A stretch of DNA of 64,000 nt, taken from Chrysaora quinquecirrha (lineage: Eukaryota; Cnidaria; Scyphozoa; Semaeostomeae; Pelagiidae). Within the stretch, counting starts at the first letter, position 1; the number at the start of each line of letters is the position of its first letter. The translations under genes were made by a program, and so were the position numbers. The notes below the pieces were generated by a model. It made no database searches and was not told the DNA's origin. It saw only the letters and a list, made by a program, of their open reading frames with translations. The stretch lies in the NCBI GenBank assembly GCA_014526335.1, contig JACTAT010000022.1, positions 2,052,604 to 2,116,603 on the forward strand, in the 5' to 3' direction. Of this stretch, positions 1-64,000 are shown in pieces.

Positions 1-115
1 TAAGTAACCACCAAGATACGAAAGTCAAATTAAAGGATTGAGAACTGCGTAAACACCTAATGGACTAGACAATATGAATAAGGTAACGAGGTAAAAAATA
101 AAACAAAACTCATAC

Positions 116-3100
116 CAAATGCGACAATACTTGAATCTCCTTTCGATGATATGAAATGAAGTGCTTGTTCTCCATAATATGAACCCCAGTTGTATCAACT
201 TCTGTACTTGTTAATATCAGTAAACTTGTTCCTTTAAAATAACCATTCATATGTTTGAGTTAGACTAGACTAATAACCAATCTTTCGGTATGCAGCAATC
301 CGTGATTTTTTCCAACCCTTCAAACCATAATGACTTAAACCCTTTAAACTTGATATGGTGCATAAAAATATAGGTACCAATGCAATAATTAATAATACCT
401 TTTTTATTCCAAAACATGTCTACTTTGTCAGCCTTGAAAAAACTTTTATTAGCAAGTGCACTTGCGTTTTCTAATTTTGGATATTCAAACATTCGAACAA
501 ATGACGGAGCTGCCTAAAACAAAGGGAAGAAAAGATCTTTGTTGTTTTACATTCCCAAAGGATAAAAATAACAATAATTAGACGAAATTAGAACGAAATA
601 AGAGAATTAATAGTTCAAGTCCCTTAGACCTTCAAAGAAGCGCAGAAAGGAATAAATGATGGGAATTGAATTGCTCTTAAACAATAGGAACAAGCAACCA
701 TTAAAGTAACAACCAAAAACCATTTGCTTCACAAACTATTTGGGAAGGCCACAGCCCCCAGTACCCTAGGGTAATAAAGTCGTACACTTCCAAACATACT
801 AAAAGGTAGAGAAAGTTTCCAAAGATCCTTCACTTGAATTATTAGGCCAAGAAGAAGAAACTGGTCGTTTGGGTCATCTGTTTGTTAGGCTTGCTACAAG
901 TCTACCTTTTTTGAGTCCTTTATCTTTTCGTCCTAAGGAGAGAAAAAAATAAGAAACTCTCCTCTCCTGTTTTCTTATTTTTTCTTTACTCGTTCTTAGG
1001 ACCAAAAGATAACGGACTTCAAAAGGTAGACTTGTAGCAAGTGCAAATGTCTGTTTGTTTTGCAAAACTTGAACACTGAAAGGTTTTCTCGTACTTACTT
1101 TTGTTCCTTTGACAAATATTGCTATTCTGTACGGGCTTTTTCCAGGTGCAATCGAAAAACTTGTTAAATTTGCCTGATAGAGCTTCTTTGCAACAGAGCC
1201 TGGAAAATAAACGTGAAATAACAATAAAGAAAGGATGAAAAAGCTCGTAGGTATAAAACAACCCCATGTGACGCATTATTTTCTCAATGATCTGTCCCTC
1301 ATTCACAGAGCCTTCGATTCGTGAACACTTAAGTGACAGCCCAAAGGAGACCTAGAGAATTAACCACGAAAATGTGAATCTTCCAGCGAAGAATCGAGGA
1401 TAAACCCATTTTTCTCGGATATTCTGCTTTTCTTGGTCTGGGGGGTACATGACTTATGGACAACCGGGATGAGCCACCAAGGTTTTACAAATCCACCAAA
1501 TTATAATGTAGACACAGACCCTATATTATGAGTGGAAGATTACAGTTAAGACTTTTTAGGCCTTATGATTACTTGACATTGTACTAAGAACATCTTCGAC
1601 GAAATTTTAACACTATTTTGTTTCAAAAGTGGTGAAATTTTAAATTTTCTATAATTTCCTACCATCGATTTGGCTGAAATCAGGAGTTACATTTGATAAA
1701 GGACTCACTAAGATCTCCATTCTCATAGAAATGCACTTCATTAGAGACACAACGAGCACACAACGCTTCATCGTCTGTCCACCTTGGTTCCCTAAAAAGA
1801 AAAATAGCGTTTCTTTTTATAACAGTACTAGTCAACACACAGGGAAAAAGAGGAGAAATATCTTTGGTCATACTTACGCATGCATCTGGGTATAAAGTCT
1901 ATTTCTAATGCTTATACTTCTAGAGTATGAATGTCAGAAACAGACTGAAACAATAGACAAAGAACGCAGATATTATGCCCCAAAATGTTTCCGCTGGTTA
2001 TCGCCATGGCAGTTTTGCTTTGGGTTGATTTTTGGTTGCCTTGAGTGCCTGTATTCGGTCAAATCTCAAAGTAATAACTTCGGTCCATCTGACCGCTACT
2101 TTAGTCCCAGTATCATTTCAGGTTTGCATTTCACAATCTGTGGATATCCATTCCAGTGTACTTTTCAACCCCACAGAGGTTCACCTCAACCCAATTTTTC
2201 TGGAAGAACTCTCTCTGGATGTTTATGCTTTTCTTCACAATACAATACACATCTCGCAAGTCTCATACACATCTTCACAAGTCTCGTACAACTCAAAGAC
2301 AAAAAAACGTAAATTAGCTTTGAACAACAATACATTACCACGTGTCTTGTTTCTTTTGCACAAAACTTCTAACGAGTGCACCGTCACTGATCTGATAAAT
2401 TTCCAAGTTGTTAAACCCTTGTGGATTATCTGGCGTAGTAAAATATCCTTCCCAGGTTGACAGGAAGTTGCCAAGTGGAGAAAATGACAGCAATGATGTT
2501 TTCTGTTTTGGCACTTCTAAGACAACATCATTGGTGTTTATGTTTGCCACTTGAAGACTACAAGAAAATTTGTTTTATAAACCTATTTATATTTCCTAAT
2601 CAGGTTCAGGGTTCTGGCAGCTATAATGCTGATACAAACCTGCAGCATTTACTAACAATTATAGAATGCGCACCCTTGGTACTCATTAACTAACCACAGA
2701 AGGATGGACAGCTGAGTTGACTGTAAACCTATGCAAAATTTTCCCAAGGAGATTGGAACACATGATATATCAATGATGATTTGGCCCCTTGTATGCCTTC
2801 TATTTTACTCTAATGGGGCAAGCAATCAAGTATATTCAATTGGTAACCTAGGTTGTGGTTATTATAATATGTTAATGCGGATCTGCAGCTTGTGCCACCA
2901 GACGTATTATGGAATGAATAAGGACCCCTGGGTGGTCTGAAGAAAATCTGGTGCCCCGTTTTAGTGCAATAAGTAGAGAAAAGCAGATCTCTTTGTTGTT
3001 AATTACTTTTCTATTGTTCAAATTGCACATGCATGTGTCTTACTCTGCAAGCAGGGTTAGCATTACTCACCATTGCATATTACACCATGCAAAAAGATTG

Positions 3101-3820
3101 CCATCCTTGCTAAACCTGAAGCATCTGCATCTCTGAGAAGGATCACTATTGAATAAAAAATGGATTTTTCACATTATTATATATTGCTATAGATGGGATT
3201 TGAACCTTGACAGCAAGACAGCCAACAACATTGTCACTGAGCCATAGAGTTAATGAAATTGCAGAGGAACTCTTCAAGTCTTACAGCTGAAGGCTCTCCT
3301 CCTGTTTGATTGTTTTTGCCTTTCAGCTATATTGAGCGTTCCACAGCAAACTACATATTTATATATATTTGTCATGAATAGTGAACACTAGGATAGTTTT
3401 TTCCACACGTGGCATATCACTAAAGATGCCATTCTCTCTTTATTCCAAATAATAATACAATATAGAAGAATATTTTCTATACCTTAGTCTGTTTTCAGGA
3501 TCTTGGAATTGATTTTTTCCATCAATTACAAAAAGTCCAGTAGTTCCTCTTGCTGAAAACAGAATAGAAAGTTTAGTACCTTAACTTTATATGACACGAC
3601 ACTGTGTAAAGAAGGCCTAGTAAATGGGCCTACACTTACACTGCTGGCAAAGAATAGAGGTTGAGTGACTTAGTCCACAAATTAATAATGCGATATTGTA
3701 GATATTTTTAATTTTCTACGTTACATATTAACAATTTCATCTAGAAAGAATGAATCATTAGCTGATAAGAAATAAATTAATACCTCCGAGAAGAGGAAGC
3801 TCTCGTTTGCACGTCGCCAT
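116..3820 (-). CDS. EIF2A: Eukaryotic translation initiation factor 2A (eIF2A), partial: 3' end beyond left edge
   Basis: Eight exons read on the minus strand: 3784-3820 (start ATG at 3820), 3483-3552, 3071-3130, 2339-2557, 1709-1791, 1099-1199, 399-513 and 116-231. All have GT-AG borders and compatible phases. The protein starts MATCKRELPLLGARG and continues with eIF2A-type propeller segments such as FSKDGNLFAW, EVPKQKTSLLSFSP, FVQKKQDTW, WTDDEALCARCVSNEVHFYE, ALANKSFFKADKV and SYYGEQALHFISSKGD. eIF2A is a cytoplasmic WD-repeat beta-propeller protein linked to non-canonical Met-tRNA delivery and initiation. The rest of the propeller and the C-terminal tail lie to the left of the window. In exon 116-231 a C4 run at 184-187 is one base short of keeping TSTEVDTTG in frame with SYYGEQ. 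The first ATG is 520 bp from the divergent TRAF start. The introns hold a palindromic element (890-1041) and SINE fragments. Identification is firm; small exon borders are by eye. Confidence 0.93.
890..1041. mobile_element. Palindromic MITE-like element in an eIF2A intron
   Basis: About 150 bp whose two halves are near-perfect reverse complements. The left end CTTGCTACAAGTCTACCTTT is matched by the reverse complement of the right end, and the match continues through the centre to an A/T-rich turn near 945-975. It lies wholly in the intron between exons 1099-1199 and 399-513. There is no coding capacity. A foldback MITE is the simplest reading. I saw no clear target-site duplication. Confidence 0.7.
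3192..3249 (-). repeat. tRNA-derived SINE fragment
   Basis: On the minus strand a tRNA-like head can be read, with an A-box-like stretch near 3236-3247 and a B-box-like GGTTCAAATCCC at about 3193-3204. The same motif pair occurs in the copies at 33.2-33.6 kb and 62.8 kb, followed there by a shared tail. A tail fragment of the family (CATGAATAGTGAACACTAGG) is at about 3373-3392. It lies in an eIF2A intron, between exons 3071-3130 and 3483-3552. Confidence 0.6.
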
Positions 3821-4340
3821 TTTTGCTGATGACACACATGTGGTGACTGGTCAGTTCTAGAACGTAGTTGACTTATGGTTATTATGACACAATGCAAAAA
3901 TCCGAGAATGCAAAGAGCTAAGGCAAAAACATCTGATACGGTGCTGAGATGAATGCTCCCCACTTGCATCCACAATGCCGAGACATTGTGGCTGAGGCGT
4001 CGCATCTTACGGTGGTTCCCGTTACAGGAAATCGCTGTTCTCCCATGAATCTTCAGCCAGCCAACCGGGGGAGGGGATATCCGGCTCCCAGTCCATAACT
4101 TTAGATATCCCCTTGCTTACGCTTCCGACTCATGACACCGAATCGAACGGTAGTACTACTCTCTTTCTTCTTATAGGATTCCTTCTAAAAAATTTATTAA
4201 TTACGGGAAGAACTTATCGCGCATGCGCGTTCTTCTCAAACAGGGCAGTTAATTTCAAATTAACTATGCTAATTTATGCATTGGCTGAGAGGTGCGTCAT
4301 TTCTTTCGTCTCGTTTGCAGATTTCTGTTTTTTTGTGAAA
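3821..4340. promoter_or_regulatory. Shared divergent promoter region, eIF2A / TRAF
   Basis: 520 bp between the eIF2A start codon (minus) and the TRAF start codon (plus), with no other gene visible. It must hold both 5' UTRs and both core promoters. No TATA box is positioned convincingly for either gene. A GCGCATGCGC palindrome lies at about 4219-4228. Function is inferred from the divergent arrangement only. Confidence 0.55.
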
Positions 4341-7181
4341 ATGGCGTCTGGAGTTGCACAGCCGGGCAGTGTTGCCTATCGTCTTGGTCAAGGTGTTGGC
4401 GGAATCGATGCTGATTTTGTCAATACTATGTCTCCAGATTATGAATGTCCCATCTGCCATCTTGCTTTTCGAGATCCAGTTCAAACGAGAGACTGTGGGC
4501 ATCGATTTTGTGAAACATGTCTCGAGCCGATTTTGAGGTAAAAAATTAGGCCCAGTGAGAGTGAGGGTCAAGTCAAGCCCTCAAGCTTATGAGACCGCGA
4601 TTTCCTCTTCATAATTTCCTGCCTGCCAAACCGACGCGTGCTGCTTCATCATGTTTTAGTTCACTTAATGCGTAACGTATGAGAAGTGTGTCTTAAGAAG
4701 ATGAAATGAGCATTTCATTGTAGTTTTTAGTTCCCTGTTTATTGTTAAGTGGTAAACAATTGTTTACAGTGGTAAATAAGTGGTAAACAATTGTTTACAG
4801 TGGTAAACAATTGTTTAATCTAGCTCGTAATTGGTTACACAGTACAAATGATACGTAGACATGTTTCATCAAATAACCAAATAAGTATTTGGGTAGATAG
4901 AAATCTGGAAGATGATATACTGTAAGAAATATTACTTGGGTGTACTGGTTTAAAATTAATCTATTAAAAATGCTTTCCAAACAAGTTTATCCACTGGTAA
5001 GTTGGCCCACTACCAAGTCGACCCAAATCCATGCATGGGCAAGTCTGCCCCCTGCATTGTCAGCCCAAAACATTATTTCCCAGTTTTATTCTGCATGTGG
5101 GGATATTGGGTGCTGCCACCCCAAAACCTATACTTTAACGGTGTACATGCAGAGCCATAGCTACAAGGAGATGTAGGGGGATGTGACACACCCAGGCAAG
5201 TTGCCCGTTGGCAAATTTGAGAAATATGGTACATCCTGTAAATTTTTGTACATGATTTTTTCAGGAAATCACCATCCCTTTGCCCAATCGATAGAAGACA
5301 ATTGTCAAGAGATAAAGTAAGTAATAGCTGAAGCTAAAGGACACAACTATTCCATTCATTTCAACTTCTATTTCTTGAGTTTTAAGAAGCTTTTTTTTAA
5401 ATATTACATTGCTTATTATATCTATAGGTTTACCCTGACAGAGCCTGCAAAAGAACCATTCTATCTTTACTTGTTCGATGTTACAACTATGGAAATGATT
5501 GTACCTGGACTGGAGAACTTGCAAATTTACAGGTAATACTCAAATTAGCCAGTGCCATTACTGTTATTATACGACTGAAACAATTGACTAAGGACAAATT
5601 CAAAATCTCAATATAAATTCTGCCTTAGTTAATCATTGGTTTATACTCTGAGGAGAAGTGTCAGACCAAAAAGGGCTTTTTAATTTAATGTCATGAGATT
5701 TCCACTCTTTCTTGCAACCTAATGTGTCTTTTTTCCTGCAAGGATCATCTTGAGTCTTGTCAAAAAGTTCCTGTTAGTTGTGTGAATGATTGTGGAAGAA
5801 CAGACATTCCAAGAAGTCAGGTTTGTCTTGTTTCTATCTTAACCTTTTTTTCTTTAGAGGCATTTTGCAAAATGTATTAAAGGGAAGTTGGTCAACTTTA
5901 CTTGTAAATGGCCAGACACTCACTGCAAGTACCGATGAATCACATTTTCTTATCAAATTAGCATAGAAATTGATATGAAATCTCATTATCAAATCTATAT
6001 CTAAAGTGTTTTCAAACCATTTGTTTGATAGTTTGTTGCTCATTAAGAGCGAACTCAAAAACATTTACAGCATGGCAGATTCCTGAATTAAACCACCAGT
6101 TTTTTCAGGAAGTGTAGATCTCGAGTTTGTAAGCATCTTTTAAAACCATAGTTCAGTCTTCTAACTTGCACTTTCATTACAAGTGAAAACAACTTTTCTG
6201 AATAGCTTTGTTGAATTATAGGCTTTAATAATTAACAAGCTAGAACGTATTATTAAATGTGCAAGTTTGGTGATGTGAATTTAGAAGGGTTTTTTGAATA
6301 GTGAATAGAATTTAATGATTGAATAGGCAATGATCATTAGTTGACCGCAAGGTTCACGAAAACATGTTTATTTGTAATCTATTTCACTTATATATATATC
6401 AATATCGTATTATTAATATTTTAAACGCTAAAACTACGAACTATAAACAAAACAAAATGCTTCAAACCAAACGGACATTACTCGCAAGTTAATCAGGCAA
6501 TAAAAATGGCTCAAAGCAACAAATCGTGCAACTCTGTAAGAGAATTGAAATTGACAGATAATAGTAATAATGGACAAGTAAAAATGCATGAATTAGAGAG
6601 TTCTAAGTATAGCCTTGGTTTGGTTCAAGTGCGTATTAGTAACGCATTGCCAAAGAAAGAAGTAAGTTTGCCTAGTCTGTAAACATTTTGTTGTTTTTAT
6701 TGCACATAAGAAATGAAGAAGTTGTTGGTAGAGTTAAACTGCAGAATTGGTTTGTAAAAGCCGAACTAAAGTGAGAATGGACAAGTTGTAAGCGAGTCCT
6801 ACTAGCCATCTGTGATTGTGGGTTCGACTTCCACGAAGCTCAAACTTGCCACAAAGAGTGAGGAGTGTTGCCAGCTATCTGTAATTCCATGGCTGACGTT
6901 GAGAGGAAGGAGTGGGGTAGCGCTGCTGAGATTACCCTTGTGTTATTCAGTACATCCTTTGTCCTTAGCACAGAAACCCGTACCTTCCGAAGACCGCACG
7001 TGTTTGTGCCTTCGAGCCAACTAATCAACTCATTTTCTTACTAACTAGAAGACTACCTAACTAATCAATTTACTAAGTGACTAACTAACTTACTTGCTAA
7101 CTTGCCAACTTAATAACTTACTAACATACTAACTTACTAAAACTAACTAACCGTCTAACTGACTAAGTAACTGCTTAGCTT

Positions 7182-7230
<49 letters not shown>

Positions 7231-9163
7231 ATGAAAAACTTATTAACTAAAGAAAAACTAATTACTGGCGACCTTAACTGCAATAGCAACACTTCCACAC
7301 TTCCTAGACTTACTACATCAGCGTCTTTTTACCCCGAATTCTGATTTGTCGCCCCAACAGCCTTAATCGACTGGTCCACACCAAACGAAAGTAATAAACA
7401 ACAACAACAACATCGAGTAAAGTGGTTGGACGTATGTGACGATTCTACACACAACTCTTTATAGCGCGGACCTAAGTAGATTAATTATTGAAATTGCAAT
7501 CTCAATTCGTGTCTTATTGTGACGCTGAGTTTAAGTATGAATTTCCTATTGTAGATGGCGTCGCATATAGATGCAGATGGGGATTGCCCACTGGCGGTAA
7601 TTCCCTGCAAGTATCAAGATTTCGGATGCAAATTCAAGGTAATTTATGCATTATGCTTTGTTATCATCTTGCATAATTAGTGCTACATGTATCTGTATGT
7701 GAGTTCTTGCTTTTTCTTGAGAAATTTTGGTCAAACAGTATTATACAATTCATGGCGTGGACTGAATAACCCTCGCTATCGAATCTATAAGCACTACTGT
7801 GGTGGATACGCACTTCTGTGGTGGTATTTTTTGCGTAAGCTTCTGGCTAATTATTCCTTGACATTGCTAGCTTGCACGAATTATGATGTAAGATCATCTT
7901 AGTCATGTACACTGTGTTCTTATCATTGGAGCCTAAGAGCTCCTGGAATAGAATCCAGTTTTAATCTGAATTTTGGTAAAGTTGAACATTATTTTGCATT
8001 TGCTTAAATCTTCCATCTATCGATGGCTTTCTGTAGCCTTAAAGCCTTGTTGCTATGCTTTGCTGCCAGTTCCAGGAATTTTCAGAGTATCTATCGTGTG
8101 AAAGTGGGACCCGTCAGCTTTTCCGTAGTCGTCTAATTGAATCAATTCAGTATACAAGCAATGAGTGACAGTCATGATGTCACAAACATGGTCACAAACA
8201 CTGTCAGAATTTAGTCATAAAAACCGTAAGTGACATGAAAAAACAGTGGAAAGGAGCATGTTTAGCATTCCCATAGAAATTAACGTGATGTGGAAAGAAG
8301 TAAGAAAATAGAAAATGGTGAAGATGCGGGCAGAATATGGGAGATCGAATCGTGAGAAGACTGGAATTGAAGTTGATGAATAATGGACTATAAGATGAAT
8401 GAAATGGAGACGAAGAACACCAAGGGAGAATAAAAGTCAAGCAAAGCAAGTAGCCTGCAAGACAGCATAACAACTGAAGATCAGAGAAAGGTGCTCCTTT
8501 AAAACCAAAGAAGAAGAAATCTCGAATCTTAAATGTCCAAACTTTACTTTTAGTGATTTTATATTAATTTTCCAGGGAAGAAGAGTTGATATGGAACCGC
8601 ATTTTGCTGAGAATATGCAGAGCCATTTGGATTTGGCGCATACTCGCATCAAAGAACTCGAAGTTCGTCAAGAAAATATTTGCATGAATGGTAAATTTCT
8701 TTGGAAAATATCAAACTATTCACAATTATCACAACAAGCTCAAACTAAGAAAGAAAAAGAGAAACTATGCAGTCCGCCATTTTATACTGGTCAGTACGGT
8801 TATAAATTGCGAGCTGAGGCGTTTTTATGTGGATTAGGCCAAGGAAAGGGTTCTCACTTATCGTTGTATGTTGTTATCATGAAAGGAGAGTACGACGCCA
8901 TTTTGCCTTGGCCTTTTCAACAACGAGTTGACTTTACTTTGATCGACCAAGATGATGAACCGAGTAGCCGACAGAATAAAGTATGGAGACTGTCATGTGA
9001 TCGAAATTCGGATTATTTTAAAAGACCGAATCGCTCCAAAAGTCTTGGATTCGGCTGTCCAAAATTCGTCTCTCTTGAGACCCTGCGGACTGCACGAAAT
9101 TACGTCAGAGATGATACCGTGTTTGTCAAAATTGAAGTCGAACCAACGGAAACATTGATTTAG
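4341..9163 (+). CDS. TNF receptor-associated factor (TRAF) family protein, short form
   Basis: Six exons: 4341-4537, 5265-5316, 5428-5532, 5743-5820, 7555-7638 and 8576-9163, giving 367 residues with no frame problem. A C3HC4/D RING spans about residues 36-75 (CPIC, then CGHRFC, ending CPID). Three TRAF-type zinc fingers follow (about 85-200; CYNYGNDCTWTGELANLQDH, CVNDCGRTDI, CKYQDFGCKF). A very short helical stretch leads to a C-terminal MATH/TRAF-C domain (about 213-362; GKFLWKISNYS, GYKLRAEAFL, THLS-like SHLSLYVV, LPWPF, NYVRDDTVFVK). TRAFs couple TNFR/Toll-type receptors to ubiquitin signalling; the RING would give E3 activity. The long TRAF-N coiled coil of vertebrate TRAF1-3 and 5 is nearly absent. 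The MATH domain has TRAF3- and TRAF4-like features, so I give no number. The start is the ATG just before the RING; an in-frame upstream ATG at 4113 is less likely. Intron 5 carries (CTAA)n DNA. Confidence 0.93.
4748..4818. repeat. Short tandem palindromic repeat (GTGGTAAACAATTGTTTACA)
   Basis: Three neighbouring copies of a 20-bp unit built around the palindrome AAACAATTGTTT lie in intron 1 of the TRAF gene. The middle spacing carries an extra TGGTAAATAA. Function is unknown. Confidence 0.75.
7020..7262. repeat. (CTAA)n tetranucleotide tract, degenerate to perfect
   Basis: A tract of CTAA-type units in TRAF intron 5. It is degenerate at the left (ACTTACTAAC variants) and perfect (ACTA)n at about 7182-7231. 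A second long degenerate tract of the same kind lies at 14.64-15.05 kb. Confidence 0.85.
7772..7845. mobile_element. Isolated end fragment of the CCACCACAGT foldback element
   Basis: Contains CTATCGAATCTATAAGCACT followed by two ACTGTGGTGG/TTCTGTGGTGG units and TTTTTTGCGTA. The right end of the foldback element at 31.6-33.0 kb, read in reverse complement, gives the same order (GCGAATCTATACGCACTACT, then the same units). This looks like a solo terminus in TRAF intron 5, so the element exists in more than one place. Confidence 0.6.
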
Positions 9164-10303
9164 CTAGTATGTAATAGATCAATGTATTTTTTAAACTTAT
9201 TAATTATGTTATAAATTGTTTTATATGTTAATTAACTTGTATATATGTCATTATTCCTGATATAATTGTAGCATTTTAATGATCATCTTACTTCAGTTGT
9301 TCAATATTTCTAATCACAGAGAAGAAAAGGAAGATATAACATCTCCTTGAACGCTCATTAATATTATAAGAATACTTGTAAAAAAGACCTTTTTCATGTT
9401 TTCATTGATCATTAATATATCAACTATGTAACAATGTATATGTTCTTGTTAGTTATGCCATAAAATGAACCGCTTCGAATCTCCGAAACTTCGGGTACGG
9501 TTTTAACCATAACGATTCGCAGTTTAAGTATACCGGAACACAGCAAATAGCCCGATGGAACATTCGGAATATTGCTTTCGCTCTTCAGGTATTGAAAGTT
9601 CACTAGCTTTCCTTGAAGGTCACGTAAGTTCTTTCTGTGGTCATCTACGAGCGACCACTAGCTCGATTTATGGGGCCGGTCTGACTTGATTTATAGGGCT
9701 GACTTTGGTTTAAGACAAAATTAATTGAGACCAATTACTAATTACTTGAGAAATTGAAACCGATTAGCTTATGAGTTGCGGAGTTAAAGGTGTTTTCTCC
9801 TCATTGAACCGTAGTTACTTGGACTTGATGATTCAACTAAAAACAGCGACTATGATTATGCCTAGTGCTTATGATTTTTTGGAACTTATTGAAAGTCTAA
9901 ACTCTTTTTTACGGCAACTGGTCGGCGCGCTGTTCCAGAAAGTTGGGCATGCTCTACTTCTAAATCGATAACTAATGAGCTAAAAGTTATTTAGCACATT
10001 CGTCGACATAAGCTAGCAGTTACACCTAGTTGGCGTTAGTTCTATCGTAATATCCCAGGTCGACAAAAGCCTGGTTTAACTTGTTGTATACAGAATATGC
10101 GTTAGAAACAAGCGTGCTGCGAGCATTGAAATGAAACAAGCTGAAACTGCCATCCTTTCTTTCATTGTAAATTCTTTTTCTATCTCATTATAATATTAGC
10201 TATCTTATATAATCTTTAAGTATTAAGCACATCTTAAGTAAATAAAAAATTATTAACTCTTAACCTATTAATAAAAAAGTATATAACATTGAAATAATTT
10301 TTT
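9164..10303. other. Convergent intergenic region, TRAF / trihelix gene
   Basis: 1.1 kb between two 3' ends. It holds the TRAF 3' UTR and the trihelix 3' UTR. At about 9935-10082 there is a dispersed repeat related to sequence at 61.56-61.69 kb and more weakly to 11.62-11.69 kb (shared strings AGAAAGTTGGGCATG and TAGCAGTTACA). No convincing coding exon was seen; the 66-aa open frame at 9771-9971 has no recognisable features. Confidence 0.6.
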
Positions 10304-12150
10304 TTATTCAGTTTTAATCATTCTTTCGAGAATCGTTTTTAAGTCTTTAATTGCTTGTAACATCAGAAGTCTTGTGTTTTCTTCTGATACTCTTACTTGT
10401 TCCAGTAGTTCATTATGTTGTTGACGCGATTGTTCAAGTAATTCTGTTTGCCGTAATAATAAATTATACAAATTATCATTATGATGATGATGATGACTAT
10501 CTACATCCTCCACCCTCGCTCGTTTATTTGCATCATCCCCATCATCATTTCTGTCATTTGATCTTTTCAAATTCCTTTCAGGAGAATTTGGAATTTGATC
10601 AGATGCCACTATATTAGTATTCCCATTAATTTGAACATGTTCAATTTCATTTTCTCCTTCGCTTCGCACTGTACGTTCATCTTCGTAATGCGCAGCTCGT
10701 GCAGCCTCGATTGACTGCTCTTGGCTAATCTGGTCTCGATTTGGTGTTGCAATATCGCTGCTATACATGGCGCTCTCTTTCGTATATTTGCACGCGTTAT
10801 TTGACTCAATATTATTGACAACGCTATTTCCCACCATTGTTACTCTTTCACAATCATCTTCTATTCCATCCTCAATTTGTTCAAAACTATTACTGAAGTT
10901 CACTTGACTTTCACAAGTATTCTCAAAGTTCAAAATCCGCTCAAGCGCTTCAAAGATATCCTCCTCTCGATCGCGCGGTAATCTCCGCTGCCGCTGTTTA
11001 GTTTGGCGAGATATTCCGCTCTACGATATTTATGTTTCTTCATCATATTATTCCACTTATCCTTGCATTGCATCCATGTTTTCTTTGTAACTTGTGGCAG
11101 CTTTTTTCTGCTGTCTTGACACAATCGATCCGCTATCAACTCCCATGTTTGCTTTGTCATTTTTCGCATCTTTTTCCCAAACGTAAATTCGCTGTAAATA
11201 TTGACAAGAAACTCTTCTTCCACGTATGTCCAGCAAGCACGTGGCACGTGTATTTGATGATGCTGATGCTGATTCGAGGGTGCTTCCATATTTGGGCAAC
11301 TGTCATTCATAGGCCCGTTAACTGTGGTCGGTGGACCTGGCGGTGTTTCGGTTTTATTTGCTGGAGATAATTGTGGTGACTTTGTGGCAACAGATGGTAT
11401 CGGCATCGGAGGCATAGGCATCGGACCTGGCATCCCAGGCATCGGCATTGGTGTTGCTTGCATGCCACCAGGCATTTGTCCAAACATCGGCGGATGCTGC
11501 TGGTTTGACGAAAAACCAGGGTGCGGTGCGTAATAAGGGACCCTGAAATATCATAGGAAAATTTCTTAAAAAACATCATAAACTCAAAATATTGCGGAAA
11601 TAATGGCACCGTTTTTTACAAAGGTTAGCAGTTACAACTAGTTGGCGTTGGTTGTTTTGAAGGTTAGTTCGACATAGATCCCAATAAGCATGGCTTTAGA
11701 TCAGTCGAAAAAGGTCTTATTCGATGGGAAGTAATCGGGAATCGGGGCACTTTGCTTGTTTTCTTACAGGTTGGTTTTTTTTGTTTTGAAGTCGATAAGG
11801 TTTTTTTTGAAAATAGCGAAAACCTTTTTCGAACCGTCGTAGTCTTTGAGTTTCTCATGTACTTGAAGTTTCTTAAAAAATATAAAATACATGTCAAAGT
11901 TACGGGGTTCAAATTGCTTCCATGAGCATCACAGCAGACATATTTCTTTTCATAATCCCGCCTTTGTCCGTGATGAGCCTAGCATAACCACGCTGATTAG
12001 GTAACCTTCATTTACAACGAGATTTTCTGTAAAAAATATACAACTAAATGGTAAAACTTACATGTAAAATTGTGGGACATATTGCCCCACGCTTGATTGA
12101 ACTTGTTGAGAAGGTTTACTTCGTTCACTCGCTGGTAACTTTTCTGTCAT
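10304..12150 (-). CDS. Trihelix / Myb-SANT-like DNA-binding protein with C-terminal coiled coil
   Basis: Two exons on the minus strand: 12062-12150 (start ATG at 12150, MTEKLPASERSKPSQQ) and 10304-11542. The protein has a Met/Pro/Gly-rich stretch (MPMPGMPGPMPMPPMPIP, about residues 61-79). A tryptophan-spaced Myb/SANT-like domain follows (about 133-215; CWTYVEEEF, TWELIADRLC, TWMQCKDKWNNMMKKHKYRR). Next come a basic patch near ANKRAR and a C-terminal coiled coil (LLRQTELLEQSRQQHNELLE). This is the layout of trihelix/MADF-like transcription factors, some of which derive from Harbinger transposon proteins. The frame breaks at 10980-10981: one extra base gives GSGDLPRDREEDIFEALERI and joins the two long open frames into 442 residues. 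Without it the protein ends in RISLKRLSGF. DNA target and partners are unknown. It is divergent from CFAP126. Confidence 0.82.
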
Positions 12151-12933
12151 TTTGAATCTTTTACGAAGAAAACCTTGGCAAAACTTTGGTTGACGATGTT
12201 GAAACCAAGGTCAGAATAAAAAGACACCTGCTAGGTTTAATCTTTGTTATATTGGGTCAATTTGCTTTACCTGATTGGCTGTAAACAATAAAGAACTTTG
12301 TTAACTCTCACGTGAGTGGTTCATTTACGATCATTAACGCAATCCATAAACAATAGAATAACCAACACCACGTTCGTCAAATCACGTGTTCGCATAAATG
12401 ATTCCGAATGCAACCTCGTTTTCGATTGTATTGGAAGTTGCTATTGGTAACGTGAAAACAAAATAAAGATGGTAGCCTGCAAATTTTTGACGTACCGGTA
12501 GATCTCGGAAGTGCTCATGAGACTTAGAAAATTTCGCGGAAACTAAATCTAAAACACAAGGTGGTGTCGTGGATCGATCCCACGACCTCATGATTCACGT
12601 GACAGGCACTAATCCACTGAGCTACCGAAGCGCTGCCGAAACACCGTGATTTTATTGATGTGATGAACGGAATATATAGATATTGATATTGCATATAGCT
12701 GTTGCCAAACAGACAACCCTATTTCCACCCTGAACCCTATGTTGGCCGGGCCCTAAACCCTGGTTGAGAACAAAGAAGACGGGGGTATGCGTGTGTGAAG
12801 CGCCTTCGGCGCTTCATTATATTCCTCCTCCGCTTCAATATCCCTGCTATACTGTACATTACGGGATGAGCACTTCCGAGATCTACCGATATCTAATTTT
12901 TGATACACAACAAATTGGATCTGCGGTGGGAAG
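12151..12933. promoter_or_regulatory. Divergent promoter region, trihelix gene / CFAP126
   Basis: 783 bp between the two start codons, interrupted by a tRNA-like SINE head (12561-12632). The string GCACTTCCGAGATCTACCG at 12870-12888 is matched in reverse complement at about 12495-12513 (CGGTAGATCTCGGAAGTGC). The pair may be the ends of an inverted-repeat element that encloses the SINE head. Promoter function is inferred from gene orientation. Confidence 0.5.
12561..12632 (-). repeat. tRNA-derived SINE head / tRNA pseudogene
   Basis: Read on the minus strand: GCGCTTCGGTAGCTCAGTGG (A box TAGCTCAGTGG at 12614-12624), then a strong T-arm-like hairpin GTCGTGG-GATCGAT-CCACGAC that includes the B-box region at about 12571-12581. 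The would-be acceptor ends do not pair and no good anticodon stem forms, so this is not a working tRNA gene. A Pol III promoter of a SINE is the better reading. Confidence 0.65.
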
Positions 12934-13864
12934 ATGGCTACGAATTTCAGCGCAAATCAGGTAAAAACCTATATATTCTATAGAAAAAGCGACTAGATTA
13001 TTAAATTCGGATTTTTTCTCGATTATATATCTTTATTTTGCCAAAGAAAAGTCTCAGTTCAGGCGTAAAAAGAGAGAAAGACAAGAAGGAAAATGAATTT
13101 AGGCCCCCAGAAGAACATAGGCCATGCTAGGGCGTCGCCCATCTCTCTTCACATAAGCTTGTAAATCCAATCTTTTGAAAATTTTGAAGTCATTAATATG
13201 TATTTTTCTTTCTTCCCTTTCAGTACGAAAATTCATTCGCTGCAAAGCGCTTACAAAATTGGCAAACCCCGAAAAATTTTAAAGAGGTACCTACCAAAAG
13301 ATAGAACTCGATTTCATTTTTCCGAGTTTTTTAACATTAAAGCAGAAGATTTATTAACTTTCAATTGTTCTTGATTTTCTAGCATCCATCATCGAAGAAT
13401 GGCTCAACGATACCAATAAGCAATGACAGGGGACATTTATTGACGGAATTTCGAAGTCAAGCGCGTCCCCTTGGGGCAACTTCAAGGGGACATGGGATTC
13501 TGACATGAATTGCCAACGCACAAAACATTGCCAAACTTTGACAACTTTAAAATCAGAAAATGCAAGCTGTCTCAACAATCAAACTAAAAAAATGCAACAC
13601 CTTAACAAATCAGATTTTAAAATGTCAAACAAAGAACAAGATACGGTTTTTCAAGATTTTAGTAAACTAAAGCCAGATAAAAGTGGAAGCCCTCTGCCAG
13701 AGCTCCATTCTGAAATGCCTGCAGCATTACAAGATATAAAGGTCGCAAGTCCTTTGCAGATTGTGGAGCCGAAATCACCTACAGAAAATAAGAAAATCGC
13801 CAGTCCTGTTCAGCGAAATGATTCAACCTCACCTCTTAAAGAAAACGAACTTATTGATAACTAA
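12934..13864 (+). CDS. CFAP126: Cilia- and flagella-associated protein 126 (Flattop)
   Basis: Three exons: 12934-12960 (MATNFSANQ), 13224-13286 (YENSFAAKRLQNWQTPKNFK) and 13383-13864. The start MATNFSANQYENSFAAKRLQ matches the Flattop N-terminus closely. The next conserved block, SNDRGHLL followed by SASPWGNFKGTWD, is also Flattop-type. CFAP126 is a microtubule inner protein of axonemal doublets and acts at the basal body in planar cell polarity. Between the two halves of the conserved block the frame is broken near 13452: one extra C gives TEFPKSSASPWG and a protein of about 190 residues, near the usual length. As written, the first frame stops at 13507. The Ser/Pro/Lys-rich tail (SPLPELHSE, KVASPLQIVEPKSPTENK) is low-complexity, as in other Flattop proteins. 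An AATAAA at about 14005 could be the poly(A) signal. Confidence 0.88.
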
Positions 13865-14169
13865 AATGTGTAATTTATTCAAGGCTTTGCTTTTGAACTA
13901 CTCTATCGTAACGATTTATGTTTATTTTTAAGAGCACTGAATTTATACGTAAATAACATTGTAAGTAATTAAAGTAAGATCAATGTAGACTTCATTTAAT
14001 AGAAATAAAATGATAAAAATAATAGTCTTTTACGATAATATTTGCTCTTTTTTCTAAAGACAACACTCTTTTATTCTTGTTTGTTGCATGAATTACGTAA
14101 CCAATAAGGTGTAGATAGCAGTTTTATTTGCTTTACTGAGGTGATGACTTTACTTGCGACATATTAACA

Positions 14170-14530
14170 ATAAATCCTGATCATAATCTTAATCTTAATC
14201 GTAAATTTAAACTTAATATAAGGCCTATTCTAAAACTTGATCGTAATATTAAACTTAGTATAAATCTTAAACTTGAACTTAATCTAAATCTTAGTCTACG
14301 ACTCTAAAAGCTCTGAGCTTATTTCACACACCGTAGCATTCGATTAAGATGAAGATTATGATAAAATTTTTATTTAAAGTTCAAGACTTAGACTAACACT
14401 AAGATTAAGATTAAATTCAAGTCTAAGATAAAAGACTAACTTTGATATTAAGATTAATTTTAATATCAAGTTTAAGACTAGGCCTTATATTAAGTTTAAG
14501 ATTAAGATTATGACCAGGATTTAGATTAAG
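14170..14530. repeat. Long imperfect inverted repeat made of CTTAAT-type hexamers
   Basis: The left arm is rich in AATCTTAATCTTAAT units and the right arm in the reverse complement. The arms align beyond the simple repeat: TATAAGGCCT at about 14217-14226 matches AGGCCTTATA in the right arm, and CCTGATCATAATCTTAATC matches GATTAAGATTATGACCAGG. The transcript would fold into a long hairpin. Confidence 0.7.
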
Positions 14531-14639
14531 ATTAAGTCCGAGTTAAAGATAAAGATTAATTTTTAGTTTAAGACTGAGACTAACTCTAAGATTTAGATTA
14601 TGATTAAGATTAAGATAAACTTTCAGAGGTGGGCAAGGG

Positions 14640-15050
14640 CTAGTCTAGCTTACTAATTTACGAACTAAACAACTATCAAGCAGCAAGTGCATCAACTAAA
14701 GAGCTAATGAACTACCTTGCTAAAAAGTTCATTAGTAAATAATTGGTTAACTAACTAACAATGACCAAACAACTTACTAACTAGTTGACTAACAACTTAC
14801 TGAATAACTAACTAACGTATCAATATACTAATAGTTCACCTAAGTTAGCAACTAACTAGCAAAGCAAGTAACAAGCTAACTCACCCCTACCTAACTAAAT
14901 AACTCACTTACAAACTAACAAGTAGCTAACAAACAAGCTAACTAAGTAATTAACTACTTACTAACTAAGTAGGTAAGCAAATAACCAACCAACCAACTGT
15001 CTAATGAACTATGTAACTAGCGAACTAACTAACCAACCATCTAGCCTACT
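14640..15050. repeat. Degenerate (CTAA)n / AACTAACT tract
   Basis: About 400 bp of loosely periodic CTAAC/ACTAA units with many substitutions, of the same kind as the tract in TRAF intron 5. Confidence 0.7.
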
Positions 15051-15439
15051 ACGCGATCTTCAATCAAGGCAGTTTAGCAGAAAAATCAAGTTTTAATGAG
15101 AACTACATCAATTATAACATCATTAAAAAAGATGATATTTGCTATTTTATTCAAATTTCCAACTTGTAACATGGTGGTGCGTAAATCAAAAGTTTAAAAA
15201 AATTACACTGTCTATTAATTTGTATTTTTTGCGTCGATCACTTTTTATCTTCATTGTTCTTTCATTCACTTCTACTGCTGCAAATCTCTTTTGTCACGAA
15301 ATTTTGACAAGAATTCAACTAATTTATTCAGATGTCCATATATGCAAGATCTGATTAAATAAGCCATGCTTTAATATGCAAAATCTAAACATCACTGCTA
15401 TTTGCCGTGAGCTACTTTCTACAACTGTCTCAGTGCTTG

Positions 15440-15545
15440 TTCAACAATCCAATTCAACCCAACAACAATGCAATTCAATCGAATAACAATCCAATTCAAC
15501 ACAACAACAATGCAATTCAATCGAATAACAATCCAATTCAATTTA
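15440..15545. repeat. Tandem repeat of about 42 bp (CAATTCAA-rich)
   Basis: Two and a half copies of a unit alternating CCAATTCAACNCAACAACAA and TGCAATTCAATCGAATAACA, just outside the 3' end of the minus-strand transporter. Confidence 0.75.
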
Positions 15546-15551
15546 CTAAAA

Positions 15552-18500
15552 TCATATCACTGATATTTTTTCGACGGGTGCAATATCATCGCCATCTTCT
15601 TCCTTGCAATAACTCCCCTCTTCGACCCCTAGGTGTCCGTGTGGGGGGAGACAGGGAATAATACACAGTCTCGATTTCGATTTAGCCAGAACTGAACTTT
15701 TCTTATCGTTTGTTTTTGGTAACAAAATAAAAGTGTTATCGCTGGAATTCTCCTCGGAGATTCGTTCTAATTTATCAGCAATTAAATCATTTTTAGATGT
15801 TTCTGTTTCATCAGTAATTAGTATCTGATCGACATCTCTACTTTCCACGTCATCTTCGGCGCAAAAAGGTATTAGAAACATCAAACAGACGCCAGCTGCC
15901 ATAAATCCACCCGCCACATAAAACGCCACTGAATAGCTTCCCGACAGATCGTAAAGCCAACCTAGAACCAAAAACACATCGCTTAATCAATAATGCCTAA
16001 ATCAATCAATATTCCACAGAATCATGTGCAAATTAATTTTTAAATACGCGACAGAAATCATAGGGGGCACATTGCGAGGGTTAGACACGGCATTGGTTTG
16101 AAAATAAGGTTCTAGCGACTTTTAACGGGTTTTAACCACAATGCTTTAGGGTTGACAATAGAAAAAACCACATCCTAGCAAAACGCACACGAGAGAGCAC
16201 ATTTAATCAAAGCACTTGCCGACAATAACACTTGTTTGGATCTTGTCAGAGTATGGCCCTTTCAAAGGGGTGGGGGGGTCCTTTCCTTGCTCCTGAGAAG
16301 CATGCTTCCTTCAGCTTGTAAGGCACCAAGTGCTTCCAAATTCTTGCGTTCTCTCTACACCCAGTTTTTGCGCGACACTCCAAAATCTTAGCGAAAAAGC
16401 GTAACTGCTAGCTTATAACGTAAACATTAACAAAAGTCGAATTTACGAAGTATTATTGTCCAGAAAACAAACGACGCTTACCTGCCACAGGTGGTCCAAG
16501 CATGGTCGGTATAGCCATAATCATAAACAGACTACCAAGGGCTGGAGAGAGCCTTTGAACTCCAACTATTTTCTTTGTTACAAGTGGAATTAAAACAACA
16601 AAACAAGCTTCTGCTAACCCAAAAACTAGCGCATAAACAACTAGTTCAGGATATCCTCTGCCAACTGGAACTAAAGTCGTGGAAATGCTCATAATTAGTA
16701 ATCCAGCTTGATACATGTATAAGATGTTAACTTGTTTTAAGTCGGCTACTTTTCCAGCAAATACTTTGCCGATCGTCGATGTAATTGAGAGAATTCCAAT
16801 TAGAAATGAAGCTCTCTCGTCTGATACACCAAGTAATGCTGCGTATTGTTTCTAAAAATAGATACAGAATTTTTATGGCATCATCTATCAGTGCATCATC
16901 TTAGTAAAACTGGTCACTAGCCTAGACAAAGAACAGACGCCTTCACACTTGAACGTCTTTATCTAGGGTACAGGGCAGGCTTACCCATTCTTCAACGTTC
17001 GCTGAGATTTAGTTGGATGGTTGTTATTCGCTTCGTTTCGAGCGTTAAGCAATTCAATTCAATAGCAATGACTTCTACTCATGAATCAAGTCCTGACAGG
17101 GGACCCTTCTATCGCTAAAAGCACTCTCGCACTCCCTCTGATATTGCGCCTCAAAAGTAAGATCTTCTAAGTCAATCAAATCTTTAAAGTTTGGACTGAG
17201 CATAGCACCCATTCGTGAGTTAACAGCCAGACACGTTTACGACTAGTGCAACGCTATTGCTTTTCCCCAAAACCATATAAGCGACGTTTGTTTAATCAAG
17301 ACTTAATTGTACGTTAAGGTTAAGACCCTTGGAAGTCAATGAAGTTTCTGCGATTTGATTGGCTTTTAAACCATTGACGTGTCTAGAATGAAAGTGAGGC
17401 TGGGCGTAGAAGTGCTACTAGCAATGAGGTTGATTGTAAGCTATATAGTGCAGCAGTACAACAACTTACCAAATGAACAAAGGGAACAAAATAACCAAGC
17501 ATAAACGTAGACAGAGCGACAGTCCAAGCGACATATGCTTTATCCCGCCATATTGAAACAGTCTCTGCTTTCTTATTTTCATTTGATCCTTCTTGTTGTG
17601 GTTGTTGTTTTTGTCGTTTTGGACATCTCCGACTTTGTCGTCTTGCGTATACGTCACTAACCGGCTTAAATGACAGTCCACATATAAAACTAAGGGCATT
17701 AACTAATGCAAGAATCCTTAGACTATTAAACAGTCCAACTTTGGATAAAATAAATTGTGTAAACGGACTGATAACAAGCGTGCCTAGGCCACTGCCTGAT
17801 GAAACAAAACCATTTACTAACGCCAATCTTTTATCAAAATATTCAACGAGAATGATTAAAGTTGGGAAATAACAAAATGAAGCACCAAGTCCCCAAGTTG
17901 CGCCATAAGTGACGTACATGACTTGTAATGATTGCGCAAATGATGACATCACTAATCCAAATACACACAGAAATGCTCCGATGCAAGCGACTACTCGACA
18001 TCCATATTTCTCGCACAATGTTGTTGTCAATGGGCCACATAGAAACATGACTCCGATTCCAAGAGAGCCAACCCATGCTGTAAAGAAAAGATGAAGCAGG
18101 GTTATAGAAAAAGCATCTGAAGTTCCGTTTAGATTAGTAGACACAGAAAGCTACCCTACGAATAGCCTATTTGCCGGAGAAGTGTTTCTGTTTCAGTCTG
18201 CACGGGTCTGTATGGATTGATCGTTTTAAGTCTATCTATACAGACTTCAAAAGAGGCGTGGCCACCAGAAGGATACAAGACTTTGTACCTCCAATACTTT
18301 GGCAGCTAGCTATCTGCCGGGTACAAGTTGGATTTTTCTCCGAACATTCGCCGGCGAGCGAAGCTTTTGCCGGCCTCTTGGTTCAATTTTCTAACGAAAA
18401 GAGGAATTTCTACCGCATTTTTCAGTACTATCGCAACAGCTTGTAACAGAAGTAATTTGAAAACTTGAAGTTTGGATTTTGGTGTGGCTTTGCACACCGC

Positions 18501-20039
18501 TTTTTGTTGGCAAATTGTGCACTGTGCCTCTCCGAAGAACATTCCTAGCTAAAAACATGGTAGAGAAAGGGACAGAAGCCTAGCACCGAAATATTTTTCT
18601 ATTTGTGCTTAAAGTCTCCTGCAACTATGGGTACAATGATTTCAACACTATGGTTACGAAGTCCCAACCCAATGACTGATCGGATTGAAATGAGCGGTGT
18701 GGCTTCCATGTGCTACACCGTCAGACCGTCTAAAAGTCAGACAAGCGATCAGTCATTCAGCAACATTGACAAAATTGACGGAAGGGGCAAGCGATGCAAT
18801 CAGTGCAAGCGACAAGCAGCGAACATTTTGCGCTGCAAGGAAATCAGGGGATTTCTATTGCCAGCAGTATAGGTCAAATTTAGTTATTTGTGACAGCAGT
18901 GTTGACAACTGCGCAGCAAGCAATCAACCATGATTGCCCTATTTTTACCCGGTTCGAAAAGGCTATCGCGTAGGGTTTATTCGTTACTCGTTTATCGCGA
19001 GTACACTTTTGCGCACCTATATGTTACATACCTAAAACTTTACGTTTTAGGCTGTTTTACGTAAATTATGCTGTTTTTGAAGTGAAACTGAGATTTTCGC
19101 ATCGCGGTGTTTTGTTTAATCACAAGGAAATGCCAAAGCAAATATGGAGGTTAACAATACACCCGGAAGTGGGCCTGAAGCAAAAGATAAAGGTTTTATT
19201 AGATGTGATTCGTGATACTGTATTTCACAATACTACATGTAATGCACGCTCAGGTTAAAACTATATCACTATATCACTGTTCTCAGTCCTCGTATCATAT
19301 CATGAAACCTCATGAAAAGGTTTGCCAAGCTAGGCTGATGGGAAATAGCAAAATGCATTTTGCTTGTGCGTCTGTCTGTCTGTTAATTCTGGGTGGAGTT
19401 TTCTAAACGACATGTGCACTTTGAATAAACAAAACAAAAACCGCTTTAGCTGCCAAAGCTTTCATGATCGCGTAAACAAGCATAATCAAACCCGTCCAGT
19501 TATCATATGCCCAATTCATTTTAGGCATAAAATCTGTCAAGACTTGCTTGAAAATTGCATCGTAAGGGCTTCCTTAAACACTTCAAATGACTGAAACCCT
19601 TGAAATAGTTCATTGGGTCAAAGGACACGGTTAAATTCAAAATAGCAACTATTTATTTTATTATTTTGACCGTCGATTGATGCCTCATTTTTACAGCAGA
19701 TTTTTACAGAGAAATTCCTTTTTCATCGCTAATGGATTATTTTTGTTCGTTGATAATTTGATAAAATGATTCATTGAGGGTGCGTCTTTAAGGTAATCTG
19801 GTAAATGGGGGGCAATAACAACAAAACAAAATAAAAGCCGTCTTACCCGTCTCTCCTTTCGAACGACCGTAGGCATGTATCAAAGCAGGGAATATCGTTC
19901 CGGATGAATTTTGCAACCCGACTGCAATAAACTGAACCGAAAAAGCTGCAAACACAACAAGCCATCCATAACCTCCATCTGGATGTGTTTTTAGTTTATC
20001 TTTTAAAACTATTTCTGTTCTAACAAGTTTTTTCCCCAT
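15552..20039 (-). CDS. SLC16-type (monocarboxylate transporter-like) MFS transporter, copy A
   Basis: Four exons on the minus strand: 19847-20039 (start ATG at 20039), 17470-18077, 16482-16851 and 15552-15961. The frame is intact, giving 526 residues. The SLC16 motif in TM1 is present (HPDGGYGWLVVFAAF), as are YFDKRLALVNGFVSSGSGLG between TM4 and TM5 and LGPPVAGWLYDLSGSYSVAFY near TM10-11. Twelve hydrophobic segments are expected, with a basic, Gln-rich central cytoplasmic loop (RRCPKRQKQQPQQEG). SLC16 members move monocarboxylates, thyroid hormone or aromatic amino acids across the plasma membrane, often proton-coupled. By eye, the TM8 Asp/Arg pair of MCT1 is replaced by Ser and Lys here (ITSTIGKVFAG), so a lactate/proton mechanism should not be assumed. 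It is the inverted paralogue of copy B: same exon number and phases, and a third exon of 370 bp in both. Confidence 0.93.
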
Positions 20040-21468
20040 GTTTTCTATCCCGCCCGACCTTAGGCCATCTGTAGCCTCTAGCTTCTGGGTTTAGCTTCAT
20101 CTATTTGTATGATGTAAACACTGATTGATTTAGCAGCAGGACTGAGGAATCCAGCGATTTGATTGGCTGGAATAGAACAGCACGTGATCGGAACATGATT
20201 TCCAGTGAAATAACATGGCAGCAGGTAGGTTTCAATTCAATTCAACTCGTATTTGTGTGGACTTTTGGACTTCTTTTGAGGCCCGAAGGAGAAGCTGGCG
20301 CAAAACGTGATGAAATATTTTTATTTGGAAATATCAAAATAAACCGCGCAAATTCGCTCGAATTTCATTCTGAATTGAGATGGGATTATGATTGAAATGC
20401 GATATTGTGGCCTTTCCTTTGATGTTTTTTATCTGTGAACCTTGCTTTTCCATACAAATACTGTACACCCTATTCTGTTACAGTTGAAAAGCTCGTTTGG
20501 TCTGTACAGTAACTGAGTAGTCCTGTCTCTATATCTATCTATCTATCTAGTCTACAAATTTCTAAAAATACATTTTCTCATTTCTTATTTTTTTATAAGC
20601 TGGAACAAGCTGGACTTGTTCTCTTGTTATTCTTACGTTCTTGGCAAATCGAGCCTCGATGTTCTTACTGTATAAAGTGGGTTCTAAAAAAAGAGTGTAT
20701 GCGATGCAAAATTTATCTGGAGGATATACGAGGGTCGTATAGGGGGGGTCCTTGTTCCCCTGTTCCCTTAGAAAATTATAATTTGTTCCCTTGAGTTTTG
20801 TGGAATTTTCAGAGTGTTCCCTGAAAAATATGTGCAAAATGTTCCCCTTGTTCCCCTAATTTCATGCAAATGTTCCCTGTTCCCTAAGCCATTTTGGGGC
20901 TTGTTCCCATGTTCCCCAGAACCCCTATACGACCCTCATATACGTATAAAAACTTAAAAATTGATAAACGAAAATCTCCCGAGAAACGAAAAACTAATTA
21001 TCAGAAACAGACGCTAACTGTCGCCAACTGTCGCCAAACGCCTCGTGACTCGCGACGCAGTCCAAGGTCAGCCATGGACCATTGGCCTCAACGTACAAGC
21101 CGTACATTAGAAACAAAGGAAAGATTATAGACAACTGGGTGGGTTCAACAAACGAATCCCTCGATGATGATTGGTTAATTTTCATGATGAAATGTTGCTC
21201 TTCTTGTGTATGCAAATTTCACTGTACATGTCAACATATCGACCAATCAAATCACAGTATTACTATGACGTAAGGTTAAGTTTTGATGTTGGATCGAATC
21301 TTTCCTCTCGAACGATTTGGTTTTTTACAAGCGGACTGCCAGCATCAGGTTGGCAGGTTGGCCAAATCCTGAACTTTTACTGATCTTGACACTATGTTTC
21401 ATTAATTTTATCAATAATTATATAATCTTAAGTTTATTAACTTGTCTGGAGATCATAAAGCTGCAAAG
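20040..21468. promoter_or_regulatory. Divergent region between the two SLC16 paralogues
   Basis: 1.4 kb between start codons. It holds (ATCT)n at about 20528-20551 and a TTCCCC-rich inverted-repeat element (20725-20944). A 3' part with several A/T-rich stretches precedes copy B. The two promoters are presumed to lie at the ends. No other gene was recognised. Confidence 0.5.
20725..20944. mobile_element. MITE-like element with GAGGGTCGTATAG termini and TTCCCC-rich core
   Basis: The left end TATACGAGGGTCGTATAGGG is matched by the reverse complement of the right end (CCCCTATACGACCCTCATATA). The interior is an irregular array of GTTCCC(C)TTGTTCCCC units. A diverged relative with the same plan is at about 63147-63377. 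There is no coding capacity. Confidence 0.65.
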
Positions 21469-24400
21469 ATGGGCAAGGAGGAGAAGAGAAAAGAGGCAGA
21501 AGCTGCGGGAAATATGGAAGAAGAAGGCCCACTTGAGGCCGAATGTGTTGAATTTGATTTCACTCCTCCTGATGGTGGATTTGGATGGGTTGTTGTCTTC
21601 GCTGCGTTTTGTGTACAGTTTCTAGTTTTAGGAGTCATGAACAATTTTGGTGTGCTCTTTTCAGAGCTTCTTGTCGAATTCAAACGAGGAAAATCGAGAA
21701 CATGTAAGTTTGATGCAAATTTGGTGTTGATTTAGGCCTACGAATTTTTGTGCTGTAGATTTATGCTTCTGTTTGTGCAGGTAATATTAGAATTTTATTT
21801 TGGCTTGGCAGAGTTTTTCACGGAGGGAGAGCACTGCCTAGTTTTATTTTTCTGGCCGAATACCAAATGAAGCGCTAGACTCTAGATACTCCTTGGGAGA
21901 GTTTTTACTAAACAGCCCCCCTTGATTTTGAATAATTTTGTTTCACGACCAAGAAAGCATTTTGTTGAAAACGGCCATTACATTTTAATCTATTTTGTTA
22001 CTTATTGTAAAATACAAAATATCTATATAAGAAAATGCACCTTTATTCTTGGATTAAATAATTATGTTTGAAATTTTTCTCCAGAGCAGAAAATAACAGG
22101 CGTATGATTAAAGTATCAAATTACAAGCAAGCCCTCAAATTTCTGAAATCGACCGTTAAATTTCACAGAAAGGCCGATTTCTTGTGAAATTTATCAGAAA
22201 TTTTGTTAGTTTCGTAGTTTCCGTGTAACATGGTTACTGTACTTTATAAATTGCGTGGCCGGCATTTGGGAAATTCACGTGAGTTTCCTGTATTGCAAAA
22301 TCACCACAAGAAACAACTGAGATTGTTTTCAGCTTTTCAAAATGTTTTTCGCTGTTGTGGGTCTCGTGACTCGTCTTCAACACAAATTGAATTAATATCT
22401 TTCTTGTTTTTGTCTTTTGAAGCGAAAAGAAAGAAATAAAAGGTTTTAGCAAACAAAAAGAAATTAAATATTAACCACTGAAGGGGCTGCCTTATGCTAC
22501 TCACGTGTTACTGTTCTAGCATCAACCAATCAGCTCGGTTTCAAAATGAATAATTTATTTTTCGAAATTAATTTTCTCAACCATGGTTCGATCTTTTCTA
22601 AATCATGGTTTGATTATGGAATGTTTTCCCAGACACTTTTAGCTGCAATTGCATCATAAATGTTGAATGTTGTACATTCAATTGTTCAAAAATATTTGTA
22701 TCATTTATTTCATATCATTTATTACAGTAACTGGAATCAGTATTTGGGGGGGGGGTTGAAAAACTGTAAAACCACACATTTTTAGCCAAAAATCCTACAA
22801 GCATACATATTTTCCCATAAAACCTCACTAAAATCACAAATTGAAATACTGTAAGTCTTTAAAAAGTCGTTAAAAGTCTTTTGGAAGGAAAAAACCATAA
22901 AACCACACTGAAAATGTTGAAAACTGCAAACCATTATGCTTAATGACCCTCTCAATATCCCCCAAATTCTAGACTTCTGAAAAATCCCTGAAATCAAAAA
23001 ATTTCAAAACTCGTCCATATGAAAGTCTAGATGTTTTAAGTATTGTAGCCAAGTTTGCCATACTTGCATGAAACTCGAACAGTTTAAGATGTTCAAAGAC
23101 TTTGTCACTCTGACTGAAAATTTCACCCCCTGTCAGTTTGTGGTCAACCCAAACTCAAAATGAAGCTTTGCACTCTGAACAGTCAAGAAACTATAAATCT
23201 AGATCTAGACTTAAGTTGAAGTTCCAATGTGCAGAGGCAAAAATTATTGGGGTAATTTTTCAGTCATGTTAGAAATTTTGGAGTTTTCCTTTGAAAATTG
23301 CACAGATTAACACATTTTTGGTTTGTCAAAAATTATGGCCTCTTGACCTTGCCACTCAGAATGTGGCCCCATTGACCCCACCGAATGCTGAATTTCTGCC
23401 ACTGTGGGTATGAGTTCAAATGTATTGTATTATGTTTTTGATTGCATTTTTTCTTTTTAATAGCATGGGTTGGAAGTATAACATATGGACTGATGTTTTG
23501 AGTGGACCAGTATCAACATCACTTTGTGAAAGACTTGGCTGTAGACCAGTTGCTGTACTAGGAGGACTTATAGCTGCTCTTGGCACAATGCTTGCATCAT
23601 TCTCAACAGATATCTATAAAATGTATTTGACGTATGGTTTTCTGTTTGGTGTTGGTGCCAGTATGTGCTACTTCCCGTCAGTAATTATCTTGCCTCAGTA
23701 TTTCCACAAGCACTTGTCACTTGCTAACGGACTTGTATCATGTGGAAGTGGTGTTGGAACAATGGTTATGGGACCAGTAATGCAAGTCATGATTGATAAC
23801 TATGGATGGGTTAATACCGTTCGTTTCTGCAGTGGATTCATGATTGTTGTTACGTTAACAAGTTTAGTTTATCGACCAAGGATTCCACCAATTCCAGCTG
23901 AAATTGCAAAAACAAGGCCATTGTTTGATGTCTCTGTATTCAAGAACAAAGCCTACATTTTGTTTGTTGTTGCACTCTCATTTTTCATGTTGGCTTATTT
24001 TGTTCCATTTGTGCATTTGGTAAGTACCTAGAAAGACTTTCATCATTAGCACTCTTTATTTTATTTGAAATCAAATCAAGGTAAAATGGTGTATATAGAG
24101 TAAGTTGCTAGGATCTCAGGAAGAAGACAAACTTAGGAGACTGGGTGTGATGGTACCATTGCTAGAGTTTGAACTGCAAACCCCAATCTCACTGAGCTCC
24201 TGACACCATTAACTAGCTTGGTAAGCTACCAAAGCACATTCAGCATGCTACAAGCAAGTAAGCATTGGGTCTTTGAGGTAGCCTTGTGCTATTATAGACC
24301 CCAAGATGACCCCTCCCTCTGTCACTATGTACCGATTGAGAAAGGATTTCTAATGTCTTGAGTTCATTATGACTGGGATAAGAGTTGAGTTTCAGCCTGC

Positions 24401-25728
24401 TGAAAGTAAATCAGACAAGATTCACACTCTTCATGTTTGGATCTCTTGCCAAAAGGCCCTGATGGATCAGAGCACACCACAATCGAAATAGGAAATGGGT
24501 CATTGAGGAAATGGGTCTTTCCATGGTCATTTGGCTCAGCCAGACCACACATCATCATTTCTTAAGCTCCATATTATAAAAGGCTACAAAATCCCTGCAT
24601 GCTGTTTGCAGCAAGTTTGTCATGAACTAGATTTAATACTACAGACTTGAAATAATAGAATCTTACTCAAAGCCTCTCTGTTCTCCCACTGAGCTGTATC
24701 ATATGTCCTGTACACTCACTAACGGTTCTCTTCTAGGGTCAAATGGCAATTGAGTATGGTGTTGAAAAGAAGAAAGCTTCACTTCTTGTTGGTTTCATGT
24801 CAGTTTCTTCAACTGTTGGAAGATTATTCTTCGGCAAAATATCTGATCATCCAAAAGTGAACAGACTGTATCTCTATCAACTTGCTCTTTTGTCAATGGG
24901 TATATCAAATACCCTGTGTCCCCTTATGAATGATTATGCTGGTCTGATTGTCTATTGTGTGGCATTCGGATTCTTTGAAGGTTGCTATGTCTGTCAGTGT
25001 GCTGTGTTAACTGGGGATATTGTGGGACGTGAAAAAATGGCACCTGGAGTTGGTACTTTGTTTGGCATTAAGTCAATACCCTTGACGCTTGGACCTCCTA
25101 TTGCAGGTATGTCAAAGAACAATTTAGTAACATTATCATTCTTTGACGTAATGTTTCATTTTACTCGTATGTACCAATAATAACACTAGTTTTATCCCCA
25201 TTTTGGAGAATCTTAAAAGCTGCCAGAAATTTCCACTGAGTTAAAGAGCTTAATAAGTTTTCTGAGCATTTCTCCACATTTGACTTTTGAAATAAAATAT
25301 TGTATTTATCTTCAGGTTTCCTGTATGAAATGTCAAGCTCCTACCAAGTTGCATTCTACATTGCTGGTGCAGTACCTACGCTTGCAGCCTGCTTGCTGTT
25401 TGGTGTACCATTCCTGATGCCTCCTGCAGAACATGAATTCTGGCATCGCAATGATACCATAACCAAGAGAGGTGAAAGTGACAAGAAGCTCATTCCGTCT
25501 GGTTCATCATCTGACTCATCAATGGGAAAACGACAACAAAGCCGACCACCTGTCACAAGAAATGTCCCAAGAATAGCAGTTAGTCCATCCGTTAATTCAT
25601 TACATAGGTATTTTGATATGCCTAAAAGAGTATCTATGGTAGAAATCGGTAGCGTCAGCTCATTGGCAATAATCCCAAGAGACATTGTTGACCCAAACAT
25701 CGCCCCGGACAGAGCATCAATTGTGTAA
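21469..25728 (+). CDS. SLC16-type (monocarboxylate transporter-like) MFS transporter, copy B
   Basis: Four exons: 21469-21703, 23464-24019, 24737-25106 and 25316-25728. The first true ATG in frame is at 21469 (MGKEEKRKEAEAAGN). The TM1 motif TPPDGGFGWVVVFAAFCVQF and the TM4-5 motif YFHKHLSLANGLVSCGSGVG are clear. The TM10-11 region reads LGPPIAG/FLYEMSSSYQVAFYIAG. The C-terminal tail is Ser/Arg-rich and presumably cytoplasmic. Exon 2 is one base short: at a T4 run (23496-23499) SWVGSITYGLMF meets a stop, while one more T continues into LSGPVSTSLCERLGC and makes the exon phase agree with copy A. The repaired length is about 524 residues. In TM8 the MCT1 Asp is Ser but the Arg is kept (SVSSTVGRLFFG), unlike copy A. 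The substrate cannot be told from sequence. Confidence 0.92.
24150..24240 (-). repeat. tRNA-like SINE fragment in transporter B intron 2
   Basis: On the minus strand TTTGGTAGCTTACCAAGCTAG followed later by CAGTTCAAACTC resembles A- and B-box segments, with a diverged spacer. The resemblance is weaker than in the copies at 33 kb. Confidence 0.4.
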
Positions 25729-28700
25729 AGGTTTACTGAAATGGACTCAAATCGGAGAATGCTCCTTTGCCTTATTGCAGATAAGTATTACGTTAAAATA
25801 AAAACTAAATTTAGAAAGCAGCACAGGACTTGTCCAATAAAAAATTACACAGATTTGATTGTCGTAAAAACTTTGATGTTGAAATCAGACTGCTTTAAGC
25901 TTGATTGTTGTGGTGTTTTAATCATGACAACTTTATTAGTCAATATTAAATTTTGTAGTATAAATTGGGTTATTCTATTTTCTGTGCAAGTTTGCGTAAA
26001 TGTCTTGAGATAACATAGATATAGTTGTGGAAATTATTGTCTTTGTGTTATCTGTGTTACCTGTGTAACTTTTTGTGTTGTTGTTTTTGTTGTTGTCTGG
26101 TCCATGTGCTTGTTGCGGTGTTGCAGTCAATAAGATATTCATGTGGCAAAACCATGTGATACGTGCCTAAAAACCTATTTTATGTTTGCTCTTTTTCATG
26201 TTATTTTATGTATTATTTTCTTTGTTTTTTGTTGCAAATTATCAGATATTATTGCATGCTGTTTTGTTGTATAAAAAAATTAAACTTTGCACTAAATCCT
26301 AAAATTTGATTTTGTAGATTAATTTAGTGCTCTTATTATTGTTATATATTATTTCTTCATTTTTTGTGGCTAAGTTTACTTGGAAAGTTAAGCATCGTTA
26401 AATTTCCCGTTTCGTTTTGGTATTGTATTGTATAAAGCACTGTGCCCAATTCAACTCATCTTACGCAAAAATGGTACGCTTGGCTGTCCTAGAATAGTTG
26501 CAGTGAAGTTCGATATAAGTTTCACCGTTGGGAAGTTTTTAAACTAAGTTTTAATATGTTGGAGATGCCAAAACACAAGAAACTCTATCGTAACTAGTTG
26601 AGCAAAGTTTGTTATTTGCTTAACAAGCACTGTTTGAACGCCACAGAAACATTTGAAAAAGTTAAAAAACATTTGACGCTTAACGTAAGCAATAATGTTT
26701 TGCGAACAATGTTTTGTGACGTGGCCAAATGGTCAAACATTGTTTTCTATAGCAATCTCAAATGTTTGACGAGCAATGTTTTGTGACGTGGCCAAATGGT
26801 CAAACATTGTTTTCTATAGCAATCTCAAATGTTTGACGAGCAATGTTTTGTGACGTGGCCAAATGGTCAAACATTGTTTTCTATAGCAATCTCAAATGTT
26901 TGACGAGCAATGTTTTGTGACGTGGCCAAATGGTCAAACATTGTTTTCTATAGCAATCTCAAATGTTTGACGAGCAATGTTTTGTGACGTGGCCAAATGG
27001 TCAAACATTGTTTTCTATAGCAATCTCAAATGTTTGACGAGCAATGTTTTGTGACGTGGTCAAACGGCAAAACATTTCGCTTGACAAGCAAATATCAAAT
27101 GTTTGACAAACAATGTTTGATCGTTTGGCCGTAGCCTTGGGAGAGTTGGGGTAAGTTTTAGGGGGTTATTTAGTAGACAAGAGGAAATTCACATAAGGGG
27201 TGATTAAAGCCAATTAATGAAACCCCCCTCCCTAAATGGAACTTATTTGGTTATATCGGGCCCTCTTCGTGTATTGTTAATCGTTAGCGTGCTTTCTGGA
27301 AATATTTTGTGTATGTACTTTTAGTATTGGGCTGGGATATAACCACTATAAAGAATTGCACGTTAATTTTACTTAACTTCACCGTCTTCGAAAACCTGGA
27401 AAAAGTCGTAAAAGTAAACCTGTTAAATTTTGAAAAAAAACGATGATTATTTGTTTGCAATAATGTTACGACAAAAATGATATGATTTTGGTGTAAACGT
27501 GCTGCATTCAGTTCAAGAGAACCTTTTTCTTCAACACACTGAGAAGTGTGAGACGAAATGACACAAATATTTCCGCTTTTGCCCCATTCCGTCAGATTTT
27601 GTTTGTAACTTTATTGCAAATAAATTTACGATTTTGATATATATTTTATATTATTGATATACGATGGCTATTTCAATTATGAGTATTTTTGTCTCTTTCT
27701 GTTTTCAATTTTCAACCCTCTGAGTTTCCCTCATTCAAGGGGAAAATCCCGTCAGAGATGTCACGTGTCCCCCACGTGTCTTGCCTGTTCAGGCACGTTA
27801 AAGTTAACTTGAAATTTCCCGGATTGCCATCCCAGAGTAGCAACTGTTGTGTTGATCAAAAAGCTTAAAAGCTCAAGTTTCGCTTCCTCTATTTTTAGCT
27901 GCGAAAGCAGTTTTCAAAGCCCCAAAACTGTTTGACTTTGGACTTAAGAGCGCCAGCCTGTGCCCCAGTCCACAAATGCTCCGCACCAATAACCCAAAAA
28001 AAATAATTTCCACAAATGTGTCCACTATAATGCGAAGCGTTTGTTGACTGGGTGCAGGCTAAACATCGTTTCCAAGGAAACTTAATGCGAACGTTTTCAG
28101 CGTTAATGCCATGGGTCTTTTTAACGAAATCTAGCGGTTTTGAAATATCTTCCTTACAAAAAGGTTTGCAAACAAACTAAAGGAATTGAGAAAAAATGTC
28201 AAGGATTGGGCAAGGCCACTTGAATTGCTAGCATAAAGGATGGACCTTTGAGCTCTTGACACTGCATATGCCGTAGCGGCTTGGTAGCCTCCTGCATCTC
28301 CAATATTTCCCATTAAAATCTTTATATAACTACTGTATTGCACGATATTGAAAACATATCACTGCATCTGATCCACGGAAATCGTGAAGTCTTAAACTTG
28401 AATCCAGCTTTCACAATTCTGCTACCGGACTGACCTCTCGACAATAGAATCTTCCGATTATGGATTACTGTATAGCTAGTTTTGCAAATGCGATTACGTA
28501 AATACCAGGATAGCGCGATTTGCTTGTGCAATGCTTTTTTTTTTTTGTTTGTTTCAACACAATATCCTAAGATACATGGTCTACTCTGTAAACAACAATA
28601 ACAAAACTCTAAGAAAATTGTAAGGTTAAACTACGTAACAGTTTTTGTATTAAATTGAATTACTATTCAACAATATGTTAATTAACTAGCATTATAATCA

Positions 28701-29980
28701 ACTAGACGTTTATTATAGATTTCAAATATGAAGTTACCTAGAATTTCTAAGAATGCAGTTACTCTGTTGCAGACAACTGACCCGATGCATGCTCAATATC
28801 CGAGGCGACTGACATCGCTCGTTTTGATCAGAAAATCCCAAACGGAAACGTTTTGATTGTCAAGGGACATTTCACTCTTCACAAATGCGTACGAGATTTC
28901 CTGCAGATCAAGACGATTTCCAAGAGATTTCCATGAAGATAATAGAATTTCGAGCTAAGCTAAGATGTACGAGTTTTCCAAAGGGTGAATTGCCCAATTG
29001 TTGGACACAGTATTTTCATGGGTAATGGTATGGTAATGGTATGCTTTGTTAATCAAGACGCACTATTTCAACCCGTGGTATTTTACGGTATTTTCAGGAG
29101 AACTTGATATTGCTAGCATTGATTAAAATGTGATACCCTCCGCTCTTACATAACTTAACTTGATGCAGTTATTGTTATACCTCTATGTGCAATGCCTGTG
29201 TTTTTACAACCACAGACCACAGAACGCATTTGCAGTATTTTCAATCAAAGTTTTTTCTTCCGTTTCGCGATGATGACGTCACTTATTTACTCGTGCCAGT
29301 CTCCTGTTTACATTACCTGCATAAAAGGCCTAAAAAGGTGCTTGAAATCTGAAGCAGATGCTTGGTTTTCTGACGGAAATTACTGTAAATATTAATAAAG
29401 CTGACAACCATGGTTGCACACATTGATTCCAGAATGCCTGCTGCAGGCGATAAAACTGTTTTAGTATTCAAAATTTTGGCAGGTGGCAGCTCACATTTGC
29501 TAAAAAGACTCGCGAAACGACAGATTGATGTCGTAAAGAAATCTTCCAAAACAAACGAGTTTGGACAGAAATACGCAAATAAACATTGGTTTTGGATTAC
29601 ATTTCAAACCAAAAAGGTGGTTCCAGATGGGATAACTTGATTAGGGAGTGCAAAGTTGTATTTTGAAGCGTTTTATTGCGTCAAGAAGTCAAGAAAGATG
29701 GTTTTGAAAGCGTAAGGAGAAATTCGGACTTGGTTCTGAGAAAAAGCAAGCCCGCCATGCTGAAGTCTGAATGAATGACAGAGTACAAATTTAGCCAAAA
29801 TGTGTTTTCAGGAACGTGTGCGGACCAGATAACAGGAAAATAGGAAGACAGCAAGCAATTAGGAGCTAAATGACAGCTTTTTAGCTGCTAAATAATGGCT
29901 TTTTAGGTTGTTTTGTTGCTAGAGTTTAAAACAACAAAGATATATTCTAGGCAGGGTGAAAGCTCAAATTTATCCTGAAA
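25729..29980. other. Intergenic region, transporter B to LIM-RapGAP-BTB gene
   Basis: 4.2 kb. It starts with the transporter 3' UTR (AT-rich to about 26.4 kb), then the 67-bp tandem array (26690-27090). From 27.1 to 29.9 kb it is unique-looking DNA. Open frames at 28131-28531 (minus) and 29410-29640 (plus, 76 aa, good Kozak context AACCATGG) show no recognisable family. The second could be a 5' exon or a non-coding transcript. An acceptor-like TATTCTAG at about 29943-29950 may end a 5' UTR intron of the next gene. Confidence 0.5.
26690..27090. repeat. 67-bp tandem repeat array, about 5 copies
   Basis: Near-identical units begin with AATCTCAAATG at 26754, 26821, 26888, 26955 and 27022, a period of 67 bp. 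Each unit contains TTTGACGAGCAATGTTTTGT and the roughly inverted GGTCAAACATTGTTTTCTAT, so each can form a hairpin. The edges decay into diverged CAAACATTG-type sequence from about 26600 to 27130. Related single elements lie in introns of the neighbouring gene (36.66, 37.72 and 43.34 kb). Confidence 0.88.
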
Positions 29981-32900
29981 ATGGCTAAAAACAAAATGAT
30001 TCTACTGCTGACGTTTGCAAGCGTTGTGGAGTCCAATTTATGGCATACGAGGAAAAAATATCCCTCCATAGATTAGCTGAGAGGTCAAATGATTGTCTTT
30101 ATCATAAAGAATGTTTCAAGTGCACAGTTTGTCACAGACAGTTGTCATTACAAAATTATTTTCTTTCCCCAAATAAATATTTCTACTGCATACTACATTG
30201 TGATTTTGAGAATGGTTTTAGTAGCAGTAGCATTGCACGGCAGCTGAAAATGTTCAAAGGGAACTCAAAAGACAAATCAAAGTCGCTGCTACATAATACC
30301 AGCCCTTTTGTATCACAGAGAGATGTGATACCCTCTCAGAACAAAACAGATAATGATCCGCAAATCAGAAATAAGCATTACTGTTTTTGCCAAAATAATG
30401 ACATGATTAGATCATCAGAAGGATTTTGGATTGAATGTAAGACAAAAGAATGCAAAGAAAATAACTATATCAAACATCGAAATACGATGATATTCAAAGA
30501 CTTTACCCATAAAATCTCAGAAAAACCATTTGAATTGGAGCAGTATAATGAACAGATTTATGAAATTGCGTTCAAAGGGATGGAGCATCATAATTATTAT
30601 ATTGTGGATGATGATATCAATGCTGTAGTCTTGAGCTTGAAGCAAGAGTATCTTAATCAAAAAGAATACTTTAGGTTTGTATGCTTCATGTTTGTTTACT
30701 TTCCAAGATCGTTGGGTAAACTGCTATGATATTAAGTTCTAGGGGTGTGGTGGCCTGGTGCCCATCAGGACAATAAGTGTGCACATTGAAAGATCAAAGA
30801 GAAAGCCACCATTTGAAGATGCTGTGGAGTTGTTTTATTGGTACTCTCCAGGGGTGCATGCATGAAGCTCATGAGCAGTTGGGGCATTTGCCCCCAGCCC
30901 CTCTGGTACTATCAAAGTTCCTGATTCTAAAGTATAAGGGCCATGTAAAGTTACTGGAGGTGAAATTTTTCATAAAACTTGAATTTTACAATCCCATTCA
31001 GTCTAAGCACTTATAAAGTCTTAAAATATGAATGATCGTAAACAGGGCCGGATTCCATGGGGGTGTGGAGGCGAAGCATTGGTTTTGATGATTTTACTAG
31101 GTGAATTTTGTTTTTGGTAATTTGGTCTGCAAGTTTTCAAATTTTTTCAGTGCATTAGAGCCCCCTATAGCCTCAACCCCCTAATAAAATTTTCAAGAAC
31201 TGGCCCGGCTCATATGATTAATGATACCAGTGTTCAGATATTAAAACTACTATCTTGGACTAAATTTTGGTTTGGCTGCTTAGGAATTTGATACCAAAAT
31301 GCTGTATCTCAAACAATTTGTAGAAAATGTCATGATTGTAGCCCTTCAAGGTCTATTATTTGAAAAAATAAAGCACTGACATGCTAGTCTTTTTTGCAGG
31401 ATTCTTGTCAGATCATCTTCACATATAGTTGAAGGCCTGCTACCCACATCATGCATTTGTGCAGATAAATACAATGAAGTGGATGTATTGGAGGCATTGA
31501 GAAGAGAGCTAAGACTAACTGGTTCATTTAAACCTCTTGTGGATGAAAATATGAAGAAAAATTATGCAGACTAGATAAGGTTTGCGTACTGTGGTGGATA
31601 AGCTCTACTGTGGTGGGTTATTATGCGTACTGTGGTGGGTTATTATGCTTACTGTGGTGGGGTTTTTTGCGTACTGTGGTGGATAAGCTCTACTGTGGTG
31701 GGTTATTATGTGTACTGTGGTGGGGTTTTTGCGTACTGTGGTGGATAAGCACTACTGTGGTGGGTTATTATGCTTGTTGTGGTGGGGTTTTTTGCGTACT
31801 GTGGTGGATAAGCACTACTGTGGTGGGTTATTATGCTTGATGCGGTGACATTCTTTTGCTGTCTGTGGTCTGTGGTTGATACTCACTATTTGGGTGGTTT
31901 TTTTGCTTCATATTGTATGGATACGGCTTTGAAAAAACAGGTCATTCTTGATCGTCACTGATCTTTTGATCAACTACAAACAGATATTTTGACTATTTAA
32001 ATTCGAAAGTCGAAAATAACCCCAAGACATACAGAAAGTCTTATATTTTCTGAGCCTGGTTTAAAAAAAACATAGCATATAATGAACTCTCAAAGATTGT
32101 AAAAAATCTCAGATAAACCTCAGAAATAATTCTTTCGAAGTGGTTTGGGCCTGCATTATTCCAAATGCGTGAAGTATTAAGAGAAGAAGAATATTTTTAG
32201 ACTAAAAACCGAGGTTAAGCAATAAGACTTTCTGTGTGTTTTTGGGATATTATTTTAGCTAGGACTGTCATCAATTTCTTACAGTTGGTCAAATTTTCAA
32301 ATTTCGAATTTAAATAGTCAAAATATCTGTTTGTAGTTGATCAAAAGATCAGTGACGATCAAAAATGACCTGTTATTTCAAAGCCCTATCCATACAATAT
32401 GAAGCAAAAAAACCACCCAAATAGTGAGTATCAACCACAGACCACAGACAGCAAAAGAATGTCACCGCATCAAGCATAATAACCCACCACAGTGGTGCTT
32501 ATCCACCACAGTACGCAAAAAACCCCACCACAGTACGCATAATAACCCACCACAGTAGAGCTTATCCACCACAGTACGCAAAAAACCCCACCACAACAAG
32601 CATAATAACCCACCACAGTACGCATAATAACCCACCACAGTAGAGCTTATCCACCACAGTACGCAAAAAACCCCACCACATTAAGCATAATAACCCACCA
32701 CAGTACGCATAATAACCCACCACAGTAGAGCTTATCCACCACAGTACGCAAAAAACCCCACCACATTAAGCATAATAACCCACCAGAGTACGCATAATAA
32801 CCCACCACAGTAGAGCTTATCCACCACAGTACGCAAAAAACCCCACCACAACAAGCATAATAACCCACCACAGTACGCATAATAACCCACCACAGTACGC

Positions 32901-35900
32901 ATAATAACCCACCACAGTAGAGCTTATCCACCACAGTACGCAAAAAACCCCACCACAGTACGCAAAATACACCACCACAGTAGTGCGTATCCACCACAGT
33001 AGTGCGTATAGATTCGCTAGCGTGAGGTTTGTGCAACACTTAACTCGTTATTCTTCAAACTTTTGACCTTTGAATGCAAAACTCTAAAAAGATGTAGCCG
33101 GTGTGAATTTGAGGTTGAGTGACTTTGAGAAGAGTCAGCAGAATTCAGATTGTTGAGGTCAACGATTCAAATCCTGCCATTAGATTGTATATTATATCAT
33201 GAATGGCCAACACTAGGATAGATTATTCCACGAGTTGCATACGACAATAGATGGGATTTGAACCTGGACTGCATGACCAGAGAGCCGATGATGCTTCTAC
33301 TGAGCTATAGAGCTTGATGAAATTGCCAACTAACTCTCCAAGAGTTACTTGAAGATTTCATCATACAGCCCAACACTGTTCTCCCATTTAACTTTTTTGT
33401 GTTCCCTCTATTTTGAGCCTTCTTCAGCACCATACATATTTATATATATTTGGCATGAATGAATAACACTGGGATAGATTTTTCCACAAGTGGCATACCA
33501 CAGTAGATGTGATTTGAACCTGGACTGCATGACGAGAGAATCAACAATGTTTCGTACATAGCCAGCTATAGAGCTCATTGAAATCGCTTATTAAATTGTA
33601 TATACTTCTTGCCAAAGATTCCTCACCTTGGTCGCACTTTCACAAACTAGCATAACATAATGGAGCGTATAGCCTAATAGATGGCAACGTTGCTCATTAC
33701 GACAAACTACTGGAAAAACGTTCTCATAAATTTGCCAGTGCTGAATCATAGGAAGCCGTTGACATTTTGCCCCCTTACCCAACACTTAATCTTTGCCTGT
33801 GAAGGAAACGAAAACTATTGAGGTAACAAGATTTGAAGATATCATGGTTTTAGCTTTAACTGTTACTGTGAGCTAAAAAGGAACTTATTCTTTTATTTCT
33901 AAGAAGTAAGAACTGAGATGACAGCGGAAGATATTGCAGTGATAAGCATCAATTATTTGTTCCGTTTATGTTTGACAATTTGTTTCTCAGTTTAAAATCT
34001 CCTTGCATGTCCAGGCACAACGATTCTCGTTTTAAATTCAAGTCAAACTGGCTTCCTTTTAAGTTTTGAAAATCACGCGACATTCATTTCACTCTAGATC
34101 TCCAGATCAAGTATTAATGTTCAGTTTTTCCGTATTTTTGTTCCTTGTTTCTTTCCCCTTTTTCTTACAGAAGGGGAAACCTTAATGACGCGAAACTGTC
34201 TCATTTCTGAGGGGCTACAATGTTGATTAAAAGGTCGAGAGCGCTTTGCAATTGCAACCACTTCTCGGCAATGCTCAACATTGCTCGACTTTTTGTTTAA
34301 GGCCGATTTTTTGTTTAATGTTGTTAAATGTCAAGATCAAGTGCATTCGCTAAATTAATTGGTTGTTATTGCCTAAAATAAAATAGGCTCCCCCTTCCCT
34401 CGTTAAATCTATTGCTGTTCATTGTCTGGGCACCTGTGGGTAGTTTTCCACAGAGCTTATGATCTTCCCGATCGCTTATACGTTAAGCCTGGCGTTTTAG
34501 TATGCGACATAAGATGACCGCTCATCATTATTCCGATTTTTCAAGCTAAGCCTTTTCGTTGTTGTTCATCATGGCGCGCGGATCGCTTTGTATTTTGACA
34601 GAGCGTGCGAAGTCAAGGTGTTTGTTGAACAAGACCTAACGTAAACGTACAGTAAAGTAGAAATTGAATCGTAGCTACTTTTCAAACCGAAAGTTCGACA
34701 AGAGTGGATTAAGATTAAGTTCATGATACACCTTGGTAGTCGACATTTTTAAAAATTTGACATTGAAAAATGATTGAGGGTGCAAAATTTCGCGGTCAAA
34801 AATCCTGTAAATCTTCAAACTTTTCTTTGCTATTAAATCAACACCGTGAACTCCAGAAGAATGATCATTTGCCTCCAAACTGAGCTTAGGATGATGAAGT
34901 CGAAAATGTAGTGATCATCGTATGTCGCTTATATAGCCTTATTAGACTGTGGCATAGCCTGTGCTGTGATACTGCCTGTGACAGGCCACCGATACTGATG
35001 TTTCACATATGAGAAAGTAATGGTTGTGGCACCTGCAGCACCTTTGATTCTTACTACCACGGCACTGCAGACATCATGCCGTAGCCGCAAGCGACATCTA
35101 TTGCGCAGTGCCGAAGCCTGTTAGGGCTGTATGGAAGCCAGTCTTAAGCTATGGCTAAACTAGGAGACCTGTCGCGCGCGAAATTGTATTCAGCATGTCT
35201 CCCAGGGTGGCTAATCATGCGAATGACAAGTGAGCAACATGTCCCCCGAGCCGTGGAGACAAGAAATTCTTCTACTGTGTCCCAGAAACATTTTCGTGTC
35301 TCTTGCTACAAATTTTGTCGCGTGCTACAAAGATTCCGAGGTGGCTAAACTGGGAGACACGGAGGGGACATCTATGTCGCGTGCGACATGTCTCCTAGTT
35401 TAGCAAGGCCTTAAGGCTGTTGTTTCTTATATGTCTGCTACTTAAGGGAGGAATCTTTCTTTATAACAGTTTTCTATTACATTTAATTTTATTTTGTTTG
35501 CGCGTAAGAACTGTACTTATTCTTGAAAGTGTAGTTTCGAGTAATTTAAAGCTACAAAACAACCTTTTCTGATCACTTCTATTCTTTCAGATAATGCACA
35601 AAAGTGAATTTAAAGTTGGGTTATTATTCATCAAAGACGGTCAAGAAACTGAAGAGGAGTTCTTCACAAATTCAGATCACACTCCTGGGTTCGAGGAATT
35701 TCTTTCTTTCCTTGGTGACAAAGTTTTACTCAAAGGTTTTACTGGGTTTAATGGAGGACTGGATACGAGTCATGATTTAACTGGTGAAACAGCAATTTTT
35801 ACAAAATGGAATAATAATGAATTCATGTTTCATGTTTCAACTTTGTTGCCAACTGATGAGCATGATGATCAAAAGGTTTGTTTCATTCGTCATATTTTTT

Positions 35901-38900
35901 ATTAATGTAATGGTATCGGCTAGAATCTAAATCGCTGTTATTCCTTAACTTAGCGCCCTCCCTCGAATAAGCGCCCCTTTGTACTGGGCTGCCCATCAGG
36001 TTGGTCCCTGACATCCCTTAAATAGTGTGTTTTATTGTTTCTTTATTGACAGCTGGTTTTCACAATAGCTTAATATGTGGAGCTTTTCATACCTGCGTAC
36101 AACTACGTATACAACTTTGTGACTAAACTGCATGTGCAAGCTTTTGATGCGGGGCATTAAGAGACATCTTTTGCTAGTTGCTGCAAAAATCTTACTTTTC
36201 ATCAGACGTTAGATTATTCATAAGTCTTTAAATAGCTGCTCCTCTTTGAGACGGATTTTTTTAATAAGTGCCTGGGCGCTTAATCGAGGAAGCACTCTAT
36301 TTTACAGATACGGCAAGGCTGGCTAAACATGCGAAGGACAAGCGGGCAACATGTCCCCCGAGCCGCAGAAGCAACAAATGTTTCTCTTGTCTCGCAGAAA
36401 CATTTGCGTGTATCTCGCTACACATTTGTCGCGCTCTTCACCGTTTCCGAGGTGGCTAAACTGAGAGACATTGAGGACACATGTCACGCACGATAATGGT
36501 GAACGCGACATGTTTCCAAGATTAGGTAGACCTTAACTGATTTAACGCCTGGCTAAACTAGAAGACATGTCGCGCACGACTTTGATGTCCCGTCGGTGCC
36601 TCCAAGTTTAGCCACCTCGGAAACTTTGTATTTGTTCCTCATTTTTTGCTAGCAGCAGGCAAAAATGTTTGAAGAGCAATGTTTTGCGACCAGGCCATAT
36701 AGTAAAACATTTTGCTTAACAAGTAAATTTCAGGTGTTAGGCAAACAATGTTGAATCGTTTGACCAGAGCCTAAGTCATGACTAATTCTAAGCCTATTTA
36801 CTAATTCTAAGCCTATTTCCTTCTCAGCTACAAAGAAAACGACATATTGGAAACGACATAGTTTGCATTGTATTTTTATCATCACCAAATGCAGTTTTAT
36901 TCCAAATGCAATCAAATCAAATTTCCTTCATATTTATATCGTCGTCAGACCAGTAAGCACTAACAACAACAACAACAACAACAACAGCTCCGCAAAACAG
37001 TATCAAGTGAGTTCATTTAATTAAGACGTTCTACACGAGGAACTAAAATTTTATAATTTTCACGAGTTCTCACGAACTAGACTTAATACACGAATCTCAT
37101 GTTCCGCGCATGAAATCTAGACCAACAACCTCAACATTTTGAGCAGCTTTTCAAACAACAGCAACTGAAGGTAACTTCGATAACTGGGACTTGCGTAACA
37201 AATCTACTGACGAGCAATGTGTAATGTTTCGCCGTTGCCCGTTTGGTCAATGAAAAACTAAGCCTTTTACACGTTTTTTATCAGGAACCTTTGGTTTGAG
37301 TTGAGGCTGGAGTTCCTTAATTTTTTAACAAAATGAGGCTGAAAGTTCCTTATAATGTTCCTTGTCGTGGGATATGTATAAATACTTATTTTTACAGCAA
37401 ATACATATAAACTATTCTTCATTTCTAACTTTGAGTATAAATGGAGTCTTTTGGGGAAGAACGATGGGAAATATATTGTACTTCTGTTCATTTTTCGCAC
37501 AAACTGCCTTGTTCTTTAAAAAAGAGTTTCTTAGTTTTTCATCCGAGCCTCAACAGTTCCTTAAAGTTCCTTAATTTTTTGGGAGATTTCAGCCTCGAGT
37601 TCCTTATAAAGGTGTTCCTTTTAAAGAAAACGTGTATTCTTTAAACTCGCGTTACAAAACACTTTTCCGACCCGTAAGTTTGTTTAATGATTGAAGATTT
37701 GTGGCCTAAGTTTCTAAGGCTGTGTCCAAACGATCCCACGCATATTGTTGGTCAAAATTTGAAATTTTGTTTGCCAAATAAAATGTTTGATCTTTTGAGC
37801 CCGTCGCAAAATATTGCTTGCCAGATATTGCTTGCTATCAAAAAGCAGAAAAATGTTTTTTGAAAACATTGCCAAGCAGATTTTACTGTTTAATGACGTG
37901 CCAAACGGTCAAACATTGGAAACGTGAAATTGTAAGACGTGAAATTGTAAAAGAAATGTCAAATATTTGATGAGCAATGTTTGATCATTTAGTGAGGGCC
38001 TAAGAAAATACTCCCTTTGATAAATGACCGTTAGAAACTTTATTTCTGAACATCTTTTTTGTTGTTGTGTTAAGGAAGGGTGTTTGTGAACTGTTTCAAT
38101 GCTCTGATATGTTTTGTTAAAATTATTCTCTATTCCTTTAGGTTGCTGTCGTCTCCAAGTCATTAGTCCTTCCGTTTGGTCCACCGTTACAAAGTGGTTA
38201 CTTTTGTAAGGTCAGTTTTGCTTTGTTTATTTCTTAAGCCCCTTGAGGCTGCCGGGCTGAGCCAAAGAGGCTCTTTCCTATACAGTATTTCAATCGCTTC
38301 TAGTTTTCTCAATGAGTTTAACAAAATAGTCGTCGCAGTTATTCTCGTTGAAATTGTGGTTTTTTACTTTTTTCAAATCTGTAAAATTCAATTAATATTA
38401 AAGCTTTATTTTGTTCTTGTTCATTCATTCCAATTTCACAAAGTTTCATTTGTCATTTTCCTCATAGGACCCTTTAATAAGGTGAAATGACTTTAGCATT
38501 CATCGTTCTAGGATTTCTTATCTCTTTGTAGCACTGGTTTTTCTTTTTCACAAGTAAACCCACAGCCAACTGTAAAAGGGAATTTTATATTTCATTGACT
38601 AGTCGTGTCTTTGGAGGTTGAAAAATAACCAATCAATCTGCATTATTGCTAACATGTGATACATTTCTGTAATCTGATCACACGTTTGGGTGTATTACAA
38701 ACAAAACGTAGTTCCCCTACATACTATTTAAAACAGGCAAAGGGAAATATTTAGAGTTCGTATCTCTTTCGACCTTCTATCATTTTCCCCATTTCAATCC
38801 CTGGTACCATATAGGGACCGTATATAGATTAACTAAGTGTAAAGGTTTTTACCAACAGGTCTCCACATCTCTCTAAACGAGTGTTTTTCATAGCATGACC

Positions 38901-41900
38901 TGTACAATTCTATGAAATTCTATTGAACCGTTTTTGGAAGGGGTAGCATGGAAATGAATTGAACAATAACAACCACGATAACTTCATTCACTCATGTGTG
39001 GTTTTTACACTTCATTTCTGTCCGTGTGAGAAAACGATCTCCTTCTGTCTACACAGAACCGGCCCTTAAGGAGTTTTTGGAACTGCAATTGACTCATAAG
39101 AGGTCCAAAAATAAGGTACTTAAAGAACTAGGCCTTGAGCTAGGTCCTTTTTGAAAAATGCGTTTAACTGTGACTTTTATATGTGTCTTTCAACTTATGT
39201 ATAACGATTTTTGTGTCCCAATAGGATGACGATTTCAAAAACTGGATAATGACAAAAATCGTGAATGGTGAAAGAGCTAGTTACAGGTCACCTAAATTTG
39301 CTTCCATGCAGGTAAATATTTCATTTTAATATAGTATTCTTTTTGTATTTATTATTTATTGATGGACCTGGTGATTTCTAAAAAAAATTTAAAGGGGGGG
39401 GGCTCCAGGGGCAACGTCATAACGGAGACAGTGATTCTTTGTAGGCACAGCCATGTTTTCATCGATGCAGATATGATAGCCTAGTGGAATGGGTGGTCAA
39501 GCTTTTCAGTCAGTTCTTGAAGCCCAACCGCTTTCCCCTCCTTGAAATCACCACTGATCAGGATAGTACTTGCTTCAATAATAGAGATGCTTATTGGTCG
39601 TTGTCTTGTATGTGAAATCGCTAAAACTTCATTGATAATTCTGTTGTTTTATTCGTAGGAGAGAACCAGAAAGCAGATGTTGAGTGAATTAATAAATGAT
39701 CAAATAAACAATGAATCATTAACAGTTAAAACTAAAGACAAGAACAGCTCGCTTCAAAAGTTTTTTAGTCAGAGGTATTTATTAATGATAATTATGTCTA
39801 ATTCTGGTTATGGATTTTCTAAACTTTATGATCAGCTCTGATATCCCTCTTAATCTTTCTTTTAGCAAGCAAAATGGCAAGTCATCTCATGCTGGAAGCA
39901 ATAAAAAGTAAGAAAAAATTATCATCTTAGCAAGTCTTTCCAGTAAGTCCTCCCCTCGAATTAGCCCCCAACCTTGACCCCGTACCCAAACTATATTAAG
40001 TAACCCCCAGTAAAATTCCCAAGCAAAAGCAAAGGAATGAGTTGCTGCTGTTGTAAAAAGTGTCTTTCCTTTAAAGGGATAAGACCGAACGCTTTCTTGT
40101 GTGATAGATTTTCAAAAAGATCAAATTAGAAATTTTTTCCTTCATGGTTATAACTGATCCAAAATAAGCAACAAAATCGCATTTCAAACAATCATCACTT
40201 TTTTAGACCCAGAATTTATCTGTCGGTCATTATTGCCCTTATTTATTTTTCGTCTTAACTCTTATTTAATTCTTAATCTTTGTCCTCATTAAAATTAAGT
40301 AAAGTAATGAAGGTTCTTTTTATCAGGTCACTTTTATTTCCCGACTGGATGCAACAAAGTTTCGATGATTCTGAACAATTACAAAAAGATTTAACTTCAG
40401 CATATAATGGAATTTTCAATCATGTTTATGATGTTTTGTTTGTTGTCGGTAAGTGAAAATATTTTTGCGGAACATTTCTGTCACAAGTTAACATACAGGC
40501 TCACTACACAGCCCTACTTCACTGTTTAGTATAAGCTTGTGATCCCGAGGGGAGGAGTATGTAACAGGACTGGAAACTAGCTTAATTTTTAGTTAATCTA
40601 TGCAAATTATAAATTTCCTTTTTGTATACAAGTCTGTGTTGTAATAGACATTTAAGATGATCTGGTCAAAATACTCCTGGAAAGATCGAATTTTTAAAAG
40701 CCTCATTGCGAATCAGATGCAGCAAAGAGGCAATCATTATCATTCTGAGTCTCAGAAAAAGTGATCTTTAAGTTAAAGCTGGATTATTAGAGCAATAGCT
40801 TGCAAGGTTTCCAAATGATTTTTTCTTTGCTTCCGAGGAATGGTCCATCGTAAATCCCTCCCGGCAGTCAAATCAATTTTGGCAGCAAGAAGCAGGCAAG
40901 TGATTAGAAATTAATCGACTTTATGTTAAAGTAACGTTAACTGACTGACTGACTGACTGACTGACTGACTGACTGACTGACTGACTGACTGACTGACTGA
41001 CTGACTGACTGACTGACTGACTGACAGGACGATACTTTAGATACCATTGTATTTTAGATCTTTTTTTATTGAATTTTTCTAGGATATTCCATGAAATGTT
41101 CTATGAAGCCTCTGAGAGTCGATCAACTAAAAGTTCACCGAGTTCTTCTCCCGGCATTTTACGAAAACAAGCGGTTGGGAAAAAGCTGCTCTTCACCAAC
41201 CATGTCATCTGGGTTGAAAAAGAGGCTATCATTTGAAAGATTAAAGAAAAGGTCACACAGTCTTCGTAAAGATGATGATTTGGAATGTACTTCAGCTATG
41301 TGTACTGTTAGTGAGGTAATTTATTGGTTTTCTGTAGCAGTCGATTGATTGATTTATTGATTGATAGTTAGAGTTAGTATGGCCGTGTGAGGTATTGGGA
41401 TCGAATCTCATCGGAACCACTTTCGACAAGCCTACAGTCAACTCAGCTGTCCATCCTTCCGAGATACGCAAATGAGTACCCAGGGTATTCGTTCTAGAAC
41501 ATCAATCTTGGGGCACTAGCTACATGTCCACGTCAGCTTTATATGTGTCAGAACCCTCGGTCTGCTTTAACAAATAAAGATTGCTTGCTTGGTTGCTTGC
41601 TCTGAGTCCGGAAAGGCGTACAGTCTCCTCCCTGATAATATTAAACGTCAGAAACAATCTTGACAAACCTTTGATTGCACAAAAAAAGTCGACATCAATC
41701 AGTGAAACCGAAGGCTTTTGAGTCCAAGTGAGAAAACGAACTCTTTATGTCTACATAGTACCGCCCTTTTGGATTTGACGCGGAGAGATCCATAAAGTCC
41801 TTAACTGTCTTTTGAATCAGCTTGCAGATACAGCGACCAACAACGAACTGTTTACGTTTAGAAAAAACCGGCTGTTTTTTGTGGACAGATTCCAAAACCA

Positions 41901-44737
41901 CGAAAGCTTTACAAGTGTCCAGCTCAGCAAGTAGAGCATTAGCTTCTATAGCCAAAAGTTGCAGCCTCGAGATCTGTCTTTGCCTTATCAATCTTGTACG
42001 CATTTTGCAAAATAAACCCTGACATTACTTGTGTTTACATTTTCTATTTTGCAGTACCTTGTGACCGAATTTGAACCAGAAGAATTCAGTGTTTTATTGG
42101 AATATTTACATACGGGAATGTGCATTATTCACGCTGAAATTCTGCCCAGCCTCCTTTCCATTGCTGATCATTACGAGATTGCATCATTAGCTACTGCTTG
42201 TCTAGAATCGATTGATGATACGATTGATATTTATAATGTAAGTTGCTTTTCATTTCAAGTGTTTTCTAAATCAGTAAGTTTTATGCTGCGATTTGAACTT
42301 TCATGATTTATGCATTTATCAGACAGATATTTCCATAAAGCACGAAACTTTAAATCGGTGGCTAAACTAGAAGACATGTCGTCTGGGACATTGTATTTGG
42401 TGCGTCTCCCAGGGTGGCTAAACGTGCAAGTGACAAGCGAGCAACATGTCCACCGAGTCGCGGAGACAAGAAATATTTCTGTTGTCTCCCAGCAACATTT
42501 TGCGTGTCTATCACTGCAAATTTTGTCGTGCGCTACAAAGTTTCCAAGGTGGTTAAACTGGGAGACATTGAGGGGACATGTCGCACGTGACAATGTCGTG
42601 CGCGACATGTCTCCTAGTTTAGCCATGCTTGAAGTCACAGAGCAAAACTTGTTTTTTTTTCTTCTGATGATAATCAATGCTGTTCTGCCCAGCACTGAGC
42701 ATTATCGTTTATATGCAAGCATTAGAAATTTAAAGCCATCAATAATTATTCATATACCGTATGTCTTCGATTGAGCGCCCAGGCCGCTTTTCTCCAAACC
42801 CGTCTCTAAGAGGAGCAATTATTAGCTCTTTACTTTCATACTTTGCTTACTTTAGGTTTGTCCTCTTCTTGTGTTAACTCGGAAATTCACAAAAAGAAGC
42901 AATTTGGCACTAGAATTACAACACAAAGTAAGCGTCTATTCTTAAGTTTTCATTTTATGTTTGATAAGTACAATTCTTAAATAAGGATTATCTGGTGTAG
43001 ATGATATTTTTTACATTCTATAGTCAGACCTTATGTTTTTTCGTAGCTGTAGTCAGTGCTGTATTATTAATTAAATAAAGTTAATTTCTATTGAGTTTAG
43101 CCAATAAGAAAATAACTGCAAATTTATTTCTTGCAGATTCTTGAGTTTTTGGAGAATCATAGTGATGAAATATTCAAAGCATTTGATGTTGCTTCATTAA
43201 CAGAAGATTGTTTGTCAATTATTTTATCATTAAATTTAAAGGTATACTTTTTAAATATTATTTCTTTTACTATGTCATTGGTTAAACTGATTAAATTTCG
43301 TCTTAGATCTTCACTGATTGTCATTCTATCAGGTAACAAAACGAATCACAAGCAAAAATTGTTTGACGAGCAATGTTTGCGTCGTTGGCACATTCTTAGG
43401 TCGGCCAAACGATCAAACATTGTTTGTCAAACATCTGAAATTCGCTTATCAAACAAAATGTTTAAAGTTTGACCACATCACAAAACATTGCACATCAAAC
43501 ATTTTTTGCTTACGGCAAACAGAAAATGTGTTCAGTTTTTCAAAAGCATTGCACAGCAAGTTCTACTTCTCAAGCAATGTTTTATGACGTGGCTAAACAT
43601 CTGCAAACAAATTATTAGATTGTTCGACCAAACAGTCAAACATTGTCTGTAAGGCAAATCTCAAATGTTTAACGAACAATGCCTAAGAGTTTTGTCTAGA
43701 ATTGCAGCTCAGCAGTTAGAATTTCGTAACTTTTAGTTGTTGGCAGTTTGTAATTTGTGAAGAATCAATCTCAAATTTGATACAACTGTCTTGTTTTATA
43801 GATACAAGAAATCGATAAATTCAGAGTTGTTGCAAGTTGGTTAGATCGAAACCTCGAGCATGGTATTACTTTTAGATTCCACTTTTTGCATTAATCTTCT
43901 TGGTTTGATAAACAGAAAGCTTCGTTTTTTGAATTGTTAATATTCACCTTGTAAAATTTGGACTTTTTTTATCTCTTTTGCGTTTATGGTATATCATCAT
44001 GCGTTCATTTTTTTTAAGTGTTCGAGATGGATCCATAAACAAACTATGCTATCACGAAATATCATTACCCATCGCCTAAATTCCCCTTTTCTATTTTGTT
44101 TTAGGTTTAAATGATCAAGATTGCCTTCTCAGAGATTCTCTGCTTTATAACATCGATCTTAAAAAGATTACAACTGACGATTTAGTCCAGGTAAATACAG
44201 AGAATTTTCTAGTATGCCTATTCAAACCCAGGCTGTTTTCAATGCTGCCAGTCCTGTTCAAATCAATTAATATATATTGATTTTGTTGATCAACGCCTTG
44301 GCCAAACGTCGCCAGCTCTGCACCCAACTCCTTCTCTATGTTTGCTGCTGCTTGAACGGGGCTGGCTAGACGTAGCCTCGAATATAGTCAACATTTTCAG
44401 CTATCTCTCGCATCAAAAAGTTTTTCTTGACTAGTGTTCCAACAGTGAACCACTTTTCTAATAAGCATGACTCGGCTGGCCAAACAAAACCAACATTTGA
44501 AATGTTGTGTAAATTTCTTTATGCAGATCAATCTTCAGCTAAAATTATATTGGCTCATCCAACAAGATGGCCAAATGTTTTCTACGTTTGGTGGGCTCAA
44601 GGAATGGGAATGGGTTTAAGGTGTTTTTGTACTTATTGTTCTTTGTTTTTTAATCTTTTTAGGAGGTGAAAGGAAGTGGATTATTTCACCAATCACAACT
44701 TGAAGCTGAGCTTGCGAGTAGATGGGAAAAGGCATGA
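29981..44737 (+). CDS. LIM-RapGAP-BTB-BACK multidomain protein
   Basis: Sixteen exons: 29981-30674, 31400-31579, 35591-35875, 36828-36952, 38142-38210, 39225-39311, 39659-39774, 39866-39907, 40327-40448, 41083-41315, 42055-42237, 42856-42927, 43137-43241, 43802-43862, 44105-44190 and 44663-44737. All have GT-AG borders and matching phases, giving about 845 residues. Residues 10-65 form one LIM domain (CKRCG, HKECFKCTVC, YCILHC). Residues about 205-510 are a RapGAP domain: NYYIVDDDINAVVLSLKQE, GGLDTSHDLTGETA, FMFHVSTLLP, then RKRHIGNDIV carrying the asparagine thumb (about N396), and FKNWIMTKIVNGERA. Residues about 545-715 resemble BTB (YDVLFVVG, VHRVLLPAFY, EEFSVLLEYLHTG) with a basic Ser-rich insert. 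BACK-like helices follow (VCPLLVLTRKF, ILEFLENHSDEIF). Inferred role: Rap GTPase off-switch with cytoskeletal (LIM) and possibly Cullin-3 (BTB-BACK) contacts. Frame breaks lie near 29993, 31572 and 36895. I know no described family with this order. Confidence 0.85.
31580..33020. mobile_element. Foldback element with minisatellite arms (CCACCACAGT units)
   Basis: The left arm is about 31580-32055 and the right arm about 32215-33020, reverse complements of each other, with a loop of about 160 bp. The outer parts are arrays of 19-23 bp units all beginning CCACCACAGT (right) or its complement ACTGTGGTGG (left): about 270 bp left and 535 bp right. The inner parts are single-copy, about 190 bp, nearly identical (for example GTGAGTATCAACCACAGACC and GATCAAAAGATCAGTGACGA). 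There is no transposase. Open frames through the array (YCGGLLCVLWW type) are repeat artefacts. It sits in intron 2 of the LIM-RapGAP-BTB gene and starts exactly at the exon border. Foldback (FB-like) elements have this arm design. Confidence 0.8.
33190..33577 (-). repeat. Two neighbouring tRNA-derived SINE copies
   Basis: Minus-strand copies at 33190-33314 and 33450-33577. Each reads, 5' to 3', an A-box region (CTATAGCTCAGTAG in the first), a spacer, a B box (CCAGGTTCAAATCCCATCTA) and a tail ending in CTAGTGTTGGCCATTCATGA or its variant. The head-tail order is the same in both, and related pieces lie at 3.2-3.4 and 62.8 kb. Confidence 0.75.
35143..35415. mobile_element. MITE family 'GGCTAAACTAGGAGAC', copy 1
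   Basis: The left end CTTAAGCTATGGCTAAACTA and the reverse complement of the right end (CTTAAGGCCTTGCTAAACTA) match, and both continue with GGAGAC(A/C)TGTCGC. The element is about 273 bp, with internal CTCCCAGGGTGGCTAA and CCGAGGTGGCTAAACTGGGA. It lies in intron 2 of the LIM-RapGAP-BTB gene. Confidence 0.75.
35957..36293. mobile_element. MITE-like element with TCGAATAAGCGCCC termini
   Basis: The left end CCTCGAATAAGCGCCCCTTT and the reverse complement of the right end (CCTCGATTAAGCGCCCAGGC) agree, about 340 bp apart, in intron 3 of the LIM-RapGAP-BTB gene. Solo or truncated relatives can be seen near 39950-40010 and 42765-42830. Confidence 0.6.
36305..36615. mobile_element. MITE family 'GGCTAAACTAGGAGAC', copy 2 plus a fragment
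   Basis: 36305-36536 is a diverged copy that keeps the internal GGACAAGCGGGCAACATGTC and CCGAGGTGGCTAAACTGAGA strings. It is followed at about 36545-36615 by another family end, CTGGCTAAACTAGAAGACAT. Both lie in intron 3 of the LIM-RapGAP-BTB gene. Confidence 0.6.
36660..36775. repeat. CAAACATTG-family dispersed element, copy in intron 3
   Basis: Carries AAATGTTTGAAGAGCAATGT, then an inverted-type half ending AACAATGTTGAATCGTTTGACC. It is related to the 67-bp unit at 26.7-27.1 kb. Confidence 0.55.
37715..38002. mobile_element. CAAACATTG-family MITE, longer copy in intron 4
   Basis: Bounded by TTCTAAGGCTGTGTCCAAACGATC on the left and GATCATTTAGTGAGGGCCTAAG on the right, which are partial reverse complements. 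The interior repeats AATGTTTGATC, GCAAAATATTGCTTGCC and GGTCAAACATTGG. No coding capacity was found. Confidence 0.55.
40935..41026. repeat. (ACTG)n microsatellite
   Basis: An essentially perfect ACTG/CTGA tetranucleotide run of about 90 bp lies in intron 9 of the LIM-RapGAP-BTB gene, just upstream of exon 10. Confidence 0.95.
41385..41485 (+). repeat. tRNA-like SINE fragment
   Basis: GTATTGGGATCGAATCTCATCGG resembles a B box (GGATCGAATCT) preceded by GTTAGTATGGCCGTGTGAGG. It lies in intron 10 of the LIM-RapGAP-BTB gene. The A box is unclear. Confidence 0.35.
42356..42634. mobile_element. MITE family 'GGCTAAACTAGGAGAC', copy 3
   Basis: The left end GGTGGCTAAACTAGAAGACA and the right end CATGTCTCCTAGTTTAGCCA are inverted. 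The internal strings CTCCCAGGGTGGCTAAACGT and CCAAGGTGGTTAAACTGGGA match the copy at 35.1 kb along its length. It lies in intron 11 of the LIM-RapGAP-BTB gene. Confidence 0.75.
43340..43695. repeat. CAAACATTG-family dispersed element(s) in intron 13
   Basis: Several inverted and direct GTTTGACGAGCAATGTTTGC, GATCAAACATTGTTTGTCAA and CAAACATTGTCTG strings lie over about 350 bp. They are probably two overlapping or nested copies of the family also seen at 26.7, 36.7 and 37.7 kb. Confidence 0.55.
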
Positions 44738-46898
44738 AAATCGAAGCAAATATCGTCACCTCCCAACCTTCATCTCAAAAGTAACAAATTTTTTTAGTTG
44801 ATTTGAAATTCTTGAATTTTATTGAACAATTTTTAGGTGTAAATTTTACAGGTTTAGAATAAAAACAATTATATTAAGAATTAAATTAACATAAGTTATA
44901 ATTAAAATATACAATTAATATATGATAAATAACAGATAACATATGTGTATAATAATGATAATTTGTATGATTTAAATTACATTAGGTTGTATGTGGGTTC
45001 ACTGGTTAAAAAAGTGCTAAATTCCTAGGGCAGAGTGAATTATAACAGGATTGAGACAATACGACAGATTAAATTTTTTGTTGTTGCTCAGATTTTCACC
45101 CTATTCAGCTATGATTTAAATTAAAAAATATAATGATTTATCCCACATTGCTTATGATTGAAAGCATGAATATTAATTTAATCTGGGTATTTGCCAACAG
45201 AGCCTTGGGTAATAGGCTGACGAACAGGTCTTTTGTCCCACATTTGATTCTCTAGAAGGAATTCAGTAGAAACTTTGTTTCACTTTTCATTAACTTGTAG
45301 CCAAGGTTCCTACGTATCAATACAATTGCTGTTCTTATTTGCTGTGCAATAATTGTTTGTTTCTTCAGACTAGTTGCCCATTTCTATTCCTCAGTCTTCC
45401 TCATGTTCGTTTGTCCTGTTCATGTTCATTTTGTTTTCGTAGTCGTGTTGTTGTACTTAAGTGCAACGCATAAATAGAGTGAACACAGAATAACCTAGAA
45501 TCATCATATCATTGTTTTGTCAATTACAAAAAAAACAGAGTACTTTATATACTGAAAGAACTGATGAGCTGACTGACATTGAACAGGTTTAGATATAAAA
45601 TGAGACATAAGAACAAGGTTTAGGTATAGAACTAGTAAATATGATTGTTGGTAGCTTAGATTAAGGTATGTGACAAAGCACGGGTCAGCATAAGTAGTCT
45701 GTATATACTAAGGTGCGTAAGCGTGTTTTGGGCCAATGATAATCCCTCATGTGGCAATCCAGTTCTTTTCAAAAACATAAGAACAACATTTACATATATG
45801 ACTCTTACCTATAAGAGATATTTAACAAAGCGTGGTTCACATAGCTAGTCTATATATACTAAAATGTGAAGTTGGGGAAGGTGTTTTGGTTGTAGGACGA
45901 CCCTTGAAGTGGCAAGTCTGTTATTTTACAAGCATAAGCACAATGTTTACATATATGACTCTTACCTTTAAGAGATATATAACAAAGCGTGGGCCACATA
46001 ACTAGTCTATATATACTAAAATGTGAAGTTGGGAAATGTGTCTTGGTTGCATGGCGACTTTCAATGTGGCAAGCCTGTTCTTTTTGAACATGAAAATCTG
46101 GTTTACGTATACTACCTTCCGTAGTTCATATTATGAATGGTAGCTAACAAAAAGATATACGAGATATATGACGCAGCAGGCTGTCTAGCTAGTCCCAATA
46201 TACTAAAATGTGAAGTTGGCAGCTCTGTTTTTTCCAGTGTCTTTTGACTCATCATGTTTCTTTTTTTCCAAATCTGCCAATTTCTTGAACACCTGGATTT
46301 GTCATCAAAGCAGCCAAGTGATCAGATTCTATACGATTGTAAATATTACATAAGACTTTGCTTATAAGGTAGGGTACTGGTTTTAAGAACATTCCTATAA
46401 CATAACATTATTGCTTATGAGCTTAGCTAATAATGCTGAACTATCACCCCTGTTTTGATGTTATTTTAAATGCTGAACAAAATAGTGAAACTACTATAAT
46501 AAATGATGATTATATAAATGGATTATGGTAGACATAAGAGTGGACACAATATCAAAGCATCAAATTTTTATTCCATTTTCATTACAAAAAAACAATTTAA
46601 CTAAAATACCATACAGAACTGACTAAACACTAGTTAATCAAGACATAGTTAATCAACTGACTAAACACTAGTTAATCAAGACATAAACTGTGACATAAGG
46701 GCTAGATTCAAGTATATGACTGTCACTACAACAATGATAATGCAGTATGGTTTTATAAGTATAATCCTATTGAATAACGCAGCATAGGTTATATAAACTA
46801 CTTCCCCAGTTTTGATGTAAATTGTAGATAACTGCCAATGCACAAACAAACTAGCAAAATAAATAACTATGAGAACAAAATAGAAAATGATTGTTTAT
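44738..46898. other. Convergent intergenic region, LIM-RapGAP-BTB gene / USF
   Basis: 2.2 kb of AT-rich DNA between two 3' ends. Apart from the diverged 157-bp tandem repeat (45640-46250) I see no gene or element. The USF 3' UTR must occupy the right part. Confidence 0.6.
45640..46250. repeat. Diverged tandem repeat, period about 157 bp, four copies
   Basis: ATGACTCTTACCTATAAGAG at 45798 recurs as ATGACTCTTACCTTTAAGAG at 45955, 157 bp later. In each copy it is followed by AACAAAGCGTGG, a CTAGTCTATATATACTAAAA block and AATGTGAAGTTGGG. More diverged copies precede it (from about 45641) and follow it (to about 46250). Confidence 0.8.
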
Positions 46899-49800
46899 TT
46901 AATGAGTTTGGTCCATTTGTTGTGGTTCTGCAGCAGTCAAATCATTATGATCTTGTTGCTGCATATGTAAATTAGCTCTAAGTAGAGCATTTTCTCTTCT
47001 CAGTTCCTCTGTTTGTTGTCTAAGGACTTGATTCTCGACTATCAATCTGTCATGGTCTTTCAATGTTTCAGCTAATCTTTCGTTTGTTGCACGAAGTTTT
47101 CCAATGTAATCCAAGGTTTTTGATAATATCCCACCTTTGCTCTACAACAGAAATCAACAGTAAATATACCTTTTTTATAAAACCTACTTTATAAGAAAAG
47201 ATGTTGTTTTCTGAGGAACACTTAAGAAACTCGGGGCTGAAAATTCCCAAAGAATTAAGGTTCTTTAAGCAACTATCAGGCTCGGATAAAAACTAAGAAT
47301 AACCTTCTTCAAGAAACAAGACGGTTTGTACAACTAAATAACCGAATAACATCATATTTCCCATCATATTTCCTTAAAAGACTTAATCTATATTTAAAGT
47401 TAAAAGACTAATCAAGTTTAATGAATTTGCTGTAAAAATTAGTATTCATAAATATATAACGACAAGTAAAAATTTGACAACAAAAACGACATCATTTATT
47501 CGACAAGACATTTTTTCGGACGTAGATACGTGAATAACGTGAATGTGAAAAATTGTAAAAAGCTTATTCAACTTGTAAAAGACAGATTTCGTTCCTTGTT
47601 TCCATGGCTTTTAGACTTAGCCAAAACATGTTTTTGGAATAACAGATGTCGTTTTTGTTGTCCAATTTCTAGCTGGTTTCATTTCTTAAACTTTCTGAAT
47701 AGTTTCAAAGGCAGTACTTTTCAACGTTTTAGATATTTAATCATAAGTGAGCTACGACAATTGTTACAATTACCTTGACTGGGATTTGAAACAGTGATAA
47801 TTCATCTTTATAGCATGATATCGTAATCATAACCTATTCCTTGGTGCTTCTTAAGCTAAATTGTGTATTTAGCGAGCGCCAGTCACTCGGACCTCTATAG
47901 TAGGTTAAGTAATCGAGACCTCGACCCTGGCTGTGATGTTACCGTAGCTAGGCTTAAACCTCGATCTTGCTGAGTTTCTGATACCAGGAGTCAGCTGGAT
48001 TAGACCACGACGTCACAGCACCTTCTGTTTTCGTCAAAACTATTTTATTTAAGACGTTTAGAAGAGAATTGGAAAATTGATGGAAGAAAAGTCTCTAACA
48101 TATTCCTAATTCTGTCGTCAAAACTATTCTCCTTACCTGTCCTTGTTTGCTTTGATCTTCCTGACATTCTGGCACAATTGTTGCCAATTTCATAATCCAT
48201 GTGTTGATTTTGTCCCTTCTTCGTCTTTCAACTTTGAAATAAGAAAAAATTACAAACATATCTCTAGAATACGAATACGTTTATCTTCCATAAAAAAAAC
48301 ACAATTCTAAAATTTCAAGAATATGCTAGTTTTTGTTTCCCAGCAGAAACAAAATATTCTACATGCCTTCGTTATGAGTTGCCCTTCTTCTTTCATCCCT
48401 TGAGGATCTTCCACTTGTTTCAACTTTCCTACAAAATATAATCCAATACCAAATTAGGCATTTTGTGGCATTGCTTATATTATGGGTTGTATAATATTTA
48501 TAGGGCAAAAATAACCTTTTGCAATTTTGTTGTCTATTAATATTATTATTTTCTTAGCTAACCTAAAATGACATCGTTAAAAGTTTTAAGGGAGCTCAGA
48601 TGGATTTTGGGACAAATTTTCCTTTGCAGGGCCAACAGGACATAATTTCTCACAGATATGTTTGTTGAGTACATTTAGTTTGTGCTTGAAGTAACTTTTT
48701 AAGCTCAAATTTAAAAAAGTGCCAAGTTGTTTTAGCATTTTGCCAATTTTGAAGTTTTATGCCCCTACTATAACAACTCTAATTGGGCTACAATTATACA
48801 CTCCCTGTGGTATGTTGCCTGCATTTAAAGTTCATTTAAGTTCATCATATATTACCTGAATTCCACTGGTATGGCAGAATCAGCATCAACTGCAAATGTT
48901 GCCGCATCTCCCATCCTGAAATGTTCATATTACTTGATTATTATCTAAGACGTTAACAGATTTTATGGTAAAAGATTGTATATATATGAAGATCGCATAT
49001 ATTTAGTTGATGGTTAATGTAGATTGCAAACTTACGAAGCAATGGGATGTCCTCTTGGTGCAATTATTCTTTGTGGATTGCTGCCAGAAACTGTTGGAAT
49101 CATATCTTGTGGAGACATCATCACATAAAATTGTCCAGCTGAAAAATTAAATGTGATCACCTTATACAGTCGTAATTACCATAATTATGATTAGTTATGC
49201 AAGCATTGCCCAATGTTCCAGTATACATTCCATGTAGCCTCCAGAGTGGTAGTAAGACTGGGGGTGCCACAAGCATGGGGGCATGGGGGCAGTGGGGGTA
49301 TTTGCCCTTTTCCCTCATAAGAATGGTGAAATTCTTTGATTTTCCTATTGTTTTGCCCTGAATTTGTTGCTTGTGCCCCCGCTGCCAGGTGCACCAATGC
49401 CTTGCTTCTGGCACCTCTGGTAAGACAGAATGCATCCTGGTGATCTTCTATGCATTTTCAAGTATCTGGATGCTGCATTCTCCTGTCTTAAAATTTGCTT
49501 GCTGCATATTAGAGCTTGACTTAGAGAGTGTTGGGTAGAGAAAAGTGAAGGGTAGAACAGATAGCGGGATGGCAAAACAGATCGAGGAGAGGGCTGTAAC
49601 AGAAAGAAATGGATTGAACACAGGGGGGGTGAGTGGAGCTTAAATGAAAGATAAAAGGTAAAGAGAAAGGGGAGAGGGAGAAAAGGGGGAGGGGTGGGTC
49701 TGAAACAGAGGTGGGAAAGAATAACAAAGGGAGAGGGGTAGTCGCCAGGCTGGAATTTTGCACACTGTGCCCTGCTGAAGGCTATTGTTCTTCAAACAAT

Positions 49801-50629
49801 AGGGGTATTGTTTCTATTGTTTTGGCCAATGTGAACAGCAAAGTTGGAACGTTTCCACCATGGGAAAGTAGAAGAATGCGGTTAGTAATTTAAAGACAGA
49901 TGAAGGATAAGTAGTGATGATAATGATAAAGTCACAATCATTATCATCATTGATGGCTATCATCATCATTAATGATTACTATGATTAAGGATGATGACAA
50001 TCATTAATCACTACATTGCAAAATATACCTGCACCATTGGATGTATCAGCCGTTTGCACTGCAGGGTAATACGTGTACTTAGTACCTTCTGCATTATTCT
50101 CGACTGTCACACTTGCAGGAACTTGTCCACTGCTATCAACATTGACAACTTCAGTGGAAGACAGGACATTTTGAACCTGGGTCACAACTTGAGATGTCCC
50201 CCCAGTGCTTGACATTGCAAAGCTTGTTGTACTGAGGCCAGATACTGAACCTTGTCCAGTAGGGTCGTTTGAATGCACAGTCATGACTCTAAGTTGGTTA
50301 TTTTGCTCGCTTGCCAGGTTCAAAGCTTGTGAGCCATCAGTGTTCTGTGATGAACCAGGGTATTGAAAATTCCCAGTTGCAGAGCCCGCGAAATCACTTT
50401 GTCGCTGAATTTTCAAATCTTCTACATCACTCACTGACACTTGGGTCGGCAATGAATTATCAGTTTGAAAATTCGTGTTTGTTTTGTTGTCGACGACTTT
50501 GTTGAGGTCAAGGTTGGCAGCGTCTTTCCCGCCAGAATCAATCGCTTCACGAAGAAGATGTAAAGATGGCGTGGTCGTCTGTGATATGGTTGTCGCTGTG
50601 CTGGTCATAGGTCCATGTAACGTGCTCAT
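46899..50629 (-). CDS. USF1: Upstream stimulatory factor (USF) bHLH-leucine zipper transcription factor
   Basis: Six exons on the minus strand: 50029-50629 (start ATG at 50629), 49036-49138, 48856-48915, 48367-48428, 48137-48231 and 46899-47141, in frame throughout and giving 387 residues. The N-terminus is a Ser/Thr/Gln-rich activation region. GTKYTYYPAV and AGQFYVMMSPQDMIP, then IIAPRG, are the USF-specific region. The basic region is SSRDERRRATHNEVERRRRD. The helix-loop-helix runs from INTWIMKLATIVPE to SKGGILSKTLDYIGKL. A leucine zipper follows (NERLAETLKDHDRLIVENQV, LRQQTEELRRENALLRANLH). USF dimers bind E-boxes (CACGTG) in the nucleus. Because it seems to be one pre-duplication USF, it could be named USF1 or USF2; the symbol is approximate. 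The fourth exon ends at a GC donor (GAAG/GCATGT), the other introns at GT. Confidence 0.92.
47950..48025 (-). repeat. tRNA-like SINE fragment in USF intron 5
   Basis: On the minus strand GTCGTGGTCTAATCCAGCTG with a later GAGGTTTAAGCCTAGC resembles diverged A- and B-box segments. No tRNA fold could be drawn. Confidence 0.35.
49910..50010. repeat. ATC/GAT-rich inverted simple repeat in USF intron 1
   Basis: GATGATAATGATAAAGTCACAATCATTATCATC folds back on itself, followed by more ATCATC units, next to the donor of the first USF exon. Confidence 0.6.
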
Positions 50630-51499
50630 TTATTTAGAAAGTTTTCTTCTTTCAAAATATTAAATATCGTCACATGTGCAAGATAAATCTCTTGATATTT
50701 TGATGTTTGTATCACGCGGCAAAAAACGTAATCATCACATGACAATTTGTTCTTGTCATGTGGTGTCTTCCTTCTTCGATTTGCAAATGGCGTCCAACTT
50801 CAACTAACGCCAAAACTTTGCATAAATTATCATAAATAATTTATTACCTATTCATTATGTGAAAATTTGCATGCAATATTATGCGTCATTGCATAATTTT
50901 GCATAAGCCAAGTTTTAAATTTCATGGATCATTCTTGGTGCATTTATTTTCATATTTCTTGATTGCTTTATGTATTTACCCGCATATTACCTATTACTCT
51001 GAAATACCATACCAAGACGAAACAATTTAAGGCCATTAATATTATGCAATTTTAAGCATAAATTAACATAATTTGCATAATGAACATGGTGTTTATTCAT
51101 GCATAACCTTTAAGAAAACATACCTACTAGCGCCAGGAAAACAATTTCTCAGCGGATTTGCTGCATATTTAGCCAGAAACAACGTAATATTATTAAAATA
51201 AGGTCTTCTTGAAAATTCTTTAAAAATTTGGTTTTGGCATGGCACTATAGTTTGGGCTTTGGCTGACTGACTAGTTATGCATAGAAAGACAAAAAATTTT
51301 TCACGAAAGAACATCCGATCATAAAGTATTCTTATCTGAACTATTTACAACAGTGTATAATCTATTCATAATTACAGTCAGCAAATTTATGCAAAAATTA
51401 ACTAATTTATGAACAGGGACTGAGGTGCATCACGCAAGAGAACTTCATGTGAATGCAGAAACGTGTGCTGAATTTTAGGCATTCTAGAAGTCTTTAATT
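50630..51499. other. Intergenic region, USF promoter side / FBXO36 3' side
   Basis: 0.87 kb. The left part should hold the USF promoter and the right part the FBXO36 3' UTR. The centre is rich in TTTGCATAA/TTATGCAAA-type strings. The 73-aa open frame at 51093-51314 has no recognisable feature. Confidence 0.5.
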
Positions 51500-52081
51500 T
51501 CATGTTTTTGCCATTTTCATTTCTCTTTCCTTTCGTTTCATATCTGCACTTTTCCTCATCCTAGAAACTTCTTTCTGCAGTTGAATCTTGTTAGTGAAGA
51601 AAGTTTTCCTCCAGCCAATATCCTTAGCTAATGACTTGACTTCCTCCGAAACTTTTCCAGAATATTTTGCATAAATAGATCGCCATAGCTCATCACTTGC
51701 ACACGATCTTCTCAAAGCAGTGCAAACTTGGGAAAGCCTTGTAATATCTGTTAACTCTAGTTCATGCAATATTTTCATCACAACATTATCTGGCATTCTA
51801 ATCAACCAATCTTCAAAAATCATTCCTTGGACATAATGCAATATACCATCTCCAAAAATACGACTTATTTCAGCGTGAGTTACAGTATCGTATCTAAAAT
51901 CTTCATGGCTAACTCGCTTTTGGCTTGGGGGAATCTGAATCTGGTCCTTTCGAAGTGAAATCCGCCATGATCTCCACAAAACTTCGGTTTCAGTAACCAA
52001 CAGCTGGTGAAAATCTTTCGATGGCGCAGGAGCTTGGGCTGATTTTTCAAACAGGATGTTTCCTCTTGACATGTAAGGCAT
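51500..52081 (-). CDS. FBXO36: F-box only protein 36
   Basis: A single coding exon of 193 residues on the minus strand, near the usual length of FBXO36. The N-terminal block ILFEKSAQAPAPSKDFHQLL then VTETEVLWRSWRISLR, the IFGDGILHYVQGM block and the C-terminal DIGWRKTFFTNKIQLQKEVS are FBXO36 hallmarks. The F-box itself is about residues 92-140 (LIRMPDNVVMKILHELELTD, ITRLSQVCTALRRSC, LWRSIY). F-box proteins bring substrates to SCF (Skp1-Cul1) ubiquitin ligases; FBXO36 substrates are not known to me. The C-terminus is Lys/Arg/Met-rich. There is no frame problem. It is followed 3' by USF on the same strand. Confidence 0.93.
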   Translation of the reverse strand: MPYMSRGNILFEKSAQAPAPSKDFHQLLVTETEVLWRSWRISLRKDQIQIPPSQKRVSHEDFRYDTVTHAEISRIFGDGILHYVQGMIFEDWLIRMPDNVVMKILHELELTDITRLSQVCTALRRSCASDELWRSIYAKYSGKVSEEVKSLAKDIGWRKTFFTNKIQLQKEVSRMRKSADMKRKEREMKMAKT

Positions 52082-52551
52082 TTTGAAGCTGGTTTCAAAC
52101 TTCTTATCAGATGGAACAAACAGAGATAATTAATTTTAAGTTTCCCGCTTTGATTTGTCACCAAATTTGTTGTGAATAGCCAAAGTGTAACAAACAATAG
52201 AATCACTAGGAAACATTGCATTATGGGACGCACATGTCAGGATAGTTAGTTAGGCCCGTTAGGCCCATTTAGGCCAACAGGACTGGAAATAAACTAACTT
52301 TCATTGTTAGTTACCTTATGATCATAAATGTCGAAGATATTTGATTAATAGAAAGAAGACAACTATTTTTATAAGATTCCTTGCTTTCCCAAGAATTTTC
52401 CAGTTTAATTTTCAATATAATTCAGTTTTTATAATTTGTTCCTCTGATAAAACTATAAGACAAAAATTTCTCTTTGCTAATAAGGAAAATATATTCAGGC
52501 TAATTCTAACTCTATATTTTGATAATTTTCATTTTAATGATTAAAATTTCT
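52082..52551. other. Short intergenic region, B3GALT6 3' end / FBXO36 promoter
   Basis: 470 bp between two minus-strand genes. It should hold the FBXO36 promoter and 5' UTR and the B3GALT6 3' UTR. I see no other feature. Confidence 0.5.
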
Positions 52552-54176
52552 TTATGGTATCTTCTTTGTTCTTCTACAACACTTTGACGGTTGAACTTGC
52601 CAGTTATAATCAAATGAAGGTATTTTTGAAAACTCCACTTCACATAAACGATTATTTACTGTAAGTTCATGATATTTTTTATACATATCATCAATTGATT
52701 GCTTGTGAGAGACGATATGTTTGTTATTGCATCCTCTTGACTTATATTCGGTATCAAATCTGACATCGTGGAATCTGTTCAAAAGAACTGGTGCAAGCCA
52801 TGCTCCTGCAAAACAAAGAGATTGAGGATTAAGAGGGAGACATCACTGCTACTGTACATATTTTAATTAAATTTCTTATGGTCTTCTTTTTGTGGATTTT
52901 GGCAGTGCAGGGGCCTCTAGGATGAAAAACACAAATTTGGCACAAATGGCATCAACCATTACTGCTGCAAAGTTTGGTGGCCTTGGTTCTATCAGTCATA
53001 TGGCCCTCCTACCCCCTCCAAGATCCAATGGTCCAAAAATTGTATAAGAAGCAGTTCTTATTTTGACTGGGCAGCTCTCAGCAGTGGCATATTCAAGGCT
53101 GAAGCCAAAGGGGGCTAGGGGCACAGTGCCCCAAAATATGTTTACAAAAGTTCTATTGTTCTTTCAACAATAGACATAAGCTCTATTGTTCCTTTAACAA
53201 TAGGACTTTTTTACAAGATTTGATTCCAATGTCTATTATCAACAATTTCATCTTCCATGCATCATGCCCCTCAGTGCGAGTGACATGGGGCTTGGTGATG
53301 GTCTGTAAGAGACAGTTCTTGGAGCCCTCTTACTGTATGTTCCAGCCTTAAATACTATGCCCCCAAAACACCCTGGTTTGATTGTTGTCAATGGAATTGA
53401 CCCCTTACCAACTGCGACATCCTCATTATTGTAAATCTGCAGCATATCTGATATATTTGCCATGTAATTGACAAGATCTTGACTCAATAAATAACCACCA
53501 CCATTGGCATATGGAAGATATTTATCACAAAGTATCCAGTTCTTTTCAGCCCATTTTCCAATTTTCTTCACATTCGCATCTCCACGGAAAAACCCCCAAT
53601 AAATTCTTTCAAACTTTTCTCTTGCTGCTAAATCTTTGACAAGAACATTTGTTCTGACAAAAGAATCATCATCAACTTTTAAAATGAAATTGCTTTGAAC
53701 ATTATTCTTGACCCAGATAAAAGTTTTCAATAATTTCATCGTTAACGAATAATAATTATCTTCATGATTTGATAAAAGTAGGAGATCCCCATGTTGATTT
53801 CTCTCTCTAATTAGATTCTCTAAAAGTTCATTATCCAAACCAGAGGTGCCAATGACAAATCTGTGCCCCACTTTCACACTATTTGGAACTTGAAATGATA
53901 ACCATGTCTCTCGAATTGCTTTTCTCTTTTCATACCCGTTTGGTGAAGAAAGAATAATGATGAACATAAAAAAATCCAACTTTTCCTTTGTTCCTTGTAT
54001 GCTGGTATCAAATTTTGAAAGAGGGTTTCGTATTTCCCGGCGAGAAACATTATTTTTTCATAATTATCTTGTTTCATGTAACTTTTTATCAGCAATAATA
54101 AAAGAATAAAGTTTATTCCGATGCTTATTATCATTCCATTTCTCATTCGCCAAAATCTGCTTAAAATAAACTTCAT
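52552..54176 (-). CDS. B3GALT6: Beta-1,3-galactosyltransferase 6 (GAG linker galactosyltransferase II)
   Basis: Two exons on the minus strand: 53409-54176 (start ATG at 54176) and 52552-52805, together about 340 residues. It is a type II Golgi enzyme: a short cytosolic tail, then a membrane anchor (MIISIGINFILLLLLIK). The GT31 blocks follow: KRKAIRETW, FVIGTSGLDNELLE, HGDLLLL, FILKVDDDSFVRTN with the DxD-type metal site, RIYWGFFRGDANV, LPYANGGGYLLS and NNEDVAVG. The second exon gives AWLAP, FDTEYKSRGCNN, HKQSIDDM and the C-terminal SKCCRRTKKIP. These are specific to B3GALT6, which adds the second galactose of the proteoglycan linker tetrasaccharide. The frame breaks at a T4 run (53981-53984, plus strand): one more base joins KEQRKK to LDFFMFIIILSS. 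The intron holds CTATTGTT...AACAATAG hairpins near 53150-53205. Confidence 0.93.
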
Positions 54177-55055
54177 TTTATTAAGATCAATAAAAATTAC
54201 TGCAAATTTTCACACACGTATTTCAAAATAAATTGATCATAATGCGCATGCTCTTACTCGATCGTTTTGCTTCTCGTGATGAAATCTGCAAATTTGGGCA
54301 AAGAAAAACTTGCCTAAAAGTTTCTTAATTTTACCTCTGTGCTATACTGGGTCTTTTAATGAGTTGCCTATATCTATTACTTTTCAGATACTTGATAAAA
54401 TGTTTCTTTGTTAGCTCTGAAATTCCTTCAGACAGACTTTTTCTGACATCCATGTGTTTTTTCGTTGATCTTTTATTCAAAATGTTGTCGTCACCAGTTA
54501 GCTTTGGATACCGGAAGTACACAACAACAAAATCAACCAATCACAGAGCTCGAAAGTGGCATAAGTTATTTTGGAGATTCCCGCCAAAGAGACGAACCGA
54601 ATTCATTTCAGGGGGTTTCCTATTCACACCGCTACATTAAACTTCAGCAGCAAATTGAAACGAAACTAAAATTTTTCACCGAAAACTAATCAAAGCAATT
54701 CAATACTAGATTTTATGCCACTTAAGGTATTTAGAAAACTTAATTTCTTTTTTTGCTCGTTTTTCGCATAATTTACATAATCTGTTTCGTTTGGAGTAAC
54801 CTCCGTCTCACAAAGTCCTTCAGCATTCCGGTGAGATTTGAGAGCATGCGCGGGCAAGTTTTCTGTCTGAACTAACGTGAATGAGGATCGAGCGAAACAG
54901 TGGCCTGGTTTGAGTTTGTAACAACGTAAGTAATAAGGAAAAAGCTGGATTTTTGTGACTTATTTCTCATAAAATACCATCAGAGATATTGATCTAATAA
55001 AGCAACAAACAGATATCGTGGAGAGGATTTTTTGGTTTCTTTTTGATGGCCGGCT
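54177..55055. promoter_or_regulatory. Divergent promoter region, B3GALT6 / SAP130
   Basis: 879 bp between start codons on opposite strands. Open frames at 54331-54689 on both strands have no recognisable features. No positioned TATA box was seen. Promoter function is inferred from gene orientation. Confidence 0.5.
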
Positions 55056-56548
55056 ATGAGTCGTTCTCACGAGGAAAGGCAAGATATACGCGGAGAAGGC
55101 GTGTTGAATAGTGCTAACAATCGAGCTTTGAACCCAGTCATGTCAGCGTCAAGTTTGGAGAAAGAAAAACACGAAAAGCAAATCTTAGGAAAGCTGAATT
55201 CAGGTAGAATTTGTTTATTAATTCCTGGTAGCATTAATGAGCTCCTTCAGTTGGTATTTAGTAGCATACTTGCAAAACGTTAGGGCTGTGTTCATGTCTT
55301 TGGCCTAAAGAAATTTTGAGCAACTCACACACACAAAGTTTGGGGTTTGCAGTTATCTTTTCTTCAGAAAAAGCAGTTTTTCAATTAAATCAACCCCCTA
55401 GGTCCTCGCCAGTCATTTTAAGCGTAATTTTGTGTTCTAAACTGTCAATTAGGAGCCCTAAAGTCAAAGGCAAAAAAAACTAGTAGGGAAATTCTTGAGG
55501 CCGAATTCGCTTTTGAAGTATGGTAGTGGTTCGGTAACCCAGCGCTGTTTCCAATCAAAACAAGATTAGTTTTGTGCGTGCTTCGATTTCGATCGCTTTT
55601 CCGCTTTCCTATCTTCCGATTTTCAAAATCTGGACTAAGATATTTTGATTTATATCTATCAAAATAATATTCTGACTCTTAAATCCTTATTTCGTGATTA
55701 GTTTGATTGTTCCGCTCAGGGGATTCCTAACTGAAGATGCCTCTTCATATTTTATTTGATTTTTTCTTCGTAGTCGCATTTCTGCAGGTCGATTTTCACG
55801 CTTGAAATAATTTTGTGTTTTGCAGGAAACGAGCCTTCTGGCTACAGAGCTGTAGATCTGATGAAGGTTTGTCATTTTGTTTATGTCCCTTCTTCAGTTT
55901 CATTTTTGCAAATGAATTAATTCTTTTGCTCATCAGACCCTTAGAAAATTCAAAGCCCCTTCTGTTAAATCAATGAATGACGACTTTCTTTATTTCCTCA
56001 ACAGCCAAGCAACAAACAAATGAACAGCTCAATTACACACCTTCCAGCAGTTGGATCTGCCCCATTACCCCCAATACCCCCTTTGCAAGCCCCATTGTTG
56101 ACTAGCATTCTTCCTGGTCCTGGTCATCCATTGATTCCACCTGGATTATCGCATACCTCTCTTTTGAGGGGTGGAACACTACCTGCTCAGATACCATTGA
56201 TGGGAAAGGCAGCTGCAGCAGTAGCACCACCAAGAGCAAGCATTGTTGCACCTTCACTGAGGGCAGCTTCAATTCCTCTTTTGAAAACAGCAACAAATCC
56301 AAGCCAGGTAACGCTTGATTTTTCTGCTATAATCTTGTTTCTTTGTAACTTTTTGTATAATATCCCTTAGAAATATCCCTTGTCTCTAACCTTTCATCCC
56401 TTGTCTATGAGCCCTAGGCTCCTATAAGACAATGTTTATCATCCCTAGCACCATCATCATTACAAACATTGTTGTCTGCATAACAATCATCATCTTCATC
56501 ATTATAACCATCACCATCATCATCATCATCATTATTGTCATCATTATT

Positions 56549-56580
<32 letters not shown>

Positions 56581-59500
56581 GATTTTCATGATTATCACTC
56601 TGCATCATCATCACTGTGTAATTTAGCTTTATCTCAGTCATTGTTATTGTTATCATTATCATCAATCAACATTGTAATCATTGTAATCATAATCATCTTC
56701 ACCATTGTAATCATTATAATCATCATAGTCCGTCTTTGTAACCATCATTACCATCACCATCATCTTCTTTATCCACAAATCAAGCTTTGTCTTCTTCGTA
56801 ATCAGTACAATCATCTTCATCATCATTATCATTGTCATTGTTTGTTAATTTAATGTACCTCTAAAACCTCTCCAAACCATCTTATCTTTGAGGCCATCAT
56901 CTTTGAGTAGTGCAAAATTTCAAAATTGTGAGTAACAGCAGAAAAATTTGAATGTCAGAAACAGACCAAAACAATTTTTCCCCTGGTACTTGCAATACTA
57001 AAAAGATTCCTACAATTCACTTTCAAACTCCTACCTCCTAACAATTCACACTTCTTTGCAGATTCAGATTACTGGCAAAGGCTCAAGTATTTTTTCTCCA
57101 ATTGGTACAACAAACAGAGTTTCCTCGTCATCCCCTGGATCAGTTTTATCTCGTCCTAATGAACACACTAGAATCATGGAACCAAAAGTATCTCAATCTG
57201 AAATCCACAGTATGCGAGGTGTTATCAATTCTTCTAACATAACACAGATTCTGGCACGGCCACAGTTCAAGTCATAGCTTCAGGAACAGCTTCAGTTGCT
57301 CACCCAGCAGTTCTTTCTCAACCAAAACCATTTCCAGTCATCCCAGGTGCAAATGTTCTCAAGATTGGATCTTCAAATCCTCAACATAGCCAGACTGTTA
57401 CATCCATGATATCAACTACAACAGTCTCTATGACTACAACATATAAAACATCAGCTCCTCAAAACAGTATTACAATAAGTAAGTTTATTCAAATCCATTT
57501 TATAGTTTATTCGATTGAATCACTTTATCTCTCATTAGCAAACGAGCCTTGATCTCTGTACAAAATACTGTTTGAAACACCTCTTTTTATTCTTTTGCTG
57601 ACAATAGCAAGATGCTGAAAGCTTTGCTGACTATACCACGATGTTGCATAATTCTTTTAGTGGCTTTGTAACATATAAACTCTTCAACAACCTGGCATAA
57701 TCTGACTCAAAATATACACTGAAAATCATATACAAGGGGCATTCAAAACGTTTCTCTGTCTGAGGTACTCTTCAGCATTGTCAATCAAGTTTGCATGCCC
57801 TGGAACCACTTGTTGTAAGACTGTATAGTTTTAGGTTTACCCTATATGTGCTTTAAAATGCCCCCAACTGCAGTATCACATTACATCCCACAAAGTTTCT
57901 ACTTGATAGAAGAGTACTGCGGACACATTGAATAAGTATAAGAACAATTGCAATATTTTGGTGCAGCATTCTAAAAACTGACTTCTGCTTCCAACATTCT
58001 CCATATAATTATTAAATTGTATTCTTCCATAGGCAAGATATATCCTCAACCAATTCTTATTCCATCTACAACATCTGGAGCAACAAGTACAACTAGACCT
58101 GACCTTCAGGTATTCAAAATTTAGATATTCATTTTTTGATATTTATTTTTGGATCTTCTTCTAGAAGTATATTTAATAGTCTGGTGAATCCTTGTCTTTT
58201 GTGACTTTGTAAGGTTACTACTTTGTAACATTACTACTTTCCATATTATTTCCACATTTAGAGAGCAGCGTAGCATAGTGATTAGCACTTACTACCATTA
58301 GTTAATATAGTCAGGAAAATTCTTGTTAACAATGAAATATTTTGTTCTTTGTAGGATCATCAAAAAGTGATATCGTCAAATGCAAGTCATGGTCGACATA
58401 CTCCACCAGTTTCATCAAATCATCATTCTTCTCATGCTCATTACGGACTCAGTGCTTCAAGCTATGCAACGTCTCATCAGGCACATGTACCACATACTAC
58501 AAATGGTATGAGTCATCTTCAGCTTCTCGTCGTTTTACGGTGTTTCTTATTAAAAGTTATCACCCAACATAATGCTGGCTCACCCACCAAGCTTGCGAAC
58601 GTTGCCAACATTTTGCCCAACATCAATGTTTGAGTCTGGCTTTACAAAGACATATATCAATTAATCATTTACCTTGTATTTTCTAGCGTCTACAGATAGC
58701 AAGAACGACAGGTTGAAGCCTGGAAATCCATCATTACAATATGCAATCGGATCGTATTTCCCAATCGATTCATCATTCCCTCACTCTCTTAGTGTTCATC
58801 CATTTACACAAAGCTCACAGTATGCTCATCGATACGTGCAAGCATTGGCTGGCAATAATTCTGCATTGGGTTCGTTTCCAATGTTTGTTGAAGGAACAAG
58901 AGGATTTGCTGCACCTTTGCCTATCCCTGGAATGACAGCTCCGGCAAGAGGTAATTTTCATGTTAAAAAACAATTTTATTTCTTTTTGATACTGTTTGTT
59001 TTCTCAAGAGGCTTTTGACTCAACGAAATGACGTACAAGATTCCCGGATTTTAAAGAGATTTCTATAAAAGTAATATCAGCCAAGAGTGTACAGGATTCC
59101 TAGTAGTCAATTGCCCTTCGGATTTCCTTGACTATGCGCCTTTGGGTACTTAAATCGTTTGATCCTTTTCTAATCAACAATTAATTGTTTTTCATAGATT
59201 CTCATCATCATGCATCGCCAGCAGCAGAGTCACCGATCATGAATAATTCTTATGCTTTGCATAATTTCCCAAATCTTCAACCTTCAAATTACCACGCAAA
59301 TGTTTCAAGCAGTAATACCTCATCTTCTCGACCTGGTCCTGGCATTTTGCGTAAAAGAACAGTTGACGGGTAAGTGCAGTGATTACGAATGATTTCAATG
59401 ATTCAAGTGATTGGTACAAGTCAATCTAGTGGGCGTTGCTCCCAGGGGGAACAATTTCATCAAATAACAGAAAGAAAGAAAAGAACACTTGACTTACTGC

Positions 59501-62500
59501 TTGCTCTAAAAAACCTTACTTGGCACGTCGATATTAGCAGATTGTCCTTGCACTTGTATTTCTACATTTCTGTCTCTCTTTTATAATTGATGAGTAAGAT
59601 CCCTTTTAGAACCTTGAGCCTGACTACAGTTAACCGTGTAATCTTCGCCAAACCATTAAAAGAACAGGACCTCTTTTAAGCGGAATACGGCCTATTCTAG
59701 TGATTTTCTAATTTAATAACTGCAATGTTCCTCTATCTACCCCCCACCAAAAAAACAATGTGTGTTTGAAAGCAAGAAAACTTCTGTTCGAGATAAAGTG
59801 AGAGAGGTGATAAACAGATAATCAGGAAAACTTAGGGTGTTCGTGTTCCAAATTATTTCTTTAAGATTTTAGCTCTAAAACAAGAACTAACTCTGACTAA
59901 CTTCTAACTCTAAAATGGCCCTCACTCTTGAGCCTAGTCATGATTTTTTCTTAAACCACAACCCGTATTCCCGTGTTACAAATTACAAACTATCAACTAG
60001 CTATTGTTGTATACCTAAGACAAGAAAAATCCGTTTTGACTTAACTTGTCTTTATGAATTTCGCTAAACGAGATTAAAGGATCGGCATTTGTCCCCCATA
60101 GGTATACGGTTCATGGCATCGACAGAATTTCAAGTCCGACAAAGCAGGATATTCGGACAGAAAATCGTACCGAATCGTACGTCGCGTCAAGATCAGAGAG
60201 CGTACCGACACGTCAGGAGTCACCCAGATTATTATGGTTCGTAAATTTGACTTTTTAATTTATGCTGATCATTCCTTTATGACTTATATCAAAGTTTGAT
60301 GGGATTTAAACCATTTTTTTTTCTTCAAAGAACAACGTGAATTTTCACCGAGTCACTCAGTAAAGACTGGATAAAATTGTGAACAAACTTGTTTTTTTTT
60401 TTTTTTAAATTTATTTTAAGTTGGCTTTACATAGCTGAATACATTAATTAAAAGTTATAGCTAATTTACGCCAACTATTTAAAAAATACTGATCTAAAAT
60501 ACTAGATAAAATTTTGTTGCCAGACTCTGCAAGTCAGCCTCAGCACCAGATTACTTTCTCCATGGGGCTCCCTGGGAAAATTTCTGATTAGGCTTGATGA
60601 TGGTGATTATGACGAATGATGATGGTGATGATGATGATGATGATGATAATGGCGATGAAGATGATGGTGATGATGATTATGATGATAAAGAAAATGATGA
60701 TGATGACAATGATTACAATGGTGATGATAGTGATGATGATGACAATTATTGAGATGAAGCTGACGATCAAAGTGATGATGATGAAGAATTGATTAATCGA
60801 TTTTTTGATTGGTTGATTAATCTTGCTTCCATGATTAGATTAGTGATTGCTTGAGCGATGTCATTATTTAATTCTTTGATTGATTTCATCATTTCTTTAT
60901 TAATAGTGACGAGAAAAGTACATTTAACGACAATTATATACCTCCTGCGGAAACATTAACTACAAATTCAAGTAAAAACGATATAAACTCTTCAATGACT
61001 GAAATAAAAAAAGAAATAGATCTTCAGCCAGAAAAGCCATCATCTTCTCTACTTGCAAACACCTCACATCAAAATTTACTCAGTTCTAATACAGGACCAA
61101 CGACTGAAGCATCGCCAAGGAAAAAACCACGAAAACAAAATGTGTAAGTTTGTTTTGATTGAATTTTCATATTATTAGAGTTTTTTTTCCTTTTTATGCA
61201 TTGGCTCTTCCATCCGTAAGTATTATATTAATGTACCTAAATATTCTGAGGCTGAAATGGGTATGCAATGCAAAATAAGAACATTGATGCTCAGGCACAA
61301 GGTTTCTGATTCTCGTTAAAAAAAGTGTCTATTTGACTTGAGTTATCAAATGATTATGAATACAAGTAAAGCCTTGTATAGAAAAGTTGACGGGCCGACT
61401 CATTTTCTACCGTTAAGCTAGGTTTATCTCAACATTTCGCATACAATCGGAGCTAAGTTGCCAATTTTTGGGAACTTTGTTTATTGCAACTGACCTGTTG
61501 ACATTAGCGCTCTGGCAACTTGTTGGGCAACTAGTTCCTATTTGACGGTAGCTAGTCAGCGCAAAGTTTCAGAAAGTTGGGCATGTTCTACTTCTGCGGT
61601 TAGTTGGCATGTGGACATAATTTAGCAGTTACAATTAGTTAGTGTTAGCTCATATCGTAAGTCGACATAAGCCTGGCTTGATATCTGCAATACTTGGGCC
61701 ACTATTTACTGAATAAGTTTTTAATTTCTATTTCTATTAATGTATCTCTTTCTGTTTTTATATTGTTTACAGCATAACAACGGAGGATAAATATAGCAGT
61801 AAAGTTTCTATCGAAGCAGAAGAAGAAATAGATTATATGAATAAAAAACAACAACATCAACAAGAGAACAACAAAAAAGAAATCAAAAAAGATGCAGCTA
61901 ATTTATTCAGAATACAGAAACCAATTCCAAAATTGAAACTTGAGGAAACTGTTATCGAGACTAAAGAACCAGAACCACCGGAATTAGGTTTGTATGAATA
62001 TTCATAACAGAAAATTTGTCAAGAACCTGTTTTGTTTTTTAGTAATCATATTTAAATTTATTTTGATTTATGCTAATTTTATGCTAGTTGTAATAAATTA
62101 TTTTACATAATTGTTGATTCATGCTAATTTATGCTATTTGTAATAAATTATTGCTTAATTTATGCAGATGAAACGTCGAATTATTACAATTTTATACGAA
62201 AGCCAAAATACAATGTTCTTGGTGATTATAAAATCAACACGAAAGCTGCATATCATCATTTTTACAGATATTCAGACGTAAAGGCTAAAGGTAAATTTAA
62301 TATAATTTATGCTTACTATTTACTGTAATATATGTAATTTGTCATCATATTTTATCATAATCATGAATAGTGATTTATGCAATAAAACGAATGATGTAAT
62401 TTTGATTTGTAGAAGAGAAAAAGCCATCAACTACTGAAATAGCGAACAACAAACGAATTCTGCAAAATATTTCTGGTTGGCGCATGCATCACATGTCTTC

Positions 62501-63592
62501 ACAAATGGACGATTTGGTAAGACAAAAATTCAAGTTTTATATGCATTTTGCTATGCTATGATTTATGTTGCCAAGTCGAGGCAAGAGGCTTAGCCTGGTT
62601 TATATTAGGTTTGTAGATACCTTGGGTGTATGGCTGGCTTGTCAGTTGCAAAGGTTAGCATTCTGGTAGTGGGGTTGTTTTTGGCCTTCTTCTTGGGTTC
62701 TGTCTTTTGTATTCCTAGGGTCAGTTTAGTAATGCCTGGAACTGAAGTTGACCATTACCACAGTCAGCTTGCTGTCTAACAAAACTGATATTGATAGGAC
62801 TTAAACCTAGACTGCATGATCAGAGATCCGACGACCATTCCACTGAGTTAAAGGCCCCAATGAAATTACACTCAAACTCTCGAACAAGGGGCATTTCATT
62901 CTTCAAAAAGGCATATGAGACTAATAGTAAAACAAAAGGATTTCCACTGGATTTCCGTGAAAACAAAAGGACTTCCAGCGAAGGTCTAAGATATTACCAT
63001 TAAGTGACTTGCACCTCGCTCTCCAATTCCTGCAGTCAAGGTCTGTCATCCAATTTAGCTTTGTATCTCGATGATATTTATCCTTCAGGAGTGATTCAGG
63101 TCTTGTCATACATGTTTATGCATATTGTCTACTAATGCGCATATTGGAATATTGATGAAGGTCGTTTAGTGGTTCAGGGAACAAGGGAACATGCAAAATG
63201 TATCCAGGGGACAAGGGAAAGGGAAATAGGGAAAGGGAAACAGGGATCAGGTACAATCATCTCTATCAATCCATTTGACCATCAATCTGAAAAATGCCTA
63301 CAAAACTCCAGGAAACAAGGGGATTTTCTCAAGGAAACAGGGGAGCATGTTACCCCATAAACGACCCTGATTGATAATCATATTTTAAAATTTTATTTTC
63401 ATTAAATTGCATTATTCGTTATTTTAGTGTGCATTGGAGAATGAAGTTTGCAACAAATTATTTGAATTTCAAAGAGAGCTGCCTAGGCCAAGTAAACATT
63501 ACATGATCACAACTGCTTGTCATGATATTCAAAATGGCAGAAAAGTTGCAACTGTCGATGAACAATTAAGGGTTCTTCATGAACTTATTCAG
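55056..63592 (+). CDS. SAP130: Sin3A-associated protein 130 (SAP130), partial: last exon(s) beyond right edge
   Basis: Fourteen exons: 55056-55203, 55826-55866, 56005-56307, 57062-57478, 58033-58109, 58355-58505, 58687-58950, 59198-59369, 60102-60236, 60907-61143, 61773-61987, 62168-62290, 62413-62516 and 63428-63592, about 851 residues so far. The N-terminal two thirds are low-complexity Pro/Ser/Thr/Ala. Diagnostic SAP130 blocks are PGPGILRKRTVDG, EASPRKKPRKQNVITTED, TKAAYHHFYRYSDVKAKEEK, EIANNKRILQNISGWRMHH and VDEQLRVLHELIQ. SAP130 is a nuclear scaffold of the Sin3-HDAC corepressor complex; the conserved C-terminal helices bind Sin3A. The last helices lie beyond the window. Exon 4 is one base short near 57249-57254: ITQIL then stops at FKS, while one more base continues into GTATVQVIASGTASV and restores the phase to exon 5. 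Introns 3 and 9 carry complementary trinucleotide tracts. Confidence 0.92.
56440..56850. repeat. (ATC)n / (CAT)n trinucleotide tract, SAP130 intron 3
   Basis: About 400 bp dominated by ATC/CAT units with interruptions (ATTGTC, ATTATA), perfect for runs of 15-30 bp. On this strand the transcript would read AUC repeats. Confidence 0.92.
60590..60795. repeat. (GAT)n / (ATG)n trinucleotide tract, SAP130 intron 9
   Basis: About 200 bp of GATGATGAT units with interruptions. The transcript would read GAU repeats, complementary to the AUC tract in intron 3 of the same gene. Confidence 0.92.
61423..61685. mobile_element. MITE-like dispersed element, SAP130 intron 10
   Basis: The left end AAGCTAGGTTTATCTC and the reverse complement of the right end (AAGCCAGGCTTATGTC) agree. 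The inner part (AGAAAGTTGGGCATGTTCTA, TAGCAGTTACAATTAGTTAG) matches the repeat at about 9935-10082 and in part 11625-11690. Confidence 0.55.
62790..62855 (-). repeat. tRNA-derived SINE fragment, SAP130 intron 13
   Basis: On the minus strand TTAACTCAGTGGAATGGTCG, then GCAGTCTAGGTTTAAGTCC, is a diverged copy of the SINE head at 33.2-33.6 kb (A box, spacer, B box). Confidence 0.55.
63147..63377. mobile_element. Diverged relative of the GGTCGTATAG MITE, SAP130 intron 13
   Basis: Ends carry GAAGGTCGTTTAG on the left and AAACGACCCTGATTGAT on the right (inverted). The interior is an array of GGGAACAAGGGAA / GGGGACAAGGGAAA units, complementary in type to the TTCCCC core of the element at 20.7 kb. 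Confidence 0.5.
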
Positions 63593-64000
63593 GTTTATGA
63601 TTATGATTATTATTGTACACCCATTTTTTATGAGAAACTTTCGTCCCTAACTTATGGCAAAAGTTTTGTCGTCACTTTTATTATACCGCAAAGGCTCTAT
63701 TTAGCCCCCCCGGGGCTTATTTCATTTTGGAAGATTTTGAGGGGGACTTATGAGAGAGGGGGTTTATTAGAGAAGGGGGTTTCGTACAATATTTAGCATA
63801 TTTGGCTTTTTATTTGTCAAGATGAATGTTAAAGACATTAAAAGTGAACCATTAGATCGCATGAAATTCGTAGTTACTTAATAGTTATAAGACACAAGTT
63901 ACGTTTATCATCCTTTCCTCTCACTTCTCCTCTCCTTTATTCACTCCTCCCATGGTCCTTCGGTCTCTATAAACTTCTTCTCATGTGATAACATATGCAT
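63593..64000. other. Start of SAP130 intron 14, to the window edge
   Basis: Follows the GT donor after HELIQ at 63592. It holds a short G/C-rich inverted stretch (TTTAGCCCCCCCGGGGCTTA at about 63689-63709, then GGGGG-rich sequence), possibly another MITE end. No further exon was seen before position 64000. Confidence 0.5.

What the first reader, a model, noticed from the sequence alone, without database searches (positions are those of the whole stretch)
29981..44737. A LIM-RapGAP-BTB-BACK fusion protein, possibly an undescribed family
Sixteen exons on the plus strand, all with GT-AG borders, give one chain of about 845 residues: LIM, then a RapGAP domain with its RKRHIGND asparagine-thumb block, then BTB and BACK-like helices. 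Exon phases match at every junction, RapGAP-type exons lead into BTB-type exons without an intervening start, and the chain ends in a single stop at 44737. From family knowledge, RapGAP occurs with GoLoco, PDZ, CNH or tuberin-type partners, and BTB-BACK proteins are often Cullin-3 adaptors. I know of no described protein joining these domains with an N-terminal LIM. Inference: Rap inactivation, cytoskeletal docking and ubiquitin-ligase targeting may be combined in one molecule.
Basis: partly seen in the sequence, partly recalled or inferred. Interest (0 to 1): 0.88.

Follow-up and report, generated by a model that had tools for sequence, protein, structure and literature searches.

The report
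Cnidarian relative of fly Radish
The gene is real and does join four protein modules, but it belongs to an animal gene family that is already known from the fruit-fly memory gene radish, so it is a new family member and not a new kind of protein.

Summary
The fusion gene is real: a spliced plus-strand gene at 29981-44737 encoding LIM, Rap-GAP dimerization, Rap_GAP (with the RKRHIGND thumb), BTB and BACK-like helices. There are 17 exons, not 16: a 58-nt exon at 40838-40895 with a GC donor carries core BTB residues and was missed. Exon 4 runs to 37006. The frame breaks four times, each near a 5-base A or T run (exons 1, 2, 4, 11). Assembly error is the likeliest cause; a recently broken gene is not excluded.

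The claim of an undescribed family fails. Relatives of the same architecture exist in hydrozoans, arthropods, Priapulus, hemichordates and a ctenophore, and several arthropod entries are named rsh or radish. A 2021 paper already describes Drosophila Radish as POZ + RapGAP + LIM. A tree of the GAP region puts the window gene on the radish side (100/100), apart from Rap1GAP proteins.

Most likely it is a Rap GTPase-activating protein with a LIM docking module and a KLHL11-like BTB-BACK tail. CUL3 recruitment is plausible but untested. The 8 vertebrate rows listed lack BTB, so GARNL3, named in a review as Radish's human orthologue, deserves rechecking.

The parts
29981..30674 (+). Exon 1: start ATG, LIM domain (8 ligands; coding 30016-30198), Cys/GFWIEC segment, start of Rap-GAP dimerization domain; frame break at the A run 29987-29991
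31400..31579 (+). Exon 2: rest of dimerization domain; frame break near the A run 31557-31561
35591..35875 (+). Exon 3: Rap_GAP, first half
36828..37006 (+). Exon 4: Rap_GAP with asparagine-thumb block RKRHIGND (36834-36857); frame break near the T run 36873-36877; donor after 37006, not 36952
38142..38210 (+). Exon 5: Rap_GAP
39225..39311 (+). Exon 6: Rap_GAP end
39659..39774 (+). Exon 7: helical tail after Rap_GAP and linker
   Evidence: helix in the model of relative P0004
39866..39907 (+). Exon 8: short linker exon (SKQNGKSSHAGSNK); P0004 has a similar stretch, P0001 and P0002 do not
40327..40448 (+). Exon 9: linker and first strand of BTB (VYDVLFVVG)
40838..40895 (+).
41083..41315 (+). 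Exon 11: BTB helix and Ser/Lys/Arg-rich insert inside BTB; frame break near the A run 41180-41184
42055..42237 (+). Exon 12: second part of BTB
42856..42927 (+). Exon 13: BACK-like helices
   Evidence: fold seen in relative P0004
43137..43241 (+). Exon 14: BACK-like helices
   Evidence: fold seen in relative P0004
43802..43862 (+). Exon 15: BACK-like helices
   Evidence: fold seen in relative P0004
44105..44190 (+). Exon 16: BACK-like helices
   Evidence: fold seen in relative P0004
44663..44737 (+). Exon 17: C-terminus and stop TGA 44735-44737; AATAAA at 44858

Best explanation
This is the radish-type Rap GTPase-activating protein of a cnidarian, probably a medusozoan (the organism is inferred from the nearest named relatives). 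Shown: domain order LIM, Rap-GAP dimerization, Rap_GAP with intact asparagine-thumb block, BTB with a basic Ser-rich insert, then a C-terminal part that is BACK-like in a relative's model; membership in the radish-type group of the tree. Inferred from Rap1GAP: it dimerizes through the dimerization domain and inserts the thumb asparagine into Rap-GTP to speed hydrolysis, lowering Rap signalling to adhesion and the cytoskeleton. Inferred: LIM docks it on partners; BTB-BACK makes dimers or recruits CUL3; the insert in BTB, with PKA-like motifs, is a phosphorylation-controlled loop. The four frame breaks are most likely sequencing errors.
Against: BACK is below Pfam cut-off in the window chain. 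The structure was predicted for P0004, not for the window chain, and the BTB-BACK match has a high rmsd (9.9 over 233 residues). Four frame breaks in one gene could also mean a recent pseudogene; a second copy could not be looked for. I saw no assay of GAP activity or CUL3 binding for any member; PMC9369046 says it is unknown whether the putative GTPase-activator function of Radish contributes to memory.
Confidence: 0.83

Rival explanations
1. The locus is a recently inactivated copy: the four frame breaks are real and no full-length protein is made.
For: Four frame breaks are in the assembly as given. A 1.4-kb set of inverted repeats begins at 31581, just after exon 2 ends at 31579.
Against: Each break is near an A/T 5-run, a typical place for read errors (recalled). 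In the pieced frames no stop lies inside the chain, splice borders are intact, and the branch in the tree is short. The neighbouring galactosyltransferase ORF has its probable membrane anchor, judged by eye, in another frame, which would fit assembly-wide errors but could also be an intron.
Confidence: 0.12
2. Two neighbouring genes, a LIM-RapGAP gene and a BTB-BACK gene, wrongly joined.
For: Linker exons 7-9 are poorly conserved. 20 of the 120 entries listed carry Rap_GAP without annotated BTB.
Against: 100 of the 120 listed entries carry both in one chain. P0003 is an 827-aa ORF from inside LIM to the BACK end, longest contig 2846 nt. The order is the same in the ctenophore P0073.
Confidence: 0.03
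3. The protein works mainly as a CUL3 substrate adaptor, with the Rap_GAP domain as substrate-binding module rather than catalyst.
Against: The catalytic thumb block, with small variants (KKRH, HVGND), is present in 25 of 25 radish-type rows scanned, which suggests catalysis. The loop after the BTB helix that often contacts CUL3 (recalled) holds a long insert. The anthozoan member P0101 ends soon after BTB in the alignment and has no BACK hit.
Confidence: 0.15

Closest known systems
Drosophila Radish (rsh; earlier CG15720, now CG42628 per PMC3166323; D. busckii entry named CG42629)
   Same: LIM, POZ and RapGAP reported for D. melanogaster Radish (PMC7928361, passages). D. virilis rsh P0032 aligns in the same order through dimerization domain, Rap_GAP, BTB with insert and C-terminal part and lies on the same side of the tree.
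   Different: In P0032 470 residues separate the first two LIM cysteines from the rest of the LIM, against 25 here. The cnidarian GAP regions form a long branch.
Hydrozoan and unnamed relatives (P0001, P0002, Hydractinia P0005, Hydra P0006, Clytia P0007)
   Same: 35-65% identity over 95-99% of the chain; LIM ligand pattern and thumb block in each of these five.
   Different: Sequence divergence and small differences in linker exons; the Hydractinia entry is named 'uncharacterized', the Hydra entry 'signal-induced proliferation-associated 1-like protein 1'.
Rap1GAP (RAP1GAP; PDB 1srq, 3brw)
   Same: Dimerization domain and Rap_GAP fold, same thumb block.
   Different: The 4 Rap1GAP-group rows scanned have no BTB hit; 3 of 4 have GoLoco (P0200, P0193, P0196; not P0189). 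Separate branch 100/100. The nemertean P0200 also has LIM.
KLHL11/KBTBD2-type BTB-BACK proteins
   Same: BTB-BACK fold in the model of P0004.
   Different: No Kelch repeat hit in Pfam; the chain ends after the BACK-like part.

Membership tests
Radish-type LIM-RapGAP-BTB proteins | LIM with eight zinc ligands at the N-terminus | tested here: met
   Pattern in the window chain, residues 13-73; found in 18 of 25 radish-type rows scanned, window included, so not universal; Pfam LIM 25.1 against cut-off 22.9
Radish-type LIM-RapGAP-BTB proteins | Rap-GAP dimerization and Rap_GAP domains with thumb block | tested here: met
   43.9 and 187.9 bits; RKRHIGND
Radish-type LIM-RapGAP-BTB proteins | BTB after the GAP domain | tested here: met
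   54.3 bits, two stretches
Radish-type LIM-RapGAP-BTB proteins | BACK-like C-terminal helices | tested here: inconclusive
   Pfam 11.1 against 20.9 in the window chain; above cut-off in 2 of the 9 relatives scanned with it, P0010 and P0073; fold seen in relative P0004
Radish-type LIM-RapGAP-BTB proteins | GAP region groups with Radish and not with Rap1GAP | tested here: met
   100/100 split in a tree of 53 hand-picked rows
Radish-type LIM-RapGAP-BTB proteins | Function in neurons / consolidated memory | not testable with these tools
   Fly literature only: PMC3166323 and PMC9369046, passages and one section seen
Rap1GAP (GoLoco) proteins | GoLoco motif | tested here: not met
   No GoLoco hit at E up to 1 in the window chain
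Rap1GAP (GoLoco) proteins | Placement with Rap1GAP rows | tested here: not met
GARNL3 type | CNH domain besides RapGAP (recalled) | tested here: not met
   No CNH hit at E up to 1; no GARNL3 sequence was compared
CUL3 adaptor (Kelch-like) | BTB-BACK fold | tested here: inconclusive
   Seen in the model of relative P0004, not in a model of the window chain
CUL3 adaptor (Kelch-like) | Kelch repeats | tested here: not met
   No Kelch hit at E up to 1
CUL3 adaptor (Kelch-like) | CUL3 binding | not testable with these tools
   needs a binding assay

The most novel reading that the evidence does not exclude
Radish-type proteins are an ancient animal family of RapGAPs that are also CUL3 adaptors, coupling Rap inactivation to ubiquitination. 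They arose before the split of ctenophores, sponges and other animals and were lost in vertebrates, so that the fly memory protein Radish has no true human orthologue and GARNL3 is only a nearest paralogue.
Probability: 0.25. Interest if true: 0.6.

Novelty: new member of a known kind. Interest (0 to 1): 0.3.

Why it matters
The gene shows that the domain set of the fly memory protein Radish is much older than insects and is present in cnidarians, animals with nerve nets. Hydra, Clytia and Hydractinia have relatives of it, which gives a natural system for asking what the LIM and BTB-BACK parts do. It also raises the question whether the human orthologue given for Radish is right.

Tried and rejected
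Considered and rejected: a new protein family; two joined genes; an upstream exon carrying the start codon instead of a frame break in exon 1, since AG occurs at 29949, 29953, 29961 and 30020 only between 29940 and 30025, TAA at 29986 blocks entry from the first three, and 30020 lies behind the first LIM cysteine; the 36952 donor of exon 4, since the 16 rows of the alignment have residues there that only the longer exon supplies.

Led nowhere: literature search for RapGAP + BTB + LIM domain + domain architecture, 0 papers; radish/RapGAP/BTB/POZ search, in whose 15 listed titles I saw nothing on the protein; fusion/domain-combination search, 2 papers listed, of which passages of PMC3305314 mention Rap-GAP only with a PXN-like Capsaspora protein; radish/Rac1/Rap1 search, 3 papers listed, none opened; passages of PMC11801723 give fly behaviour only, and of PMC4617343 the phrase 'Rap GTPase activating protein Radish'; PMC4873240 had none of the terms looked for. 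PMC1634833 (Folkers 2006) is not held. I saw no vertebrate or echinoderm radish-type protein among the 120 rows shown in each; each list is cut at 120 of 2439, 1257 and 388 hits, so this is no proof of absence. Whether the frame breaks exist in a second copy of the gene could not be asked.

Full report
Observation. The window lies in a 328-Mb assembly of 740 contigs, at C168:2052604-2116603. Comparison with relatives showed that this model is incomplete. Exon 4 continues to 37006, where a GTGAGT donor follows TATCAA, and an exon at 40838-40895 is flanked by AG and GC. It encodes MVHRKSLPAVKSILAARS, matching SLPAVKSILAARS in P0001. The corrected model has 17 exons, four frame breaks and 883 residues.

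Frame. The claim that phases match at every junction is wrong. The LIM frame cannot be entered from the ATG at 29981: TAA at 29986 lies in it, its first ATG is 30040, inside the LIM, and the only AG between 29963 and 30025 is at 30020, behind the first LIM cysteine. Exon 2 in the LIM frame meets TAG at 31572, while the frame that leads into exon 3 is another. Exon 4 changes frame between VCIVF and IITKC, and exon 11 between KQAVGK and SCSSP. The four places contain A or T runs of five; runs of five or more number 18 and make up 92 of 2647 coding bases. That the breaks sit in the runs is an inference from relatives. I read the chain with X at each break and put no base back. Splice borders are intact and the tree branch is short, so read error is the favoured cause. 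A dead copy is the rival.

Domains. Pfam on the corrected chain: Rap_GAP 187.9 bits (317-504), BTB 54.3 bits in two stretches, Rap-GAP_dimer 43.9, LIM 25.1 against a cut-off of 22.9, BACK 11.1 against 20.9. The corrections raised BTB from 31.2 to 54.3. The LIM has all eight ligands at residues 13-73. Rap1GAP (1srq) is the best solved match, E 1.5e-65 (first chain version).

Relatives. One search scored 7989 candidates and found 2439 with E up to 1e-5; 120 are listed. By my count 100 of 120 carry both Rap_GAP and BTB, and 14 of 120 carry LIM, Rap_GAP and BTB. They include Hydractinia, Hydra and Clytia, the anthozoan Oculina (P0101), many arthropods, Priapulus, Saccoglossus, Ptychodera and the ctenophore Bolinopsis (P0073). 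One search adds amphioxus (P0140, P0142), in which the LIM pattern was not found. One search adds P0187 and P0159, which pair at 100/100; the prefix scpid of P0187 suggests the sponge Sycon, which is recalled and not from a call. P0159 has LIM, Rap_GAP and BTB hits; P0187 ends inside Rap_GAP. Entries named rsh or radish include P0032, P0054, P0061, P0063, P0102 and P0149, all arthropod.

Tree. Fifty-two GAP regions picked by hand from the 207 proteins, plus the window's, were aligned and placed by IQ-TREE; none was lost at extraction. The 35 rows I labelled BTB-type and the 8 Rap1GAP rows are separated by one branch at 100/100; the 10 unlabelled rows lie on the radish side. The window is sister to P0001 (100/98) inside an eight-row group (100/100) whose named members are hydrozoans. 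The tool warns that amphioxus and the cnidarian long branches may meet falsely, so deep order is unsure. The same assembly has another Rap_GAP gene at C124. It leans to Rap1GAP but not clearly: at L002 the summed bits are 140.5, 113.9 and 109.8 for three Rap1GAP rows (P0200, P0193, P0196) and 111.0, 95.5 and 88.2 for three radish-type rows (P0101, P0059, P0004).

Mechanism. Recalled for Rap1GAP, whose structures are 1srq and 3brw: a dimer, with the thumb asparagine from the RKRHIGND block entering Rap. The block, with small variants, is present in 25 of 25 radish-type rows scanned. I infer that the protein lowers Rap-GTP. LIM as a docking module and BTB-BACK as dimer or CUL3 module are inferences. 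Motifs of the type basic-basic-x-Ser/Thr occur in the stretch after the BTB helix in 8 of the 9 rows where the script located it (window: KRLS, KKRS); P0032 has none there and for P0003 the stretch was not located. Such short motifs are common by chance and no control was run. The review PMC9369046 (section 7 read) reports 23 potential PKA sites in fly Radish.

Known or new. In P0032 470 residues separate the first LIM cysteine pair from the rest and in P0009 480, which can hide the LIM from a domain search. PMC9369046 names GARNL3 as the most likely human orthologue. The eight vertebrate rows seen have no BTB; 5 of 8 carry GoLoco. The listings are cut at 120 rows and no GARNL3 sequence was compared, so loss in vertebrates is a suggestion only. 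I did not find a paper describing the family across early animals (searches; listings, with passages of a few papers); the library lacks most subscription papers.

Noticed in passing
31581-33001: Intron 2 begins, just after the exon, with a large set of inverted repeats (for example arms 31722-32017 and 32293-32588, 96% complementary), possibly a mobile element.
   Followed up: partly
35150-35420, 36310-36620, 42360-42630: A motif like gacatgtctcctagtttagcca in both orientations in three introns, probably a dispersed repeat family; read by eye.
   Followed up: no
53251-54209 (-): Galactosyl_T ORF (115.8 bits) whose probable membrane anchor, judged by eye, lies in another frame upstream; either an intron or another frame break in this assembly.
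   Followed up: partly
16456-18150 (-) and 23414-25177 (+): Two MFS transporter genes in opposite orientation (MFS_1 in four ORFs); monocarboxylate-transporter-like by eye.
   Followed up: no
8471-9160 (+): TRAF-type MATH domain, 142 bits.
   Followed up: no
P0032, P0009, P0063: In these three arthropod radish proteins 470, 480 and 133 residues separate the first two LIM cysteines from the rest of the domain.
   Followed up: partly
P0200: A nemertean Rap1GAP-type protein carries LIM plus two GoLoco stretches, so LIM may predate the split of Rap1GAP and radish types.
   Followed up: partly
P0101: The Oculina member ends soon after BTB in the alignment and has no BACK hit.
   Followed up: no
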